Position numbers and translations under genes: made by a program | Shown: positions 1 to 41,737 of the stretch, piece by piece | Layout: every line of letters begins with the position of its first letter | Position numbering within the stretch: position 1 is the stretch's first letter | Notes under the pieces: model-generated | What the model was told of the DNA's origin: nothing | What the model saw: the letters and a program-made list of their open reading frames with translations, nothing else | Database searches by the model: none | Source: a virus | Virus record (IMG/VR): IMGVR_UViG_3300031578_000130 | Location: 1 to 41,737 of that record | Length of the DNA stretch: 41,737 nucleotides | Reading direction: 5' to 3' (one strand)

Positions 1-127
1 TTCGGTTTCATCCATATCGGCCATGTTGACGCCCGTAATAAGATCCTTATTTCCGATTTCGGTTGTACCGGCTCCGGCTGCCCCCGTATCCAACACATTC
101 AGATTTTTCCTATCCGTGTCATCTCCG
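1..127. repeat. terminal direct repeat, left copy
   Basis: These 127 bases are identical to the last 127 bases (41611-41737). One open reading frame continues across the joint when the copies are merged. This is what a circular assembly gives when the contig ends overlap by one k-mer, and 127 is a common maximal k. I infer a circular or circularly permuted genome of 41,610 bp rather than a biological terminal repeat. Confidence 0.95.
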
Positions 128-294
128 GCCACGTTATCCTGTGCCACACAGATGACTTTCGTAACCGTACACTTGAACGGCGCTGAAAATATCGGATAAA
201 CAATCGTTGCGGTTGCGGCAGCAACACTCGGGATGTGAGCGGTCATCCGCTGCGTCCCGGGAATATCGTGCGTACCAACTTTTTCTGTACTCAT
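1..294 (-). CDS. small virion-like protein, N-terminal part (gene split by contig ends)
   Basis: The ATG lies at 294-292 and overlaps the TGA of the 120-residue gene upstream as ATGA, so the two are probably translationally coupled. The 98 codons here run off the window end and continue at 41610-41491, giving a 137-residue protein. It starts MSTEKVGTHDIPG, is rich in beta-forming residues and acidic Asp/Glu, and has no signal peptide. It sits between capsid and neck genes, so a head decoration or similar small structural role is plausible by position only. I do not recognise the family. Confidence 0.85.
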   Translation of the reverse strand, partial: MSTEKVGTHDIPGTQRMTAHIPSVAAATATIVYPIFSAPFKCTVTKVICVAQDNVAGDDTDRKNLNVLDTGAAGAGTTEIGNKDLITGVNMADMDETE

Positions 295-653
295 TTAGTA
301 TCCTCCTCTTGCGTGTATTTTGTAATGATAGAATCTACTTTTGCAGATTCAAGTGATTTCAGATCGATCATCAGACTATCTGTCAACTGAATGATCTGTT
401 TATCGAGTCGTTTTGATAATTGACCGTTTCTGCTCGATAAATTCTGGTTCTGAATTAAAAGGTCAGTGAAAGCATCCTCCACAGATTTCCCGGTCTGTTG
501 TAAATACAGATTGATCATAACGGATTGTGAATATTTGAGTCTCGTTTGATCCTCTTGATATTTACGAATGTCAACCTTTGTACTATCTGTTTGAGAATAC
601 AGGTTTCCAAAAATGAACAAGAACACAAAAAATAAAATAGAAGATGCTTTCAT
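291..653 (-). CDS. secreted coiled-coil protein, 120 aa
   Basis: A typical Sec signal peptide (MKASSILFFVFLFIFGNLYS) is followed by QTDST, so cleavage would leave Gln at +1. The mature part is polar and helical, with heptad-like spacing around residues 65-105 (LIQNQNLSSRNGQL, LDKQIIQLTDSL), which suggests a coiled coil. The start follows an AAAGGAG site. It lies between the large secreted protein (674-2974) and the 137-residue virion-like protein, overlapping the latter by ATGA. Function is unknown; an outer-spanin-like or surface role is possible, but there is no lipobox. Confidence 0.85.
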   Translation of the reverse strand: MKASSILFFVFLFIFGNLYSQTDSTKVDIRKYQEDQTRLKYSQSVMINLYLQQTGKSVEDAFTDLLIQNQNLSSRNGQLSKRLDKQIIQLTDSLMIDLKSLESAKVDSIITKYTQEEDTK

Positions 654-673
654 GATTTCTCCTTTAAATTAAT

Positions 674-2974
674 TTACCAAGTCTTAGCTGTATTCAGGGC
701 TATGTAATACGGTGTTCCACCAATGTTAATTCTTAATGAATGAGTTATACTAACATTTGCATCTGCTACTATAGTTGATTCAAGCATTGCATCTGTCGCA
801 GCAGTAATACCGCTCAAATTAAATAGATTGGCACTTAAATTGAAGTCAGTCACAGCAGTAGAATTTCCATAAACTTCCAATTTCATAAAACCTGATGGAA
901 TAGCAGCATTGTAAAACATATCCATAGTTGCAGGACATTCAATGTCAGCCACAAAAGCATTGTATTGTCCGCCATTCTGTACGCCTGTTGGCATAACAAG
1001 TTCGGCATTCACAACGCTCGCTCCGCCCGTGGGAGCTTGAATGGCATTCATGTCAACTTTGAAATATCCAGCGTTATGTCCAGCCGCTTGATAGGCAACA
1101 TCATTTTCAACATACAAACCAAAGTCTCCGCCTGTTGACTGCGCTGTACTGGTTGCTTTGATATAGTTGTGAAAATGATTTCCAGATGTAGAAGAACCAG
1201 CTGAGAAGATTTCAGTTGCTTGATCTGTAGTTGCCGCTAATACCATTGGAGTTCCGCTAACACCTAATCCAAGACCATCCTGCATTTGGCTCAATACCAT
1301 ATAACGTGCAACCTTACCAATATTAACACGCGCGGTTTGCTTTGTAAGCGATACCAGATGATCGGCTTCTGCCGTGAATCCATTCAAATAAAACAGATAA
1401 GCATAATCGTCTATGTGTTCCGCACCGTCACCCCAAGTCTCATATTTCATAAATGAGGTTGGAATAGTTACATTATTGATAGGTACAAATCCAGCTCCGC
1501 TTTCAGCCAATGTCAAAACAGCAACATGATATTCACCACCATTTTGAGCGGCATCGGGAAGCAAGATTTCGCCGTACAATGCATTGGCTCCACCAGTGGA
1601 TGCTTGGTAAGCGTCCATGTCAACCCGTGACATTATACCCATAAATCCAGAACCATTTGCTCCGGCTGTAGTGGTTGCGAACAGACCTGCTAAATTAGCA
1701 GTTGACCCAGCTGTATTGGTATGGTTAATTTCAACTGCATAATTTGAACCCGTAGTAATCGAAGTCGTCGCGGTTATGATCATCGCATTATTCGCAGCTA
1801 CCGCAAGATCAGCACTGGTAATACTGACATTTCCGGTTGTGGAAAGCGTTGTAAATGAACCATCAGCAGGCGTTGTACCCCCTACGATACCATCAAATGT
1901 TCCTGCGTTGATGTCTGCAGTGGTCACAGCGCCCAGATCGGCTATTCCTGAGAACACCCCAGCCGTTGTACTCCATGTACCATCGCCAAGAGTTGTGAAC
2001 GTCCCTGCAGCGGGTGTCGTGCCTCCCACAGTTCCATCGAAGGTTCCCGCATTAATATCAGCAGTTGTAACCGCGCCAAGATCGGCAATCCCAGACATCG
2101 TTCCACCAATACAGCTCCACGTTCCATTGGTAACTGTGTCTGCTGTCAAAGAAGTGAATCCAATCAACTTGTTTGAACTCCAACGGGCAGTCCCATCCGA
2201 TATACTGGCTACTCCGGTAAAAGCTCCGGCCGTACTGGAATAGGTTCCATCAGTGAACGTTCCGTTCATTGTGATATTCCCGATTCCAGTCATGACTCCG
2301 GTATCGCTAATTCCCCAATCGGAACTTGTGATTGCGGTTGTGGATCCATTATCACCAAGAGTCAACGCCCCTGTTCCGCCAGCCACAATTGTCAGGGCTG
2401 CGTTCGCATCGTTGTCAGCGGATGTCAGGGTTACGGTCCCGGCGTCATCCCTTGAAAATAATATGGTTCCATCAACCGCTTCGCCAATATCGATCGCGTT
2501 TCCATTGGCTCCGGTAATATCACCACCGATCACAGATAGATCCCCTGCGAAATACCCTATCCCTGTAGAGTCGACAGTAAACATTTTCGCTCCACCGACA
2601 GCAGCACGGATAAGATATAAATTTTTGTAGGGATTGATATTGACTGAATCACCGTCCGAGACAAAATAACCATAAGCCCATGTTGGAATCAATGATCCGA
2701 AACTGAATGCCGTTACTCCTGAATCGGATGACAACGTGACTGAATTTGTTCCGAAAGTGAAAATAAGATTTTCGTCATTTTCGGATAACTTCCAAGCGTT
2801 GTCAGTTTCATTCGAGAAATAGCCGTCATATCTGCCTACAATATCAGCAGTAGGATGCGGGTCTGTGTGATAATTCGTAGACCCCAAAACGAGCCGATCA
2901 TAATTTGTGGCTCCTGCGAACAACGAACCTGCCAACAAAAGGAAGGCGATTGAAAACAAAAGAAACTTTTTCAT
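674..2974 (-). CDS. large secreted beta-repeat protein next to the capsid gene, 766 aa
   Basis: This protein begins with a clear signal peptide (MKKFLLFSIAFLLLAGSLFA, then GATN), preceded by an AGGAGGGT ribosome site. Residues of roughly 150-400 hold Gly/Thr/Ala-rich repeats; the unit ADINAGTFDG.VGGTTPA.G.FTTL occurs twice, as in phage-type fibre shafts. The C-terminal half contains a duplicated domain of about 130 residues, whose copies start near VDMDAYQASTGGANAL and VDMNAIQAPTGGASVV. It follows the major capsid gene directly, where head fibres or decoration proteins are often encoded, but an export signal is unexpected for a virion protein assembled in the cytoplasm. I infer a fibre or surface protein; the exact role is unknown. 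Confidence 0.85.
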   Translation of the reverse strand: MKKFLLFSIAFLLLAGSLFAGATNYDRLVLGSTNYHTDPHPTADIVGRYDGYFSNETDNAWKLSENDENLIFTFGTNSVTLSSDSGVTAFSFGSLIPTWAYGYFVSDGDSVNINPYKNLYLIRAAVGGAKMFTVDSTGIGYFAGDLSVIGGDITGANGNAIDIGEAVDGTILFSRDDAGTVTLTSADNDANAALTIVAGGTGALTLGDNGSTTAITSSDWGISDTGVMTGIGNITMNGTFTDGTYSSTAGAFTGVASISDGTARWSSNKLIGFTSLTADTVTNGTWSCIGGTMSGIADLGAVTTADINAGTFDGTVGGTTPAAGTFTTLGDGTWSTTAGVFSGIADLGAVTTADINAGTFDGIVGGTTPADGSFTTLSTTGNVSITSADLAVAANNAMIITATTSITTGSNYAVEINHTNTAGSTANLAGLFATTTAGANGSGFMGIMSRVDMDAYQASTGGANALYGEILLPDAAQNGGEYHVAVLTLAESGAGFVPINNVTIPTSFMKYETWGDGAEHIDDYAYLFYLNGFTAEADHLVSLTKQTARVNIGKVARYMVLSQMQDGLGLGVSGTPMVLAATTDQATEIFSAGSSTSGNHFHNYIKATSTAQSTGGDFGLYVENDVAYQAAGHNAGYFKVDMNAIQAPTGGASVVNAELVMPTGVQNGGQYNAFVADIECPATMDMFYNAAIPSGFMKLEVYGNSTAVTDFNLSANLFNLSGITAATDAMLESTIVADANVSITHSLRINIGGTPYYIALNTAKTW

Positions 2975-2991
2975 TATTTTACCCTCCTATG

Positions 2992-5412
2992 TTAAGCGAC
3001 TATGTTTCCGTCGAGTCCACGATAATCCACAACAGCACCACCAAACCAAATACGAACCTTGAACGTGATACAATCCGCATGGAACATAGATCCATAATCA
3101 GGTGCATCCTGTACGAACAATTCAGGCTCTTGTTTGTTATTCAGGAAACCGATTTCAATCGTCGGGCAGACATTCGGGTCTGCGGCCAGATACCAGTTGT
3201 TCACATCGGACAGATACGGAACCATGAGATGTTCCAGGTTAAATTTGGAAACGATGGAAGCGTCATTGTTTGCATTACCAGTCACCTTCAATGTGCTGGT
3301 TTCTGTGAAAGCCGTTTCCATGAGATCGATACCGTAAATCAGCGTTTTCGGTGTGATACCAAGTGGTTTCGAATTACTCATATCGGTCTGTTTGAGCATA
3401 CGTTTGTAAGCGGCCACGATTGTTGCCTGGGTCATCGCTCCGGTTGCGGTATTCGAATGATCGGAATGGAAAAGAGCTACCGAATCATATATTGCCGCAT
3501 TACCAGACAGAAAAGCAAATACAAACTCATGAAGCGTCTGAATACCGGCTCTGGCCAGTTTTCTCGGGATATTCCGCGCGACACTGACAACATCATTGAT
3601 AATGGTTTCGATTGTCAAATCCTCAAGCCCGCCTCTTTTGGCCGGAGAGTAGGTTGCTTCTTCATCGGTCGGAGAAGTAAGAGGCTGATAGGTTCCGCGT
3701 TCACCCACAATCGGAAGGTTCGCATATCCGCCGTACCGAATCCGATGGTTTGTTTTTAAATCAGAAAGAGGAACAACGGAGGCGATTTTCCGCCAGTTAT
3801 TCAGATCCGAATCGTTGTATTCTTTCAAAAGGGTGACGTGCATTGCATCCTGACAGATTTGATCAAACCCGGTGGTATCGATTGATTCATGCAATCGCAC
3901 GAACCTTTTCAATCCTGGAGCGTTTTCGGTTCTGCCAGTAATATTCACATCGCCAGTGATTTGCCGATAGGCTTCTCTGATTGAGAAAAATGGCGGTGTT
4001 TCTCCAATCTTCGTGCCAGCAAAGAAACCCTGAAAAGCCTCGGTCAATTTGACCGCTTCATCCTTTGTCACGGTTGTGGAATCTTCCCCAAAACCAGAGA
4101 CATTGTTATTTTTCGCAAAAGCACCGAACATCGTTTCAAATGATGCTATCGATTCCCGAAGTTTCGCAACTTCAAAAATCTGATCTTTGTACTGAGCTTC
4201 GATCAATTTCACCGCTTCCGGAGGAAGTTTCGTTCCTGACATGGCTTCCGTGAGAACCATCGAGCAGCGCAATTTTTCAACTTCCGCTTTTGCATCATAG
4301 GTCGGTTTGGCCGCTTCGGTTATTTTTACGGGTGTCCCCGGTACTTCGGGAGCTTTCACCTCAGGAACAACCGGCTTTAATGCTTCGACAATCCGATCAA
4401 CTGACTTTCCGTCCATTGTTTTTTCAAGTCCCGTTTTCAGGCACTCAATGAGCTTATCAGGATCGGTTTCGTCTTTTACAAGTTTGAATTGTTCGGGCAG
4501 CATGGCCTCGATCAATTTCAAGATTTTTTCAATCATCTGTAAATCCTCCATTCCATTTTTCGATTCGATTAATTGTAAAACTTTCCCGCCGGCGGATGGG
4601 GATACGACCACATCAACAAAGTCAACATTGATAATTTTGTCAATATGACGGACCAGAGCTTCGCCCAGTCTTTTTACGCTTCCAATTCCATCGGCAACAA
4701 TAGAGAATCCCACGAGATCAGTTTTCCCTTTATTATATGCACTCAACAGCATATCTTTTAACCATACTGCGGATTCCACAATATTAAATTCACCTACCAA
4801 AGATTTTAAGGCTTTATCCCAGGTAATATTTTCAAACCATCCAGTAATGTTTTTGGCAGATTTTCCATCTCCCGTAGAATGTTCGCTATCTGTTCGAGAC
4901 ATCGCTCGAACGCCTTCATATAAAGGAATCGCTTCAATAAGTGTTTCTTCCGGATAATAATTCCTGTTTGACGAAACTCCCGCTTCGATTATCTGGACCT
5001 TCCACTTGAAACCTTTTTTATCATCTGCACTTTCAATCAATTTGACTGAATCAGCTAATTTCATGTTCTTTGTTCCAGATACGAGTTCACTTATTCTTGA
5101 TCCCCTTTTACTTTTGGCTTCCGCAATATCATTTTTCACTTTTTCAATCGTGGTTTTTTCTTTTACTTCTGAAACATCCCCGAATATCACGGAATTATTA
5201 ACTTTTGTATAGGGAATCAAATAAAGGCTGTTTTTGTATTCACAGATAATGCTATCGGGATAAGTGAATCTTATATAAACGTATACCTCGCCACCTACCC
5301 TATCAGCCGGGAATATATTGCTTTTTCTCAGAGCTTTGTTGAGATCCTCCCGAATCTGTTCAAAACTACCTTCCGGAGCGTCAGCTTCGCTCAATTTCCA
5401 AATTAACTTCAT
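2992..5412 (-). CDS. prohead protease-scaffold-major capsid protein fusion, 806 aa
   Basis: Three regions are visible. Residues about 135-275 resemble the prohead protease family that acts through His and Ser: H178 in DSEHSTGDGKSAKN and S237 in DLVGFSIVADG. Residues about 290-450 are charged and helical, like a scaffold. Residues about 500-806 look like an HK97-fold major capsid protein (RYGGYANLPIVGERGTYQP, AAYKRMLKQTD...LGITPKTLIYG). The gene starts after GAGGAATTCGAT. A second ribosome site inside it could make the scaffold-capsid part alone (see 4534-4549). Protease, scaffold and capsid are usually separate genes, but fusions are known in other phages. Self-cleavage would be needed to release capsid subunits from the full fusion. 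Confidence 0.88.
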   Translation of the reverse strand: MKLIWKLSEADAPEGSFEQIREDLNKALRKSNIFPADRVGGEVYVYIRFTYPDSIICEYKNSLYLIPYTKVNNSVIFGDVSEVKEKTTIEKVKNDIAEAKSKRGSRISELVSGTKNMKLADSVKLIESADDKKGFKWKVQIIEAGVSSNRNYYPEETLIEAIPLYEGVRAMSRTDSEHSTGDGKSAKNITGWFENITWDKALKSLVGEFNIVESAVWLKDMLLSAYNKGKTDLVGFSIVADGIGSVKRLGEALVRHIDKIINVDFVDVVVSPSAGGKVLQLIESKNGMEDLQMIEKILKLIEAMLPEQFKLVKDETDPDKLIECLKTGLEKTMDGKSVDRIVEALKPVVPEVKAPEVPGTPVKITEAAKPTYDAKAEVEKLRCSMVLTEAMSGTKLPPEAVKLIEAQYKDQIFEVAKLRESIASFETMFGAFAKNNNVSGFGEDSTTVTKDEAVKLTEAFQGFFAGTKIGETPPFFSIREAYRQITGDVNITGRTENAPGLKRFVRLHESIDTTGFDQICQDAMHVTLLKEYNDSDLNNWRKIASVVPLSDLKTNHRIRYGGYANLPIVGERGTYQPLTSPTDEEATYSPAKRGGLEDLTIETIINDVVSVARNIPRKLARAGIQTLHEFVFAFLSGNAAIYDSVALFHSDHSNTATGAMTQATIVAAYKRMLKQTDMSNSKPLGITPKTLIYGIDLMETAFTETSTLKVTGNANNDASIVSKFNLEHLMVPYLSDVNNWYLAADPNVCPTIEIGFLNNKQEPELFVQDAPDYGSMFHADCITFKVRIWFGGAVVDYRGLDGNIVA
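4534..4549 (-). promoter_or_regulatory. internal ribosome site and ATG for scaffold-capsid product
   Basis: On the minus strand GGAGG (4549-4545) is followed 8 bases later by ATG at 4536, which is Met293 of the 806-residue fusion. Starting here gives a 514-residue scaffold plus capsid protein without the protease (MIEKILKLIEAMLPEQF...). Spacing and match are as good as at the true gene starts in this genome. The position is exactly at the protease/scaffold border, as with the internal start of lambda Nu3 inside gene C. Confidence 0.7.
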
Positions 5413-5424
5413 ATCGAATTCCTC

Positions 5425-5856
5425 TTATTTGAGAACGGTTCTTTTTTCCATGAGCCGCTTCCCCTGTACGACATATACCCATCTATCCGGATACTCTTTT
5501 TGAGAGAGAATCCTTTCATCCGGAGCCAGGTTAATTGTTAGGCCATTTTTCCCAAGCGTGACCTTTTTACCAACAACGACCGTTTTCTTCACTACAATAG
5601 TTTTGCTATCGTTGTTATCCGGATCGGAATTCACATCTTCGAGCAGATCGATCCAATTCTGTTCAAGTTTGCTTTTTTCAATTTTGATTTGATCCTTGAT
5701 CAACATTTTAATCAACGATCCCCTGTTGGCATTTTTGGGATATTCGAGATTGAGCTTTCCGGCCAATGCCTTTAATTCTGTGATACCGAGGCGTGCCAGG
5801 TTATCATTTGTTAAAATGATTTCGCCTTCTTTTTCTTTGAATTGTTTAATAGTCAT
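5425..5856 (-). CDS. SAP-like head accessory protein, 143 aa
   Basis: Residues about 20-55 (LGITELKALAGKLNLEYPKNANRGSLIKMLI) have the helix-turn-helix spacing of SAP/LEM-like domains, which are common in small phage head proteins. The rest is charged, with a beta-rich C-terminal half. It lies between the minor head protein (2 bp gap) and the capsid fusion (12 bp gap), so it belongs to the head operon. Exact role unknown. Confidence 0.75.
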   Translation of the reverse strand: MTIKQFKEKEGEIILTNDNLARLGITELKALAGKLNLEYPKNANRGSLIKMLIKDQIKIEKSKLEQNWIDLLEDVNSDPDNNDSKTIVVKKTVVVGKKVTLGKNGLTINLAPDERILSQKEYPDRWVYVVQGKRLMEKRTVLK

Positions 5857-5857
5857 C

Positions 5858-6703
5858 TTACTGACCTCCTAAAAAGTGTGAAGTTTTTTTGGTATCTTCA
5901 TTTTCCAATACAGCCATTCTTAATGTACATCCACATTGACAAGTTTCGCTTGCCGGAAGACGCGGATCGTGCGGCCCGTTGCAATCATATCCATTTACGC
6001 TATATTCATAATCGATAGGAACCACTCCCAGAGATTCCATTGCCTGATGAGCGGGGCGGGAATTCTTTTTATGAGTTGCCAGCCACTTTTTCCCAGCATC
6101 CGGGTTTTTCTCACCTACCTCTTTGATCCGTTCCCAATTAGCGTTATTTGAAGTTCGAGCCATTTCTGTTCTTACAATATTTTCTGCTCGTGCCACTGCG
6201 GAACCAATATATTTTTTGCTCTTAAGAGGCGGGATAAATGTTTCCAACGACTTCATAACATCGTATGGAGTTTTTTGACCCATCAAACCAAGCTGGACTT
6301 GAGTATTGACCTGTTTGGCCATATCAGCGGAAAGACCTGTTATCAATTCAGCTGCCAGGCTTTGAGATAATTGAAGAACGTTCATAGTCATATATGGTAA
6401 TACAACATTTGCACCGGTTGCAAAAAGAACGTCATCAACTTGTCTTATTCCCTTCATGAAAGCTTTTTCCATCTTTTCATACAATTCATTTTTTGCTGCA
6501 TTACTGAAATTTCTTGCAAGAGAATTTACGATAACTTTTACTTCATTGAGATCATGAACTGTCCAGTCTACGGTTGCGAATTTTGCGGCCAGCTGAATAC
6601 GAAATTCTTCCATTAATTTTCTGATAGCGAGAACAGCGCCATCTTCAAGTTTACCATATTGGCGTCTTACTTTGTTAAATTCTCTATTGCCAGTTTTCGA
6701 CAT
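5858..6703 (-). CDS. minor head protein, SPP1 gp7 / Mu F-like, 281 aa
   Basis: The C-terminal third carries the conserved block of head morphogenesis proteins: RAENIVRTEMARTSNNANW, then KKWLATHKKNSRPAHQAM and a Cys-containing end (CNGPHDP...ETCQCGCTLR). The N-terminal two thirds are helical. In this family the protein joins the procapsid at the portal and is thought to act in DNA injection or head assembly. It starts one base from the portal stop, in the normal portal-minor head protein order. Confidence 0.87.
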   Translation of the reverse strand: MSKTGNREFNKVRRQYGKLEDGAVLAIRKLMEEFRIQLAAKFATVDWTVHDLNEVKVIVNSLARNFSNAAKNELYEKMEKAFMKGIRQVDDVLFATGANVVLPYMTMNVLQLSQSLAAELITGLSADMAKQVNTQVQLGLMGQKTPYDVMKSLETFIPPLKSKKYIGSAVARAENIVRTEMARTSNNANWERIKEVGEKNPDAGKKWLATHKKNSRPAHQAMESLGVVPIDYEYSVNGYDCNGPHDPRLPASETCQCGCTLRMAVLENEDTKKTSHFLGGQ

Positions 6704-8281
6704 TTATTCTTTCCCGACCGGTAAAGTCGCGCCTTTATTAATATTCGGCTGTTTGGATTTTGTTCCGGCATTCATAAGAGCTGCAATCTGTTTGTCTAAG
6801 CCATTATCGGAATTTAAAATCATATTCTTTATTTTCTCTAAATCAGATTCCTTATAATCTTTGTTGTTTGAATCTTCATTCGATCCTTGAGCCTTTTCCC
6901 ATTCTTCGGTTGCATCAATTTCAATACCGATATTCCCGGCAAGGTATGAGAGGAATTCAACGGCGGTTTCATCAGAAAGCCATCCATGAGTTTTGAATAT
7001 TGCCAGACCTTGCGCGATTGTTTGAAATGCCGATGCTGTCTGAGCTACATCTTTCGTTGTTAATTCGGGAAATTCGTAAGTGACTTCATAATCTTTTATT
7101 GCTTCTTTCCCGTCCAGCTTTTTCAGAGATGTTTTATATATAAGCGCCTGGTCAATCACAAATTGAATAATTGTTTTCAACATAAATTTAATGTAATTTT
7201 GACGCTCTTCCAGCATCTTATAGGTAGGCCATCCCATTTCTTTTGATGTTGCCAGATTCGCGTCCGATCCGTCCCCAAACCAATGTAGAGGAAAACCCAT
7301 CGATCCGATAATGTGAGTTCTGAATATCTTAAATAATTCAGACATATCGGATGATTTTAAATCAGGAGCTACTGCATTCCATTCCACGTTTTCATTATGG
7401 TATCTCACTGTCCCTGGTTTTGGTTTCCCATGTTCACGGGAATATTTTTTCACTTCTTCATCGGTTTTTCCTTTTAAAAGTACATCCCAAATGAAAATAT
7501 TTAAAAACACAGATCGATCAATAACATTGAACAAAAATTGTTCGTATCCATCAAGCCAATCACTATTCGCAAGCAGATCCGAATATCCTCTTGTTGAATT
7601 CGGCATTTTATTTATTGCGAAATAAAAGACGTCACCTGTGAGCTTTCCGTATGTCGGGGATGTAGGATCTTCATCAACTGCGATTATTTTTAATGTTTTT
7701 GATTTGATCCCATGGCGCCCTCTTACTTTTATGGCCAACGGTTCTTCGATATTCTCCGGGTTTGTTATTACTTTTTGAACTGATTTTGGATCCAGATATC
7801 CGAGCCGTACTTTTCCATTAATTTCATTGACAAATACCGGATAAAACTGTTCTCCAAATACACAAAGCGCCTCTACCTTTTGATTGAGCTTTATATCCAT
7901 ATTGTTTTTTGGATCGTTCCAAAACGGATCGATGACTTTGGTTTTTAAATCTTCATCGGCTTTTATTTTTAAACCACCACCGATGACGAAGTTTTTAATG
8001 TTCCTGATTATTTGTTTTGCGAGAGGATTTTGGAGCCATAATTTGTAGCATATATCTTGATGGCGTTCATGGTTTATCGGAGTGAGGTCTCGTTTATAAT
8101 CGCCGGATATTGGCCTGAATTGATCTTCGTCAATATCGGTTCCTACGATTGCCTCCCGAAGTTTGATTTCGACTAACTCGGAAAGCCTTTTACCAGTTAA
8201 AAATGTACGGTCCCGAAATGTATCGAATTTGGTTTTGATGAAATGAAGTAGGCTTTTATTGTTTGAGGCTTTATCACTCAT
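6704..8281 (-). CDS. portal protein, 525 aa
   Basis: The size, the position after the large terminase and before the F-like protein, and motifs such as IIRNIKNFVIGGGLKIKADE, FGEQFYPVFVNE, and MGFPLHWFGDGSDANLATSKEM identify a portal. This ring sits at the capsid vertex and is the DNA channel and terminase dock. The ATG at 8281 has no Shine-Dalgarno site at usable distance; instead a near-perfect promoter ends 7 bases upstream, so the mRNA may start at the A of ATG. The C-terminal ~60 residues are Asn/Lys-rich, probably flexible. Confidence 0.92.
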   Translation of the reverse strand: MSDKASNNKSLLHFIKTKFDTFRDRTFLTGKRLSELVEIKLREAIVGTDIDEDQFRPISGDYKRDLTPINHERHQDICYKLWLQNPLAKQIIRNIKNFVIGGGLKIKADEDLKTKVIDPFWNDPKNNMDIKLNQKVEALCVFGEQFYPVFVNEINGKVRLGYLDPKSVQKVITNPENIEEPLAIKVRGRHGIKSKTLKIIAVDEDPTSPTYGKLTGDVFYFAINKMPNSTRGYSDLLANSDWLDGYEQFLFNVIDRSVFLNIFIWDVLLKGKTDEEVKKYSREHGKPKPGTVRYHNENVEWNAVAPDLKSSDMSELFKIFRTHIIGSMGFPLHWFGDGSDANLATSKEMGWPTYKMLEERQNYIKFMLKTIIQFVIDQALIYKTSLKKLDGKEAIKDYEVTYEFPELTTKDVAQTASAFQTIAQGLAIFKTHGWLSDETAVEFLSYLAGNIGIEIDATEEWEKAQGSNEDSNNKDYKESDLEKIKNMILNSDNGLDKQIAALMNAGTKSKQPNINKGATLPVGKE

Positions 8282-8287
8282 GCCCCA

Positions 8288-8316
8288 ATTATAAATAGAT
8301 ATTATTTAATTGTCAA
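8288..8316 (-). promoter_or_regulatory. consensus sigma70-type promoter for portal and head genes
   Basis: Minus strand TTGACA (8316-8311), 17 bases, TATAAT (8293-8288): both boxes match the consensus exactly with optimal spacing. The expected transcription start, about 7 bases beyond the -10 box, is A8281, which is the first base of the portal ATG. This would give a leaderless mRNA. Confidence 0.85.
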
Positions 8317-8331
8317 GATAGTAGTCGTATT

Positions 8332-8511
8332 TCACGACTTGGATGAAGCTCTTAAATTTTTAGGTTTATTGAGAATATCGCGAACTGTAAAATGACTTAA
8401 ATAATACTCTCTGCCAATCTGTTTATATATGCTTTTAGCAGTCCGAAAAGGTTGTCTATCGCTCAGAACTTTAAACCTTCGGCTCATATCGTGGTATTTT
8501 TTTATTGTCAT
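8332..8511 (-). CDS. small basic helical protein, 59 aa
   Basis: Starts MTIKKYHDMSRRFKVLSDRQ; strongly basic, with a possible helix-turn-helix around residues 24-50 (SIYKQIGREYYLSHFTVRDIL). A TTG three codons earlier (8520), preceded by AAAGAGA, is an alternative start. It sits between the terminase and the portal promoter. It might bind DNA, for example as a regulator of the portal promoter just downstream, but this is inference only. Confidence 0.55.
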   Translation of the reverse strand: MTIKKYHDMSRRFKVLSDRQPFRTAKSIYKQIGREYYLSHFTVRDILNKPKNLRASSKS

Positions 8512-8522
8512 CGATCCCAATT

Positions 8523-8711
8523 TTATCTCTTTCTAAAAATGTATTTCAGCATATATTTCAATGGCCAGAAGAACGTGCTTGGATATATGAAAGCTCTGAT
8601 TATGAGAAACCATTTAGGCTTCATATCTTCATCTGAAAATTTGCTTTTTCTTTTAATCCAAAGATAAAAATATTTTCTTTTATTAGTTAAAAACCTTAGA
8701 TCTACCTTCAT
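8523..8711 (-). CDS. small single-pass membrane protein, 62 aa
   Basis: I chose the ATG at 8711, which follows AAAGGA at good distance and overlaps the terminase 3' end by 29 bases; a longer frame starts at 8753. The protein has a Lys/Arg-rich N-terminus, one hydrophobic stretch (residues about 33-52, PKWFLIIRAFIYPSTFFW) and a basic tail. No family recognised. Confidence 0.5.
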   Translation of the reverse strand: MKVDLRFLTNKRKYFYLWIKRKSKFSDEDMKPKWFLIIRAFIYPSTFFWPLKYMLKYIFRKR

Positions 8712-10236
8712 GCCTGTAATCCTTTCTGGTATCGACATCGACCCCAACATCAACGGCGGGTCCCGTTTCCGGATAGTATGTATTGGCTAAAGAATCACCC
8801 CAATCTGTAGACCGTCCAAGACGTTTTTTTATTTTCTCTTTTGCTTCGATCAATATTTCACCATTGGATTTTGTTACGAAAGATGGCGCCGTTAAATCTT
8901 CAATCAATTCATCAATCGGAGGAATGGCCAGGTTTATCCCGTTTTTCGGATCCAGCGCATCTCTTATAGCCCACCATAAATAAGCCCTCATATTAGCGAA
9001 CTTTCTTTCTCCTGTGAAATCAGTTAAGTCTTTTGCAGATTCTGAAAATTTAACGCTTACAGAACGAACCTTCTGCTCGATAAGTCTGGAATGCACTCCG
9101 GCTCCTTCGCCTATCGTATCAAGAAATGCTTGAGCGGATCCGGTTAATCGATTCTTTATCCGGCCGGCGTTTTCCATATGAATCGTTTCTCTCTTTTCGG
9201 GATTATGGAACTTCTCAGTTTTTTCTACAACGTTCCCATATCTGTGAGTATAAACAGAATAATCACGCCCCATGCCGGCAATGTCAACTCCGAGTCTCAA
9301 CGAATCTTTTAATTCCAGATATTTCTTTATCAGGTTTTCGAAAATGTCTTTCCATCTTTGAACGCCATCCTCTACCCATGATAGAGGAATGAGTTGATCC
9401 TCCCCTTCTAATGGGAATTCTCCAATGACCTTTACAAGAAAGAGATCGTTTGGCCGATACCATATTCCATCGAATTCGAAATCATGGTATTTTTTACTTA
9501 CTTCTGATTTGTCAATTTTAATACACCATTTTGCAACTTTTTCTTTTACCCATTCATAATCAACCTGGCCCGGGATAATAATTTTCTTCGCTTTCACATT
9601 CACGGCGTTCAAACAATTCAATATAAATTTTCCCTTGTAGAGAGGACTTCGAAAACTGTTATAAAATTCTCCGGATGCCCTGTTTGGGTTTCCTACAATA
9701 AGAAGTCTTGAAACTGTTCCGGTGAGTAATCCATCGATGGCATCAAATGTATTATCTTCAATACCGCTGGCTTCGGTAATAACTACCAACATATGAGGAG
9801 AATGATAACCGGTCCATGCTTCAACGGATCTATCTGCTGCCTTAAATCCTTCCAAATACCAATCGCTATCATAAAGGCCATCTTTTTCGTTCATGAATTT
9901 TATTTTATTTGTCAGTAAGGTACCACCCAGGGGAATCTTCGAATTTTTCCAGATCTTGCCGGTTTCAGCCATCATGATCCCCTCGACCTGCCGACCGGTG
10001 GGAGCTGTACAAATCACCTTACTTGGATAGTATGAATACAAAAAGCAAAGCCCAATAGCGGCCGCCACATAGTCTTTTCCTTTGGCGTGTCCGCTACGTG
10101 CGGTCGTTTTCCGGTTCTTATAAACAGACATTACAATGTCCTCTTGATCGGAATCCAGCTTGATCCCGAAAACGTCTCTACACATCTTGGGCCAGTCGTG
10201 GATATAATTTTCAATTTTAATATCAGCTTTTTTCAT
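8683..10236 (-). CDS. terL: terminase large subunit, 517 aa
   Basis: This is the DNA packaging motor with ATPase and nuclease domains. A Walker A-like loop is at residues 46-56 (ARSGHAKGKDY), Walker B near 150-156 (LVVITEA, Glu155 catalytic), and coupling motif near 179-190 (LIVGNPNRASGE). The nuclease domain begins near 313 (RLGVDIAGMGRDYS, Asp318 and Asp325), with further acidic residues near 373 and in STDWGDSLANTYY near the end. The P-loop has the SGHxxGKxx form seen in many phage terminases. It lies downstream of the small subunit, with one small gene between. Confidence 0.93.
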   Translation of the reverse strand: MKKADIKIENYIHDWPKMCRDVFGIKLDSDQEDIVMSVYKNRKTTARSGHAKGKDYVAAAIGLCFLYSYYPSKVICTAPTGRQVEGIMMAETGKIWKNSKIPLGGTLLTNKIKFMNEKDGLYDSDWYLEGFKAADRSVEAWTGYHSPHMLVVITEASGIEDNTFDAIDGLLTGTVSRLLIVGNPNRASGEFYNSFRSPLYKGKFILNCLNAVNVKAKKIIIPGQVDYEWVKEKVAKWCIKIDKSEVSKKYHDFEFDGIWYRPNDLFLVKVIGEFPLEGEDQLIPLSWVEDGVQRWKDIFENLIKKYLELKDSLRLGVDIAGMGRDYSVYTHRYGNVVEKTEKFHNPEKRETIHMENAGRIKNRLTGSAQAFLDTIGEGAGVHSRLIEQKVRSVSVKFSESAKDLTDFTGERKFANMRAYLWWAIRDALDPKNGINLAIPPIDELIEDLTAPSFVTKSNGEILIEAKEKIKKRLGRSTDWGDSLANTYYPETGPAVDVGVDVDTRKDYRHEGRSKVFN

Positions 10237-10259
10237 TCTTCATTTTAGATGTCAAATTA

Positions 10260-10538
10260 TCAATCACCCTTCAGCCAAGCGTCTAACTCTGGCTTGCTAT
10301 CAAAATAGAAATAGTCACCTATTGCTATTGCTTGCTCTTTAGCGGATAAATGTAGTTTCCTGTTTTTCTGATATGAAAAACCAATATCGTTTCCACTCGT
10401 TTTTATTCTATACCGCCCTGTCTCATACTCATAACCTATAAATTCAAAAGTAGTAAGCATTCGCTCAAATGTTTCACAGGATGTTGCGAAGTTCTTGGGT
10501 TGCCATTCAGCAGCGATTTCATGTGGGTTTGTTTTCAT
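10260..10538 (-). CDS. hypothetical protein between terminase subunits, 92 aa
   Basis: Starts MKTNPHEIAAEWQPKNFATS; no motif recognised. It is mixed alpha/beta with no membrane segment or signal peptide. It lies 13 bases after the small and 23 bases before the large terminase, so it is co-transcribed with packaging genes. Confidence 0.75.
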   Translation of the reverse strand: MKTNPHEIAAEWQPKNFATSCETFERMLTTFEFIGYEYETGRYRIKTSGNDIGFSYQKNRKLHLSAKEQAIAIGDYFYFDSKPELDAWLKGD

Positions 10539-10551
10539 CTAAAACCTTCCT

Positions 10552-11103
10552 TTAGCTTTTGAAATATTGTTTTGTGAACTGTGCAAACGTAACTCCCTGG
10601 AAGATGTTCACGTTCCCCGGTTCTTCAATCCCAAGCACCTTACAACGTCTCTCAATACATTGTAGAATCCCAAACAGAAAGCGCGGATCCCCCGCGAGTT
10701 CCCACTCCTGCAGGGTTCGTTCCTCAGACTTATTGTCTACACTTTTTGATCCGGTTTTGGTTTTTATTATAGTAGGTTTGTTGGATCGAGATCTCAAATA
10801 TTTTCTTTGCGTAGTTCCATAACTTCTTTCCCATCCGGCCCAAAACTCTCTTTCAACTCGATCGATTTTCTGTAATTCAATTATTTTGGATCTGGATATA
10901 TCAACATTTCTGGACTTCACCCATTCGTCTTGGATTTCTTTTAAGTCCCTGCATATTGTCGGTTGTGATAATGTTATCGAATGTGAGGTTTTTAATTCAT
11001 CTTTAATAGCATGCTGTGAATAACCACGAAGATATAAATCCGATTCAATTTTTTTAGCTCTCGCTCTTTGAGATGGTGATCTTGATTGTTTTAATTGTTT
11101 CAC
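10552..11103 (-). CDS. terminase small subunit-like protein, 183 aa
   Basis: The N-terminal part has a helix-turn-helix (residues about 20-60, SDLYLRGYSQHAIKDEL...SQPTICRDLKEI). The C-terminal motif GDPRFLFGILQCIERRCKVLG is typical of phage small terminase or HTH packaging proteins. Its role would be recognition of the packaging site and handing DNA to TerL. The start is a GTG at 11103 with only a weak ribosome site; the 60-base gap upstream has no clear promoter. Confidence 0.8.
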   Translation of the reverse strand: MKQLKQSRSPSQRARAKKIESDLYLRGYSQHAIKDELKTSHSITLSQPTICRDLKEIQDEWVKSRNVDISRSKIIELQKIDRVEREFWAGWERSYGTTQRKYLRSRSNKPTIIKTKTGSKSVDNKSEERTLQEWELAGDPRFLFGILQCIERRCKVLGIEEPGNVNIFQGVTFAQFTKQYFKS

Positions 11104-11165
11104 TATTTACTCATTATTCATTATTAGAATTCACTCTGTATTATCGATCACCATTCAAGTAGGTT

Positions 11166-11966
11166 TCATGTTAACGGGTTATTTTTCAATAAATTATTTG
11201 AACAATTATCAAAATGCCATGAATTTTCGCCGATGGCCATATCTGTAACATACCAACCGGTATGTTTAGATTTCAGAAAATCAACAGACCACCAACCATG
11301 AAATACATTTGATAAATAAACCCCCATTCTATTAATTATTTCTTTATCTTTTTTGTCTAATATCTGTACTTTTTTAATTAAATCAGAATTTATATTTTCA
11401 AATGCTTCATCGGGCCAATAAGGATGCTGACATAATATCTTACCATTTTTTATAAAAACTCTAATTTCTTTTGTTATCGGCATATCATTAAAATATATAA
11501 ACACTTTTTCTGTTTCAATAAATTCTCGAATAGCGAAAAAATTACAATCTGTAAATCTATCAATGTTTGCCAGCGCACTTGCTTCAAATAAATTTGCTAC
11601 ATGAGATATAATATTCTTTTTGTTTTCTAAAAAACAAGATTCTTTCCAATCCCATTTATTGCTTAACATTTCTGTTCTTAAAAAAACAGGTACTCCTAAA
11701 ATATCTATTGCTCGATCAAGCTCATCAAAGAATCGATTGTCTTCTTTTATAATTCCTTCATCAATTATATGACATAAATCTACATCAGCATTTATCATAA
11801 TCGTTTTAGGAACCGGGAACCCCACATTTTGAAGGCGTGGCAGCCAAAATGTAATACTATTCATTCGCATACAAGTTGGACAAATATCATCATTTACAAT
11901 CATAATATTTGAATGAAATGGATTGTTGCATCTTAAACAGTTTTTTGTAGTTATTAAAGATTTCAT
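11166..11966 (-). CDS. putative ATP-grasp (R2K-like) protein with N-terminal zinc ribbon, 266 aa
   Basis: Two CxxC pairs near the N-terminus (CLRC at about 10-13 and CPTC at about 29-32) suggest a zinc ribbon. The rest matches the phage-borne R2K ATP-grasp pattern: PVFLRTEMLSNKWDWKE, FFAIREFIETEKVFIYFNDM, PITKEIRVFIKNGKILCQ-HPYW, and WWSVDF...WYVTDMAIGENSW, with Arg, Lys, Glu and Asp at expected ligand positions. Such proteins are thought to make amide bonds or modify peptides or RNA, but phage substrates are largely unknown. The gene is more AT-rich than its neighbours and reads like an acquired accessory gene. The stretch 11967-12009 holds no gene. Confidence 0.68.
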   Translation of the reverse strand: MKSLITTKNCLRCNNPFHSNIMIVNDDICPTCMRMNSITFWLPRLQNVGFPVPKTIMINADVDLCHIIDEGIIKEDNRFFDELDRAIDILGVPVFLRTEMLSNKWDWKESCFLENKKNIISHVANLFEASALANIDRFTDCNFFAIREFIETEKVFIYFNDMPITKEIRVFIKNGKILCQHPYWPDEAFENINSDLIKKVQILDKKDKEIINRMGVYLSNVFHGWWSVDFLKSKHTGWYVTDMAIGENSWHFDNCSNNLLKNNPLT

Positions 11967-12009
11967 TTTATATACTCTTCCGTCAATATACAGTCAAGTT
12001 ATTATTAAT

Positions 12010-12201
12010 TCAACTATTTTTATTATTTATTACCAGAAATTTAAAATCAATCGGATGGGATGCTGATAGTTCGGCTTGTAAAATCATCCGGGCAGGACAC
12101 TTTTTACATTGGAAATAATACACAAATCCATTTGATCTTACGGACCGCCACTTGTGAAACCAACAATCCCCTCTTTGTCTTTTACTTTTAAATTTTTTCA
12201 T
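12010..12201 (-). CDS. small Cys-rich protein, 63 aa
   Basis: Starts MKKFKSKRQRGDCWFHKWRS and contains CKKC (residues about 32-35), with another Cys and His upstream, so it may bind zinc. The CWFHKWR...Y.C.KCPAR pattern recurs in small phage proteins of unknown role. Its start overlaps the end of the basic 44-residue ORF upstream by 14 bases. Confidence 0.65.
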   Translation of the reverse strand: MKKFKSKRQRGDCWFHKWRSVRSNGFVYYFQCKKCPARMILQAELSASHPIDFKFLVINNKNS

Positions 12202-12322
12202 TATACTTTCTCCAATTATTTCTTTTGACTTTTTGATTTCTTCGGGCTTTTTCCCGCCTTCTGCTTTTCCAATCTCTGTGTTTTTTTCTTTTTATATCAT
12301 CAGCTCTGTTCCTGTACTTCAT
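12188..12322 (-). CDS. very basic 44-residue peptide
   Basis: ATG at 12322 follows an AGGA site. About half the residues are Lys or Arg (for example KRKKHRDWKSRRREKARRN). It is too short for usual gene calls, but it fills the gap between two genes in frame with a good start. It could bind nucleic acid. No family recognised. Confidence 0.5.
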   Translation of the reverse strand: MKYRNRADDIKRKKHRDWKSRRREKARRNQKVKRNNWRKYNEKI

Positions 12323-12342
12323 CGATCCTTTTCTCCTTTCGA

Positions 12343-13026
12343 TTATAATTCTTCGCAATGATAACGAACCGAATCACTCCGAGCGGATGGTGGCCAGTAA
12401 TATGGTGCTATTATCATTTGATCGTTTAAATAAAATGTATCAACTTTAGTCGGATAAGCTCTTACCGATATATAATACAATCCAGTATCCAAAAGGGTAG
12501 TTTCAAAATAATCTTCCTGCCCTATATCCAGATGATAATGGTGGATATCATGATCTAAAAATATTTCAATCCCGCATCGATCCTCTTTATAGTAAACCGG
12601 ATCCCACATTACTTTTATTTTGCTTTTTCCATAGACCTCGTATTCCCAGGGGACTATTTTAAATATCAGAGAATCAACATAGAATGGGAGTGGAACTGCA
12701 TAAGGAGAATCCACCGGGACCGGGATATGCTTCGTATTGAATATTGTATCTAACCTGCTCAAATCATCCAATCGATTCAGAACTTCATTGATGAGTTGAT
12801 CCTGCCGATCTTCAATGTCATCCATTCTATTAAAGCAACTATCCTGCATATACTGAGAAGAGGCCGCGATACCAAATAATATATTTTGTCTTGTCAATAT
12901 ATTATCTTGAATGATTCTCAGTGAATCAATGCTCTCTTTTGTCCCTGGCGTTTCATTTTGTTTATTACAATTCACAACAAATAATATCAGTGATAAAAAT
13001 AATACCTTCGTTAGTTGCGTTTTCAT
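12343..13026 (-). CDS. putative lipoprotein with coiled coil and beta-sandwich-like C-terminus, 227 aa
   Basis: The signal sequence ends in VVNC (Cys20) followed by NKQNE, a plausible if imperfect lipobox. Residues about 30-95 are helical, possibly coiled coil (MDDIEDRQDQLINEVLNRLDDL). The C-terminal part is beta-rich (PWEYEVYGKSKIKVMWDP...GLYYISVRAYP), resembling a fibronectin-type fold. It starts after GGGAGG and overlaps the preceding putative lipoprotein gene by 62 bases. Early phage lipoproteins often block receptors against superinfection; that is an inference here. Confidence 0.75.
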   Translation of the reverse strand: MKTQLTKVLFLSLILFVVNCNKQNETPGTKESIDSLRIIQDNILTRQNILFGIAASSQYMQDSCFNRMDDIEDRQDQLINEVLNRLDDLSRLDTIFNTKHIPVPVDSPYAVPLPFYVDSLIFKIVPWEYEVYGKSKIKVMWDPVYYKEDRCGIEIFLDHDIHHYHLDIGQEDYFETTLLDTGLYYISVRAYPTKVDTFYLNDQMIIAPYYWPPSARSDSVRYHCEEL

Positions 13027-13306
13027 TTTGAACCTCCCATTGATCGTTATTTTCAGGAAATAAATCTTTTATTTGATAGACGATCGTATCTTTGTGTGGA
13101 TAAAATATAAAAGTGCTATCAGTAATTGCAAATATTCTTCCCCCAGACTGGCCCGAAAGAAGCCACTTAAATTCTTCTATCATATTTATGTTGTTATTTT
13201 CTGATGGATCTACATCCTTTTTTGTTTCTGAATTATTATTAGAAGCGCCACAAAATATACAGAAGCACCCAAAAAGGATAAGTAAAAAAACGATTACTTG
13301 TTTCAT
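12965..13306 (-). CDS. putative small lipoprotein, 113 aa
   Basis: I chose the ATG at 13306, after GGAGG, over a TTG at 13318. The N-terminus MKQVIVFLLILFGCFCIFCG has three Cys at the end of a hydrophobic core, so lipidation at one of them is likely, though no site is a textbook lipobox. The mature part is Asn/Ser/Asp-rich, then beta-rich (GRIFAITDSTFIFYPHKDTIVY). It is paired with the longer lipoprotein that follows. Confidence 0.65.
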   Translation of the reverse strand: MKQVIVFLLILFGCFCIFCGASNNNSETKKDVDPSENNNINMIEEFKWLLSGQSGGRIFAITDSTFIFYPHKDTIVYQIKDLFPENNDQWEVQNENATNEGIIFITDIICCEL

Positions 13307-13318
13307 ATGCGCCTCCAA

Positions 13319-13708
13319 TTATTTATTATTGTTTCGCAACTTTGCAAATGTGATTTCCAATCTCGCCACATTGACGAGTTGGCCGATAGACTTATTTATT
13401 GATTCTGCCTGTTTGATATACCCTTTGTCTGATTGTACTTTTTTAATATTATCGAGAATAACAGCTTTCAGATTCAACATTTCGCTCCCCTTTGGAACGA
13501 TCTGCAACGAAGTTATTTCGATCTCGTCCTCGACCGGTAAAAATTGCTTTAAAACCGATTCCGCTTTTTCAAGCGGAAAACGAAACCATTTTTTGTCTGT
13601 TACAATTGTCAGTTGTCCATTCAAATCATAACTCAATATTTTGTAAATTCGCGTGTCATGCATAAATGAATGACCAACCATGCTGTCCAGTTTTTCATTT
13701 ACTTTCAT
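13319..13708 (-). CDS. hypothetical protein, 129 aa
   Basis: Starts MKVNEKLDSMVGHSFMHDTRIYKILSYD; the N-terminal half is beta-rich (TIVTDKKWFRFPLEKAESVL), the C-terminal half helical and basic. It appears to be a soluble cytoplasmic protein of no recognised family. Its start overlaps the 3' end of the HNH homing nuclease gene upstream by 14 bases. Confidence 0.7.
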   Translation of the reverse strand: MKVNEKLDSMVGHSFMHDTRIYKILSYDLNGQLTIVTDKKWFRFPLEKAESVLKQFLPVEDEIEITSLQIVPKGSEMLNLKAVILDNIKKVQSDKGYIKQAESINKSIGQLVNVARLEITFAKLRNNNK

Positions 13709-14429
13709 TGATGGCTCTCCTTAGTTTTAGTTGTATTCGTTTAAGCTCGAGTAGCTCCGGATATTTTATTAATTCTTTTCTCAATTCTTTATCGGTTCTA
13801 CTGATACATGAAGAAATGTATTGATCATTATCATATACTTTTCCACTAGCCCATGTTTTTTTATTTGTTATTCTTGCCTTTTCATAATTCCTATTTCTAT
13901 TCATATTTTCTTTTTTTGTTATACATCCAAGATTCTCAATTCTGCAATCTGTCGATACCCCGTTTATAAAATAAATTACCGAACTGGCCGGTATAGTTCT
14001 GTTGTTTTTTAGCCAGATATATTGATGATAAAGCATCCATTTATTATTTGATATTCGTATCCATTTATAGGTGCCATGAGGGCCTTTTCGAATAACTACA
14101 CATCCATCATATTTCAAACTTGCCGGTACGTGACCTTTTTTATATTCTGTACTCCTAGAGAAATGTACTCCCTTCATTCCTTTAGTCCAGGGCGTATGGC
14201 CTTTTTTGAACTGGTTTAGCCTTATGAGTTTCTTTCTTGCTTCCGGAGTTCGCTTTAATTTCATTTTATACATACAATTACTAACCTGGTGCTTACTTTT
14301 TCCGATCGAATCTCCGATCTGCAAACAAGACATTTTATTCAAATTCTCTTTGAGAAATTCAATCTCTAAATCAGTCCATTTATTCGGTTTTTTATTTGCC
14401 ATTATGTTTTTTGGGTTCTCCTGATCCAA
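13695..14429 (-). CDS. HNH-type homing endonuclease with N-terminal DNA-binding domain, 244 aa
   Basis: The N-terminus (NKWTDLEIEFLKENLNKMS...QIGDSIGKSKHQVSNCMYKM) is a SANT/Myb-like or HTH domain that gives target binding. The middle part (YKWIRISNNKWMLYHQYIWL...IPASSVIYFINGVSTDCRIENL) is an HNH domain of the homing type, with YHQYIW and the ENL motif. A C-terminal basic helix follows. It overlaps the conserved phage gene 14392-14850 by 38 bases. Such genes spread into phage genomes by double-strand-break repair. Confidence 0.8.
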   Translation of the reverse strand: MDQENPKNIMANKKPNKWTDLEIEFLKENLNKMSCLQIGDSIGKSKHQVSNCMYKMKLKRTPEARKKLIRLNQFKKGHTPWTKGMKGVHFSRSTEYKKGHVPASLKYDGCVVIRKGPHGTYKWIRISNNKWMLYHQYIWLKNNRTIPASSVIYFINGVSTDCRIENLGCITKKENMNRNRNYEKARITNKKTWASGKVYDNDQYISSCISRTDKELRKELIKYPELLELKRIQLKLRRAINESK

Positions 14430-14850
14430 GAAGTTTTGAAAAATTCCCCTGCTCTATAAAATGATCATAAATAGTTTGATCGTGTTTTATTAATATGTAT
14501 GGCATAAAAACTTGTTCGAATTTTACCATCCCAATATCAATCATAGCAAGTTGTGATTGAATCCATTTATAAACCTGACGCCATGCAACTCTCCGCGCCT
14601 GGTCTTCGGTCCGGATGTATTTTGTTTTTTTGTTTTTTGCAAGATTCCAGAGTGGAATATGATTTGCCGGGAGTTTAAATGGAACAAGTTGATCATTCAC
14701 AATAACACGAAAGCTGACTGCTGATATATTTCCAGAGTCATTATAATTTGTGAGAACATCCCGAACTTTGTAATCTCTCAAAAGAATCATTATTTCCTGA
14801 ATCGTTTCTTCTGGTTCTTTTTGAGTGCTTTCCATGTATAATGTTTTCAT
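14392..14850 (-). CDS. conserved-looking phage protein, 152 aa
   Basis: Key blocks are ISAVSFRVIVNDQLVPFKLP, EDQARRVAWRQVYKWIQSQLAM and FEQVFMPYILI; this combination recurs in phages near replication genes and is of unknown function. No signal peptide or membrane segment. Its ATG at 14850 overlaps the TGA of a 17-codon frame as ATGA, pointing to coupling. Confidence 0.75.
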   Translation of the reverse strand: MKTLYMESTQKEPEETIQEIMILLRDYKVRDVLTNYNDSGNISAVSFRVIVNDQLVPFKLPANHIPLWNLAKNKKTKYIRTEDQARRVAWRQVYKWIQSQLAMIDIGMVKFEQVFMPYILIKHDQTIYDHFIEQGNFSKLLGSGEPKKHNGK

Positions 14851-14900
14851 TTTTCAAAATCCTCCTCCGAGTAAGTATATTCTCTCGGCTGCCATCGCAT
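14847..14900 (-). other. 17-codon open frame, possible gene remnant
   Basis: The frame encodes MRWQPREYTYSEEDFEK, and reading further upstream to a TAG adds KRAIYLKRVKA. The whole resembles the C-terminal end seen in the nuclease-like protein family of 15504-15911 (WRK...K..WTPR). It sits directly after the HNH gene and could be the 3' end of a gene displaced by the HNH insertion, or a short leader coupled to the next gene through ATGA. Confidence 0.4.
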
Positions 14901-14914
14901 TGCTTTAACGCGTT

Positions 14915-15529
14915 TTAAATAAATTGCCCTCTTCTAATTATATTTCTAACATTAGACCATGAAATATTATACTTTTTACCAAGTTTCTTATAACCGTTCC
15001 TGTTTTCAATATATTCAGCTCTAATTTTATCTGCACTTTCTTTTGTTATTTTACATATACGGCTGTTCCTTATATTTTCTTTTGGAGTTACAAATCTACA
15101 ATTATTGGGTTCATAATTACCATCGTTATCAATCCTGTCTATTTGCAGATCTTTCCCCCATCTTTTTATCGCCCAATCATAAAAAGCCTTATAATCAGTT
15201 CTCCAGACTGAGCATATAGTAATCCCACGACCGCCATAGTGTCTATATTGCTTGTGTTTAATATCACAACATCTTTGGATCATGTTATACCAAGTATGAT
15301 AAAGTGGATGATTGCTTTTCCCGTGCGTTGTTTGTCTCTTTGCTAAAGATTCAGATAGATAACATCCACAACTTTTGGTATGCCCGGTACGAATATTATC
15401 ACCACGAATAACTTTATAATTACCACAATCGCAGAGACATAACTACATGGAGTTATTTCTCGAGTTGTTTAATTCTCGCGATACGATCTTTAGTTTACCA
15501 TATCTATTCCCGATTATGCTTTTCACCAT
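14915..15529 (-). pseudogene. HNH homing endonuclease interrupted by an amber codon
   Basis: The full frame starts at ATG 15529, inside the end of the upstream gene, and runs to 14915 but has TAG at 15445-15443 (codon 29). The residues around it (RYGKLKIVSRE...NNSM*LCLCDCGNYK) match a common homing nuclease N-terminus in which the stop position is Trp, so a TGG-to-TAG change is likely. After it come a Cys cluster (CDCG...SCGC), then YRHYGGRGITIC and DRIDNDGNYEPNNCRF, the HNH core. A 122-residue product from ATG 15283 would keep the HNH core but lose the Cys cluster. Confidence 0.8.
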
Positions 15530-15911
15530 TTTCATATCCCACAATTTTATCATTTTCAACTGCATATAACATTGTTCTTGGAGTCCAATATTTCATTTTG
15601 CCTTTTCTGTTTTTTAAAATTTTTCTCCATCCGATCAGCATCAAGGTTGCACCATTTGAAATCCAGTCCTCCGATTCGATGGTTTGCAATATTTTTTTAT
15701 CATGTTCTGAAAAACTGGATCCACATGATTGTACCCCAACGATACCGGATCCGGTCATTGCGATAATATCAATGATCCCGAACAGATCTTTTCTTTTACC
15801 GCCCCCGGGATGCCCGGGTATGTTGAGCCATCTTTCGACAATATCCGCTTTCCATCCTCGCGCACGGATGAGCTTCAATGTCCGCTGCGTATTACTGATT
15901 CCTTTTGACAT
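15504..15911 (-). CDS. PD-(D/E)XK-like nuclease, 135 aa
   Basis: The order RARGWKADIVERW, then RKDLFGIIDIIAM (Asp in DLFG and DII), then GIVGVQSCG and a helix recalls small VRR-NUC or Holliday-resolvase-like phage proteins. The usual ExK is replaced by VQSC, so activity is uncertain. The C-terminus has WTPRTMLY. It starts after GAGGAGA, just downstream of the attC-like hairpin at 15929-15981. Confidence 0.65.
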   Translation of the reverse strand: MSKGISNTQRTLKLIRARGWKADIVERWLNIPGHPGGGKRKDLFGIIDIIAMTGSGIVGVQSCGSSFSEHDKKILQTIESEDWISNGATLMLIGWRKILKNRKGKMKYWTPRTMLYAVENDKIVGYENGEKHNRE

Positions 15912-15928
15912 TTTATCTCCTCTGTTTT

Positions 15929-15981
15929 ATAACCACTGCATGGTACGGACGAACTTCACACCGCACATGCAGATGTTATGC
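15929..15981. other. attC-like imperfect hairpin, site 1
   Basis: Plus strand ATAAC (929-933) pairs with GTTAT (975-979); CA faces AT unpaired; CTGCATG (936-942) pairs with CATGCAG (966-972); G943 is extrahelical; TACGG (944-948) faces CCGCA (961-965), pairing best on the minus strand; the loop has 12 bases. (All numbers are offsets from 15000.) This is the order R box, central spacer, L box, extrahelical base, terminal loop found in integron attC sites. The stop codon of the 93-residue gene lies inside the R box. It could instead be an intercistronic RNA hairpin. Confidence 0.45.
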
Positions 15982-16257
15982 GCTTTCGTGATTAACGCAA
16001 CCATAATTCTCGCCTGTTATTAATTCTGCCCTATATTCACTACCATCAACAACGCATGCTCCTGATATTTCTGGTCGCTGGTAAAATAACAATTTAGGGC
16101 TTTTGCATCGTCTTACTTTATGACCAAATAAATTCGCAGCCTCTTCTTCCGTTTCGCATTGATCATAATCATCGCCTGGCTTGTAGGGGAAAATAATTGT
16201 ATCGTATTCATCATGGTCATCTATCAACCAACATTTACAAGTTTTACAAGTTTTCAT
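15976..16257 (-). CDS. Cys-rich protein flanked by attC-like hairpins, 93 aa
   Basis: Starts MKTCKTCKCWLIDDHDEY after AAGGAGATAAAG; further Cys occur in DQCETEE, VRRCKSPKL, GACVVDGSEY and YGCVNHE, suggesting a zinc-binding fold. The block FYQRPEISGACVVDGSEY is distinctive and I believe recurs in phage proteins of unknown function. The gene lies between two attC-like elements with a 10-base inverted repeat (GTTATGCGCT at 15975, its complement at 16281), giving a cassette-like unit of about 377 bp. Confidence 0.75.
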   Translation of the reverse strand: MKTCKTCKCWLIDDHDEYDTIIFPYKPGDDYDQCETEEEAANLFGHKVRRCKSPKLLFYQRPEISGACVVDGSEYRAELITGENYGCVNHESA

Positions 16258-16283
16258 CTTTATCTCCTTAAAGTTAAATCAGC

Positions 16284-16358
16284 GCATAACCAAGTATTCA
16301 ACACGGACAACCCCACACACGGCTCCCGGCCATTTGCCGGTTAATACAACCGTTGTGT
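16284..16358. other. attC-like imperfect hairpin, site 2
   Basis: Plus strand GCATAAC (284-290) faces GTTGTGT (352-358); CAA faces AACC unpaired; GTATT (294-298) pairs with AATAC (343-347). Then AAC, CGG and CAA pair with GTT, CCG and TTG, separated by single unpaired bases C299, A303 and A307, all on the same arm. (Numbers are offsets from 16000.) Bulges on one arm with an unpaired spacer next to AAC/GTT are the hallmarks of integron attC sites. The inner end holds a small Gly/Cys-codon-free GC hairpin (CCGGC, GCCGG). Confidence 0.5.
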
Positions 16359-16377
16359 CGGACGGCAACTTTCATTT

Positions 16378-16530
16378 TCATTCTTGCAACCCACCGCCAA
16401 TCACTTCTTCGGCAATTTTATCAATTTTAATTTCAATTCTTTTCAACCTCTCAACAGTAAACGCAAATGTCAGTATTAACCAAATGCCAATAAATCCCGC
16501 TATTACAAATCTCTCTACGCTTGCATTCAT
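16378..16530 (-). CDS. small membrane protein, 50 aa
   Basis: ATG at 16530 is preceded by AGGGG at good distance. One hydrophobic span (residues about 8-25, FVIAGFIGIWLILTFAF) is followed by a charged helix (VERLKRIEIKIDKIAEEV). It is too short for usual gene calls. It ends just before the attC-like hairpin at 16284-16358. The upstream stretch to 16591 shows nothing else. Confidence 0.65.
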   Translation of the reverse strand: MNASVERFVIAGFIGIWLILTFAFTVERLKRIEIKIDKIAEEVIGGGLQE

Positions 16531-16591
16531 ACCCAACACCCCTTTCATTTTAAAGTTTCTTTTTCACGAGCTCCGGCGTTCTTAACTGCCG

Positions 16592-17062
16592 TCATAATTT
16601 AAATCCAAAATTTATAATACTGCTTTTAATATTTTGAATAGCCCTGAAATCATAAATATTTTTTCCGCGTTTTCTTAAAAGCAGGTTCAATCTTTTTCTC
16701 AGAGCAACAACCCAGCACGGTTCTATTTCTTGAATGATGCTGTCTGTCTCTTTAAAAAGTATTCTGCCAAGAACTTCCATATCTTCGATGTGTTCTTTTT
16801 TGATATAGGCATTGATATAATTCCAGTACGGTTTTTCAAATATCTTTCTCAAATATGGATAAGCGCCCTTTCCCATATTTTCAGTCGGGATCCCCGCTTT
16901 CGTTTTCCCAACCTTTTTTATCCAGTTTATAATCGATACTATTAAATCATATCCGTACTTGCATCGATACTCGCTGGCCAGAGTTATCCAGTTTTGGTTC
17001 TTATCGAAATACAATAGCATTTCCGCGATTTCACCTGTTTGTTTTCTTTTGTCAATTTTCAA
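16592..17062 (-). CDS. hypothetical protein, 156 aa
   Basis: The start is TTG at 17062, 6 bases after AAGGA. The protein is helical and basic (ASEYRCKYGYDLIVSIINWI, VALRKRLNLLLRKRGKNIYD). It follows the DUF1376-like gene and could act in replication, but no motif is recognised. Confidence 0.7.
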   Translation of the reverse strand: MKIDKRKQTGEIAEMLLYFDKNQNWITLASEYRCKYGYDLIVSIINWIKKVGKTKAGIPTENMGKGAYPYLRKIFEKPYWNYINAYIKKEHIEDMEVLGRILFKETDSIIQEIEPCWVVALRKRLNLLLRKRGKNIYDFRAIQNIKSSIINFGFKL

Positions 17063-17150
17063 TTCAGATCCTTGATCTAATATTAATTATTATCTTTTCA
17101 AATAATTAATATTCATTTTCAATTTCATTTTCCATATGTTAATCATATGT

Positions 17151-17456
17151 TTATGATGTCTTATTAAGCCTATTGTCTCTTCTTGATGCACTATAAGCCT
17201 TTCTTTTTATTATACTTTCAGCAACCCATTCTATCTGATAACCGCCATCAATTTTTATGAGTAATGTAAAAAAGTGTTCCCTTTCGTCTTTTTTAAGACG
17301 CTTTGTGAGAAAGTTTAGTTGGTGCTGTGTTATACATATGTTTCTCATATGTTCACACATGATACGGTCATAAGCGACTTGGGCGGCTTCGCTTAATAAT
17401 TGTGTATCCCTTAAATAATCACCAGGGTAAAATAAGAACGCAGGGTCTTTGCCCAT
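17151..17456 (-). CDS. DUF1376/YdaU-like protein, shortened, 101 aa
   Basis: I chose ATG 17456, right at the stop of the GIY-YIG gene and after AAAAGG. The N-terminus MGKDPAFLFYPGDYLRDTQLL is typical of DUF1376 proteins, which often sit in phage replication modules. Homologues usually continue past SRR.NRL with a long variable tail. Here the frame stops at NKTS, and after two TAA codons the same frame reads TYD then HMENEIENEY, which looks like the eroded tail of such a protein. Confidence 0.7.
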   Translation of the reverse strand: MGKDPAFLFYPGDYLRDTQLLSEAAQVAYDRIMCEHMRNICITQHQLNFLTKRLKKDEREHFFTLLIKIDGGYQIEWVAESIIKRKAYSASRRDNRLNKTS

Positions 17457-17457
17457 A

Positions 17458-17760
17458 CTATATAAGCCTTTTGTTAAGTGTTGGATGTAATCTTTTAATA
17501 AAATACTTTTCAAGTTTTAATCTGTGTTTATTTATGAATCTTATTTTAATTAAGAATTTTTTTGATTTAAGACGATTATAGATATTGTGTGCGGTTATTC
17601 TTCTTTTAAGATTGGTTGATGTCCCTACATATAATAATTTATAATTATTTCTAACTGAGCTATAAATATAAAAAGCATAGCACCCAGCCATTTCTGGGAT
17701 ATAATTAAAATTAATCATGATCCATTTTTTATAATGGAATTCTTGATTATTATTCTGCAT
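17458..17760 (-). CDS. GIY-YIG endonuclease, 100 aa
   Basis: The motifs are in order: GCYAFYIY (GIY), LLYVGTSTNLKRRITAH (YVG with the catalytic Arg region), and LEKYFIKRLHPTLNKRL (catalytic Glu and Asn). The protein is little more than the nuclease domain, as in small mobile GIY-YIG proteins. The gene overlaps the end of the RHH regulator by 11 bases and ends next to the DUF1376-like start. A later Met (residue 15) could be the true start. Confidence 0.82.
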   Translation of the reverse strand: MQNNNQEFHYKKWIMINFNYIPEMAGCYAFYIYSSVRNNYKLLYVGTSTNLKRRITAHNIYNRLKSKKFLIKIRFINKHRLKLEKYFIKRLHPTLNKRLI

Positions 17761-17899
17761 TTTCTTTTTGAACTTTTTCTCGGAGAGTTAATTCTACAAA
17801 GTGGGATCGGTTTCGATATTTGCCGTTGCTATCAGCAACGTATTGATCAACATCTTTTATGATTTGATCATCGATCATAACATTAAGTGGTTTTAACAT
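17750..17899 (-). CDS. ribbon-helix-helix transcription regulator, 49 aa
   Basis: The sequence MLKPLNVMIDDQIIKDVDQYV followed by YRNRSHFVELTLREKV has the beta strand, two helices and spacing of the CopG/Arc/MetJ fold. Such dimers bind operator DNA with the N-terminal strands. ATG 17899 follows AAAGGA, and a near-consensus promoter (17927-17955) lies directly upstream. It is the only clear transcription factor in the genome, so it may control early-gene shut-off. Confidence 0.85.
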   Translation of the reverse strand: MLKPLNVMIDDQIIKDVDQYVADSNGKYRNRSHFVELTLREKVQKENAE

Positions 17900-17926
17900 A
17901 ATTATTCCTTTCTTGTTTTACAATTT

Positions 17927-17955
17927 AATATACTCAATATTTAATTTTTTGTCAA
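17927..17955 (-). promoter_or_regulatory. promoter of the RHH regulator
   Basis: Minus strand TTGACA (17955-17950), 17 bases, TATATT (17932-17927). The expected start near 17920 leaves a short leader of about 21 bases with an AAAGGA site before the regulator ATG. The boxes are outside the zinc-ribbon gene that ends at 17959. Confidence 0.8.
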
Positions 17956-17958
17956 TAC

Positions 17959-18117
17959 TTATTTTCTCTTTTCACACTTCGGGCAGATCCTTTTTTCTTG
18001 ACCAGGTGGAAAATCTTTATAATAGTCCACTCTTATTTTTCCACAGTCTCTATAAACTTCAAAAGTCAATTTACATTTAGGACAGCGGAATATGCCCTTG
18101 ATTAATTTTGTTTCCAA
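17959..18117 (-). CDS. zinc-ribbon protein, 52 aa
   Basis: Probable TTG start at 18117, 11 bases after GGAG. Two CPKC knuckles (residues 12-15 and 45-48) frame a beta-rich middle (TFEVYRDCGKIRVDYYKDF). This gene is too short and has too unusual a start for standard calling. It follows the Cys-containing gene 18121-18507 directly. Confidence 0.65.
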   Translation of the reverse strand: METKLIKGIFRCPKCKLTFEVYRDCGKIRVDYYKDFPPGQEKRICPKCEKRK

Positions 18118-18120
18118 TTA

Positions 18121-18507
18121 TTATTTTTCTCCTTTTCCACGAAAATATTTTTCCAGTCTCGAATCCAGTTTTATGAGATCCCGTTTTATAAAGCGGTACC
18201 ATGAGTTTGAAAAGTGGTATCCATTATTTCTTAAAATACAAAGTGGCGCCTGAATTTCTACTCTGGTTAGATTAAATACTTTTATCAACATAAATGTAAT
18301 CACCCGGATTTTTTGAATTGCATCTTTATTATTTAAAAGCCATGCTTGATAGTTTGTTTCAGATTCTAATAGCTTTTCTTTTGGTAAATTTGCTTGACGT
18401 TGTTTTTTGATTCTATTATGATAAATAGTTTTGCAAGCAGGGTGTCTTTCAGCGTCCGATCGCATTCCGGCTGGGAGCGGTAACTTGCATTCTTTACAGA
18501 TTGCCAT
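18121..18507 (-). CDS. protein with N-terminal zinc finger, 128 aa
   Basis: The N-terminus MAICKECKLPLPAGMRSDAERHPACKTIYHNR has the spacing of a small zinc finger found in phage regulators or replication proteins. The remaining ~90 residues are helical and basic. No enzyme motif seen. Confidence 0.7.
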   Translation of the reverse strand: MAICKECKLPLPAGMRSDAERHPACKTIYHNRIKKQRQANLPKEKLLESETNYQAWLLNNKDAIQKIRVITFMLIKVFNLTRVEIQAPLCILRNNGYHFSNSWYRFIKRDLIKLDSRLEKYFRGKGEK

Positions 18508-18551
18508 AATTTATTCCCCAAGTATTATTCAATATACCATTTTTGGCCTCA

Positions 18552-18573
18552 ATAGGGGTGTATATACCTCTAT
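18552..18573. promoter_or_regulatory. 22-base near-palindrome upstream of 18121-18507
   Basis: The sequence ATAGGGGTGTATATACCTCTAT is palindromic at 9 of 11 positions, and the two mismatches are G/T. It lies in the only gap between genes 18507 and 18652, a fitting place for an operator. No good -35/-10 pair was found beside it. Confidence 0.4.
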
Positions 18574-18651
18574 AATGAAATGGCCGTATGGTTTTATGGT
18601 AGAACGTCTTAAATGTAATAAAAATAAGGATCATAGATTTTTGAATGTCGC

Positions 18652-18873
18652 TTAAACTGAATAAAATATTTTATCATATTTCATGCCCAAGAAGAGCATC
18701 AAGGCATGGCATTTAATTTTTATAGCGCTTTCATATTCCTTGCCCTTACCTTTGTTCCATTCATCTCCTCCAATAGTAACCTCGTAGGGAATCGCGTTTT
18801 TCGATTCTTTTATTCTGGCCCTGAATTGTTTTGTTTTTGTGATAAAGACTTCTATTTCTAATTCGTTATTCAT
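18652..18873 (-). CDS. hypothetical protein, 73 aa
   Basis: Starts MNNELEIEVFITKTKQFRARIKESK; two-part alpha/beta with IGGDEWNKGKGKEY in the middle. Not recognised. The gene is preceded by a long hairpin (18894-18956) and by TATGAGG. Confidence 0.65.
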   Translation of the reverse strand: MNNELEIEVFITKTKQFRARIKESKNAIPYEVTIGGDEWNKGKGKEYESAIKIKCHALMLFLGMKYDKIFYSV

Positions 18874-18893
18874 TTTAACCTCATAAAAATTAA

Positions 18894-18956
18894 CAGGCGG
18901 ATGTTTGCGGGCGTATCCATGTCCCCAACGTCCTTACGGATAGTTGCATCCGCCTG
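18894..18956 (-). other. structured intergenic hairpin
   Basis: CAGGCGGATG (18894-18903) and CATCCGCCTG (18947-18956) are perfect 10-base complements; within them TATCC (18914-18918) pairs with GGATA (18938-18942). It is GC-rich in an AT-rich region. It fills nearly all the gap between two genes and ends just before TTAATTTTTATGAGG. It may be an RNA processing or attenuation element, or a decayed relative of the attC-like sites. Confidence 0.55.
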
Positions 18957-18962
18957 AAAATA

Positions 18963-19655
18963 TTAATTTGATCTGATATTCAAACCAGATTCTTTTTTAC
19001 TGGTAACGCCCGGGATAACAATTGCCCCCTTGGTTGCTGCCATAACTTTATTCAAAGCAGACATATTAACATCAAGATATTCCATCGGAACTTTCCCGGA
19101 TGCAACCGCTTTAATCAACATCATTTTATTTACAACTTCCGCTTTCCAAGTTTCCCTTGTTGATATCCCCTGGACCTTTTCTACCGGCGCTGCCGTTCTC
19201 GCGGAAACGATTGGAACTTGGCCGGTAATGATTTTCTCAACGAGTTTTGGATTTTCCTCTTTCTCTGCATGTCTGATCGCTTTTTGTTTTTCAAAATCAT
19301 CAAGCCGTTTCTGTTCTGCTGCGAGTCGTTTTTGTTCTCTCCGGTCCCAATCCAATATCAGATTTCGGCATTCAAACTCAGCTCTTTTTGGTTGTTCGTC
19401 AACCTGATTCTTTTTTGCGATAAGATTTTTATGAAGTTGATAGGCCATGTCAATTTCCGGTTTGAAAAATTCTTCAATACGAGCCCTGATTTTTTTCAGT
19501 TCAACTACATATTGACCAACAGCATGAGCTTCAGGATTGGAGGTGATTTTAATAATCCCCGGATCTTGCTTGAGAGCAAGGTTAATTTCCGGAGTGATTG
19601 CTTCTGCCGAGGAGTCGGGAGAATTGATTTGAATTTTCCTTTTACCGTTTTCCAT
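18963..19655 (-). CDS. coiled-coil recombination-associated protein, 230 aa
   Basis: A long helix (residues about 50-125: VVELKKIRARIEEFFKPEID, RREQKRLAAEQKRLDDFEKQ) is followed by a small domain ending GAIVIPGVTSKKE. Proteins of this build are often next to phage annealing proteins. It follows the nuclease gene by 4 bases, in the same operon. The function in this context is unknown. Confidence 0.7.
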   Translation of the reverse strand: MENGKRKIQINSPDSSAEAITPEINLALKQDPGIIKITSNPEAHAVGQYVVELKKIRARIEEFFKPEIDMAYQLHKNLIAKKNQVDEQPKRAEFECRNLILDWDRREQKRLAAEQKRLDDFEKQKAIRHAEKEENPKLVEKIITGQVPIVSARTAAPVEKVQGISTRETWKAEVVNKMMLIKAVASGKVPMEYLDVNMSALNKVMAATKGAIVIPGVTSKKESGLNIRSN

Positions 19656-19659
19656 GTTA

Positions 19660-20190
19660 TTAATTCCTCTCTTTCCAGTTAATAAGTTTTACGCAAGCGA
19701 GCCAGGCGGACTTGTCACTGAGATCATTATCGTAAATCTCAGTTTTATAAGTTCCGTTTGACCGAAGCGCAACATATCCTCTTTTGACAAATCTTCTTTG
19801 GCATAATGAATATGCCATTGTTTGGAGTCTCGTAACAGCTTGAGCCTCATTTGTTTTAATGTCCAGAAGAAAATATCCTCCGGGATATAAAGCACAATTA
19901 TAAATAAGTCTATCGTATGTTCCTTTATAATCAAGAGATTTATTTTGCACTCGTTTTTCAATATGAATTATTTTACCGCCAACTTCATTCCTAAATTTTA
20001 TCCAGCCGTTTAAATATTTTTTTATACGTGGATCCACGCTGTCCATATACAATGTATCCAAATCATATTTAGCGGTGACAGAATGTACTTCGCTTCCTCT
20101 TTTTAAATAGAACTGCCTGTCTATTTCTGGTATATTAAATGGCCATTTATATAGACCGCAATCATTCAAGATTTGAGTAACATGCTTCAT
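19660..20190 (-). CDS. RecB/Cas4-like PD-(D/E)XK nuclease, 176 aa
   Basis: The core motifs are RGSEVHSVTA near residue 31, YKGTYDRLI (Asp93) and YFLLDIKTNEA (Asp110, Lys112), followed by RLQTMAYS (Gln123). This is the exonuclease half of a two-part phage recombination system; it would resect DNA ends to single strands. The ATG overlaps the stop of the annealing protein as TAATG, so the pair is coupled. Confidence 0.82.
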   Translation of the reverse strand: MKHVTQILNDCGLYKWPFNIPEIDRQFYLKRGSEVHSVTAKYDLDTLYMDSVDPRIKKYLNGWIKFRNEVGGKIIHIEKRVQNKSLDYKGTYDRLIYNCALYPGGYFLLDIKTNEAQAVTRLQTMAYSLCQRRFVKRGYVALRSNGTYKTEIYDNDLSDKSAWLACVKLINWKERN

Positions 20191-21155
20191 TATTTAAAAG
20201 GAAGCTCTGTATTATCTCCTACATCCACAAGATCATTATCGTTAGGGATAATCGGTAGAGCGTCTGAATCAAGATTCTTTTTAGACAATCTTACAAATTC
20301 GTTTATCTTGAATTCTAAATGCTTATAAAGGTCATCGATTTGCTTCCCGGTGAGATCGTTAAATTTCTTGATAGCAACTCCGAATAATTCAAAAGTGTGA
20401 GCATCGAGAATCACATCAGCGCCTTTAATACTTCCAGCTTTGTTGATAAAAAACTCATGGAGGAGTATGGCGCGCTTTCGCTGTTCTTTTGTAATTGAGA
20501 CTTTTATCGGTTCGTTGTGTTCTTTGATATTAGATAAAGATTCATCCCAAAAAGGTTTTGCATTTTTATGGCGCCATTGATAGCAACTCGGTTTATCAGA
20601 TCCCCTTTTTGATGTTTTGTTTCTCCACACTTTCACAGCGTTTCTATCTGTCCATTTTTCTATAAATCGAGGTTGCCATAATTTCTTTGCAATCCCAAGA
20701 TCCTTACAGCATCGAGTAACACAATCGCTTTTTGCGCCCTCATAGGCGGTCCCCCAGGAGGATTTCGGATTGCTTGGGAAATATTCTGCCTCTCCGATTG
20801 CCTGAGATATAAAACATCCACGAATGTACAAGCTCCCAATATAGAACACTCTATTGTTTTCTATTTTTGTGGATTGCTGAATAATGACCCACTGGCCATG
20901 GCCGAATGCTTTATTTAAAACATCCCGATAAAACACTTGAGGAAGATAAACAATCCCATCCGGCCGGATATTAATATCGTTTTCGTTGATGTTTCTCAAA
21001 AGGATCTTTTTTTCATCTTCTGTGATTGTTAATAGAGAGGCATTTTGAAATTCGATCACCCCGGATCCGGCCGATTCAATTTTTTTCATGATCTGATTAT
21101 CTACCAGATCCTCTCCGTCAATTTTTTTGACAGCTGTGTTTTTCTTTTCTTCCAT
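20190..21155 (-). CDS. Mgm101/Rad52-like single-strand annealing protein, 321 aa
   Basis: Residues about 68-90 (VYLPQVFYRDVLNKAFGHGQW) and 133-168 (SWGTAYEGAKSDCVTRCCKDL, GIAKKLWQPRFIEKW) match the Mgm101 branch of the Rad52 fold. The C-terminal ~120 residues are charged. The protein should coat and anneal single-stranded DNA produced by the neighbouring nuclease. It starts after GGAG at 7 bases. Confidence 0.85.
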   Translation of the reverse strand: MEEKKNTAVKKIDGEDLVDNQIMKKIESAGSGVIEFQNASLLTITEDEKKILLRNINENDINIRPDGIVYLPQVFYRDVLNKAFGHGQWVIIQQSTKIENNRVFYIGSLYIRGCFISQAIGEAEYFPSNPKSSWGTAYEGAKSDCVTRCCKDLGIAKKLWQPRFIEKWTDRNAVKVWRNKTSKRGSDKPSCYQWRHKNAKPFWDESLSNIKEHNEPIKVSITKEQRKRAILLHEFFINKAGSIKGADVILDAHTFELFGVAIKKFNDLTGKQIDDLYKHLEFKINEFVRLSKKNLDSDALPIIPNDNDLVDVGDNTELPFK

Positions 21156-21182
21156 TGTCTTCTCCGTTTTTAATGACCTATT

Positions 21183-21461
21183 TTATTCTTGAACGATTCC
21201 CATTTCTTCAATCAACTGACATACTATATTATAGATCCGATCTTTAACGTCTTGAGTTTCTTCGACAATTTGATCGTCTTTTATAATTCGTTTGACGAAG
21301 CCGAGTTTTCCACAGCAGAGAGAGCATAGATCGTAAGATACGTAAATTGATCCGCTTGTTTGGAAACCGCGCGGATTGTATTCAAGTTTAACCCTGTTCA
21401 AATCATCAGATTTTTCAACTTGATGTTTGCATTGATCACAAAAAAATGTTTCCTTTTTCAT
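21183..21461 (-). CDS. zinc-ribbon protein, 92 aa
   Basis: CDQC (residues 8-11) and CSLCC (residues 46-50) form a likely zinc site around a beta-rich middle (RVKLEYNPRGFQTSGSIYVS). The C-terminal helix is acidic. ATG overlaps the previous stop (TAATG). Confidence 0.72.
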   Translation of the reverse strand: MKKETFFCDQCKHQVEKSDDLNRVKLEYNPRGFQTSGSIYVSYDLCSLCCGKLGFVKRIIKDDQIVEETQDVKDRIYNIVCQLIEEMGIVQE

Positions 21462-21643
21462 TAATAACCTCTTTCTTCAAAGTCGTTAAAATCATTCATC
21501 TCAATTTCTTCCTGAGTAATCGAATGATTGCAATCATCTTCAATGCAAACATAAGATCCAGATGAATCTAAAATATGAACTGTGTCCGTTTCGCAATTCG
21601 GGCAGTGAGTTTCGATTTCTTCGGTGATACGACGTCCAGGCAT
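21461..21643 (-). CDS. zinc-ribbon protein, 60 aa
   Basis: CPNC (residues 14-17) and CIEDDC followed by NH give a zinc ribbon; the tail is acidic (EEIEMNDFNDFEE). It overlaps the gene that follows by TAATG and lies two bases from the 30-residue peptide upstream. Confidence 0.7.
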   Translation of the reverse strand: MPGRRITEEIETHCPNCETDTVHILDSSGSYVCIEDDCNHSITQEEIEMNDFNDFEERGY

Positions 21644-21645
21644 TA

Positions 21646-21738
21646 TCAGCAGCCTTTCGTTAAAACAACGATTAAGTATCCAATTAATGCTAAAACTGCA
21701 TATGTCATTAAAACTAAACCAAATATTTTATTTCGCAT
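21646..21738 (-). CDS. 30-residue transmembrane peptide
   Basis: ATG 21738 follows AAAGGA at 8 bases. Basic start MRNK, a hydrophobic span IFGLVLMTYAVLALIGYLIV and a basic end TKGC. TGA is followed after two bases by the next ATG. It resembles small membrane peptides found in phage early operons. Confidence 0.62.
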   Translation of the reverse strand: MRNKIFGLVLMTYAVLALIGYLIVVLTKGC

Positions 21739-21743
21739 CATTA

Positions 21744-21956
21744 TTAAAATCCTTTTATTTCTGTTGTCTTATTAAACCAATTTTGTTCCCATCGATAGAT
21801 CATCGATACAAGAGAATTAACAGAACAATCTATTTCTTCAATTGCAAGAGTTGATTTTTTATCAGGACAATTAAAATGGATTAATCCTGATTGGATCCCG
21901 GAGAATATTAATCCATGATTTTCAGCAGTTTTAATAACAGCTTTTAAGTTGTCCAT
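21744..21956 (-). CDS. hypothetical protein, 70 aa
   Basis: I chose ATG 21956, which overlaps the previous TAA (TAATG) with GGAGG upstream; a start six codons earlier (21974) has no ribosome site. The protein has a helix then beta strands (HGLIFSGIQSGLIHF) and an acidic middle. Not recognised. Confidence 0.62.
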   Translation of the reverse strand: MDNLKAVIKTAENHGLIFSGIQSGLIHFNCPDKKSTLAIEEIDCSVNSLVSMIYRWEQNWFNKTTEIKGF

Positions 21957-22114
21957 TAAATTTGAGCCCTCCATAAATCAATAAGAGATAATTGATGAAT
22001 TGGTTTTTCGGGCTTTAAAATTCCGTGGTTCTTGCCGCCACAAATACAGGTGCATTTTTTTGACTGAGCATGTTTGCATCTGTCTGTACAGGTTATTTTT
22101 CTTTTGTTGGTCAT
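21956..22114 (-). CDS. Cys/His-rich protein, 52 aa
   Basis: The cluster C..C...A....C.C.C ending in GGKNHG (residues 9-31) is a zinc knuckle seen in many short phage proteins. ATG 22114, TAA 21956. The overlapping 61-residue frame at 21978-22163 is in another frame and lacks such a pattern, so I prefer this one. Confidence 0.72.
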   Translation of the reverse strand: MTNKRKITCTDRCKHAQSKKCTCICGGKNHGILKPEKPIHQLSLIDLWRAQI

Positions 22115-22117
22115 GAT

Positions 22118-22315
22118 TCAAATACCATAATGAGCTTTCGCGAACATTTCTCCTACAGTGCAAATATATTTTGGCTCATCCCACCAGTCAGAATATATTT
22201 CCCAAGATTCATCGATATTGATTCGATGTTTCATATTCCCAATATCTATCAGCATTGCCGCCCAATCTGGATACCGGGCGGCAGGAGTTTTATCAATAAC
22301 AAGATAGTATTCCAT
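22118..22315 (-). CDS. hypothetical protein, 65 aa
   Basis: Starts MEYYLVIDKTPAARYPDWAAM; Trp/Tyr-rich middle (ESWEIYSDWWDEPKYI). ATG lies one base after the previous TAA. Unknown function. Confidence 0.65.
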   Translation of the reverse strand: MEYYLVIDKTPAARYPDWAAMLIDIGNMKHRINIDESWEIYSDWWDEPKYICTVGEMFAKAHYGI

Positions 22316-22316
22316 A

Positions 22317-22511
22317 TTATTCTAATTTTCCGAATTGTTTTATATCAGATGCCATTTTTGAATATTTCTCAATATATTCTGGGAAAGCATCACAAATTCT
22401 CTTGAAATTATCGGAATCCGCTTTCATAATACAATCAGCCAACGAAACGACAAAACTCCCGCCGTATCTTTTCATGGCTTCAACCACTTTTAATTTCATA
22501 TCATGTTTCAT
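22317..22511 (-). CDS. small conserved-type phage protein, 64 aa
   Basis: The pattern KVVEAMKRYGGSFVVSLADCI, then ADSDNFKRICDAFPEYIEKY is one I have seen repeatedly in small phage early proteins of unknown function. Starts after AAAGGTACC. Confidence 0.72.
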   Translation of the reverse strand: MKHDMKLKVVEAMKRYGGSFVVSLADCIMKADSDNFKRICDAFPEYIEKYSKMASDIKQFGKLE

Positions 22512-22529
22512 TTTGGTACCTTTCGTTAT

Positions 22530-22727
22530 TTATTCTTGTGTTAAAATAGGTTCAATTAATTTAGCATCTTCTAAGAGCCAGTTTCTCCATATTTCCCAAA
22601 CACCCTCACGTTTCTTTTCTTCGGGAGTCAGCATTTCCGGTATCTTCTTTCTGGCTTCGATCAATGAATTTGGAAGTCCGATAATGGCTTTACGCTGGCC
22701 GTTGTTGTTGTGGATTAGGGTGTACAT
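22530..22727 (-). CDS. hypothetical protein, 65 aa
   Basis: Starts MYTLIHNNNGQRKAIIGLPN; C-terminal helix with WEIWRNWLLEDAKLI. No Shine-Dalgarno site is visible; the ATG is 4 bases past the HNH stop, so coupling is likely. Confidence 0.65.
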   Translation of the reverse strand: MYTLIHNNNGQRKAIIGLPNSLIEARKKIPEMLTPEEKKREGVWEIWRNWLLEDAKLIEPILTQE

Positions 22728-22730
22728 ATT

Positions 22731-23105
22731 TTAATTGGTTTTTCCTATTATAAAATCATCAACTTTAATAATGATAGATTGGACTTTATTTATTTCTTCT
22801 TTATTGTTAATATCCACGCCAGATTTTTTCAATATATATTTTACCCAAAACTTATCATCTGCAAAATCTTTGTGGAATAAAATAATTTCCTTATTTTTAT
22901 CCTCAAGAAACTGGTATCCATTTTTAAGATATTTAATTACTGGAGACAAAAACATACTATGTAATCTACTATGACAGGCATGACATAATTGGTTTTTGTT
23001 TTCTGGAATATCCATACCGCCTATACTTATTGGTATAACATGATGATTATGTTCTACACGTTTTAATTGACATAGAGTGCAATATGGTCTATCTTTGTTT
23101 TTCAT
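22731..23105 (-). CDS. HNH endonuclease, 124 aa
   Basis: CTLC (residues 9-12), VEHNHHVIPISIGG, then ENKNQLCHACHSRLHS form the HNH/zinc core, with the Cys pairs holding zinc. The C-terminal ~70 residues are basic and hydrophobic with no motif. It is the first gene after the early promoter. It could be a homing nuclease or a host-takeover nuclease. Confidence 0.82.
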   Translation of the reverse strand: MKNKDRPYCTLCQLKRVEHNHHVIPISIGGMDIPENKNQLCHACHSRLHSMFLSPVIKYLKNGYQFLEDKNKEIILFHKDFADDKFWVKYILKKSGVDINNKEEINKVQSIIIKVDDFIIGKTN

Positions 23106-23129
23106 TTATAAATATCCTTTCTGTAAAAT

Positions 23130-23138
23130 ATTATAGCA
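23130..23138 (-). promoter_or_regulatory. extended -10 promoter for the early operon
   Basis: Minus strand TGCTATAAT (23138-23130) is a perfect extended -10 box. No good -35 box sits 17 bases upstream, as usual for this promoter type. The transcript would begin near 23123 and reach the HNH start at 23105 after AAAGGA. Confidence 0.72.
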
Positions 23139-23192
23139 AATCACTTGCCAAAGTATTTTCAAGGCTAAATCAGAAACACTAAAAACAAAAAT

Positions 23193-23243
23193 ACTACAAT
23201 TTTGTTGCCGTTAGCCTCAAAACCATAATTACAAAAATGTAGT
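23193..23243. repeat. inverted repeat, possible operator 1
   Basis: ACTACAATTTTGT (23193-23205) and ACAAAAATGTAGT (23231-23243) are complementary at 12 of 13 positions, 25 bases apart. They lie upstream of the early promoter. Confidence 0.55.
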
Positions 23244-23246
23244 AAT

Positions 23247-23279
23247 TTAATATTGTCTTTATAAATCTAACAATATTAA
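23247..23279. repeat. inverted repeat, possible operator 2
   Basis: TTAATATTGT (23247-23256) and ACAATATTAA (23270-23279) are perfect 10-base complements, 13 bases apart, beside operator 1. Confidence 0.55.
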
Positions 23280-23320
23280 TAATTTATCAAAAACAAAATA
23301 ATTACAATTATGTACCAAAT

Positions 23321-23354
23321 AAAAAATCCCCCCTGGTTATATCAGGAGGGATTT
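23321..23354 (-). terminator. intrinsic terminator after the lysis genes
   Basis: A stem of 11 pairs with one mismatch (AATCCCCCCTG at 23325-23335 against CAGGAGGGATT at 23343-23353) is followed on the minus strand by a T-run (complement of A321-A326). It lies about 27 bases after the holin-like gene and ends the late transcript. Confidence 0.85.
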
Positions 23355-23380
23355 CCGGAGAAGAGAATGAATCGGGTGGA

Positions 23381-23785
23381 CTATTTTATATTGAACATTT
23401 TAAAATTCTTTAGCCAGGTCTTTATTGCGTTCCAGTTTTGGACAATTTTGCCGAGCCATTTGGTAGATTTGAATAGACCTGCGGAACATGCAAAAGCGAT
23501 CGCTCCGGCGCCCAGAGAATATACCAAACTAATTTCATGATATTTGAAGTATCCGTATCCGAGCGATATAACAAGCACCAGAATAACCGCTGGCCATCCC
23601 TTAACTCCACCGACCATATTCCGAAGTAATTTAGTTGCTGTTATGATCAAACCTACAGCCACAATAAATCCTTCATTGAATACGATGGATAGAAACGGGG
23701 GGATGGTGACAATATCATCCTGAGCAAAAAGAGGAACGGCTAGGACAACGATAAGAAGCATCGCGAGAAAAAGCACCTTTTTCAT
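23381..23785 (-). CDS. holin-like membrane protein with signal peptide, 134 aa
   Basis: The signal peptide (MKKVLFLAMLLIVVLAVPLFA, then QDD) is followed by hydrophobic spans at about 40-55, 66-80 and 88-105 and a basic C-terminus. It is the last gene before the terminator and next to the lysis enzyme candidate, so it is the best holin candidate. A cleaved leader would be unusual, though signal-arrest holins and leaders exist. Confidence 0.65.
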   Translation of the reverse strand: MKKVLFLAMLLIVVLAVPLFAQDDIVTIPPFLSIVFNEGFIVAVGLIITATKLLRNMVGGVKGWPAVILVLVISLGYGYFKYHEISLVYSLGAGAIAFACSAGLFKSTKWLGKIVQNWNAIKTWLKNFKMFNIK

Positions 23786-23801
23786 GATTCGACTCCTGTT
23801 T

Positions 23802-24536
23802 TTAGGGTTTGAGTAATATTATGCCTTTTGTTTTAATATACCAATCGAAGGCAATTTTCACAATATTAAAAATATAATTCACAATTTTTTTCCATTTTGG
23901 CGGGGCAGTCATTTTTTTCTCAGCCGAGTATTGACTGACGCCTTTTGAAACTGCATAAAATAATCTTGTAACTCCATCGGCTACTTTCGAATCAAGAGAA
24001 AGCTCTTTGATTCCGGTCTTTAAAACACTCGAGCGTCTTTTAATATCAATTCCCTGGAGAATCAAATCAGTTTCAACGGCGGAATTTCCTATAATTAAAA
24101 TGGAGGCTTTCTCTTTTCCATTAAGAAAATCCATAAATTCAGCATGTGCATCTTTGGTTCCGGAAAGCGCGAGTTGATTTGATTCATCAAAACCAAGTTG
24201 TTTAAGATCTTCAAAAGATTCACCCAGGAGAATACAACCTTCGGTGTGCTGTACTTTTGTTCCCGTGTGGAATCGGATTAAAGATCGATCTTCTACATCT
24301 ATCAAAGTATACGTCCATCCGAATTTCGGAGAATTGATTCTTTGCATGGAATACAAGCCCTTCGGAACACAAGAAATAAAAGGTTTATTCCACGCCCAAT
24401 CCGGTTCCAGGGTGACAGCGAAAGCATTTGCCATGCCTCTGTATGGATCCCCGCCCGGGACCGGTACGCTGATCAGGCCCTGGCATCCCCATTCAGTATA
24501 ATTAATTCGATTTAAAATGAGATCCGGTTTAATCAT
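23802..24536 (-). CDS. DUF5675-like putative lysis enzyme, 244 aa
   Basis: Residues about 35-155 fit DUF5675: AVTLEPDW, CVPKGLYSMQRINSPKFGW, VEDRSLIRFHTGTKVQHTEGCILLGES, with H90, H97 and C101 in positions like a catalytic His/Cys pair. The family is proposed to have an L,D-transpeptidase-like fold and is common in phage lysis regions. An extra C-terminal part (about 170-244) ends in a hydrophobic helix. I infer it acts as the cell-wall enzyme, as no other endolysin is visible. Confidence 0.65.
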   Translation of the reverse strand: MIKPDLILNRINYTEWGCQGLISVPVPGGDPYRGMANAFAVTLEPDWAWNKPFISCVPKGLYSMQRINSPKFGWTYTLIDVEDRSLIRFHTGTKVQHTEGCILLGESFEDLKQLGFDESNQLALSGTKDAHAEFMDFLNGKEKASILIIGNSAVETDLILQGIDIKRRSSVLKTGIKELSLDSKVADGVTRLFYAVSKGVSQYSAEKKMTAPPKWKKIVNYIFNIVKIAFDWYIKTKGIILLKP

Positions 24537-24745
24537 TTTCTTTTCCCATTTTTAAGAAAACCCTTGATCCACTTAACATCATTTTTAACTTCTGTAATAT
24601 CTCTAATTGATTGATCATGATCTTTTTCTATATTATCAATTCTCCTTTCGGCGGCACTGAATCGTGGGGATATTACAACCTTATGATAATAACCGAAAAC
24701 AAAACCGATAATCGGTAAAATAATTAACTGAATCCATTCTCGCAT
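24533..24745 (-). CDS. small membrane protein with coiled coil, 70 aa
   Basis: One hydrophobic span (WIQLIILPIIGFVFGYYH) is followed by a coiled-coil-like helix (AERRIDNIEKDHDQSIRDIT) and a basic end. This fits an inner-membrane spanin or holin partner. The ATG overlaps the previous TGA (TGATG); the stop overlaps the next start (ATGA). Confidence 0.7.
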   Translation of the reverse strand: MREWIQLIILPIIGFVFGYYHKVVISPRFSAAERRIDNIEKDHDQSIRDITEVKNDVKWIKGFLKNGKRK

Positions 24746-25227
24746 CACAACCTCCCTATCAAATAGAGTCCGAATAATAAAACAGCCGATGCTTCACTCC
24801 AATGAAGCCGACCACAATGGTAAAAGAAAAATTCAAGTCGGTTCTGATAGAACATTTTCGCAATAAAATCGATAGGCATATTTTTAAAATCCTTCCATCG
24901 GATCATCGCAATAAAATACCGGATCCAATCAAACGGTCGGGCAGTATGATTTATTAAATTATACATTCCTTCAAAACCGGACTGTTTCGCACAGAACAAA
25001 GCCACCCCAAACCAGGCCATGCTTGATAATGACATCCCGGGAAGTAATGTTCCGGATATCACACCCGAAGCCAGAAACATCAAAACCATAATAGGTTTTA
25101 AAACGTGCCATCCTTTGAAATATCTATCAACGAACTGAATTACCTTTTCGTTTTGGTCCCGATAAGCATCATGCAACGCCCACAAGACATTTGAAACAAA
25201 CATCAATATAAATGATAGATAGATCAT
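24745..25227 (-). CDS. multi-pass membrane protein, 160 aa
   Basis: Hydrophobic spans at about 1-16, 45-65, 70-83 and 145-158, with Trp-rich connecting loops (FKGWHVLKPIM, FEGMYNLINHTARPFDWIRY). No family recognised. It sits in the lysis operon with 4-base overlaps on both sides. Confidence 0.68.
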   Translation of the reverse strand: MIYLSFILMFVSNVLWALHDAYRDQNEKVIQFVDRYFKGWHVLKPIMVLMFLASGVISGTLLPGMSLSSMAWFGVALFCAKQSGFEGMYNLINHTARPFDWIRYFIAMIRWKDFKNMPIDFIAKMFYQNRLEFFFYHCGRLHWSEASAVLLFGLYLIGRL

Positions 25228-25460
25228 AACGCCCTCACAATTAAAGCCAGCCCGATCCCTGTAAAATCAAAAATCAAATCAATAGCATGATCCCACTTCT
25301 GCCATATACCAGACTCTATCTGTGTACCTTCTATCGTGAGGGCAACGATAGCTGCATAGTCTACTCTATATAGGGTAATACAAAAACAGAGTATACCATG
25401 CCCAAGCCAATCAAATGGATGCTTGCATCTTATTTGTAATATCTTATCAAAGAGTGTCAT
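25224..25460 (-). CDS. small membrane protein, VanZ-like pattern, 78 aa
   Basis: DWLGHGILCF, IEGTQIESG and KWDHAIDLIFDFTGIGLAL give the His, Glu and Asp order of small VanZ-like or phage membrane proteins. Overlaps both neighbours by 4 bases. Role in lysis is possible but not shown. Confidence 0.62.
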   Translation of the reverse strand: MTLFDKILQIRCKHPFDWLGHGILCFCITLYRVDYAAIVALTIEGTQIESGIWQKWDHAIDLIFDFTGIGLALIVRAL

Positions 25461-26773
25461 TTCTCTACTCCATCTACTTCAGCTACATTAGATATATCAA
25501 CTCCATCTATATTAGATATATTAGGGTAGGATATACCATCCCTCTCATGTCCCCAATATGGATTTGGCTCCAATAGCATAGTTCGAAGAAAACCGTAGTA
25601 GGGTGATGCTGTCCTGTATGACAATAGAACATACCTACTATCCTCAGTCAACATCATACTACTGAAATATGATTCGGTACTCGTTAAGTTCTCTGACCAC
25701 AGCACCTCTTTCTGCTGTCTATCAGTGAAAGTACCACTTGCTGGATTTATACTATAGGCTGCTAAGTATCCATCATATCCTGTCCAATAACCAGAGTAGA
25801 ACACAATAGCACTACTATCGTTAGCTGCCACTGATACACATTCAAGCTTTGTATCAATAGCAACACTATCCCCTCTTGTCAAAGATCCATCATAAGGACT
25901 GGCTTTGAATGAACATAGAAATCTTGGATAGGATCCAGATATTGCAATAGATGCTCCTACGTATATACTATCATTAGCTGCACAGGTATTGAATCTGGTT
26001 TCTTGTTTCATCGTTCCTTCACCTATATCTAACCCATCAATCGCAGCTCCAATAGTACCATCCACCTGTGATATTTCTCTCGTAGAAACACTATAAGGAA
26101 TATGCCAATCTGATACAACATAATAATCACTTGATCCTATTCTATCAATATCTATAGAATACCCAGAAGTGGATATAGAGTCAACAGTTACATCCAGTAT
26201 CTCAGGAGTATCTGGATCAATAAGGAATGTCTTCATACCACAGGCAAACGATACACCACTTCTGTACGACAACGCATAGTAGTTTGATGTACCTATCTGT
26301 ATTAAGGTATGATCGTATGTATATAGATTCTTAACAACAACCGGCCAATCAGCACCTGTTATACTCGCATCAGCAGTATCTATCCCAAATATATATACCC
26401 AGGTTGAATCGACATCTCCTGTGAAATTTGCAGAAACAGTTGCTAAAAAATGGTTAGTATCCTTAATCTGTACAACAGCAGGGTTTCTACCAACTGTACC
26501 AGATCCTACTACTATAACTTCAGTGTCTATAACACTCGCTGGCAATACACCCTCACTTGTACAGGAAAAGGTTACTACCGTTAATAGATTCCCAGTAGGT
26601 GGAGAGTTGAATATAACACCATAGTAGTCGGTAAGGACACCAATCTTGAACAGGTTCCCACCTGCGTATACTTCATTGATGAAGTTTGGTATACTATCTA
26701 CCTTTGTTACTGTCGCACTTGCACTGCCTATACACAGTAATAGCAATAGTATAGTTTTAATAAGTCTATTCAT
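25457..26773 (-). CDS. secreted beta-propeller-like fibre protein, 438 aa
   Basis: Signal peptide MNRLIKTILLLLLCIGSASA, then TVTK. The body has repeated blocks with bulky beta strands (YDHTLIQIGTSNYYALSY, DIDRIGSSDYYVVSDW, AANDSSAIVFYSG), suggesting a propeller. The end NISNIDGVDISNVAEVDGV is the kind of repeat seen at phage fibre tips. Base use is unusual (many ATA, GTA, AGG codons). It overlaps the long fibre gene by 8 bases, so it is probably a receptor-binding or surface protein. Confidence 0.75.
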   Translation of the reverse strand: MNRLIKTILLLLLCIGSASATVTKVDSIPNFINEVYAGGNLFKIGVLTDYYGVIFNSPPTGNLLTVVTFSCTSEGVLPASVIDTEVIVVGSGTVGRNPAVVQIKDTNHFLATVSANFTGDVDSTWVYIFGIDTADASITGADWPVVVKNLYTYDHTLIQIGTSNYYALSYRSGVSFACGMKTFLIDPDTPEILDVTVDSISTSGYSIDIDRIGSSDYYVVSDWHIPYSVSTREISQVDGTIGAAIDGLDIGEGTMKQETRFNTCAANDSIYVGASIAISGSYPRFLCSFKASPYDGSLTRGDSVAIDTKLECVSVAANDSSAIVFYSGYWTGYDGYLAAYSINPASGTFTDRQQKEVLWSENLTSTESYFSSMMLTEDSRYVLLSYRTASPYYGFLRTMLLEPNPYWGHERDGISYPNISNIDGVDISNVAEVDGVEK

Positions 26774-29700
26774 GCTTCACCCAATTCATAGAAGGATTGA
26801 AATATATAACATCTGGCCCTATAACCCTACCTATTATCTGTATATACTCATCTGTACTACTCGGAGCTGTTTGTGTTGCATCGCCTGCTGTTGTACTTAG
26901 ATATAGTAGATCACCAACCCCACCTGTCTTTGTCCAAGTCCAACTGTTCAACCGAATATAACCCTCCTGCAATATATAAGTAGGTTTATCGATCCCAGCT
27001 GATCTACAGATAAGTCCAGTACAGGGGAAGGTTGTTGATGCAGAGGCGGATGCAAGTTCATAATCACCGTCCGCTGGAGAGTATACGAAGTCGCCTACAT
27101 ATATAACGGCTCCAACTGTGTCGTATATCATAGATACTACTGAGTAGGAGGAATCGACTGTCAGGTCTGCGTTTAGAACACCTCCACCTAACGCATCTAA
27201 CTGTGTCTGTATAGAACTCGTGGCATCAACAAACTTTAACTCAGCATCTGTAACTGAACCGTCTGAGGTATAGGTTGCACCTTCCACATTTCCAAGTGTA
27301 TAAACTCCTACTAATGGATTCACAACAGTCGCACCTGAAATCGTACCGTTTCTACCGTTTGGCTCTACCCAAGTTGCGGAGTTTATTCCAGAGGGTTCAT
27401 ATTGGGCTACACAACCTATTTGGATTAAACTAAAATTATCAAAAGTGCCTTCCCCATCAGAATCAGGAGTCTGAAAAACAAGAACACCATTTGTAATTTG
27501 TGCTGCTGTAGGAATAAACTCAATTGATTGATTTGTTCCTGCGGATATTCCCGTTTTTACCGTAACACCACCAAATTTACAATTCCAACTTCCAGTTGCA
27601 ATGCTAATATCGTAAATAGCGCGATAGCTTTTACCCTCTATAAGAGTGCCTATTTCTGTTTTGGCTAACTCTATACCATCCCACGTACTATTTGCAATAC
27701 AGTGCATATTTCCACCGGTAACATCAAATGTACCAAGAGATGCCCCAGTCCAATTTACATTACCTGCAACCGTAAAATCTCTATCGTCAGATGCAGTGAT
27801 CAATTCTGTCTGGCTTGCACCTATATATTTGTTGGGTATTGCACCACCGTCAATAATACGTTTACCTTCTTCGGATGTGGTAGATATTAAAGTATTAAAA
27901 ACATCCCAACCTTCAATCTCTCCGGCAAAGAAAGACGCTCCGGCAGTTGTACAACCTACTCGTAATGCACCGGCATTTGATAACGTCAGCGCAGCCGTTG
28001 AAATTGCTACCGTTCCAACCTGCCCCTCAACTTGCCCACCAAATATAAAAGCAGTTGCATTTCCGTCTCGATCAAAATTAACAAAGATATTATATTTTGT
28101 ATCAACTGTAAAAACTGCCGTTCCTATAATAGCCGATACATCAGTTGTTCCGTCATCAAACCGGATATATAAATCATCTTGAACTTTGTAAAGTCCATAT
28201 CCGATACCACCAGCTTCTTTGTTTATTAGGTATTCGGTAGCGGTTACATTGTTTGGAATCAGACCAATTATTCTGATTGAAAAATCGCCAGTTCCAACGT
28301 CAATGTCGGGATCATCTGCAACCTCAACATAGTCATCAGTTATAAACCATAAACTCGTCCCTACGTCTCCATTGATCACGTCTTGCTTGCTTGCAAGGTA
28401 TCTCGTGGTTTCTGTGGTGTTGTCATCAGTTGTTACGGCTATATGGATATTAGAACCATCGTCAAAACCTTGAATTCTCAAAGAATCTATCCCAACACCA
28501 GACGGCGCTGTGGTTTGGTTTTTAAGGTCTGCATAACCTGCCTTTGTTCCGGTAGTGGCTTTGACTTTGGGAGCGGTCAAAGTTCCGGTAAATGTCGGTG
28601 AACCTGCCCTCACTGGCGCACCAGTCCCAGTTGCAGTTGTCCACACCATTGCCGAACCTGCGCCTCCTCCTACAGGTATTTGAGCTGTTGTTCCATCGTC
28701 AATGCCTAAGAGTTCTGCATCTGAGATAGAGTTGTTCGATCCATACTGTGTAGATTTTATAGCAGTGGCATTACTGATACCATACTCATTCATCTGAATA
28801 TCGCCACCACGCATTGTAAGTGCACCACCTATTCCTACTGTTCCATTTAGACCGATCCTATCAAGTGTAGAAACAGTACCTACAAAAAGGCTATCATCAA
28901 CTATCAATGAATTTGAGGTTCTTAATCTGTTCATCCCTCCATAGTATAAATCGAGGTTTCTTATTTTTAATCCAAGATCGGTATGGATAGAATCGGTTGT
29001 CGAAATCTTTTTTGTTGAAGTGATTGTTATATCATTCTCAACTTCATTGTCTGCCATCGGATGTGCTGTGAAATCAAAGTTTCCTGTAATCACTTCATCA
29101 TTGGCTTTCATTGCGGCATCGCCACGGATAGCTGTCGAGGTGTCAATAATCGCCTGATAATTTGTATTTATGTCAGTTCTCAAATCCGAAAGAGTATCCT
29201 CTTGTGTAGCGTTCGTATTCGTATTTGTATTGATATCAGTCCGAAGGTCTGCCAGTGAGTCATCCTGTGCTATATTTAGATTCGTGGCAGTATTCAAATC
29301 TGTGCGTAAATCAGATAACGAATCTGATTGGTCTGCATTCAAGTTCGTAGCAGTATTCAGATCTGTTCTTATATTCCCAAGAGAATCATCCTGCGCGTTG
29401 TTTAAGTTTGTATTGGTATTGGTGTCTGTTCTAATATTTGCCAGCGAATCATCCTGAGTGTTATTCGTATTCGTGGCAACATTCAGATCTGTTCGGATGT
29501 TCCCAAGTGTATCATCCTGAGTATTGTTTGTATTCGTAGCAACATTTAAATCAGTCCGCAAGTCTGCCAGGGTATCTTCATTAACCGCGATGGCATCTGT
29601 AGCACGTCCGATCCGGTCGTTGTGTGCATCAAGGGTATCATCTTGAGTGTTGTTCGTGTTGGTATTCACGTTGATTCTGGTATTATGATCTTCCAGCGTA

Positions 29701-29915
29701 TCAGCAACATCCGCCATATTAATAAAACTCATAACGAATTGATCAAGAGAATGACCATTCCCCGCGAACCTCCGGCCACTCATATAATAAAGATCTTCGA
29801 ATGTTTTACTGACCGATGACGTATCATCGATTTGTCTGAAAATCATCCTCCGCCCGAAAGGTTCGGACCGCAACAGAACGGGAAGCAGTAAGAAAATCAA
29901 TAAATATTTTTTCAT
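26766..29915 (-). CDS. long fibre protein with signal peptide, 21-residue repeats and LamG-like domain, about 1049 aa
   Basis: I chose ATG 29915, at AAGG spacing; 29918 and 29930 are alternatives. The N-terminus MKKYLLIFLLLPVLLRSEPFG is a signal-like sequence. Residues about 85-255 hold seven 21-residue units (three heptads), likely a trimeric coiled-coil shaft. About 400-480 is beta-rich. Around 540-670 a concanavalin-like domain is visible (YNIFVNFDRDGNATAFIFGG...GEIEGWDVFNTLIS). The end IIGRVIGPDVIYFNPSMNWV is typical of tail fibre tips. The gene lies after the hub, so a tail fibre is most likely, but the leader is unexpected. Confidence 0.82.
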   Translation of the reverse strand: MKKYLLIFLLLPVLLRSEPFGRRMIFRQIDDTSSVSKTFEDLYYMSGRRFAGNGHSLDQFVMSFINMADVADTLEDHNTRINVNTNTNNTQDDTLDAHNDRIGRATDAIAVNEDTLADLRTDLNVATNTNNTQDDTLGNIRTDLNVATNTNNTQDDSLANIRTDTNTNTNLNNAQDDSLGNIRTDLNTATNLNADQSDSLSDLRTDLNTATNLNIAQDDSLADLRTDINTNTNTNATQEDTLSDLRTDINTNYQAIIDTSTAIRGDAAMKANDEVITGNFDFTAHPMADNEVENDITITSTKKISTTDSIHTDLGLKIRNLDLYYGGMNRLRTSNSLIVDDSLFVGTVSTLDRIGLNGTVGIGGALTMRGGDIQMNEYGISNATAIKSTQYGSNNSISDAELLGIDDGTTAQIPVGGGAGSAMVWTTATGTGAPVRAGSPTFTGTLTAPKVKATTGTKAGYADLKNQTTAPSGVGIDSLRIQGFDDGSNIHIAVTTDDNTTETTRYLASKQDVINGDVGTSLWFITDDYVEVADDPDIDVGTGDFSIRIIGLIPNNVTATEYLINKEAGGIGYGLYKVQDDLYIRFDDGTTDVSAIIGTAVFTVDTKYNIFVNFDRDGNATAFIFGGQVEGQVGTVAISTAALTLSNAGALRVGCTTAGASFFAGEIEGWDVFNTLISTTSEEGKRIIDGGAIPNKYIGASQTELITASDDRDFTVAGNVNWTGASLGTFDVTGGNMHCIANSTWDGIELAKTEIGTLIEGKSYRAIYDISIATGSWNCKFGGVTVKTGISAGTNQSIEFIPTAAQITNGVLVFQTPDSDGEGTFDNFSLIQIGCVAQYEPSGINSATWVEPNGRNGTISGATVVNPLVGVYTLGNVEGATYTSDGSVTDAELKFVDATSSIQTQLDALGGGVLNADLTVDSSYSVVSMIYDTVGAVIYVGDFVYSPADGDYELASASASTTFPCTGLICRSAGIDKPTYILQEGYIRLNSWTWTKTGGVGDLLYLSTTAGDATQTAPSSTDEYIQIIGRVIGPDVIYFNPSMNWVKHE
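29165..29621 (-). repeat. 63-bp tandem repeats coding the fibre shaft
   Basis: Seven copies of RTDLN.ATN.N..QDDSL.. at exact 21-residue (63-bp) spacing, diverged at the base level. The 3x7 period fits a parallel coiled coil. Confidence 0.85.
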
Positions 29916-29919
29916 CATA

Positions 29920-30441
29920 TCACCTTCCATTTGCTTTAAAATTGAACCCTACTCCGTTGTTCTTTTTACGATGTCCAGTGTAGGTAAATAATTTTACAAT
30001 AAAATAAACATCCGATCTGAATTCAGATTCATTGAAATTGCAAGCCCATTCTCCGGTAGCGTCCAAAGTATCTGTTGAAACAGTCGATCCATATTCATCT
30101 GTCCATCGAAGGTTTTTTACGAATACCATTCTTGTGGTATCTCTGATGTTACTTTGATATAATTTTAATACTGCTTTCACACTGTCCGCCGCAGTATTTG
30201 TATCGATGACAGTGGCCGTGATCGTGACATACGGCATCGTATAATAAATAGCACTGTAAAGGGAAGTATCATACTTTACATTATTCCATGTCACGTTTGC
30301 CGCAATCTGTGAATCCCCATATTTGAAGATATAAAACAGATCGGGAATGCCTCTGATGGCTGCCTCGTTTTGAGTTAAATCAGTCTGTCCGAATAACGGA
30401 AGACAAATCAACAGAATGATCAATAAATAAATTCTTTTCAT
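29920..30441 (-). CDS. secreted protein upstream of the fibre, 173 aa
   Basis: Signal peptide MKRIYLLIILLICLPLFG, then QTD, giving Gln at +1. The rest is beta-rich (NVTWNNVKYDTSLYSAIYY, RSDVYFIVKLFTYTGHR). It lies between the hub and the long fibre gene, so it might link them, but the leader suggests export. Not recognised. Confidence 0.78.
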   Translation of the reverse strand: MKRIYLLIILLICLPLFGQTDLTQNEAAIRGIPDLFYIFKYGDSQIAANVTWNNVKYDTSLYSAIYYTMPYVTITATVIDTNTAADSVKAVLKLYQSNIRDTTRMVFVKNLRWTDEYGSTVSTDTLDATGEWACNFNESEFRSDVYFIVKLFTYTGHRKKNNGVGFNFKANGR

Positions 30442-30455
30442 TTTAACACCTCTTT

Positions 30456-32933
30456 TTAAAGTTCTCTCATTTCAAGAAATATCTCATCGTTGTTTAAATC
30501 TTCATGTATTCCATAAACAAAATATTGACCCTCACGCAATTTATCTGTCAGTGTAACCACGTCCCCGAATTCAAGATCACAGTTTTGAAGTTGTGTATAA
30601 AATGAAACCTCTGCTTTTCGAAGATAAAGCCAACTTATCATAAAGGCAAGGAAATTCTCGGCAGTCGCCGGGTCAACTATTCTGTCCAGATAAATGTGTT
30701 TCGTCTTTACAAATCCATAAGCTGAATATGATGCGTGAATCAGATCCCAGTATGTTTCTTCGTTTCCATGCAAATCAGATCCGGCAGTCATTGTACTAAC
30801 ATAATCAGAACTATACGAACCTTCTTCTGGATGATTTATGAAAGCCAATCCGTCATATTCCCCCGTGGCATAATTTAAATTATAATGAACATAGAAATCA
30901 TTGACAACATCTTCGAGCGGAGAAAATTCACACCTGAAAGTCGGGACCAGTCCCTTGTCTGATTCCCTGCAAAGAACGTCATTCAGATTCATTGTTTTGA
31001 CTGAGGTTCCGGTCAATGGCAGAGCTTTTATTGTATGATTTCCAAGATAGTCCATATAATAAACTGAACAGGCTTCAAACATGATTTCTTTGAATTCATC
31101 AATTGAATTGATTTTGCTTTTTATCTGATAGGCCATTTCCCATCCGGATCGATCCGTTCCGGTTAATAGATCAAAATCAGACGTTGTAATATATGTCGCG
31201 GTAACTCCCAAATCATCTCTTAAAATCTTCTCTAAAACGTCACCAGGATTTTCAACTAAATTAATAGCAGTTTTCCTGGCTCCCCACGTACCCCCGAACA
31301 TCCGGCCTTTGGCTTCCACAAAGAATTTTGTTCCGGTATTTATTCCGAGAGATTTTTCAAGCATCAAGCCCATTTCATTGATATAATAATACATATCTGC
31401 AGTGGGAGTTGCGGCTCCTCCCCCCATTGATATTCTAAAAATACGATTGCTAATTAGAGTATCCCAATCTGTTATAATATCTGATAAATCAGCGAGAATT
31501 ATATTCGCTCCGTTTGGGAAGCCTGCACCCGGTGACAAAAGATAGCTTTTGATATTATTAAAAAAGGCATTGCCTCCTCCAGATTCATTAACCTGCTCGG
31601 TTTCATCATCAGCCAATTTAGTTCCAATATAATTATAGGTATCGATATAAACTTTGGCAAACCATCCGGTATCGATACTCGTAATGTTGGCCATTACATA
31701 AAAATATATTTTATCCCATTCGCCTATTGTTAATCTGTGATCAGAAATCATTTTTGTATGTATTGCGGAAGTAAAAAAAACTCCGCCCATCAGCACAACT
31801 GAAGAACCATCAGCACGGGTTGTTTCGTCATAGTCAATCATATTAGCGCTATTATTCCAGCCGACAGCGGAATCTATAGACGTGAAAGGTAACGGATAAT
31901 AAATTTTCAAAGAATCTCTAATTATAATTCCGCTTTTAAATTTAAAGCCAGCCATTCCAGAAAGTGGCGAAGCGTCATTTAAAGAATCATAAATATGAAA
32001 TGGCAAAATTACATTTTGATTCTTTTCTCTATAAAATATCAAAGGTTTTGCAGTGTCAAACCATAAATAGCCCCAACTCTTAACTTCCTGATCTGAAACT
32101 ATAAAAACATATTCCGGATCTGTTATCTGATAAACCGTATCATCAGCGACAGGAGCATCTTGCAATTTATCATAAAGAGAAACAGCATCAACAGAATCCT
32201 TTATTACAATCTGTCCTATTTGCCCTGTAGAAAGTCCGCCAATCAATTCCATTATTTTGTCAACATGAGAATCTAAAAATGGACTATTTGTTGCATCCTC
32301 TATTGTATTCGTGTCCCCTCCTGTGCAAGGGAAAGGCCCAAGTATCGGGTCGTCATCTTTACTGCAAAGAAACGCTTCAAAAAATCTTTGGCCAAAACAA
32401 ATCGGAACTGGTTTTCCATTTGATTCATCCGGTATTGTTAATGTAGAGAAATCTTTTTCGTTTAAAAATGTCCGTGGTATCTCTTTGTGATCTGTCTCAT
32501 TTACTTTGCACTTTATCCAGATATTTGATTTATCATATCCCCAATCATAAACTCGATAAGTATTGATTCTCAATCCGCTTGTATATAATGCAGGAGCGGC
32601 CTCTACTATGTGTCTGTATAAAATAACCTCTGCATTCGTCAACTCAATGGCAGAAAGTGTATCGTCAAAATAGTTGTCATAATTCAATAACTGAAATTCA
32701 ATATCTGATACCTGCGCGATACCGCCCCCCTGTCTCACGTCCGCACGGATCGAAGCAGATCCGGCGCCTCCCATTGCAAGTCTGCCCTGAGCTTTATTCC
32801 ATGCTAAAAGAGCGGTCGTGTCAAGAGTAGCAAAATCCAGAAGCGTAGAATCCTGACAGGTGACATGAATTACATAGAAGCAATTAAAACTTCCATTGAT
32901 ATATGAAGTCCATGCTCCCGGGAAGCTTTTCAT
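30456..32933 (-). CDS. tail hub / tip protein, 825 aa
   Basis: This large protein follows the small distal tail protein, as hub proteins do. The N-terminal part is beta-rich with DIEFQLLNYDNYFDD and a conserved-looking block LTIPDESNGKPVPICFGQRF. The C-terminal end (AEVSFYTQLQNCDLEFGDVV, then TDKLREGQYFVYGI) matches the closing domain of central tail hubs. No peptidase motif is evident. It overlaps its upstream neighbour by ATGA. Confidence 0.75.
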   Translation of the reverse strand: MKSFPGAWTSYINGSFNCFYVIHVTCQDSTLLDFATLDTTALLAWNKAQGRLAMGGAGSASIRADVRQGGGIAQVSDIEFQLLNYDNYFDDTLSAIELTNAEVILYRHIVEAAPALYTSGLRINTYRVYDWGYDKSNIWIKCKVNETDHKEIPRTFLNEKDFSTLTIPDESNGKPVPICFGQRFFEAFLCSKDDDPILGPFPCTGGDTNTIEDATNSPFLDSHVDKIMELIGGLSTGQIGQIVIKDSVDAVSLYDKLQDAPVADDTVYQITDPEYVFIVSDQEVKSWGYLWFDTAKPLIFYREKNQNVILPFHIYDSLNDASPLSGMAGFKFKSGIIIRDSLKIYYPLPFTSIDSAVGWNNSANMIDYDETTRADGSSVVLMGGVFFTSAIHTKMISDHRLTIGEWDKIYFYVMANITSIDTGWFAKVYIDTYNYIGTKLADDETEQVNESGGGNAFFNNIKSYLLSPGAGFPNGANIILADLSDIITDWDTLISNRIFRISMGGGAATPTADMYYYINEMGLMLEKSLGINTGTKFFVEAKGRMFGGTWGARKTAINLVENPGDVLEKILRDDLGVTATYITTSDFDLLTGTDRSGWEMAYQIKSKINSIDEFKEIMFEACSVYYMDYLGNHTIKALPLTGTSVKTMNLNDVLCRESDKGLVPTFRCEFSPLEDVVNDFYVHYNLNYATGEYDGLAFINHPEEGSYSSDYVSTMTAGSDLHGNEETYWDLIHASYSAYGFVKTKHIYLDRIVDPATAENFLAFMISWLYLRKAEVSFYTQLQNCDLEFGDVVTLTDKLREGQYFVYGIHEDLNNDEIFLEMREL

Positions 32934-33307
32934 GGAGCCACTCTAAGCGTAATAAAATACCGGTATCTATGATACGCTTCCTGTTTTTCAATTAAGTTCG
33001 TTTGCCAGAGATTCACCGTGACCGCTCCACCGTCCCCATTTCCTACATCGATATTTGTATCCGGCGTGAATGTAAAAGATGTTTTCATGAATTTGATTGT
33101 AGTTTTTATGAATGCCCTGAGACCAGTGAGATTCGCATGGCCGCTCATTATTTCAAGTCTGATAAATTCCTCATCGTATCCCCGGTCATAAACTCTCAAA
33201 GTTCCATCGGCTGCAATGCCAAAATTCTGATGTCTGCCTATTTCATTTTCAAAAGGCCACAAAGCACCAGTAAAAGTAATTGTTGTAGCACCATAAACGA
33301 ATGTCAT
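32930..33307 (-). CDS. distal tail protein, 125 aa
   Basis: Beta-rich (MTFVYGATTITFTGALWPFE, GTLRVYDRGYDEEFIRLEIM), with no leader. Size and place between tape measure and hub fit a lambda gpM/L- or Dit-like adaptor. Overlaps both neighbours by 4 bases. Confidence 0.7.
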   Translation of the reverse strand: MTFVYGATTITFTGALWPFENEIGRHQNFGIAADGTLRVYDRGYDEEFIRLEIMSGHANLTGLRAFIKTTIKFMKTSFTFTPDTNIDVGNGDGGAVTVNLWQTNLIEKQEAYHRYRYFITLRVAP

Positions 33308-35247
33308 GCTTTCACCATTCTTGAATCGATTAAATCCTGAATTGTTTTTGCCAATCTGATTTTATTTTCTTTGACAGCTCGCGTGATATTATCTTGAGTA
33401 TTCCGATCAACGTTTCCGCTTATATTAATGTTATCCCCTGCGATTGTCACCGAGGATGTTGGCATTTTACCAGTCTTGTTGATGTATTCCAGTCCCGGGC
33501 GTGTATCTGAATTTACAGATTTTGATTGTGTGATAAATTCATGCCTTTGAATTTTGGCAATTATTTCATTCGATTCCAGCCCGCCGGAATGCCTTTTCGG
33601 GATGGCGCCATAACCGCCCCGGGACCCTCCAGCCCAATCTACAAACCCGCCTCCGTGAAATCCGAATAATGCTCCCAGAATTGACCCGCCTCCCGGTACA
33701 AGTAATTTCAATAATGCACTCGCAGCGTATCGGGCTTCGGCCTGTATAATAGCATTAATAAAAGTCGTGACAAATGTTTTTGCCATTTTCTCAAATACAG
33801 ATTCAGCTTTCCCGAAAACGTCATCCCACATTGAATTAAGTTCATCAGCAACGATCTGAGCCGATGCCATGAAAGCGTTTTCGAATGCTTTTGCAGATTC
33901 AGTGAGTTCTTTCCCAGGTTCCGCTTTTTCTTTGGGAATTTCATACGGTCCAACTGGCAGGTCAGGACGTTTCGTGAAATGAGAAAGAGCATCTTCTAAA
34001 CTTTTACGTTCTGTTGCTTTAATAAAAGCATCCATATAATTATTACCCGCTTTTTCTCCGGCGTCAGCGATAGGGTCACCCCCACCTTCATCGCCACTCA
34101 AAGCATCACCCAAAGTATTTTTAATTTCAAGAGCACGATCTTTAATTTTGTCAGATAATTCTTTAGTCCATTTTGTAATAGAAGGTTCCAATTTTTCTGT
34201 TAATACCTTTGCAACGGAATCACCGACCAATCCAATGGCCTTTGTCATATCTCCCTTTGCCACAATCATCGCCGTAGCAAATGCTTGAGGAATAATTGCC
34301 ATTGTCATAGATAGTTGTGCCAATGTAGCTCCGGTAATTTTTAAAATATATACAAGCATATCACTCCACATTTCACCCATTGCCTTGATAACATTTCCCC
34401 AACCTATATCAGCAAATTCGATAAATTTCAATCTGATTTTTTCAAGATAAGGCTCGAATGGCATTTTAATAAAATCACCGATAGCCTCTTTAATATCACT
34501 AATATAATTTTTTACTTGTGCAATTTTCCCACCCCATACTTCTAAATCTTTTTGAGCTGCCCCGCTGAACATTTTATTTAAAATATCCATTGCATAAGCA
34601 GTTTTTGCGGCAGTGGTTGTGATCCCAGCCTGTTTCAGTGCTGCTTCTTTCAGCGCCGGAATATACCGGCCAAGCATTGTAACCTCTCCAGCCATTGCCA
34701 TGGCCACATATCGGGAGGCCGTATTTAAATCAAATAAACCTGTCGAGGCAATGTTGGCTGCTATTTTTGCCCCTTCAAATCCTTTTGATACGCTTCCAGT
34801 TAAAAGCATAATCTGTTGAAGTGAGGGAGCCAGTTCAGTATCACCAAATCTTGTCACAGCCTGCATCGAAGAAAGGTATTTATCTGATATAGGTTTGACT
34901 TTTTCGTATGCCGCTCCTGTTAATCCAATGGCCGTTTCAAGATGTTTAAAAATTTCCTCCTGTTTAGTTGATAAGCCAACAAATTCCTTAATATGCCGAA
35001 TTGAATCTCTTGCGAATTTTTTAATTGCCATACCAGCGGCAGCGAAAGCAGCTACGATGGCTCCGGCAATGGCAACTTTAGCCCAACCACCCATTTTTGA
35101 AAAGGCATTTCCCATCTTGGATGTATTGCTTTGAACGCTCTTGCCAGTCTTATCTACCGAGTGATCAAGTTTGTCGAATTCCTGAGATGTTTTTTTGACA
35201 TTACCGGAAGTTTTATCTGTTGCGATAATGTCTACTTTAATGGCCAT
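33304..35247 (-). CDS. tape measure protein, 647 aa
   Basis: It has the expected helical build, with Lys/Ser-rich start (TDKTSGNVKKTSQEFDKLDH), a hydrophobic span near 58-75 (VAIAGAIVAAFAAAGMAI), other hydrophobic regions near 320-360 and 555-575, and a Gly-rich end (FGFHGGGFVDWAGGSRGGYG, PKRHSGGLESNEIIAKIQRH) typical of the family. By the usual ~0.15 nm per residue it predicts a tail of about 97 nm. It starts 11 bases inside the end of the frameshifted chaperone. Confidence 0.9.
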   Translation of the reverse strand: MAIKVDIIATDKTSGNVKKTSQEFDKLDHSVDKTGKSVQSNTSKMGNAFSKMGGWAKVAIAGAIVAAFAAAGMAIKKFARDSIRHIKEFVGLSTKQEEIFKHLETAIGLTGAAYEKVKPISDKYLSSMQAVTRFGDTELAPSLQQIMLLTGSVSKGFEGAKIAANIASTGLFDLNTASRYVAMAMAGEVTMLGRYIPALKEAALKQAGITTTAAKTAYAMDILNKMFSGAAQKDLEVWGGKIAQVKNYISDIKEAIGDFIKMPFEPYLEKIRLKFIEFADIGWGNVIKAMGEMWSDMLVYILKITGATLAQLSMTMAIIPQAFATAMIVAKGDMTKAIGLVGDSVAKVLTEKLEPSITKWTKELSDKIKDRALEIKNTLGDALSGDEGGGDPIADAGEKAGNNYMDAFIKATERKSLEDALSHFTKRPDLPVGPYEIPKEKAEPGKELTESAKAFENAFMASAQIVADELNSMWDDVFGKAESVFEKMAKTFVTTFINAIIQAEARYAASALLKLLVPGGGSILGALFGFHGGGFVDWAGGSRGGYGAIPKRHSGGLESNEIIAKIQRHEFITQSKSVNSDTRPGLEYINKTGKMPTSSVTIAGDNINISGNVDRNTQDNITRAVKENKIRLAKTIQDLIDSRMVKA

Positions 35248-35943
35248 GCTTTTCCTTATTCACTTCGTTTATTGATGCAATTATTATTTTCAAATCGTTG
35301 TATAATTCGTCTATTTCAAATTCTGATAATTGATATTTTCTGAAAATCAAAACTACTCTGAGACCATCTGAAATATTTCCAATATCAAAAGTACCGTCTT
35401 TATAAAACCCACCGCCTGACCAGAATGTTATTTCTTGAAAAAAGGCCCATGCTTTATTATTTTCGGGCATGAGCCTTACAAATAAACATTCTTCGCAAGG
35501 AGGGTCATTTTCCTTTTCTAAATATTGATTTCTACACGAAGCGCATCCATGCCCTTTTCCGTCTATCCACTGCTTCGTGTAGTCTGAGAGTTTTTTTCAG
35601 CCTCATCGCTTTTGACTGTTTTTACGCCCTTAATCAATACATCGATAAATTCTTCAACTGGTTCGGCAGGAAGATCATCCACACTGTCAATCGAAAAAGG
35701 GAATGGTTCTTTGCTGTTGGGTTGTTCAAAACCTTCCCAGCCCAAAAGAGAATATTCGAGCAAAGCCCTACCGACCGCCTTCATATCGGTGACTTCAACA
35801 TTCCTTTTTGTCATTCTGGTATTGGTTTTCACCCATTCTTCTCTCAGGTTCCCCGGGACCCTTCGATAATAAAACTTAACATCCGGATCTCCGGAAAATA
35901 CGTGAACAAAACGCTCTTTGTCTGAAATCGCTTTTAACGCCAT
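35237..35943 (-). CDS. tail assembly chaperone, -1 frameshift fusion product, 235 aa (G-T type)
   Basis: Reading shifts by -1 at A AAA AAC after residue 118 and continues without a stop for 117 codons to 35237. The extension has GCASCRNQYLEKENDPPCEEC, a CxxC...CxxC knuckle, then MPENNKAWAFFQEITFWSGG, a pattern seen in T-like phage chaperones. It corresponds to lambda gpGT: the G part binds tube subunits and the T part the tape measure. A 77-residue frame from ATG 35470 is the end of this product and need not be a separate gene. Confidence 0.85.
35532..35596 (-). promoter_or_regulatory. programmed -1 frameshift signal
   Basis: Slippery heptamer A AAA AAC (35596-35590) in frame, 7-base spacer, then an 11-bp perfect stem CTACACGAAGC (35582-35572) with GCTTCGTGTAG (35542-35532), loop of 29 bases. 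All three elements are at standard distances. Confidence 0.92.
35563..35943 (-). CDS. tail assembly chaperone, zero-frame product, 126 aa (G type)
   Basis: Starts MALKAISDKERFVHVFSGDPD after GGAGGAGAAG; ends 8 codons after the slip site at TAG. The middle (REEWVKTNTRMTKRNVEVTD, GRALLEYSLLGWEGFE) is conserved-looking and helical. It lies between tail tube-region genes and the tape measure, the standard place. Confidence 0.85.
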   Translation of the reverse strand: MALKAISDKERFVHVFSGDPDVKFYYRRVPGNLREEWVKTNTRMTKRNVEVTDMKAVGRALLEYSLLGWEGFEQPNSKEPFPFSIDSVDDLPAEPVEEFIDVLIKGVKTVKSDEAEKNSQTTRSSG

Positions 35944-35955
35944 CTTCTCCTCCGC

Positions 35956-36159
35956 TCATTTCTTTTTTTTAGGGCTTTTTATTGTAAGCCCTTTTCTCTT
36001 TGATTCATGTTCCTTGACGAGATCGATCTCTTTTTTTGTCGCATCTTTGGAACATTCAAGTCTTGTATAATTAACTACCGGCAGATCACGGCACTGTTCC
36101 GCCGTCATCCCGCCGGAAAGTTTCTTCCCGGTCTTGATGTCAATCAAAAATATCATCAT
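35956..36159 (-). CDS. hypothetical small tail-region protein, 67 aa
   Basis: MMIFLIDIKTGKKLSGGMTA, then a basic end (KRKGLTIKSPKKKK). No motif. It lies 12 bases upstream of the chaperone gene, in the tail operon. Confidence 0.7.
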   Translation of the reverse strand: MMIFLIDIKTGKKLSGGMTAEQCRDLPVVNYTRLECSKDATKKEIDLVKEHESKRKGLTIKSPKKKK

Positions 36160-36164
36160 TCACC

Positions 36165-36629
36165 TCAACTAAAAAAACCAATGATTCTGAAATAAGCCTT
36201 TTTCCCGCTCGCAAGCTCGGCATTCGCACCGGCATTGGTTTTTGTGTTGATCACAATCAGATGAGAAGTAATATCACCGAGAACATCAAACTGAGTGATA
36301 TTCGTATCGTCACCGTATGCAGAGCCCACACAAAAAATATGAGTAACCGCATCCACATTGATTTCGTAATCGCCGGCCCCATTGCGGGATACATTGCTAT
36401 CGAAAGCGGTATAAGCCGCTTCTTCCGTGGCTCCCAGATCGGACAGTGCAGTATAATCTGCGGTAACCGAATTCACATAGAGCTTGTATTTCATGGTTCC
36501 GGTATCGTTGTAAAGTTCGAGAACCATTGAAAACAGATGCAATCCGAGGATTGTTCCACCCCCAGCTACAAACTTATTCAGATTCGCAGCTTTTACTTCT
36601 GTTGACCCGTCTGTAAAAATGACTGCCAT
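36165..36629 (-). CDS. tail-region protein, 154 aa
   Basis: Beta-rich, Thr/Ala/Asn-rich, no leader (MAVIFTDGSTEVKAANLNKF). It lies directly after the second tail tube paralogue and is probably a structural protein. Family not recognised. Confidence 0.72.
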   Translation of the reverse strand: MAVIFTDGSTEVKAANLNKFVAGGGTILGLHLFSMVLELYNDTGTMKYKLYVNSVTADYTALSDLGATEEAAYTAFDSNVSRNGAGDYEINVDAVTHIFCVGSAYGDDTNITQFDVLGDITSHLIVINTKTNAGANAELASGKKAYFRIIGFFS

Positions 36630-36640
36630 TTTATTCCTCC

Positions 36641-37768
36641 TTAATTTTCCTCAAGATAATTATATTGATTATCGTCTGTAATCACACAGACCATTTCAGC
36701 GTTTTTCTTCAATTCAATATTTGACCATTGAGCTGAGTATTTATCCGAACTTGGAATATAAGGAATCGCGGTATGAGCCATATTGAGAACTTCCGATCCC
36801 TTGATTGGAGCCTCGATTTTTTCAAGTTTTAAAGCGGAGAAATAGAATCCGAGATTATAGGTGCTATCAGCAAATACGAAAGACATGTACTGTTCCGTGT
36901 CAGCATCCAAAAGATCAAGATAAGTATCGGCATTATACCTGACAAAATCAAAACCGACTGTAATAAGCCTCTTGCCATTTCTCATGGGTTCCATAATATA
37001 AAGACCGGATACTGAATCTTGTACAATTTGCAACTGGTTATCGAGCGCGATCTCAAATCTGTTTATTCCAACGGTTGTTCCGGATATTTCTGTTGTCAAT
37101 ACACCCGGGAGAATAACATCTCTTTTATCTGAGGCCAGCGTCCAGTTAGCGGAATTATACGAACCTCTCGAATGTGAATATCCAACAAGATCGAATTCAA
37201 TAGATACAGAATTTACTTCGCCGCGGATGATCATCTTGTTGACCATAACAGAATGATATTTCCAATCAGTTACGGCTTTTGCGAATGCCAGAACACCAGA
37301 ACGGACTTTCTTATCGCCTGCATACCATACTCCGGTCCCAGTCCCCGAAGTATGTCTTTCCGCTTCGCCAAGCCAAGCCTCTCTGTGAAGATTATTATCC
37401 AATTCAAGAAGATGCTTGTATTTGGCAGAGACAGTTTCGGGACTGCCTCCATAAGTAGCTCCTCCGGTATTCGGATTTTCAAAACCCATGGCACTGCAAA
37501 GCAAGCGTCCTACGTTATTATATCTGCCTTGCAAACTCAAACCACCGGCCACATTCTTTGTGATAATATCCGCCTTTGCTCGACCCGCGCTCCCCTGAAT
37601 AGTCGGATCCTGCTCGATCACATGATCCGCTATCATCGATTCAGAAACGAAAGGGATTTGATCCAGAGCCGTTATATCGTTCGCGCCCCAATCCGTTTTC
37701 GGATATGTAGACGTTTTCGGATCTTTCTTAAAGGAAGCCTTTGAAATTACTCCTAAACCTGTTGACAT
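36641..37768 (-). CDS. tail tube protein paralogue 2, 375 aa
   Basis: Shares an ordered set of motifs with its neighbour (37778-38725): M..G.GV.SK, ES.I, AGR, G.L...Y.N.G..L..AMG, AV..W, KM.I.G, P.RNGKR, RY.ADT, GSE.L. It is 60 residues longer, mainly by an insert near 100-155. One of the two is probably the main tube subunit, the other a variant. Confidence 0.8.
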   Translation of the reverse strand: MSTGLGVISKASFKKDPKTSTYPKTDWGANDITALDQIPFVSESMIADHVIEQDPTIQGSAGRAKADIITKNVAGGLSLQGRYNNVGRLLCSAMGFENPNTGGATYGGSPETVSAKYKHLLELDNNLHREAWLGEAERHTSGTGTGVWYAGDKKVRSGVLAFAKAVTDWKYHSVMVNKMIIRGEVNSVSIEFDLVGYSHSRGSYNSANWTLASDKRDVILPGVLTTEISGTTVGINRFEIALDNQLQIVQDSVSGLYIMEPMRNGKRLITVGFDFVRYNADTYLDLLDADTEQYMSFVFADSTYNLGFYFSALKLEKIEAPIKGSEVLNMAHTAIPYIPSSDKYSAQWSNIELKKNAEMVCVITDDNQYNYLEEN

Positions 37769-37777
37769 TTTATTTCC

Positions 37778-38725
37778 TCACGTTATTGTAATTCTAAATT
37801 CACTGGATATTGCGGTCATCGGCGTATTCGATGAATTCAGATAACAGTTCCCGGGACCTTCTTGAACCAATATTTCAGAACCGCCGATATTCATATTGAA
37901 GCCCTCACTGATCTCAAATTCAGGGATTTCGATTAAAAGCGTTTTCGTTCCATCAGTAAAATACAAAGTAGCCTGTAAAGGCGTTCCCGCATCCTTCCAA
38001 TCCGGAATAGTATCTGCTGAATACCGTGGAAGTTTGACATTGAAAACAACGTCTCTTTTTCCGTTCCTTAAAGGATCCAGAGCATACCGGCTCAAACTTG
38101 AATAATCATCGGCCTTAAAATTATTCGTCAATTCGAGCGAGAAGCTCTCAGCATCGATGTTATCCCCTGAATCAAGAGCATCATCCTGATTTCCGATTCG
38201 TATGAATGATGCTGATACGGAATTCGAAAAAAGGACCTGTGAATAACTCGAAAGCGAAATAGACGGAAAGGCGGTTGCGGATCTAGAAGGAGTCATTCCA
38301 ATAATATCAGTTGCAATTTTTAGAGCTTCGCCTTTATTTCCGGATATTGTCATCTTCTGAATTTTGGCAGAGTTGATTCTCCATCTCGAAACGGCCTTTT
38401 CAAATTCGATTTTGATTATTTTTGTATTGTTATCAGCAAGAGTATAAACACCGGTCGTATCGGTACCCATTGCGGCTTCAAGGATCGATCCGAAATTGTA
38501 ATAATCAAGATCACTGTTCAATGCCCCGGCAACTTCTACGAGTCCCTGTTTCCCGACACGACGACCGGCCACGCCCTCCAGAGCCATTGTTTCTATTCTC
38601 TGGATAGTGGTTATCAGTGATTCATCATTTATCGGAAGCATGGTATCAACAGCAGACCAAGCTTCTCCCCATGCAGAGGCCTCTTTAATTCCGCATTTGC
38701 TTAAAACACCAATTCCATCTGGCAT
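37778..38725 (-). CDS. tail tube protein paralogue 1, 315 aa
   Basis: Starts MPDGIGVLSKCGIKEASAWG after AAAGGGG. Length, beta-rich content and place between neck and chaperone genes fit a tail tube protein. The motifs DPLRNGKRDVVFNVKLPRYS and TDGTKTLLIEIPEF are shared in form with paralogue 2, 9 bases downstream. Confidence 0.82.
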   Translation of the reverse strand: MPDGIGVLSKCGIKEASAWGEAWSAVDTMLPINDESLITTIQRIETMALEGVAGRRVGKQGLVEVAGALNSDLDYYNFGSILEAAMGTDTTGVYTLADNNTKIIKIEFEKAVSRWRINSAKIQKMTISGNKGEALKIATDIIGMTPSRSATAFPSISLSSYSQVLFSNSVSASFIRIGNQDDALDSGDNIDAESFSLELTNNFKADDYSSLSRYALDPLRNGKRDVVFNVKLPRYSADTIPDWKDAGTPLQATLYFTDGTKTLLIEIPEFEISEGFNMNIGGSEILVQEGPGNCYLNSSNTPMTAISSEFRITIT

Positions 38726-38726
38726 A

Positions 38727-39416
38727 TCAAATCCCCTTTATTTTTAATTCGATAATTGTGACATCGTTTTCAACATCGATATTGGAATATGTGAATAATT
38801 GATCTGATTGACTGCCGCCGATAGTCGCACCAGATTGAGCGGATGTATTACTACAATTCACATTAGAACTGCAATCAGTTATGAGTGGACAAGTGCTATA
38901 ACAATCAAGGGTTACTATTTCTCCATTTAACATCATGTTGTTATTATCATTCCATTCAAAATCGTGTATAGGGAAATGATATTCTGGCATTGGTTGTGCC
39001 TGTATTTTCTGTGCAACTTTTTCAAGTCTGAATTCCACTTTAATCAGACCGTTTTCTTTTCGGCTCGGATCGTCTACTTCTGGATTGTCTAAAGTTACGA
39101 ATTGAAACTTCTTACCGTCCTGCATGGATTCAGTTACGAACCTTTCGAGATTCAATTCACTATTCGCATCAATAATGAAGTCCCCAAAATTCGAGACAAG
39201 CGCACCGTCGATCCAGACTTTTGCTGTACATTTCCGGTCGTGGTTGTTTTTTAAAAGAAGCTCGTATTCACTTTTAAACGGAACCACTACCTGGTTGTCT
39301 ATCTCTTTGACAAACCCATTTTCATTTGAAACATTGACAATGAAATCGTTTTTACTGATTGCCAAAAGATTCACTGATAAAAGAATCAGCCCGATGATTA
39401 AATATTTAATTTTCAT
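38727..39416 (-). CDS. secreted beta-rich protein in the tail cluster, 229 aa
   Basis: Signal peptide MKIKYLIIGLILLSVNLLA, then ISKND. Residues about 35-130 (NQVVVPFKSEYELLLKNNHD, RKCTAKVWIDGALVSNFGDF, ANSELNLERF, GLIKVEFRLEKV) look like a jelly-roll domain. A Cys cluster (CYSTCPLITDCSSNVNC) near 180-200 would be oxidised outside the cytoplasm. It lies between tail terminator and tube genes, where no exported protein is expected. Confidence 0.78.
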   Translation of the reverse strand: MKIKYLIIGLILLSVNLLAISKNDFIVNVSNENGFVKEIDNQVVVPFKSEYELLLKNNHDRKCTAKVWIDGALVSNFGDFIIDANSELNLERFVTESMQDGKKFQFVTLDNPEVDDPSRKENGLIKVEFRLEKVAQKIQAQPMPEYHFPIHDFEWNDNNNMMLNGEIVTLDCYSTCPLITDCSSNVNCSNTSAQSGATIGGSQSDQLFTYSNIDVENDVTIIELKIKGI

Positions 39417-39420
39417 AACA

Positions 39421-39915
39421 TTACTCCTTTAATGAAATATCGTTATTGAGTTCTTTTGATCTGTATCCTAATTCGACATAATGAACCAAGACACTGCCAA
39501 ACATTCTTGATTCAATTAAAGTCACTTGAATGATTCCGATGTCATTATAATTATCATCATTGCCGGGTCTTGCTGTTTCCAGTAAATTTATATTCTGTCT
39601 GAATTTTTTGCATATATTTTCAATCGTTCTTTGAATAGCCAACTCTGATTTTTTACTATCTTCCAATCCAAGATATCCGCGAATTACCCATTGATAATAT
39701 CTCATCGTTTCATTATTTGTGTGACAAACTTCGTTAGTGGATACCCGGGTGACGCACCAGGCATGGATTTTATGTTGAGCCGTTGTAAAGTTTGCAATGA
39801 AAGCATCCCACGAATTCGCAACCTTTTGATATTCGTATACGATACCGCTTTTTTTAATGCCGTCAACTTCCTCTAAAAGCTGAACAATCGCTTCTCTTTG
39901 AGCTTCCATGCTCAT
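39421..39915 (-). CDS. tail terminator / completion protein, 164 aa
   Basis: MSMEAQREAIVQLLEEVDGI then beta strands (HAWCVTRVSTN, YYQWVIRGYLGL) and a helix (ELAIQRTIENICKKFRQNIN), with VTLIESRMFG near the end; this alternation fits gpU-like terminators. Position after the gp10-like protein agrees. Confidence 0.72.
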   Translation of the reverse strand: MSMEAQREAIVQLLEEVDGIKKSGIVYEYQKVANSWDAFIANFTTAQHKIHAWCVTRVSTNEVCHTNNETMRYYQWVIRGYLGLEDSKKSELAIQRTIENICKKFRQNINLLETARPGNDDNYNDIGIIQVTLIESRMFGSVLVHYVELGYRSKELNNDISLKE

Positions 39916-40370
39916 CGAATTTTCCTTTCGGCAGATTTTACGGCACTTTTAATCATACCTTTAATTTGATTCTTCATTTTCTTTTCGGCCGTCTTAAACA
40001 TATATTGACCTTTTGTTCCATGTTTGGCAATAGCTTTTTGAACTGGATAAGCGATATTCTCATCGCCTAATTTTCTTTTGGCCCAATATAACAAGTGTGC
40101 AATGGGAACCCAGTGAGCATCTGTACCCTCTTCCAGAGCGTTGATATACGGAACTGCATTCCCGACTACACCAACATATTGATTCCCTCGTATGAAAGCA
40201 GATTCAGACCTGGTTTCCCTTCTCGCGTTTCCGGTTGCTCCTACAGATGTGGTTTCTCTAACTTCTCCGGCCAACAATTCCGCTGCAAAATTCAGAGCTG
40301 CCACAACATCCTGTCTGAGAAATTCAGGAAATCTTTTGAAATTTGTCCATTTTTTAACAACGATTTTCAT
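39912..40370 (-). CDS. HK97 gp10-like head-tail joining protein, 152 aa
   Basis: The pattern of a helix with AALNFAAELLAGEVRETTSV, then TGNARRETRSESAFIRGNQY and GVVGNAVPYINALEEGTDAH, is typical of gp10-like proteins. It caps the neck between adaptor and tail. It overlaps both neighbours by 4 bases. Confidence 0.82.
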   Translation of the reverse strand: MKIVVKKWTNFKRFPEFLRQDVVAALNFAAELLAGEVRETTSVGATGNARRETRSESAFIRGNQYVGVVGNAVPYINALEEGTDAHWVPIAHLLYWAKRKLGDENIAYPVQKAIAKHGTKGQYMFKTAEKKMKNQIKGMIKSAVKSAERKIR

Positions 40371-41086
40371 CTTGTTTTTCTTCCGTGAAACATCAGTTCC
40401 CCGCCATCTATTCCCCTCTCTAAATCCCAGTCATCAAAATAGCAAGCTCCCGAAGGGCTGCCATCGTCTTTAATCCCAAGAGCGTCCGTCCAGCGCGTCC
40501 GGAATAGTTTTGCAATATCAGTAAAGTTGTTTTTCGTTCCCGTTCCATTAACGGTATCCGCTCCGATTGTGGAGTCTGTATTTTGTGAATATTCGGTTGC
40601 TAATTGCAAACATAATCTTTCGGCTGCCATATTACATAAAATATAAAAATCTGAATCCGGCACTGTATTCAAATCAGCAGTCAGTGTATGCCTTGCTGTA
40701 TAGGAAACAACAGCGCTTTCACCCTCTCCGGGAGTGTAAAGCAGAAATCTCAAATACCAAGCCTCGTTTTCACTATCATAAAATATTTTAAAATCTTCAT
40801 CCTCGATATAGTCAGGCGGTGTTTCTCCGCCAGGATATTCAACATTATTTACAACAGAAAAACCATTCTCCCATCCGCTCGGTACGGCCCACTGCTGAGT
40901 TGATCCATCCACGTCATCATCGGCAATTCTCCAATAAGAGAGTAATGGCCGATGTTTTGAATATACATCGGACAGGGCTTCCTGTAAGGCCATAGTCACG
41001 TCCGCCGGTTCTATCTTTACCTGATTTTTGAAATGCCGTTCGTAAAGATAGGTTGAATAATCAGAAAGTTTTTTCGTTATGCTCAT
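40367..41086 (-). CDS. head-tail adaptor protein, 239 aa
   Basis: The N-terminal helices (VTMALQEALSDVYSKHRPLL) and the end YTARHTLTADLNTVPDSDFY, then NMAAERLCLQLATEYSQ and DSTIGADTVN, are characteristic of neck adaptors, which sit on the portal. Position upstream of the gp10-like gene agrees. Confidence 0.76.
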   Translation of the reverse strand: MSITKKLSDYSTYLYERHFKNQVKIEPADVTMALQEALSDVYSKHRPLLSYWRIADDDVDGSTQQWAVPSGWENGFSVVNNVEYPGGETPPDYIEDEDFKIFYDSENEAWYLRFLLYTPGEGESAVVSYTARHTLTADLNTVPDSDFYILCNMAAERLCLQLATEYSQNTDSTIGADTVNGTGTKNNFTDIAKLFRTRWTDALGIKDDGSPSGACYFDDWDLERGIDGGELMFHGRKTR

Positions 41087-41087
41087 A

Positions 41088-41429
41088 TTAATCTTTCATC
41101 AACAAATCTATGCTAAACGTAAACGAAGGATCTGTACCACCGAGAACGTATTTCAAACGAACGTATTTCCCGAAATTACTGAATCTCACGACCTGCTTTC
41201 CGGTACCATACATCTGATAAAAGACAGTGTCCGGATCATCAAACCAATTCTCCAGATCTGGTGAGAACTGCAATGTCAAATCGAGCGTTGGTTCGGTCCC
41301 ACTCAGGGCTGTTAAATTAATACAGGCCACACCTTCGTTAAACGAACCCAAATCTTTGTGATCGGTTTCACTACTCGCAGTCTTTGTACTCGAAGAAAGG
41401 AGAGTGATTATTTCTGCATATTTCCCCAT
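41088..41429 (-). CDS. small beta-sandwich structural protein, 113 aa
   Basis: LDLTLQFSPDLENWFDDPD, TGKQVVRFSNFGKYVRLKYV, GGTDPSFTFSID: this pattern recurs in short proteins of phage head/neck regions. No leader. It starts after GAGGATAAATAT and lies between the 137-residue protein and the adaptor. Confidence 0.72.
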   Translation of the reverse strand: MGKYAEIITLLSSSTKTASSETDHKDLGSFNEGVACINLTALSGTEPTLDLTLQFSPDLENWFDDPDTVFYQMYGTGKQVVRFSNFGKYVRLKYVLGGTDPSFTFSIDLLMKD

Positions 41430-41441
41430 ATATTTATCCTC

Positions 41442-41482
41442 GAAACAGGAGGAAGAGACGTTCCCGCCCCTTCCCCCGTTTC
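41442..41482 (-). other. intercistronic hairpin
   Basis: GAAACAGGAGGAAG (41442-41455) pairs with CTTCCCCCGTTTC (41470-41482) with one mismatch and one bulge. No U-run follows, so it is probably an mRNA-stabilising or processing hairpin after a highly made structural gene. Confidence 0.5.
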
Positions 41483-41490
41483 ACCTTTCT

Positions 41491-41737
41491 TTAGGTTCCC
41501 TCGTATTCGACAATGACAAGCATGGCGGGGAGTAAAACGCCATTACCAGCTTTTTCGATTTGTAGCGCCAGAACATCCCCATCGGAAAGCTCGGTATCGG
41601 TAACATCGATTTCGGTTTCATCCATATCGGCCATGTTGACGCCCGTAATAAGATCCTTATTTCCGATTTCGGTTGTACCGGCTCCGGCTGCCCCCGTATC
41701 CAACACATTCAGATTTTTCCTATCCGTGTCATCTCCG
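41491..41737 (-). CDS. small virion-like protein, C-terminal part (gene split by contig ends)
   Basis: The last 39 codons of the 137-residue protein whose start is at 294; the last 127 bases repeat its middle. Stop TAA at 41493-41491. The end reads LALQIEKAGNGVLLPAMLVI, beta-rich. Confidence 0.85.
   Translation of the reverse strand, partial: GDDTDRKNLNVLDTGAAGAGTTEIGNKDLITGVNMADMDETEIDVTDTELSDGDVLALQIEKAGNGVLLPAMLVIVEYEGT
41611..41737. repeat. terminal direct repeat, right copy
   Basis: Exact copy of 1-127; see the left copy. Confidence 0.95.

Follow-up and report, generated by a model that had tools for sequence, protein, structure and literature searches.

Does a phage genome in which no integron integrase is detected carry a gene cassette of the integron type, and what could have placed it there? 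The question is raised by a small gene lying between two attC-like hairpins in the IMG/VR virus record IMGVR_UViG_3300031578_000130, whose 41,737 bp make up the whole stretch of DNA analyzed here (the window). The minus strand of the record holds portal, head-protease, minor head, and tail-type genes, and HNH and GIY-YIG endonuclease genes are found around the locus (positions 13695 to 14429, 14915 to 15283, and 17458 to 17760). As the original prediction had it, the integron integrase (TIGR02249) is absent from the record, which may be a fragment, and by this absence the record holds no complete integron (intI plus attI). With regard to the definition of a CALIN (at least two attCs without an integrase), the window offers two attC-like sites 300 bp apart, neither of which passes the attC model that we built.

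The putative cassette and its gene

Site 1, the attC-like hairpin that would have received the cassette, spans positions 15927 to 15981 on the plus strand (R'' TTATAAC at 15927 to 15933, R' GTTATGC at 15975 to 15981), and site 2, the putative diverged attC of the cassette, spans positions 16284 to 16358 on the same strand (R'' GCATAAC at 16284 to 16290, R' GTTGTGT at 16352 to 16358). The cassette predicted between the crossover points (G/TT; 15975/15976 and 16352/16353) occupies positions 15976 to 16352, with the plus strand as the top strand of the attC and with limits set by homology to another phage (L079/L003) and by a 10-bp complementarity of its boxes; the TTATGC part of the site 1 R' box is thus counted as cassette sequence. 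From GTT 15975 to GTT 16352 the unit measures exactly 377 bp, the length first estimated, and it contains one gene of 93 amino acids on the minus strand (15976 to 16257), preceded by an RBS-like AAGGAG (16264 to 16269, minus strand). The boxes and positions of both sites hold up, as do the claims that the stop codon of this gene falls within the GTT box of site 1, which is the start box, and that both sites are followed on the minus strand by a ribosome site and an ATG; these belong to the 93-aa gene and to the next gene (15504 to 15911, minus strand; 135 aa), which has relatives in other phages (53 to 54% identical in L006 and L007).

The 93-aa protein is without a Pfam or PHROG match, and four cysteines are invariant across the alignment with its relatives, to which it is 88% (L003), 55% (L004), and 36% (L005) identical. 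With 26 synonymous and 12 nonsynonymous codon changes between the window and L079, the gene looks to be under purifying selection. Given that its neighbor in L003 is a Lar-type restriction-alleviation gene, our guess is a zinc-binding protein with a role in host takeover or antidefense. In a species-level genome collection, the gene had two distant relatives and nothing more. A distant relative of the protein is present in an Accumulibacter metagenome-assembled genome (L118 to L120, the same genome as L022) that also has three strong attCs (36 to 38 bits).

Relatives of the window phage were scarce. The gene at 16592 to 17062 found none, the protein encoded at 8683 to 10236 and the portal protein returned distant phages only, and the contig of the portal relative stops short of the locus and so offers no empty site for comparison. 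The sole match in an INPHARED DNA search, of about 70 bp near 15.1 kb, was to Staphylococcus phages, and an Rfam search matched nothing.

Folding and model scores of the two sites

On its bottom strand, site 1 forms an R stem, two-base spacers, and a long L stem with one extrahelical base and a 12-nt loop; this fold (−10.9 kcal/mol, z of −3.1) beats 199 of 200 shuffled sequences, and that of the top strand beats 198 of 200. The best inner stem of site 2 has 11 bp and two single-base bulges (G and T, bottom strand). Of the one and three extrahelical bases originally described, the one in site 1 therefore stands, whereas site 2 has two single-base bulges instead of three. The fold of site 2 is no better than chance (z of −0.35 and −0.5), since a rival hairpin has the greater stability, and its attC-like fold is found only as a suboptimal structure, not as that of minimum energy.

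We also built an attC covariance model from 20 attCs of class 1 integrons and a Vibrio prophage. The model picks up three TJE1 sites and several sites in MW202573, for both of which attCs have been reported (Qi et al. 2023), but it recovers neither window site (at most 7.5 bits; site 1 scores 6.6 bits on the minus and 3.8 bits on the plus strand). With our model, the first half of the refuting condition attached to the original prediction (no covariance-model hit) thus holds, and we do not call the sites functional attCs. In a blind scan of the window for the attC shape, site 2 came out joint top, on the plus strand only; two of the four control loci (14 and 18 kb) each held one equally good match. 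A simple shape scan that tolerated an additional base on either arm matched 10 places on one window strand and was dropped as too loose, and the motif GGNTTAATACAACNGTT used by itself proved mostly chance, with a convincing model match in only the two records of the phage already known among 68 contigs. Elsewhere in the window, a long palindrome with a T-rich arm (36163 to 36252), possibly a terminator, mimics the attC shape on both strands. The structure of the window sites alone is thus weak, and it is comparative evidence that carries the case for a cassette.

The unit in an unrelated phage

This evidence comes from one other IMG/VR phage, which has its own terminase and replication genes and is represented by two contigs (L002 and L003/L079) with no difference between them over the 6 kb compared. 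By blastn, only positions 15975 to 16301 of the window match it (83.5%), and the stretches compared have no further gene or DNA in common with the window. In a global alignment with L079, the homologous stretch extends from GTT 15975 to the GTT of site 2, with both limits exact; the 377-bp unit scores 385, compared with a maximum of 27 for shuffled sequence, while the 300-bp flanks score no higher than shuffled sequence and contain no common linker. Both limits fall on GTT in the same orientation, and GTT occurs at about 1.9% of window positions. An unrelated phage thus carries the unit with breaks precisely at both GTTs, beside an attC that the model does detect, and the second half of the refuting condition, relatives lacking precise boundaries, fails.

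This attC, which lies next to the gene in L003/L079 on the equivalent strand (31.6 bits, E value of 4e-6), folds with two extrahelical bases on its bottom strand. Site 2 occupies the same position and has the R'' end, the spacers (AAGTAT/AATACNAC), and the L' end in common with it. The inner stem reads GTATTAACCGG in site 2 and GTATTAAGCCG in L003/L079, and the other arm is altered to match, amounting to two compensatory pair changes. Because of the shared position, ends, and spacers and of these compensatory changes, site 2 is best read, by sequence comparison, as a diverged form of a real attC. Site 2 has probably undergone drift, its capacity to recombine may now be poor, and its present mobility is doubtful. 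As far as the alignments go, then, one cassette with exact ends is present in two unrelated phages.

Two features of the other phage lie close by. A second attC-like site in L079 (9411 to 9470), not scored by the model, has the same spacers as the first (TAACCAAGTAT...GAATACCACCGTT), and a repeat, GGTTATAATAACCGGTGCAGG, flanks the pair formed by the Lar-like gene and the cassette in L003 (4619 to 4640 and 5258 to 5279); possible readings of this repeat are an operator, a promoter, or an insertion remnant. The neighbor gene of L003, used as a query, returned only this same phage.

Complementarity between start box and R''

When a cassette is free and circular, the bases directly following G/TT pair with R''. 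A test for this complementarity does not depend on alignment limits. The window sequence GTTATGCGCT is perfectly complementary, over 10 bp, to AGCGCATAAC, which lies about 300 bp from it, and in L079 GTTATATGC pairs with GCATATAAC over 9 bp. Complementarity of 8 to 10 bp is likewise present in L099, L107, L110, L111, L115, and L004, and the cassettes of TJE1, taken as a positive control, have it over 8 bp, while a random GTT reaches an equal value in about 0.5 to 3% of cases. Such complementarity is a signature of a circular cassette. The gene at 15504 to 15911 was considered as a second cassette, which was not supported, the R'' of its site having no start-box partner.

By these junctions, L099, L107, L110, L111, and L115 are five further phage contigs with predicted cassette boundaries. 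They were found through a pattern modeled on the window site and are not a random sample, L099 and L111 being close relatives, and their sites receive no score from our attC model. The pairs L099/L111 and L107/L110 each have the site and its left side in common and diverge right after GTT. In all five, the gene neighboring the attC-like site (TAACNAAGTAT...AATACGACNGTT) switches immediately after GTT; judged by eye, the genes in question encode DNA methyltransferases, a GIY-YIG nuclease, and a macro-domain protein. L004 has three attCs (598 to 1477, 18.7 to 24.5 bits) on its minus strand, separated by genes of the plus strand, i.e., inverted cassettes, about 3.5 kb from its 55% relative of the 93-aa gene.

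Orientation of the cassette gene

It is site 2, next to the gene's 5' end, that travels with the 93-aa gene. Three observations put the attC on this side, namely, the polarity of the bulges, the strand on which the model match falls, and the limits of homology, and they bear out both the assignment of the plus strand as attC top strand, with which the polarity of the extrahelical bases agrees, and the suspicion that the gene is reversed relative to the usual cassette. The window cassette thus departs from the canonical order, in which the attC follows the 3' end of the gene, and the same inversion is seen in eight of eight distinct cassettes of this kind (the window and L079, counted once, L099, L107, L110, L111, L115, and two in L004), in which the stop codon often overlaps the start box. 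Cassettes of TJE1 and most of those in the Vibrio prophage are in the canonical orientation. However, of about 17 nontransposase genes in the part of Vibrio prophage MK672802 that contains its cassettes, 2 are likewise annotated on the opposite strand, so that an attC at the 3' end is usual but not obligatory.

Within an integron, the array promoter would not drive expression of a gene in inverted orientation. The window cassette gene is in line with the minus-strand genes of the phage and has its own ribosome site; being read along with phage transcription would explain why inverted cassettes persist in phages.

How the unit may have moved

We consider it very likely that the 377-bp unit represents a gene cassette of the integron type, carried by a phage without a detected integrase. 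In an integron-bearing host, IntI would fold the attC bottom strand and recombine it with a GTT-containing site in phage DNA, namely, the attC-like site 1 in the window phage and presumably, in the L079 phage, a simple attG-type GTT on the left side, and the cassette would thereby be inserted precisely at G/TT. Precise ends, attC homology, complementary boxes, and no other DNA in common in the loci compared can be read from the sequences; the role of host IntI, as well as the direction and number of transfers, we infer. A bacterial integron with this type of attC was not found among 398 genomes of one sampled phylum.

The unit could instead be a product of ordinary phage mosaicism, an option favored by the HNH and GIY-YIG genes that stand free in its neighborhood in the window. 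It would then have been moved by homologous or illegitimate recombination or by exchange driven by homing endonucleases, and hairpins would be found at its ends by coincidence or as places where DNA tends to break. Yet both limits sit exactly on GTT in the same orientation in spite of the low frequency of this triplet, the outer flanks have no linker in common, and neither the 9- to 10-bp complementarity between start box and R'' nor the model-supported attC of L003 would be explained, which makes mosaicism improbable. We give still less credence, indeed very little, to the idea that the sites are RNA hairpins only, acting as terminators or in translation control with no part in recombination. 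Their intergenic location just upstream of ribosome sites and the stable hairpin at site 1 would suit such a function, but it would account neither for the exact homology limits nor for complementary boxes about 300 bp apart. Under the preferred explanation, a cassette placed by host IntI, host recombination enzymes probably moved genes between viruses in the way that bacteria shuffle resistance genes.

Relation to known cassettes and implications

By its ends, the unit belongs with integron gene cassettes. It resembles those of class 1 integrons and Vibrio chromosomal integrons in its G/TT ends, in an attC hairpin with extrahelical bases, and in having one small gene per cassette, and the L003 attC is similar to class 1 attCs (TTCAAGCCG...CGGCTTAA); it differs from them in that the window attC adjoins the 5' end of the gene, integrase and array promoter are missing, and the sites are degenerate. 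Phage-borne attCs or CALINs have been described in Tetrasphaera phage TJE1, Polaribacter phage P12002L, Pseudoalteromonas phage PH101, and MW202573, and those of TJE1 were tested experimentally (Qi et al. 2023, PMC9892861). These phages also have attCs without an integrase, and the TJE1 sites are found by our model and display the same complementarity of start box and R''. In contrast, the cassettes of TJE1 and PH101 are in the usual orientation (PMC9892861), whereas the window gene is inverted and its cassette occurs in two unrelated phages. Carriage of attCs by phages is therefore already published (PMC9892861); what appears novel is that the gene is inverted and that unrelated phages share the unit precisely. 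Described for bacterial genomes, the insertion of cassettes outside integrons, at attG sites (Loot et al. 2024, as cited in PMC11023631), would account for entry where attI is lacking, as on the left side in L079.

That the genes are consistently inverted points to selection of these cassettes within transcription units of phages rather than in bacterial arrays. More tentatively, and with the odds against it, phages might keep a pool of their own of inverted cassettes (antirestriction and other phage-useful genes) which a bacterial integron promoter could not express and which host integrases swap between unrelated phages, making phages a reservoir and possibly a birthplace of cassettes. The origin of integron cassettes and their passage from host to host have long been open questions, and the occurrence of one cassette, with exact ends, in two unrelated phages supports a role of phages as both carriers and exchange partners.

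Follow-up and report, generated by a model that had tools for sequence, protein, structure and literature searches.

Sec leaders on fibre-like and capsid-adjacent proteins encoded in the late operon of a tailed phage: exchangeable, probably exported gene cassettes

The host range of a phage is set by its fibres, whose assembly is usually taken to be cytoplasmic. Genes for exported proteins are already known within virion operons, as exemplified by Lom, Llp, and Cor. In phage lambda, lom is flanked by J and the genes of the side tail fibre, and its product is an outer-membrane protein whose signal peptide scores 17.8 by the scorer described below. Phage T5 encodes, beside its receptor-binding protein pb5, the periplasmic protein Llp, which blocks the receptor (PMC9586334), and Llp and the Cor proteins of the T1 family are small superinfection-exclusion lipoproteins. 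In addition, the phages of Porphyromonas gingivalis (Nixviridae) carry Q-rule signal peptides on genes of unknown function (PMC10367356).

The window analyzed here, that is, the whole stretch of viral DNA at its length of 41,737 nt, resembles each of these systems in part. As with Lom, a protein predicted to be exported is encoded inside the tail gene cluster and the late operon, but the leaders occur on fibre-like and decoration-like proteins instead of an outer-membrane protein, and on several at once. As with Llp and Cor, predicted export is combined with a location beside the receptor-binding protein gene, whereas those lipoproteins are not fibres, and no sequence relation between them and the window proteins was found. 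Tailed-phage genes and SPI signal peptides that expose Gln are shared with the Nixviridae; however, the Q-rule genes of the latter are reported as unknown genes, whereas the leadered fibre and post-capsid cassettes described here are common to more than one backbone. The original prediction, which knew of no general account of such a system, overstated the novelty in view of Lom, Llp, and the Q-rule proteins. In the literature searched, mostly without subscription papers, no description was found of leadered fibre cassettes common to particles of unrelated type, or of leadered genes in the post-capsid slot.

The record carries an exact 127-bp terminal repeat and was read as the circular genome of a tailed phage, 41,610 bp in size. 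The repeat joins the head and tail clusters across the window ends, and a gene that these ends split (294..1 and 41610..41491) is made whole upon circularization and encodes a decoration-like protein. All real genes are on the minus strand, and their blocks comprise the capsid, head genes, tail proteins, the tape measure, the tail tip, three leadered genes, and lysis genes. The fused capsid/protease gene is the reference point for what is called below the post-capsid slot, and the holin-like gene, which adjoins a DUF5675 gene (23802-24536), encodes an ordinary lysis-type protein (Table 1). Searches of Pfam and PHROGs with the leadered window proteins returned no family, only two weak PHROG matches of unknown function, and tblastn with the products of 674, 25457, 30456, 37778, and 29920 gave no match among 50,697 phages. 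No obvious leaderless side fibre was seen in the window, so the leadered proteins would serve as such if the virion needs one, a point against their export away from the particle.

Table 1. Coordinates, strand, and leader features of the window genes discussed in the text (a slash marks the predicted cleavage site; SD, Shine-Dalgarno match; TM, transmembrane)
Feature	Coordinates	Strand	Observations
Small leadered coiled-coil-like protein, 120 aa	291..653	-	score 12.6; LYS/QTD; SD AAGGAG
Post-capsid leadered fibre-like repeat protein, 766 aa	674..2974	-	score 24.5; leader MKKFLLFSIAFLLLAGSLFA; SD AGGAGG
Major capsid protein fused to head maturation protease	2992..5412	-	Pfam Phage_capsid_4, E 1e-32; phrog_133
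Probable lipoprotein, 227 aa	12343..13026	-	SPII motif VNC; score 15.3; SD GGAGGT
Probable lipoprotein or exported protein, 113 aa	12965..13306	-	score 18.8
Holin-like membrane protein with leader	23381..23785	-	score 21.7 plus 3 TM segments; LFA/QDD
Leadered fibre partner, 438 aa	25457..26773	-	score 21.1
Long leadered fibre, 1050 aa	26766..29918	-	score 11.7; leader MMKKYLLIFLLLPVLLRS
Small leadered protein before fibre, 173 aa	29920..30441	-	score 14.7; LFG/QTD; SD GAGGTG
Leaderless tail-tip protein	30456..32933	-	directly before leadered cassette; L017 homologue 42% identical, without leader
Leadered protein inside tail cluster, 229 aa	38727..39416	-	score 14.2; leader 19-20 aa

Leaders were called by a Sec/SPI scorer written for this analysis, calibrated on E. 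coli K-12, and run on every window gene. Ten known exported E. coli K-12 proteins scored 12.3-22.4; none of the soluble cytoplasmic proteins exceeded 12.9, and most stayed below 9, while polytopic membrane proteins reached 22. The nine proteins originally named as carrying leaders all scored from 11.7 to 24.5, against at most 5.6 for every other soluble window product, and they display a positive n-region, a hydrophobic core, and small residues at -3/-1. Two members, the small coiled-coil-like protein and the long fibre, are borderline by score alone; the fibre leader is backed by the homologue on the viral contig L093, which is leadered (score 16.5). Strong Shine-Dalgarno matches occur 5-8 nt upstream of most leader ATGs (8 nt for the post-capsid repeat protein), which indicates that the starts are correct. 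The fibre coordinates first proposed, 26766-29915, needed amendment, as the ORF spans 26766-29930 with the leader starting at 29918, although a start at 29915 may still apply. The leadered set also reaches beyond 26766-39416, the interval in which the feature had been placed. Of the 25 late genes that encode head, tail, and fibre proteins in the window, 6 have leaders, compared with 2 of 74 control structural genes (Fisher p 0.003), the controls being few, drawn from lambda and four phages of Bacteroidota, and not family-matched; one of the two control genes that pass the scorer is lambda Lom, a known exported protein. The leaders are genuine and not due to chance, as the original prediction had held.

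At three of the seven SPI-type sites, those of the 291, 29920, and 23381 proteins, Gln is exposed, which is the Q-rule pattern of Bacteroidota and occurs in Ignavibacterium too (PMC5837995). These sites hint at a host among Bacteroidota or Ignavibacteria, and the strong use of Shine-Dalgarno sequences is atypical of Bacteroidota, so that a firm assignment to this phylum was rejected.

The fibre genes provided the clearest comparison. A scan with the C-terminal domain of the fibre retrieved L093, in which three leadered genes follow the order of the window and encode a small protein, an 835-aa fibre, and a 437-aa partner. The first of these occupies the place of 29920..30441 with no clear homology to it, the fibre is 57% identical to residues 299-1050 of the window fibre and has a leader of its own (FLYA/QKV), and the partner is 57% identical to its counterpart over the full length, with a leader score of 18.7. 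This partner, originally described as propeller-like, gave an AF2 model with a pLDDT of 34. Between the two contigs, dN and dS are 0.36 and 1.44 for the partner, and 0.04 and 0.80 for the last 130 codons of the fibre, which marks the tip as strongly conserved by selection and not merely recently exchanged. The remainder of L093 is podovirus-like, with terminase, portal, capsid, and tail genes, and its only match to the 37 window proteins outside the cassette is marginal (E 0.001) and lies inside the partner gene; by these comparisons, its backbone is unrelated to that of the window. The fibre and its partner, with a small leadered gene ahead, thus make up a cassette present on two unrelated virion backbones, and it behaves as one that travels independently of the particle type. 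In the late genes of named phages with an L093-like portal no leadered fibre was seen, only lysis-type or membrane matches, which makes the cassette an add-on.

A virion tail fibre would be expected to share its tip domain with known fibres and to start with a leaderless cytoplasmic N-terminus. The window fibre has the former, since its C-terminal domain resembles that of the tail fibre of Flavobacterium phage immuto (E 1e-4), and lacks the latter, leaders being present on both the window and L093 fibres. The fibres that have only this tip domain in common with it, namely, that of immuto and those of the IMG/VR relatives L094-L096, are leaderless. The fibre N-terminal region differs between the window and L093, with a leader present in each; a shared tip joined to a differing N-terminal part is the pattern expected of virion-attached fibres, and it counts against export away from the particle.

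The gene slot behind the capsid gene repeatedly holds leadered proteins. A capsid-profile scan of genome contigs returned 52 relatives, mostly prophage-like regions of Proteobacteria, and besides the window about nine relatives, spread over several phyla, have a leadered protein in this slot, the mature parts falling into at least four unrelated types; in many other relatives the slot is empty. Leaders occur in 7 of 33 genes that start within 200 bp of the capsid end, whereas over the following 8 kb 4 of 252 genes have one (p 4e-5, an approximate value, as some loci, e.g., the Dongia pair, are related). The window and L004/L013 hold fibre-repeat proteins, with LTLGD.GSTTAITSSDWGIS common to the window protein and its L013/L004 relative, and the N-terminal motif of the window protein also occurs in the L093 fibre (E 2e-5). 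Furthermore, the unrelated contig L015 encodes a leadered repeat protein with the AITSSDWGIS motif of 674-2974, followed by a small leadered coiled-coil-like protein, i.e., the same pair as 674/291. L052 and L092 hold other leadered proteins, while in six contigs (L029, L031, L040, L047, L070, and L073) the post-capsid genes form a single family, strongly leadered and with a mature part of about 120 residues, the contigs being from Desulfuromonadales, Planctomycetota, Alpha- and Gammaproteobacteria, and Verrucomicrobia. In a class-wide census members of this family were few: 1 of 369 genomes in one set and 3 of 385 in another, counting those that had served as seeds. In L050 and L058, tail proteins gave signal-peptide-like matches (e.g., at the N-terminus IAFFAALESVYG), and these, like a match in L004 at 13688, were rejected as false positives.

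Within the six-contig family the mature parts align well, and the leaders diverge in their letters while staying hydrophobic with A-X-A-like ends. Such alignments show natural selection retaining the leaders of homologues while their letters change. AF2 folds the family into a jelly roll (mature pLDDT about 88); good matches to this model were obtained among viral proteins of tail-fibre-like and collagen type, and weak ones in the PDB (E about 1e-3), which include the capsid chains of phages GP4 and Pam1. Merging the family with the leaderless decoration-like one (the split window gene, L013, L005, and L068) was rejected, the profile probability being 31%. One homologue, L083, is leaderless at the same position, with no in-frame room upstream for a leader.

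A similar relation was found for the protein encoded at 38727-39416. Its homologues occur in the jumbo phages XacN1 (E 7e-13), RAS14, and CM1; those of XacN1 (ORF366) and RAS14 are leaderless, align over most of the mature protein, and begin, with M-F-K-N or M-F-N-K, exactly at the point that follows the predicted cleavage site. ORF366 adjoins the tail sheath gene, and no statement that it is a virion protein was found in the text of the XacN1 paper. In L013, the nearest relative of the window, the neighbouring tail genes are 9 bp apart and the counterpart of 38727-39416 is absent between them. By these alignments, the protein amounts to a jumbo-phage protein with a leader in front; taken together with L083, it shows gain and loss of leaders on proteins of phage-structural ancestry. 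Leaderless homologues starting at a downstream Met had been named as a finding that would refute the original prediction, and they exist in part, i.e., for 38727-39416 and at L083; leaders are conserved instead in the L093 fibre, the homologue of the 25457 protein, and the post-capsid family.

The leadered proteins are probably sent out of the cytoplasm of the infected cell rather than built into the particle there. The reading preferred here, to which a probability of roughly one half is given, is that they are export-targeted products of cassette genes in the late operon, which would act on the envelope or receptors of the infected cell. The late operon holds exchangeable genes with genuine Sec leaders, whose products the host Sec machinery and signal peptidase would export late in infection, and these would then take no part in the cytoplasmic assembly of the virion. 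The fibre tip would bind receptors or envelope material outside the cytoplasm, whether in the periplasm, at the surface, or in lysis debris, and receptor masking would keep both progeny and competing phages from being lost to dying cells. The leadered proteins of the post-capsid slot, with phage structural domains as their source, would be additional cargo that acts on the envelope. The conserved C-terminal tip resembles those that bind receptors, so that binding of receptors or debris would be the function requiring the fewest assumptions, and the protein would be an analogue of T5 Llp in fibre form. Pfam found no outer-membrane sorting domain in the leadered proteins, so that display at the surface before lysis would need a further step. 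Among the options originally offered, action at the cell surface would be the most economical when compared with anchoring of assembly at the membrane or gain of virion parts after lysis.

The last of these options is considered unlikely: fibres, partner, and decoration-type proteins would be exported, wait in the periplasm or at the surface, and attach to the particle at or after lysis. The resemblance of the mature parts to virion parts, from the fibre tip domain to the jelly roll, is consistent with it, as are the location of the leadered genes inside head and tail operons, the N-terminal swap of fibres with a common tip, and L083 at the same position as its leadered homologues. The GP4 and Pam1 matches point the same way, but they are weak and accompanied by matches to tail fibres. 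In vitro, certain known decoration proteins will bind capsids that are already complete; dilution upon lysis, however, would make the pick-up inefficient, and no precedent was found in the literature searched. The broader proposal, that in some tailed phages the virion is completed beyond the cytoplasm through the addition of Sec-exported fibres and capsid-decoration proteins at lysis, is considered marginally less probable still. Morons for lysogenic conversion or adhesion, expressed from a prophage and helping the lysogen through surface adhesion or biofilm, would agree with the Lom precedent and with the many capsid relatives in prophage-like bacterial contigs; however, the leadered genes lie in the late operon, and neither integrase nor repressor was seen in the Pfam and PHROGs scans of the window proteins, about half of which have no assignment. 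This explanation is considered quite improbable.

Slightly less credit is given to a tether at the inner membrane, in which uncleaved or slowly cleaved leaders would hold fibres and decoration proteins while virions are assembled or docked there. The borderline leaders of the 26766 and 291 proteins, which have no textbook A-X-A site, would suit this mechanism, and L013 has a TM version of a small protein in the same region, but most leaders possess clean A-X-A-like or Q+1 sites, and the precise start of the 38727 homologues at the cleavage point argues against it as well. Very little weight falls on an artefact, namely, hydrophobic N-termini mistaken for signal peptides, wrong starts, or trimming by the phage prohead protease. 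The scorer is specific to this analysis and gave two borderline values, and for P. gingivalis phages such trimming by the phage protease has been put forward to account for the leaders of capsid proteins (PMC10367356); conversely, the conservation of leaders while their letters diverge, the placement of the Shine-Dalgarno sequences, and the enrichment statistics oppose it.

A conserved, mobile fibre cassette with leaders would leave two outcomes: phages secrete proteins that bind receptors, as a weapon or a shield, or particles can be completed outside the cytoplasm. The latter, if true, would be a kind of virion maturation that has not been described in tailed phages. Either outcome would change the annotation of metagenomic genes that bear leaders and are listed as "tail fibre" or "capsid-adjacent".

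An exact terminal repeat of 127 bp (1-127 = 41611-41737) makes it very probable that the window represents a circular genome 41,610 bp long, in which the decoration-like gene is cut in two by the window ends. The fibre-like repeat protein with a Sec-type leader encoded directly after the capsid gene (674-2974) contains an internal duplication in its C-terminal half, with the copies MSRVDMDAYQ and FKVDMNAIQ, and an N-terminal motif that also occurs in the fibre of L093, a viral contig with an unrelated backbone.

Elsewhere in the window, a tail-tube-like gene is duplicated, both copies being assigned to one PHROG, and a putative ATP-grasp gene lies in a middle region that otherwise has no annotation. 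Three homing-type or HNH/GIY-YIG endonuclease genes occur within this single small genome.

Genes of the window and of two contigs carrying decoration-like family members
Feature	Contig	Position	Remarks
Tail protein	window	36641-37768	phrog_290; ~50% conserved in L013 (nearest relative)
Tail protein, adjoining the preceding	window	37778-38725	phrog_290; ~50% conserved in L013
ATP-grasp (R2K_3) protein	window	11166-11966	weak Pfam match, below cut-off
Endonuclease	window	13695-14402	
Endonuclease	window	17458-17760	
Endonuclease	window	22731-23105	
Methyltransferase-like	L005	12596-14196	behind decoration-like gene; region includes second gene
Methyltransferase-like	L068	1761-2306	behind decoration-like gene

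Leadered genes were also found on other contigs. On L015, an unrelated podovirus-like contig, the scaffold and capsid genes are preceded by genes for two leadered proteins (2-2408), one of fibre-repeat type and one coiled-coil-like, and the tail cluster of L026 (L090), a relative from a deep-sea MAG, holds a further leadered cargo gene (15589-16428; score 22.2 on our Sec/SPI scorer).

The second gene of L005 looks sugar-related, and the extra genes of L005 and L068 sit near the slot that holds leadered proteins in other relatives. This part of the head operon is a candidate cargo site.
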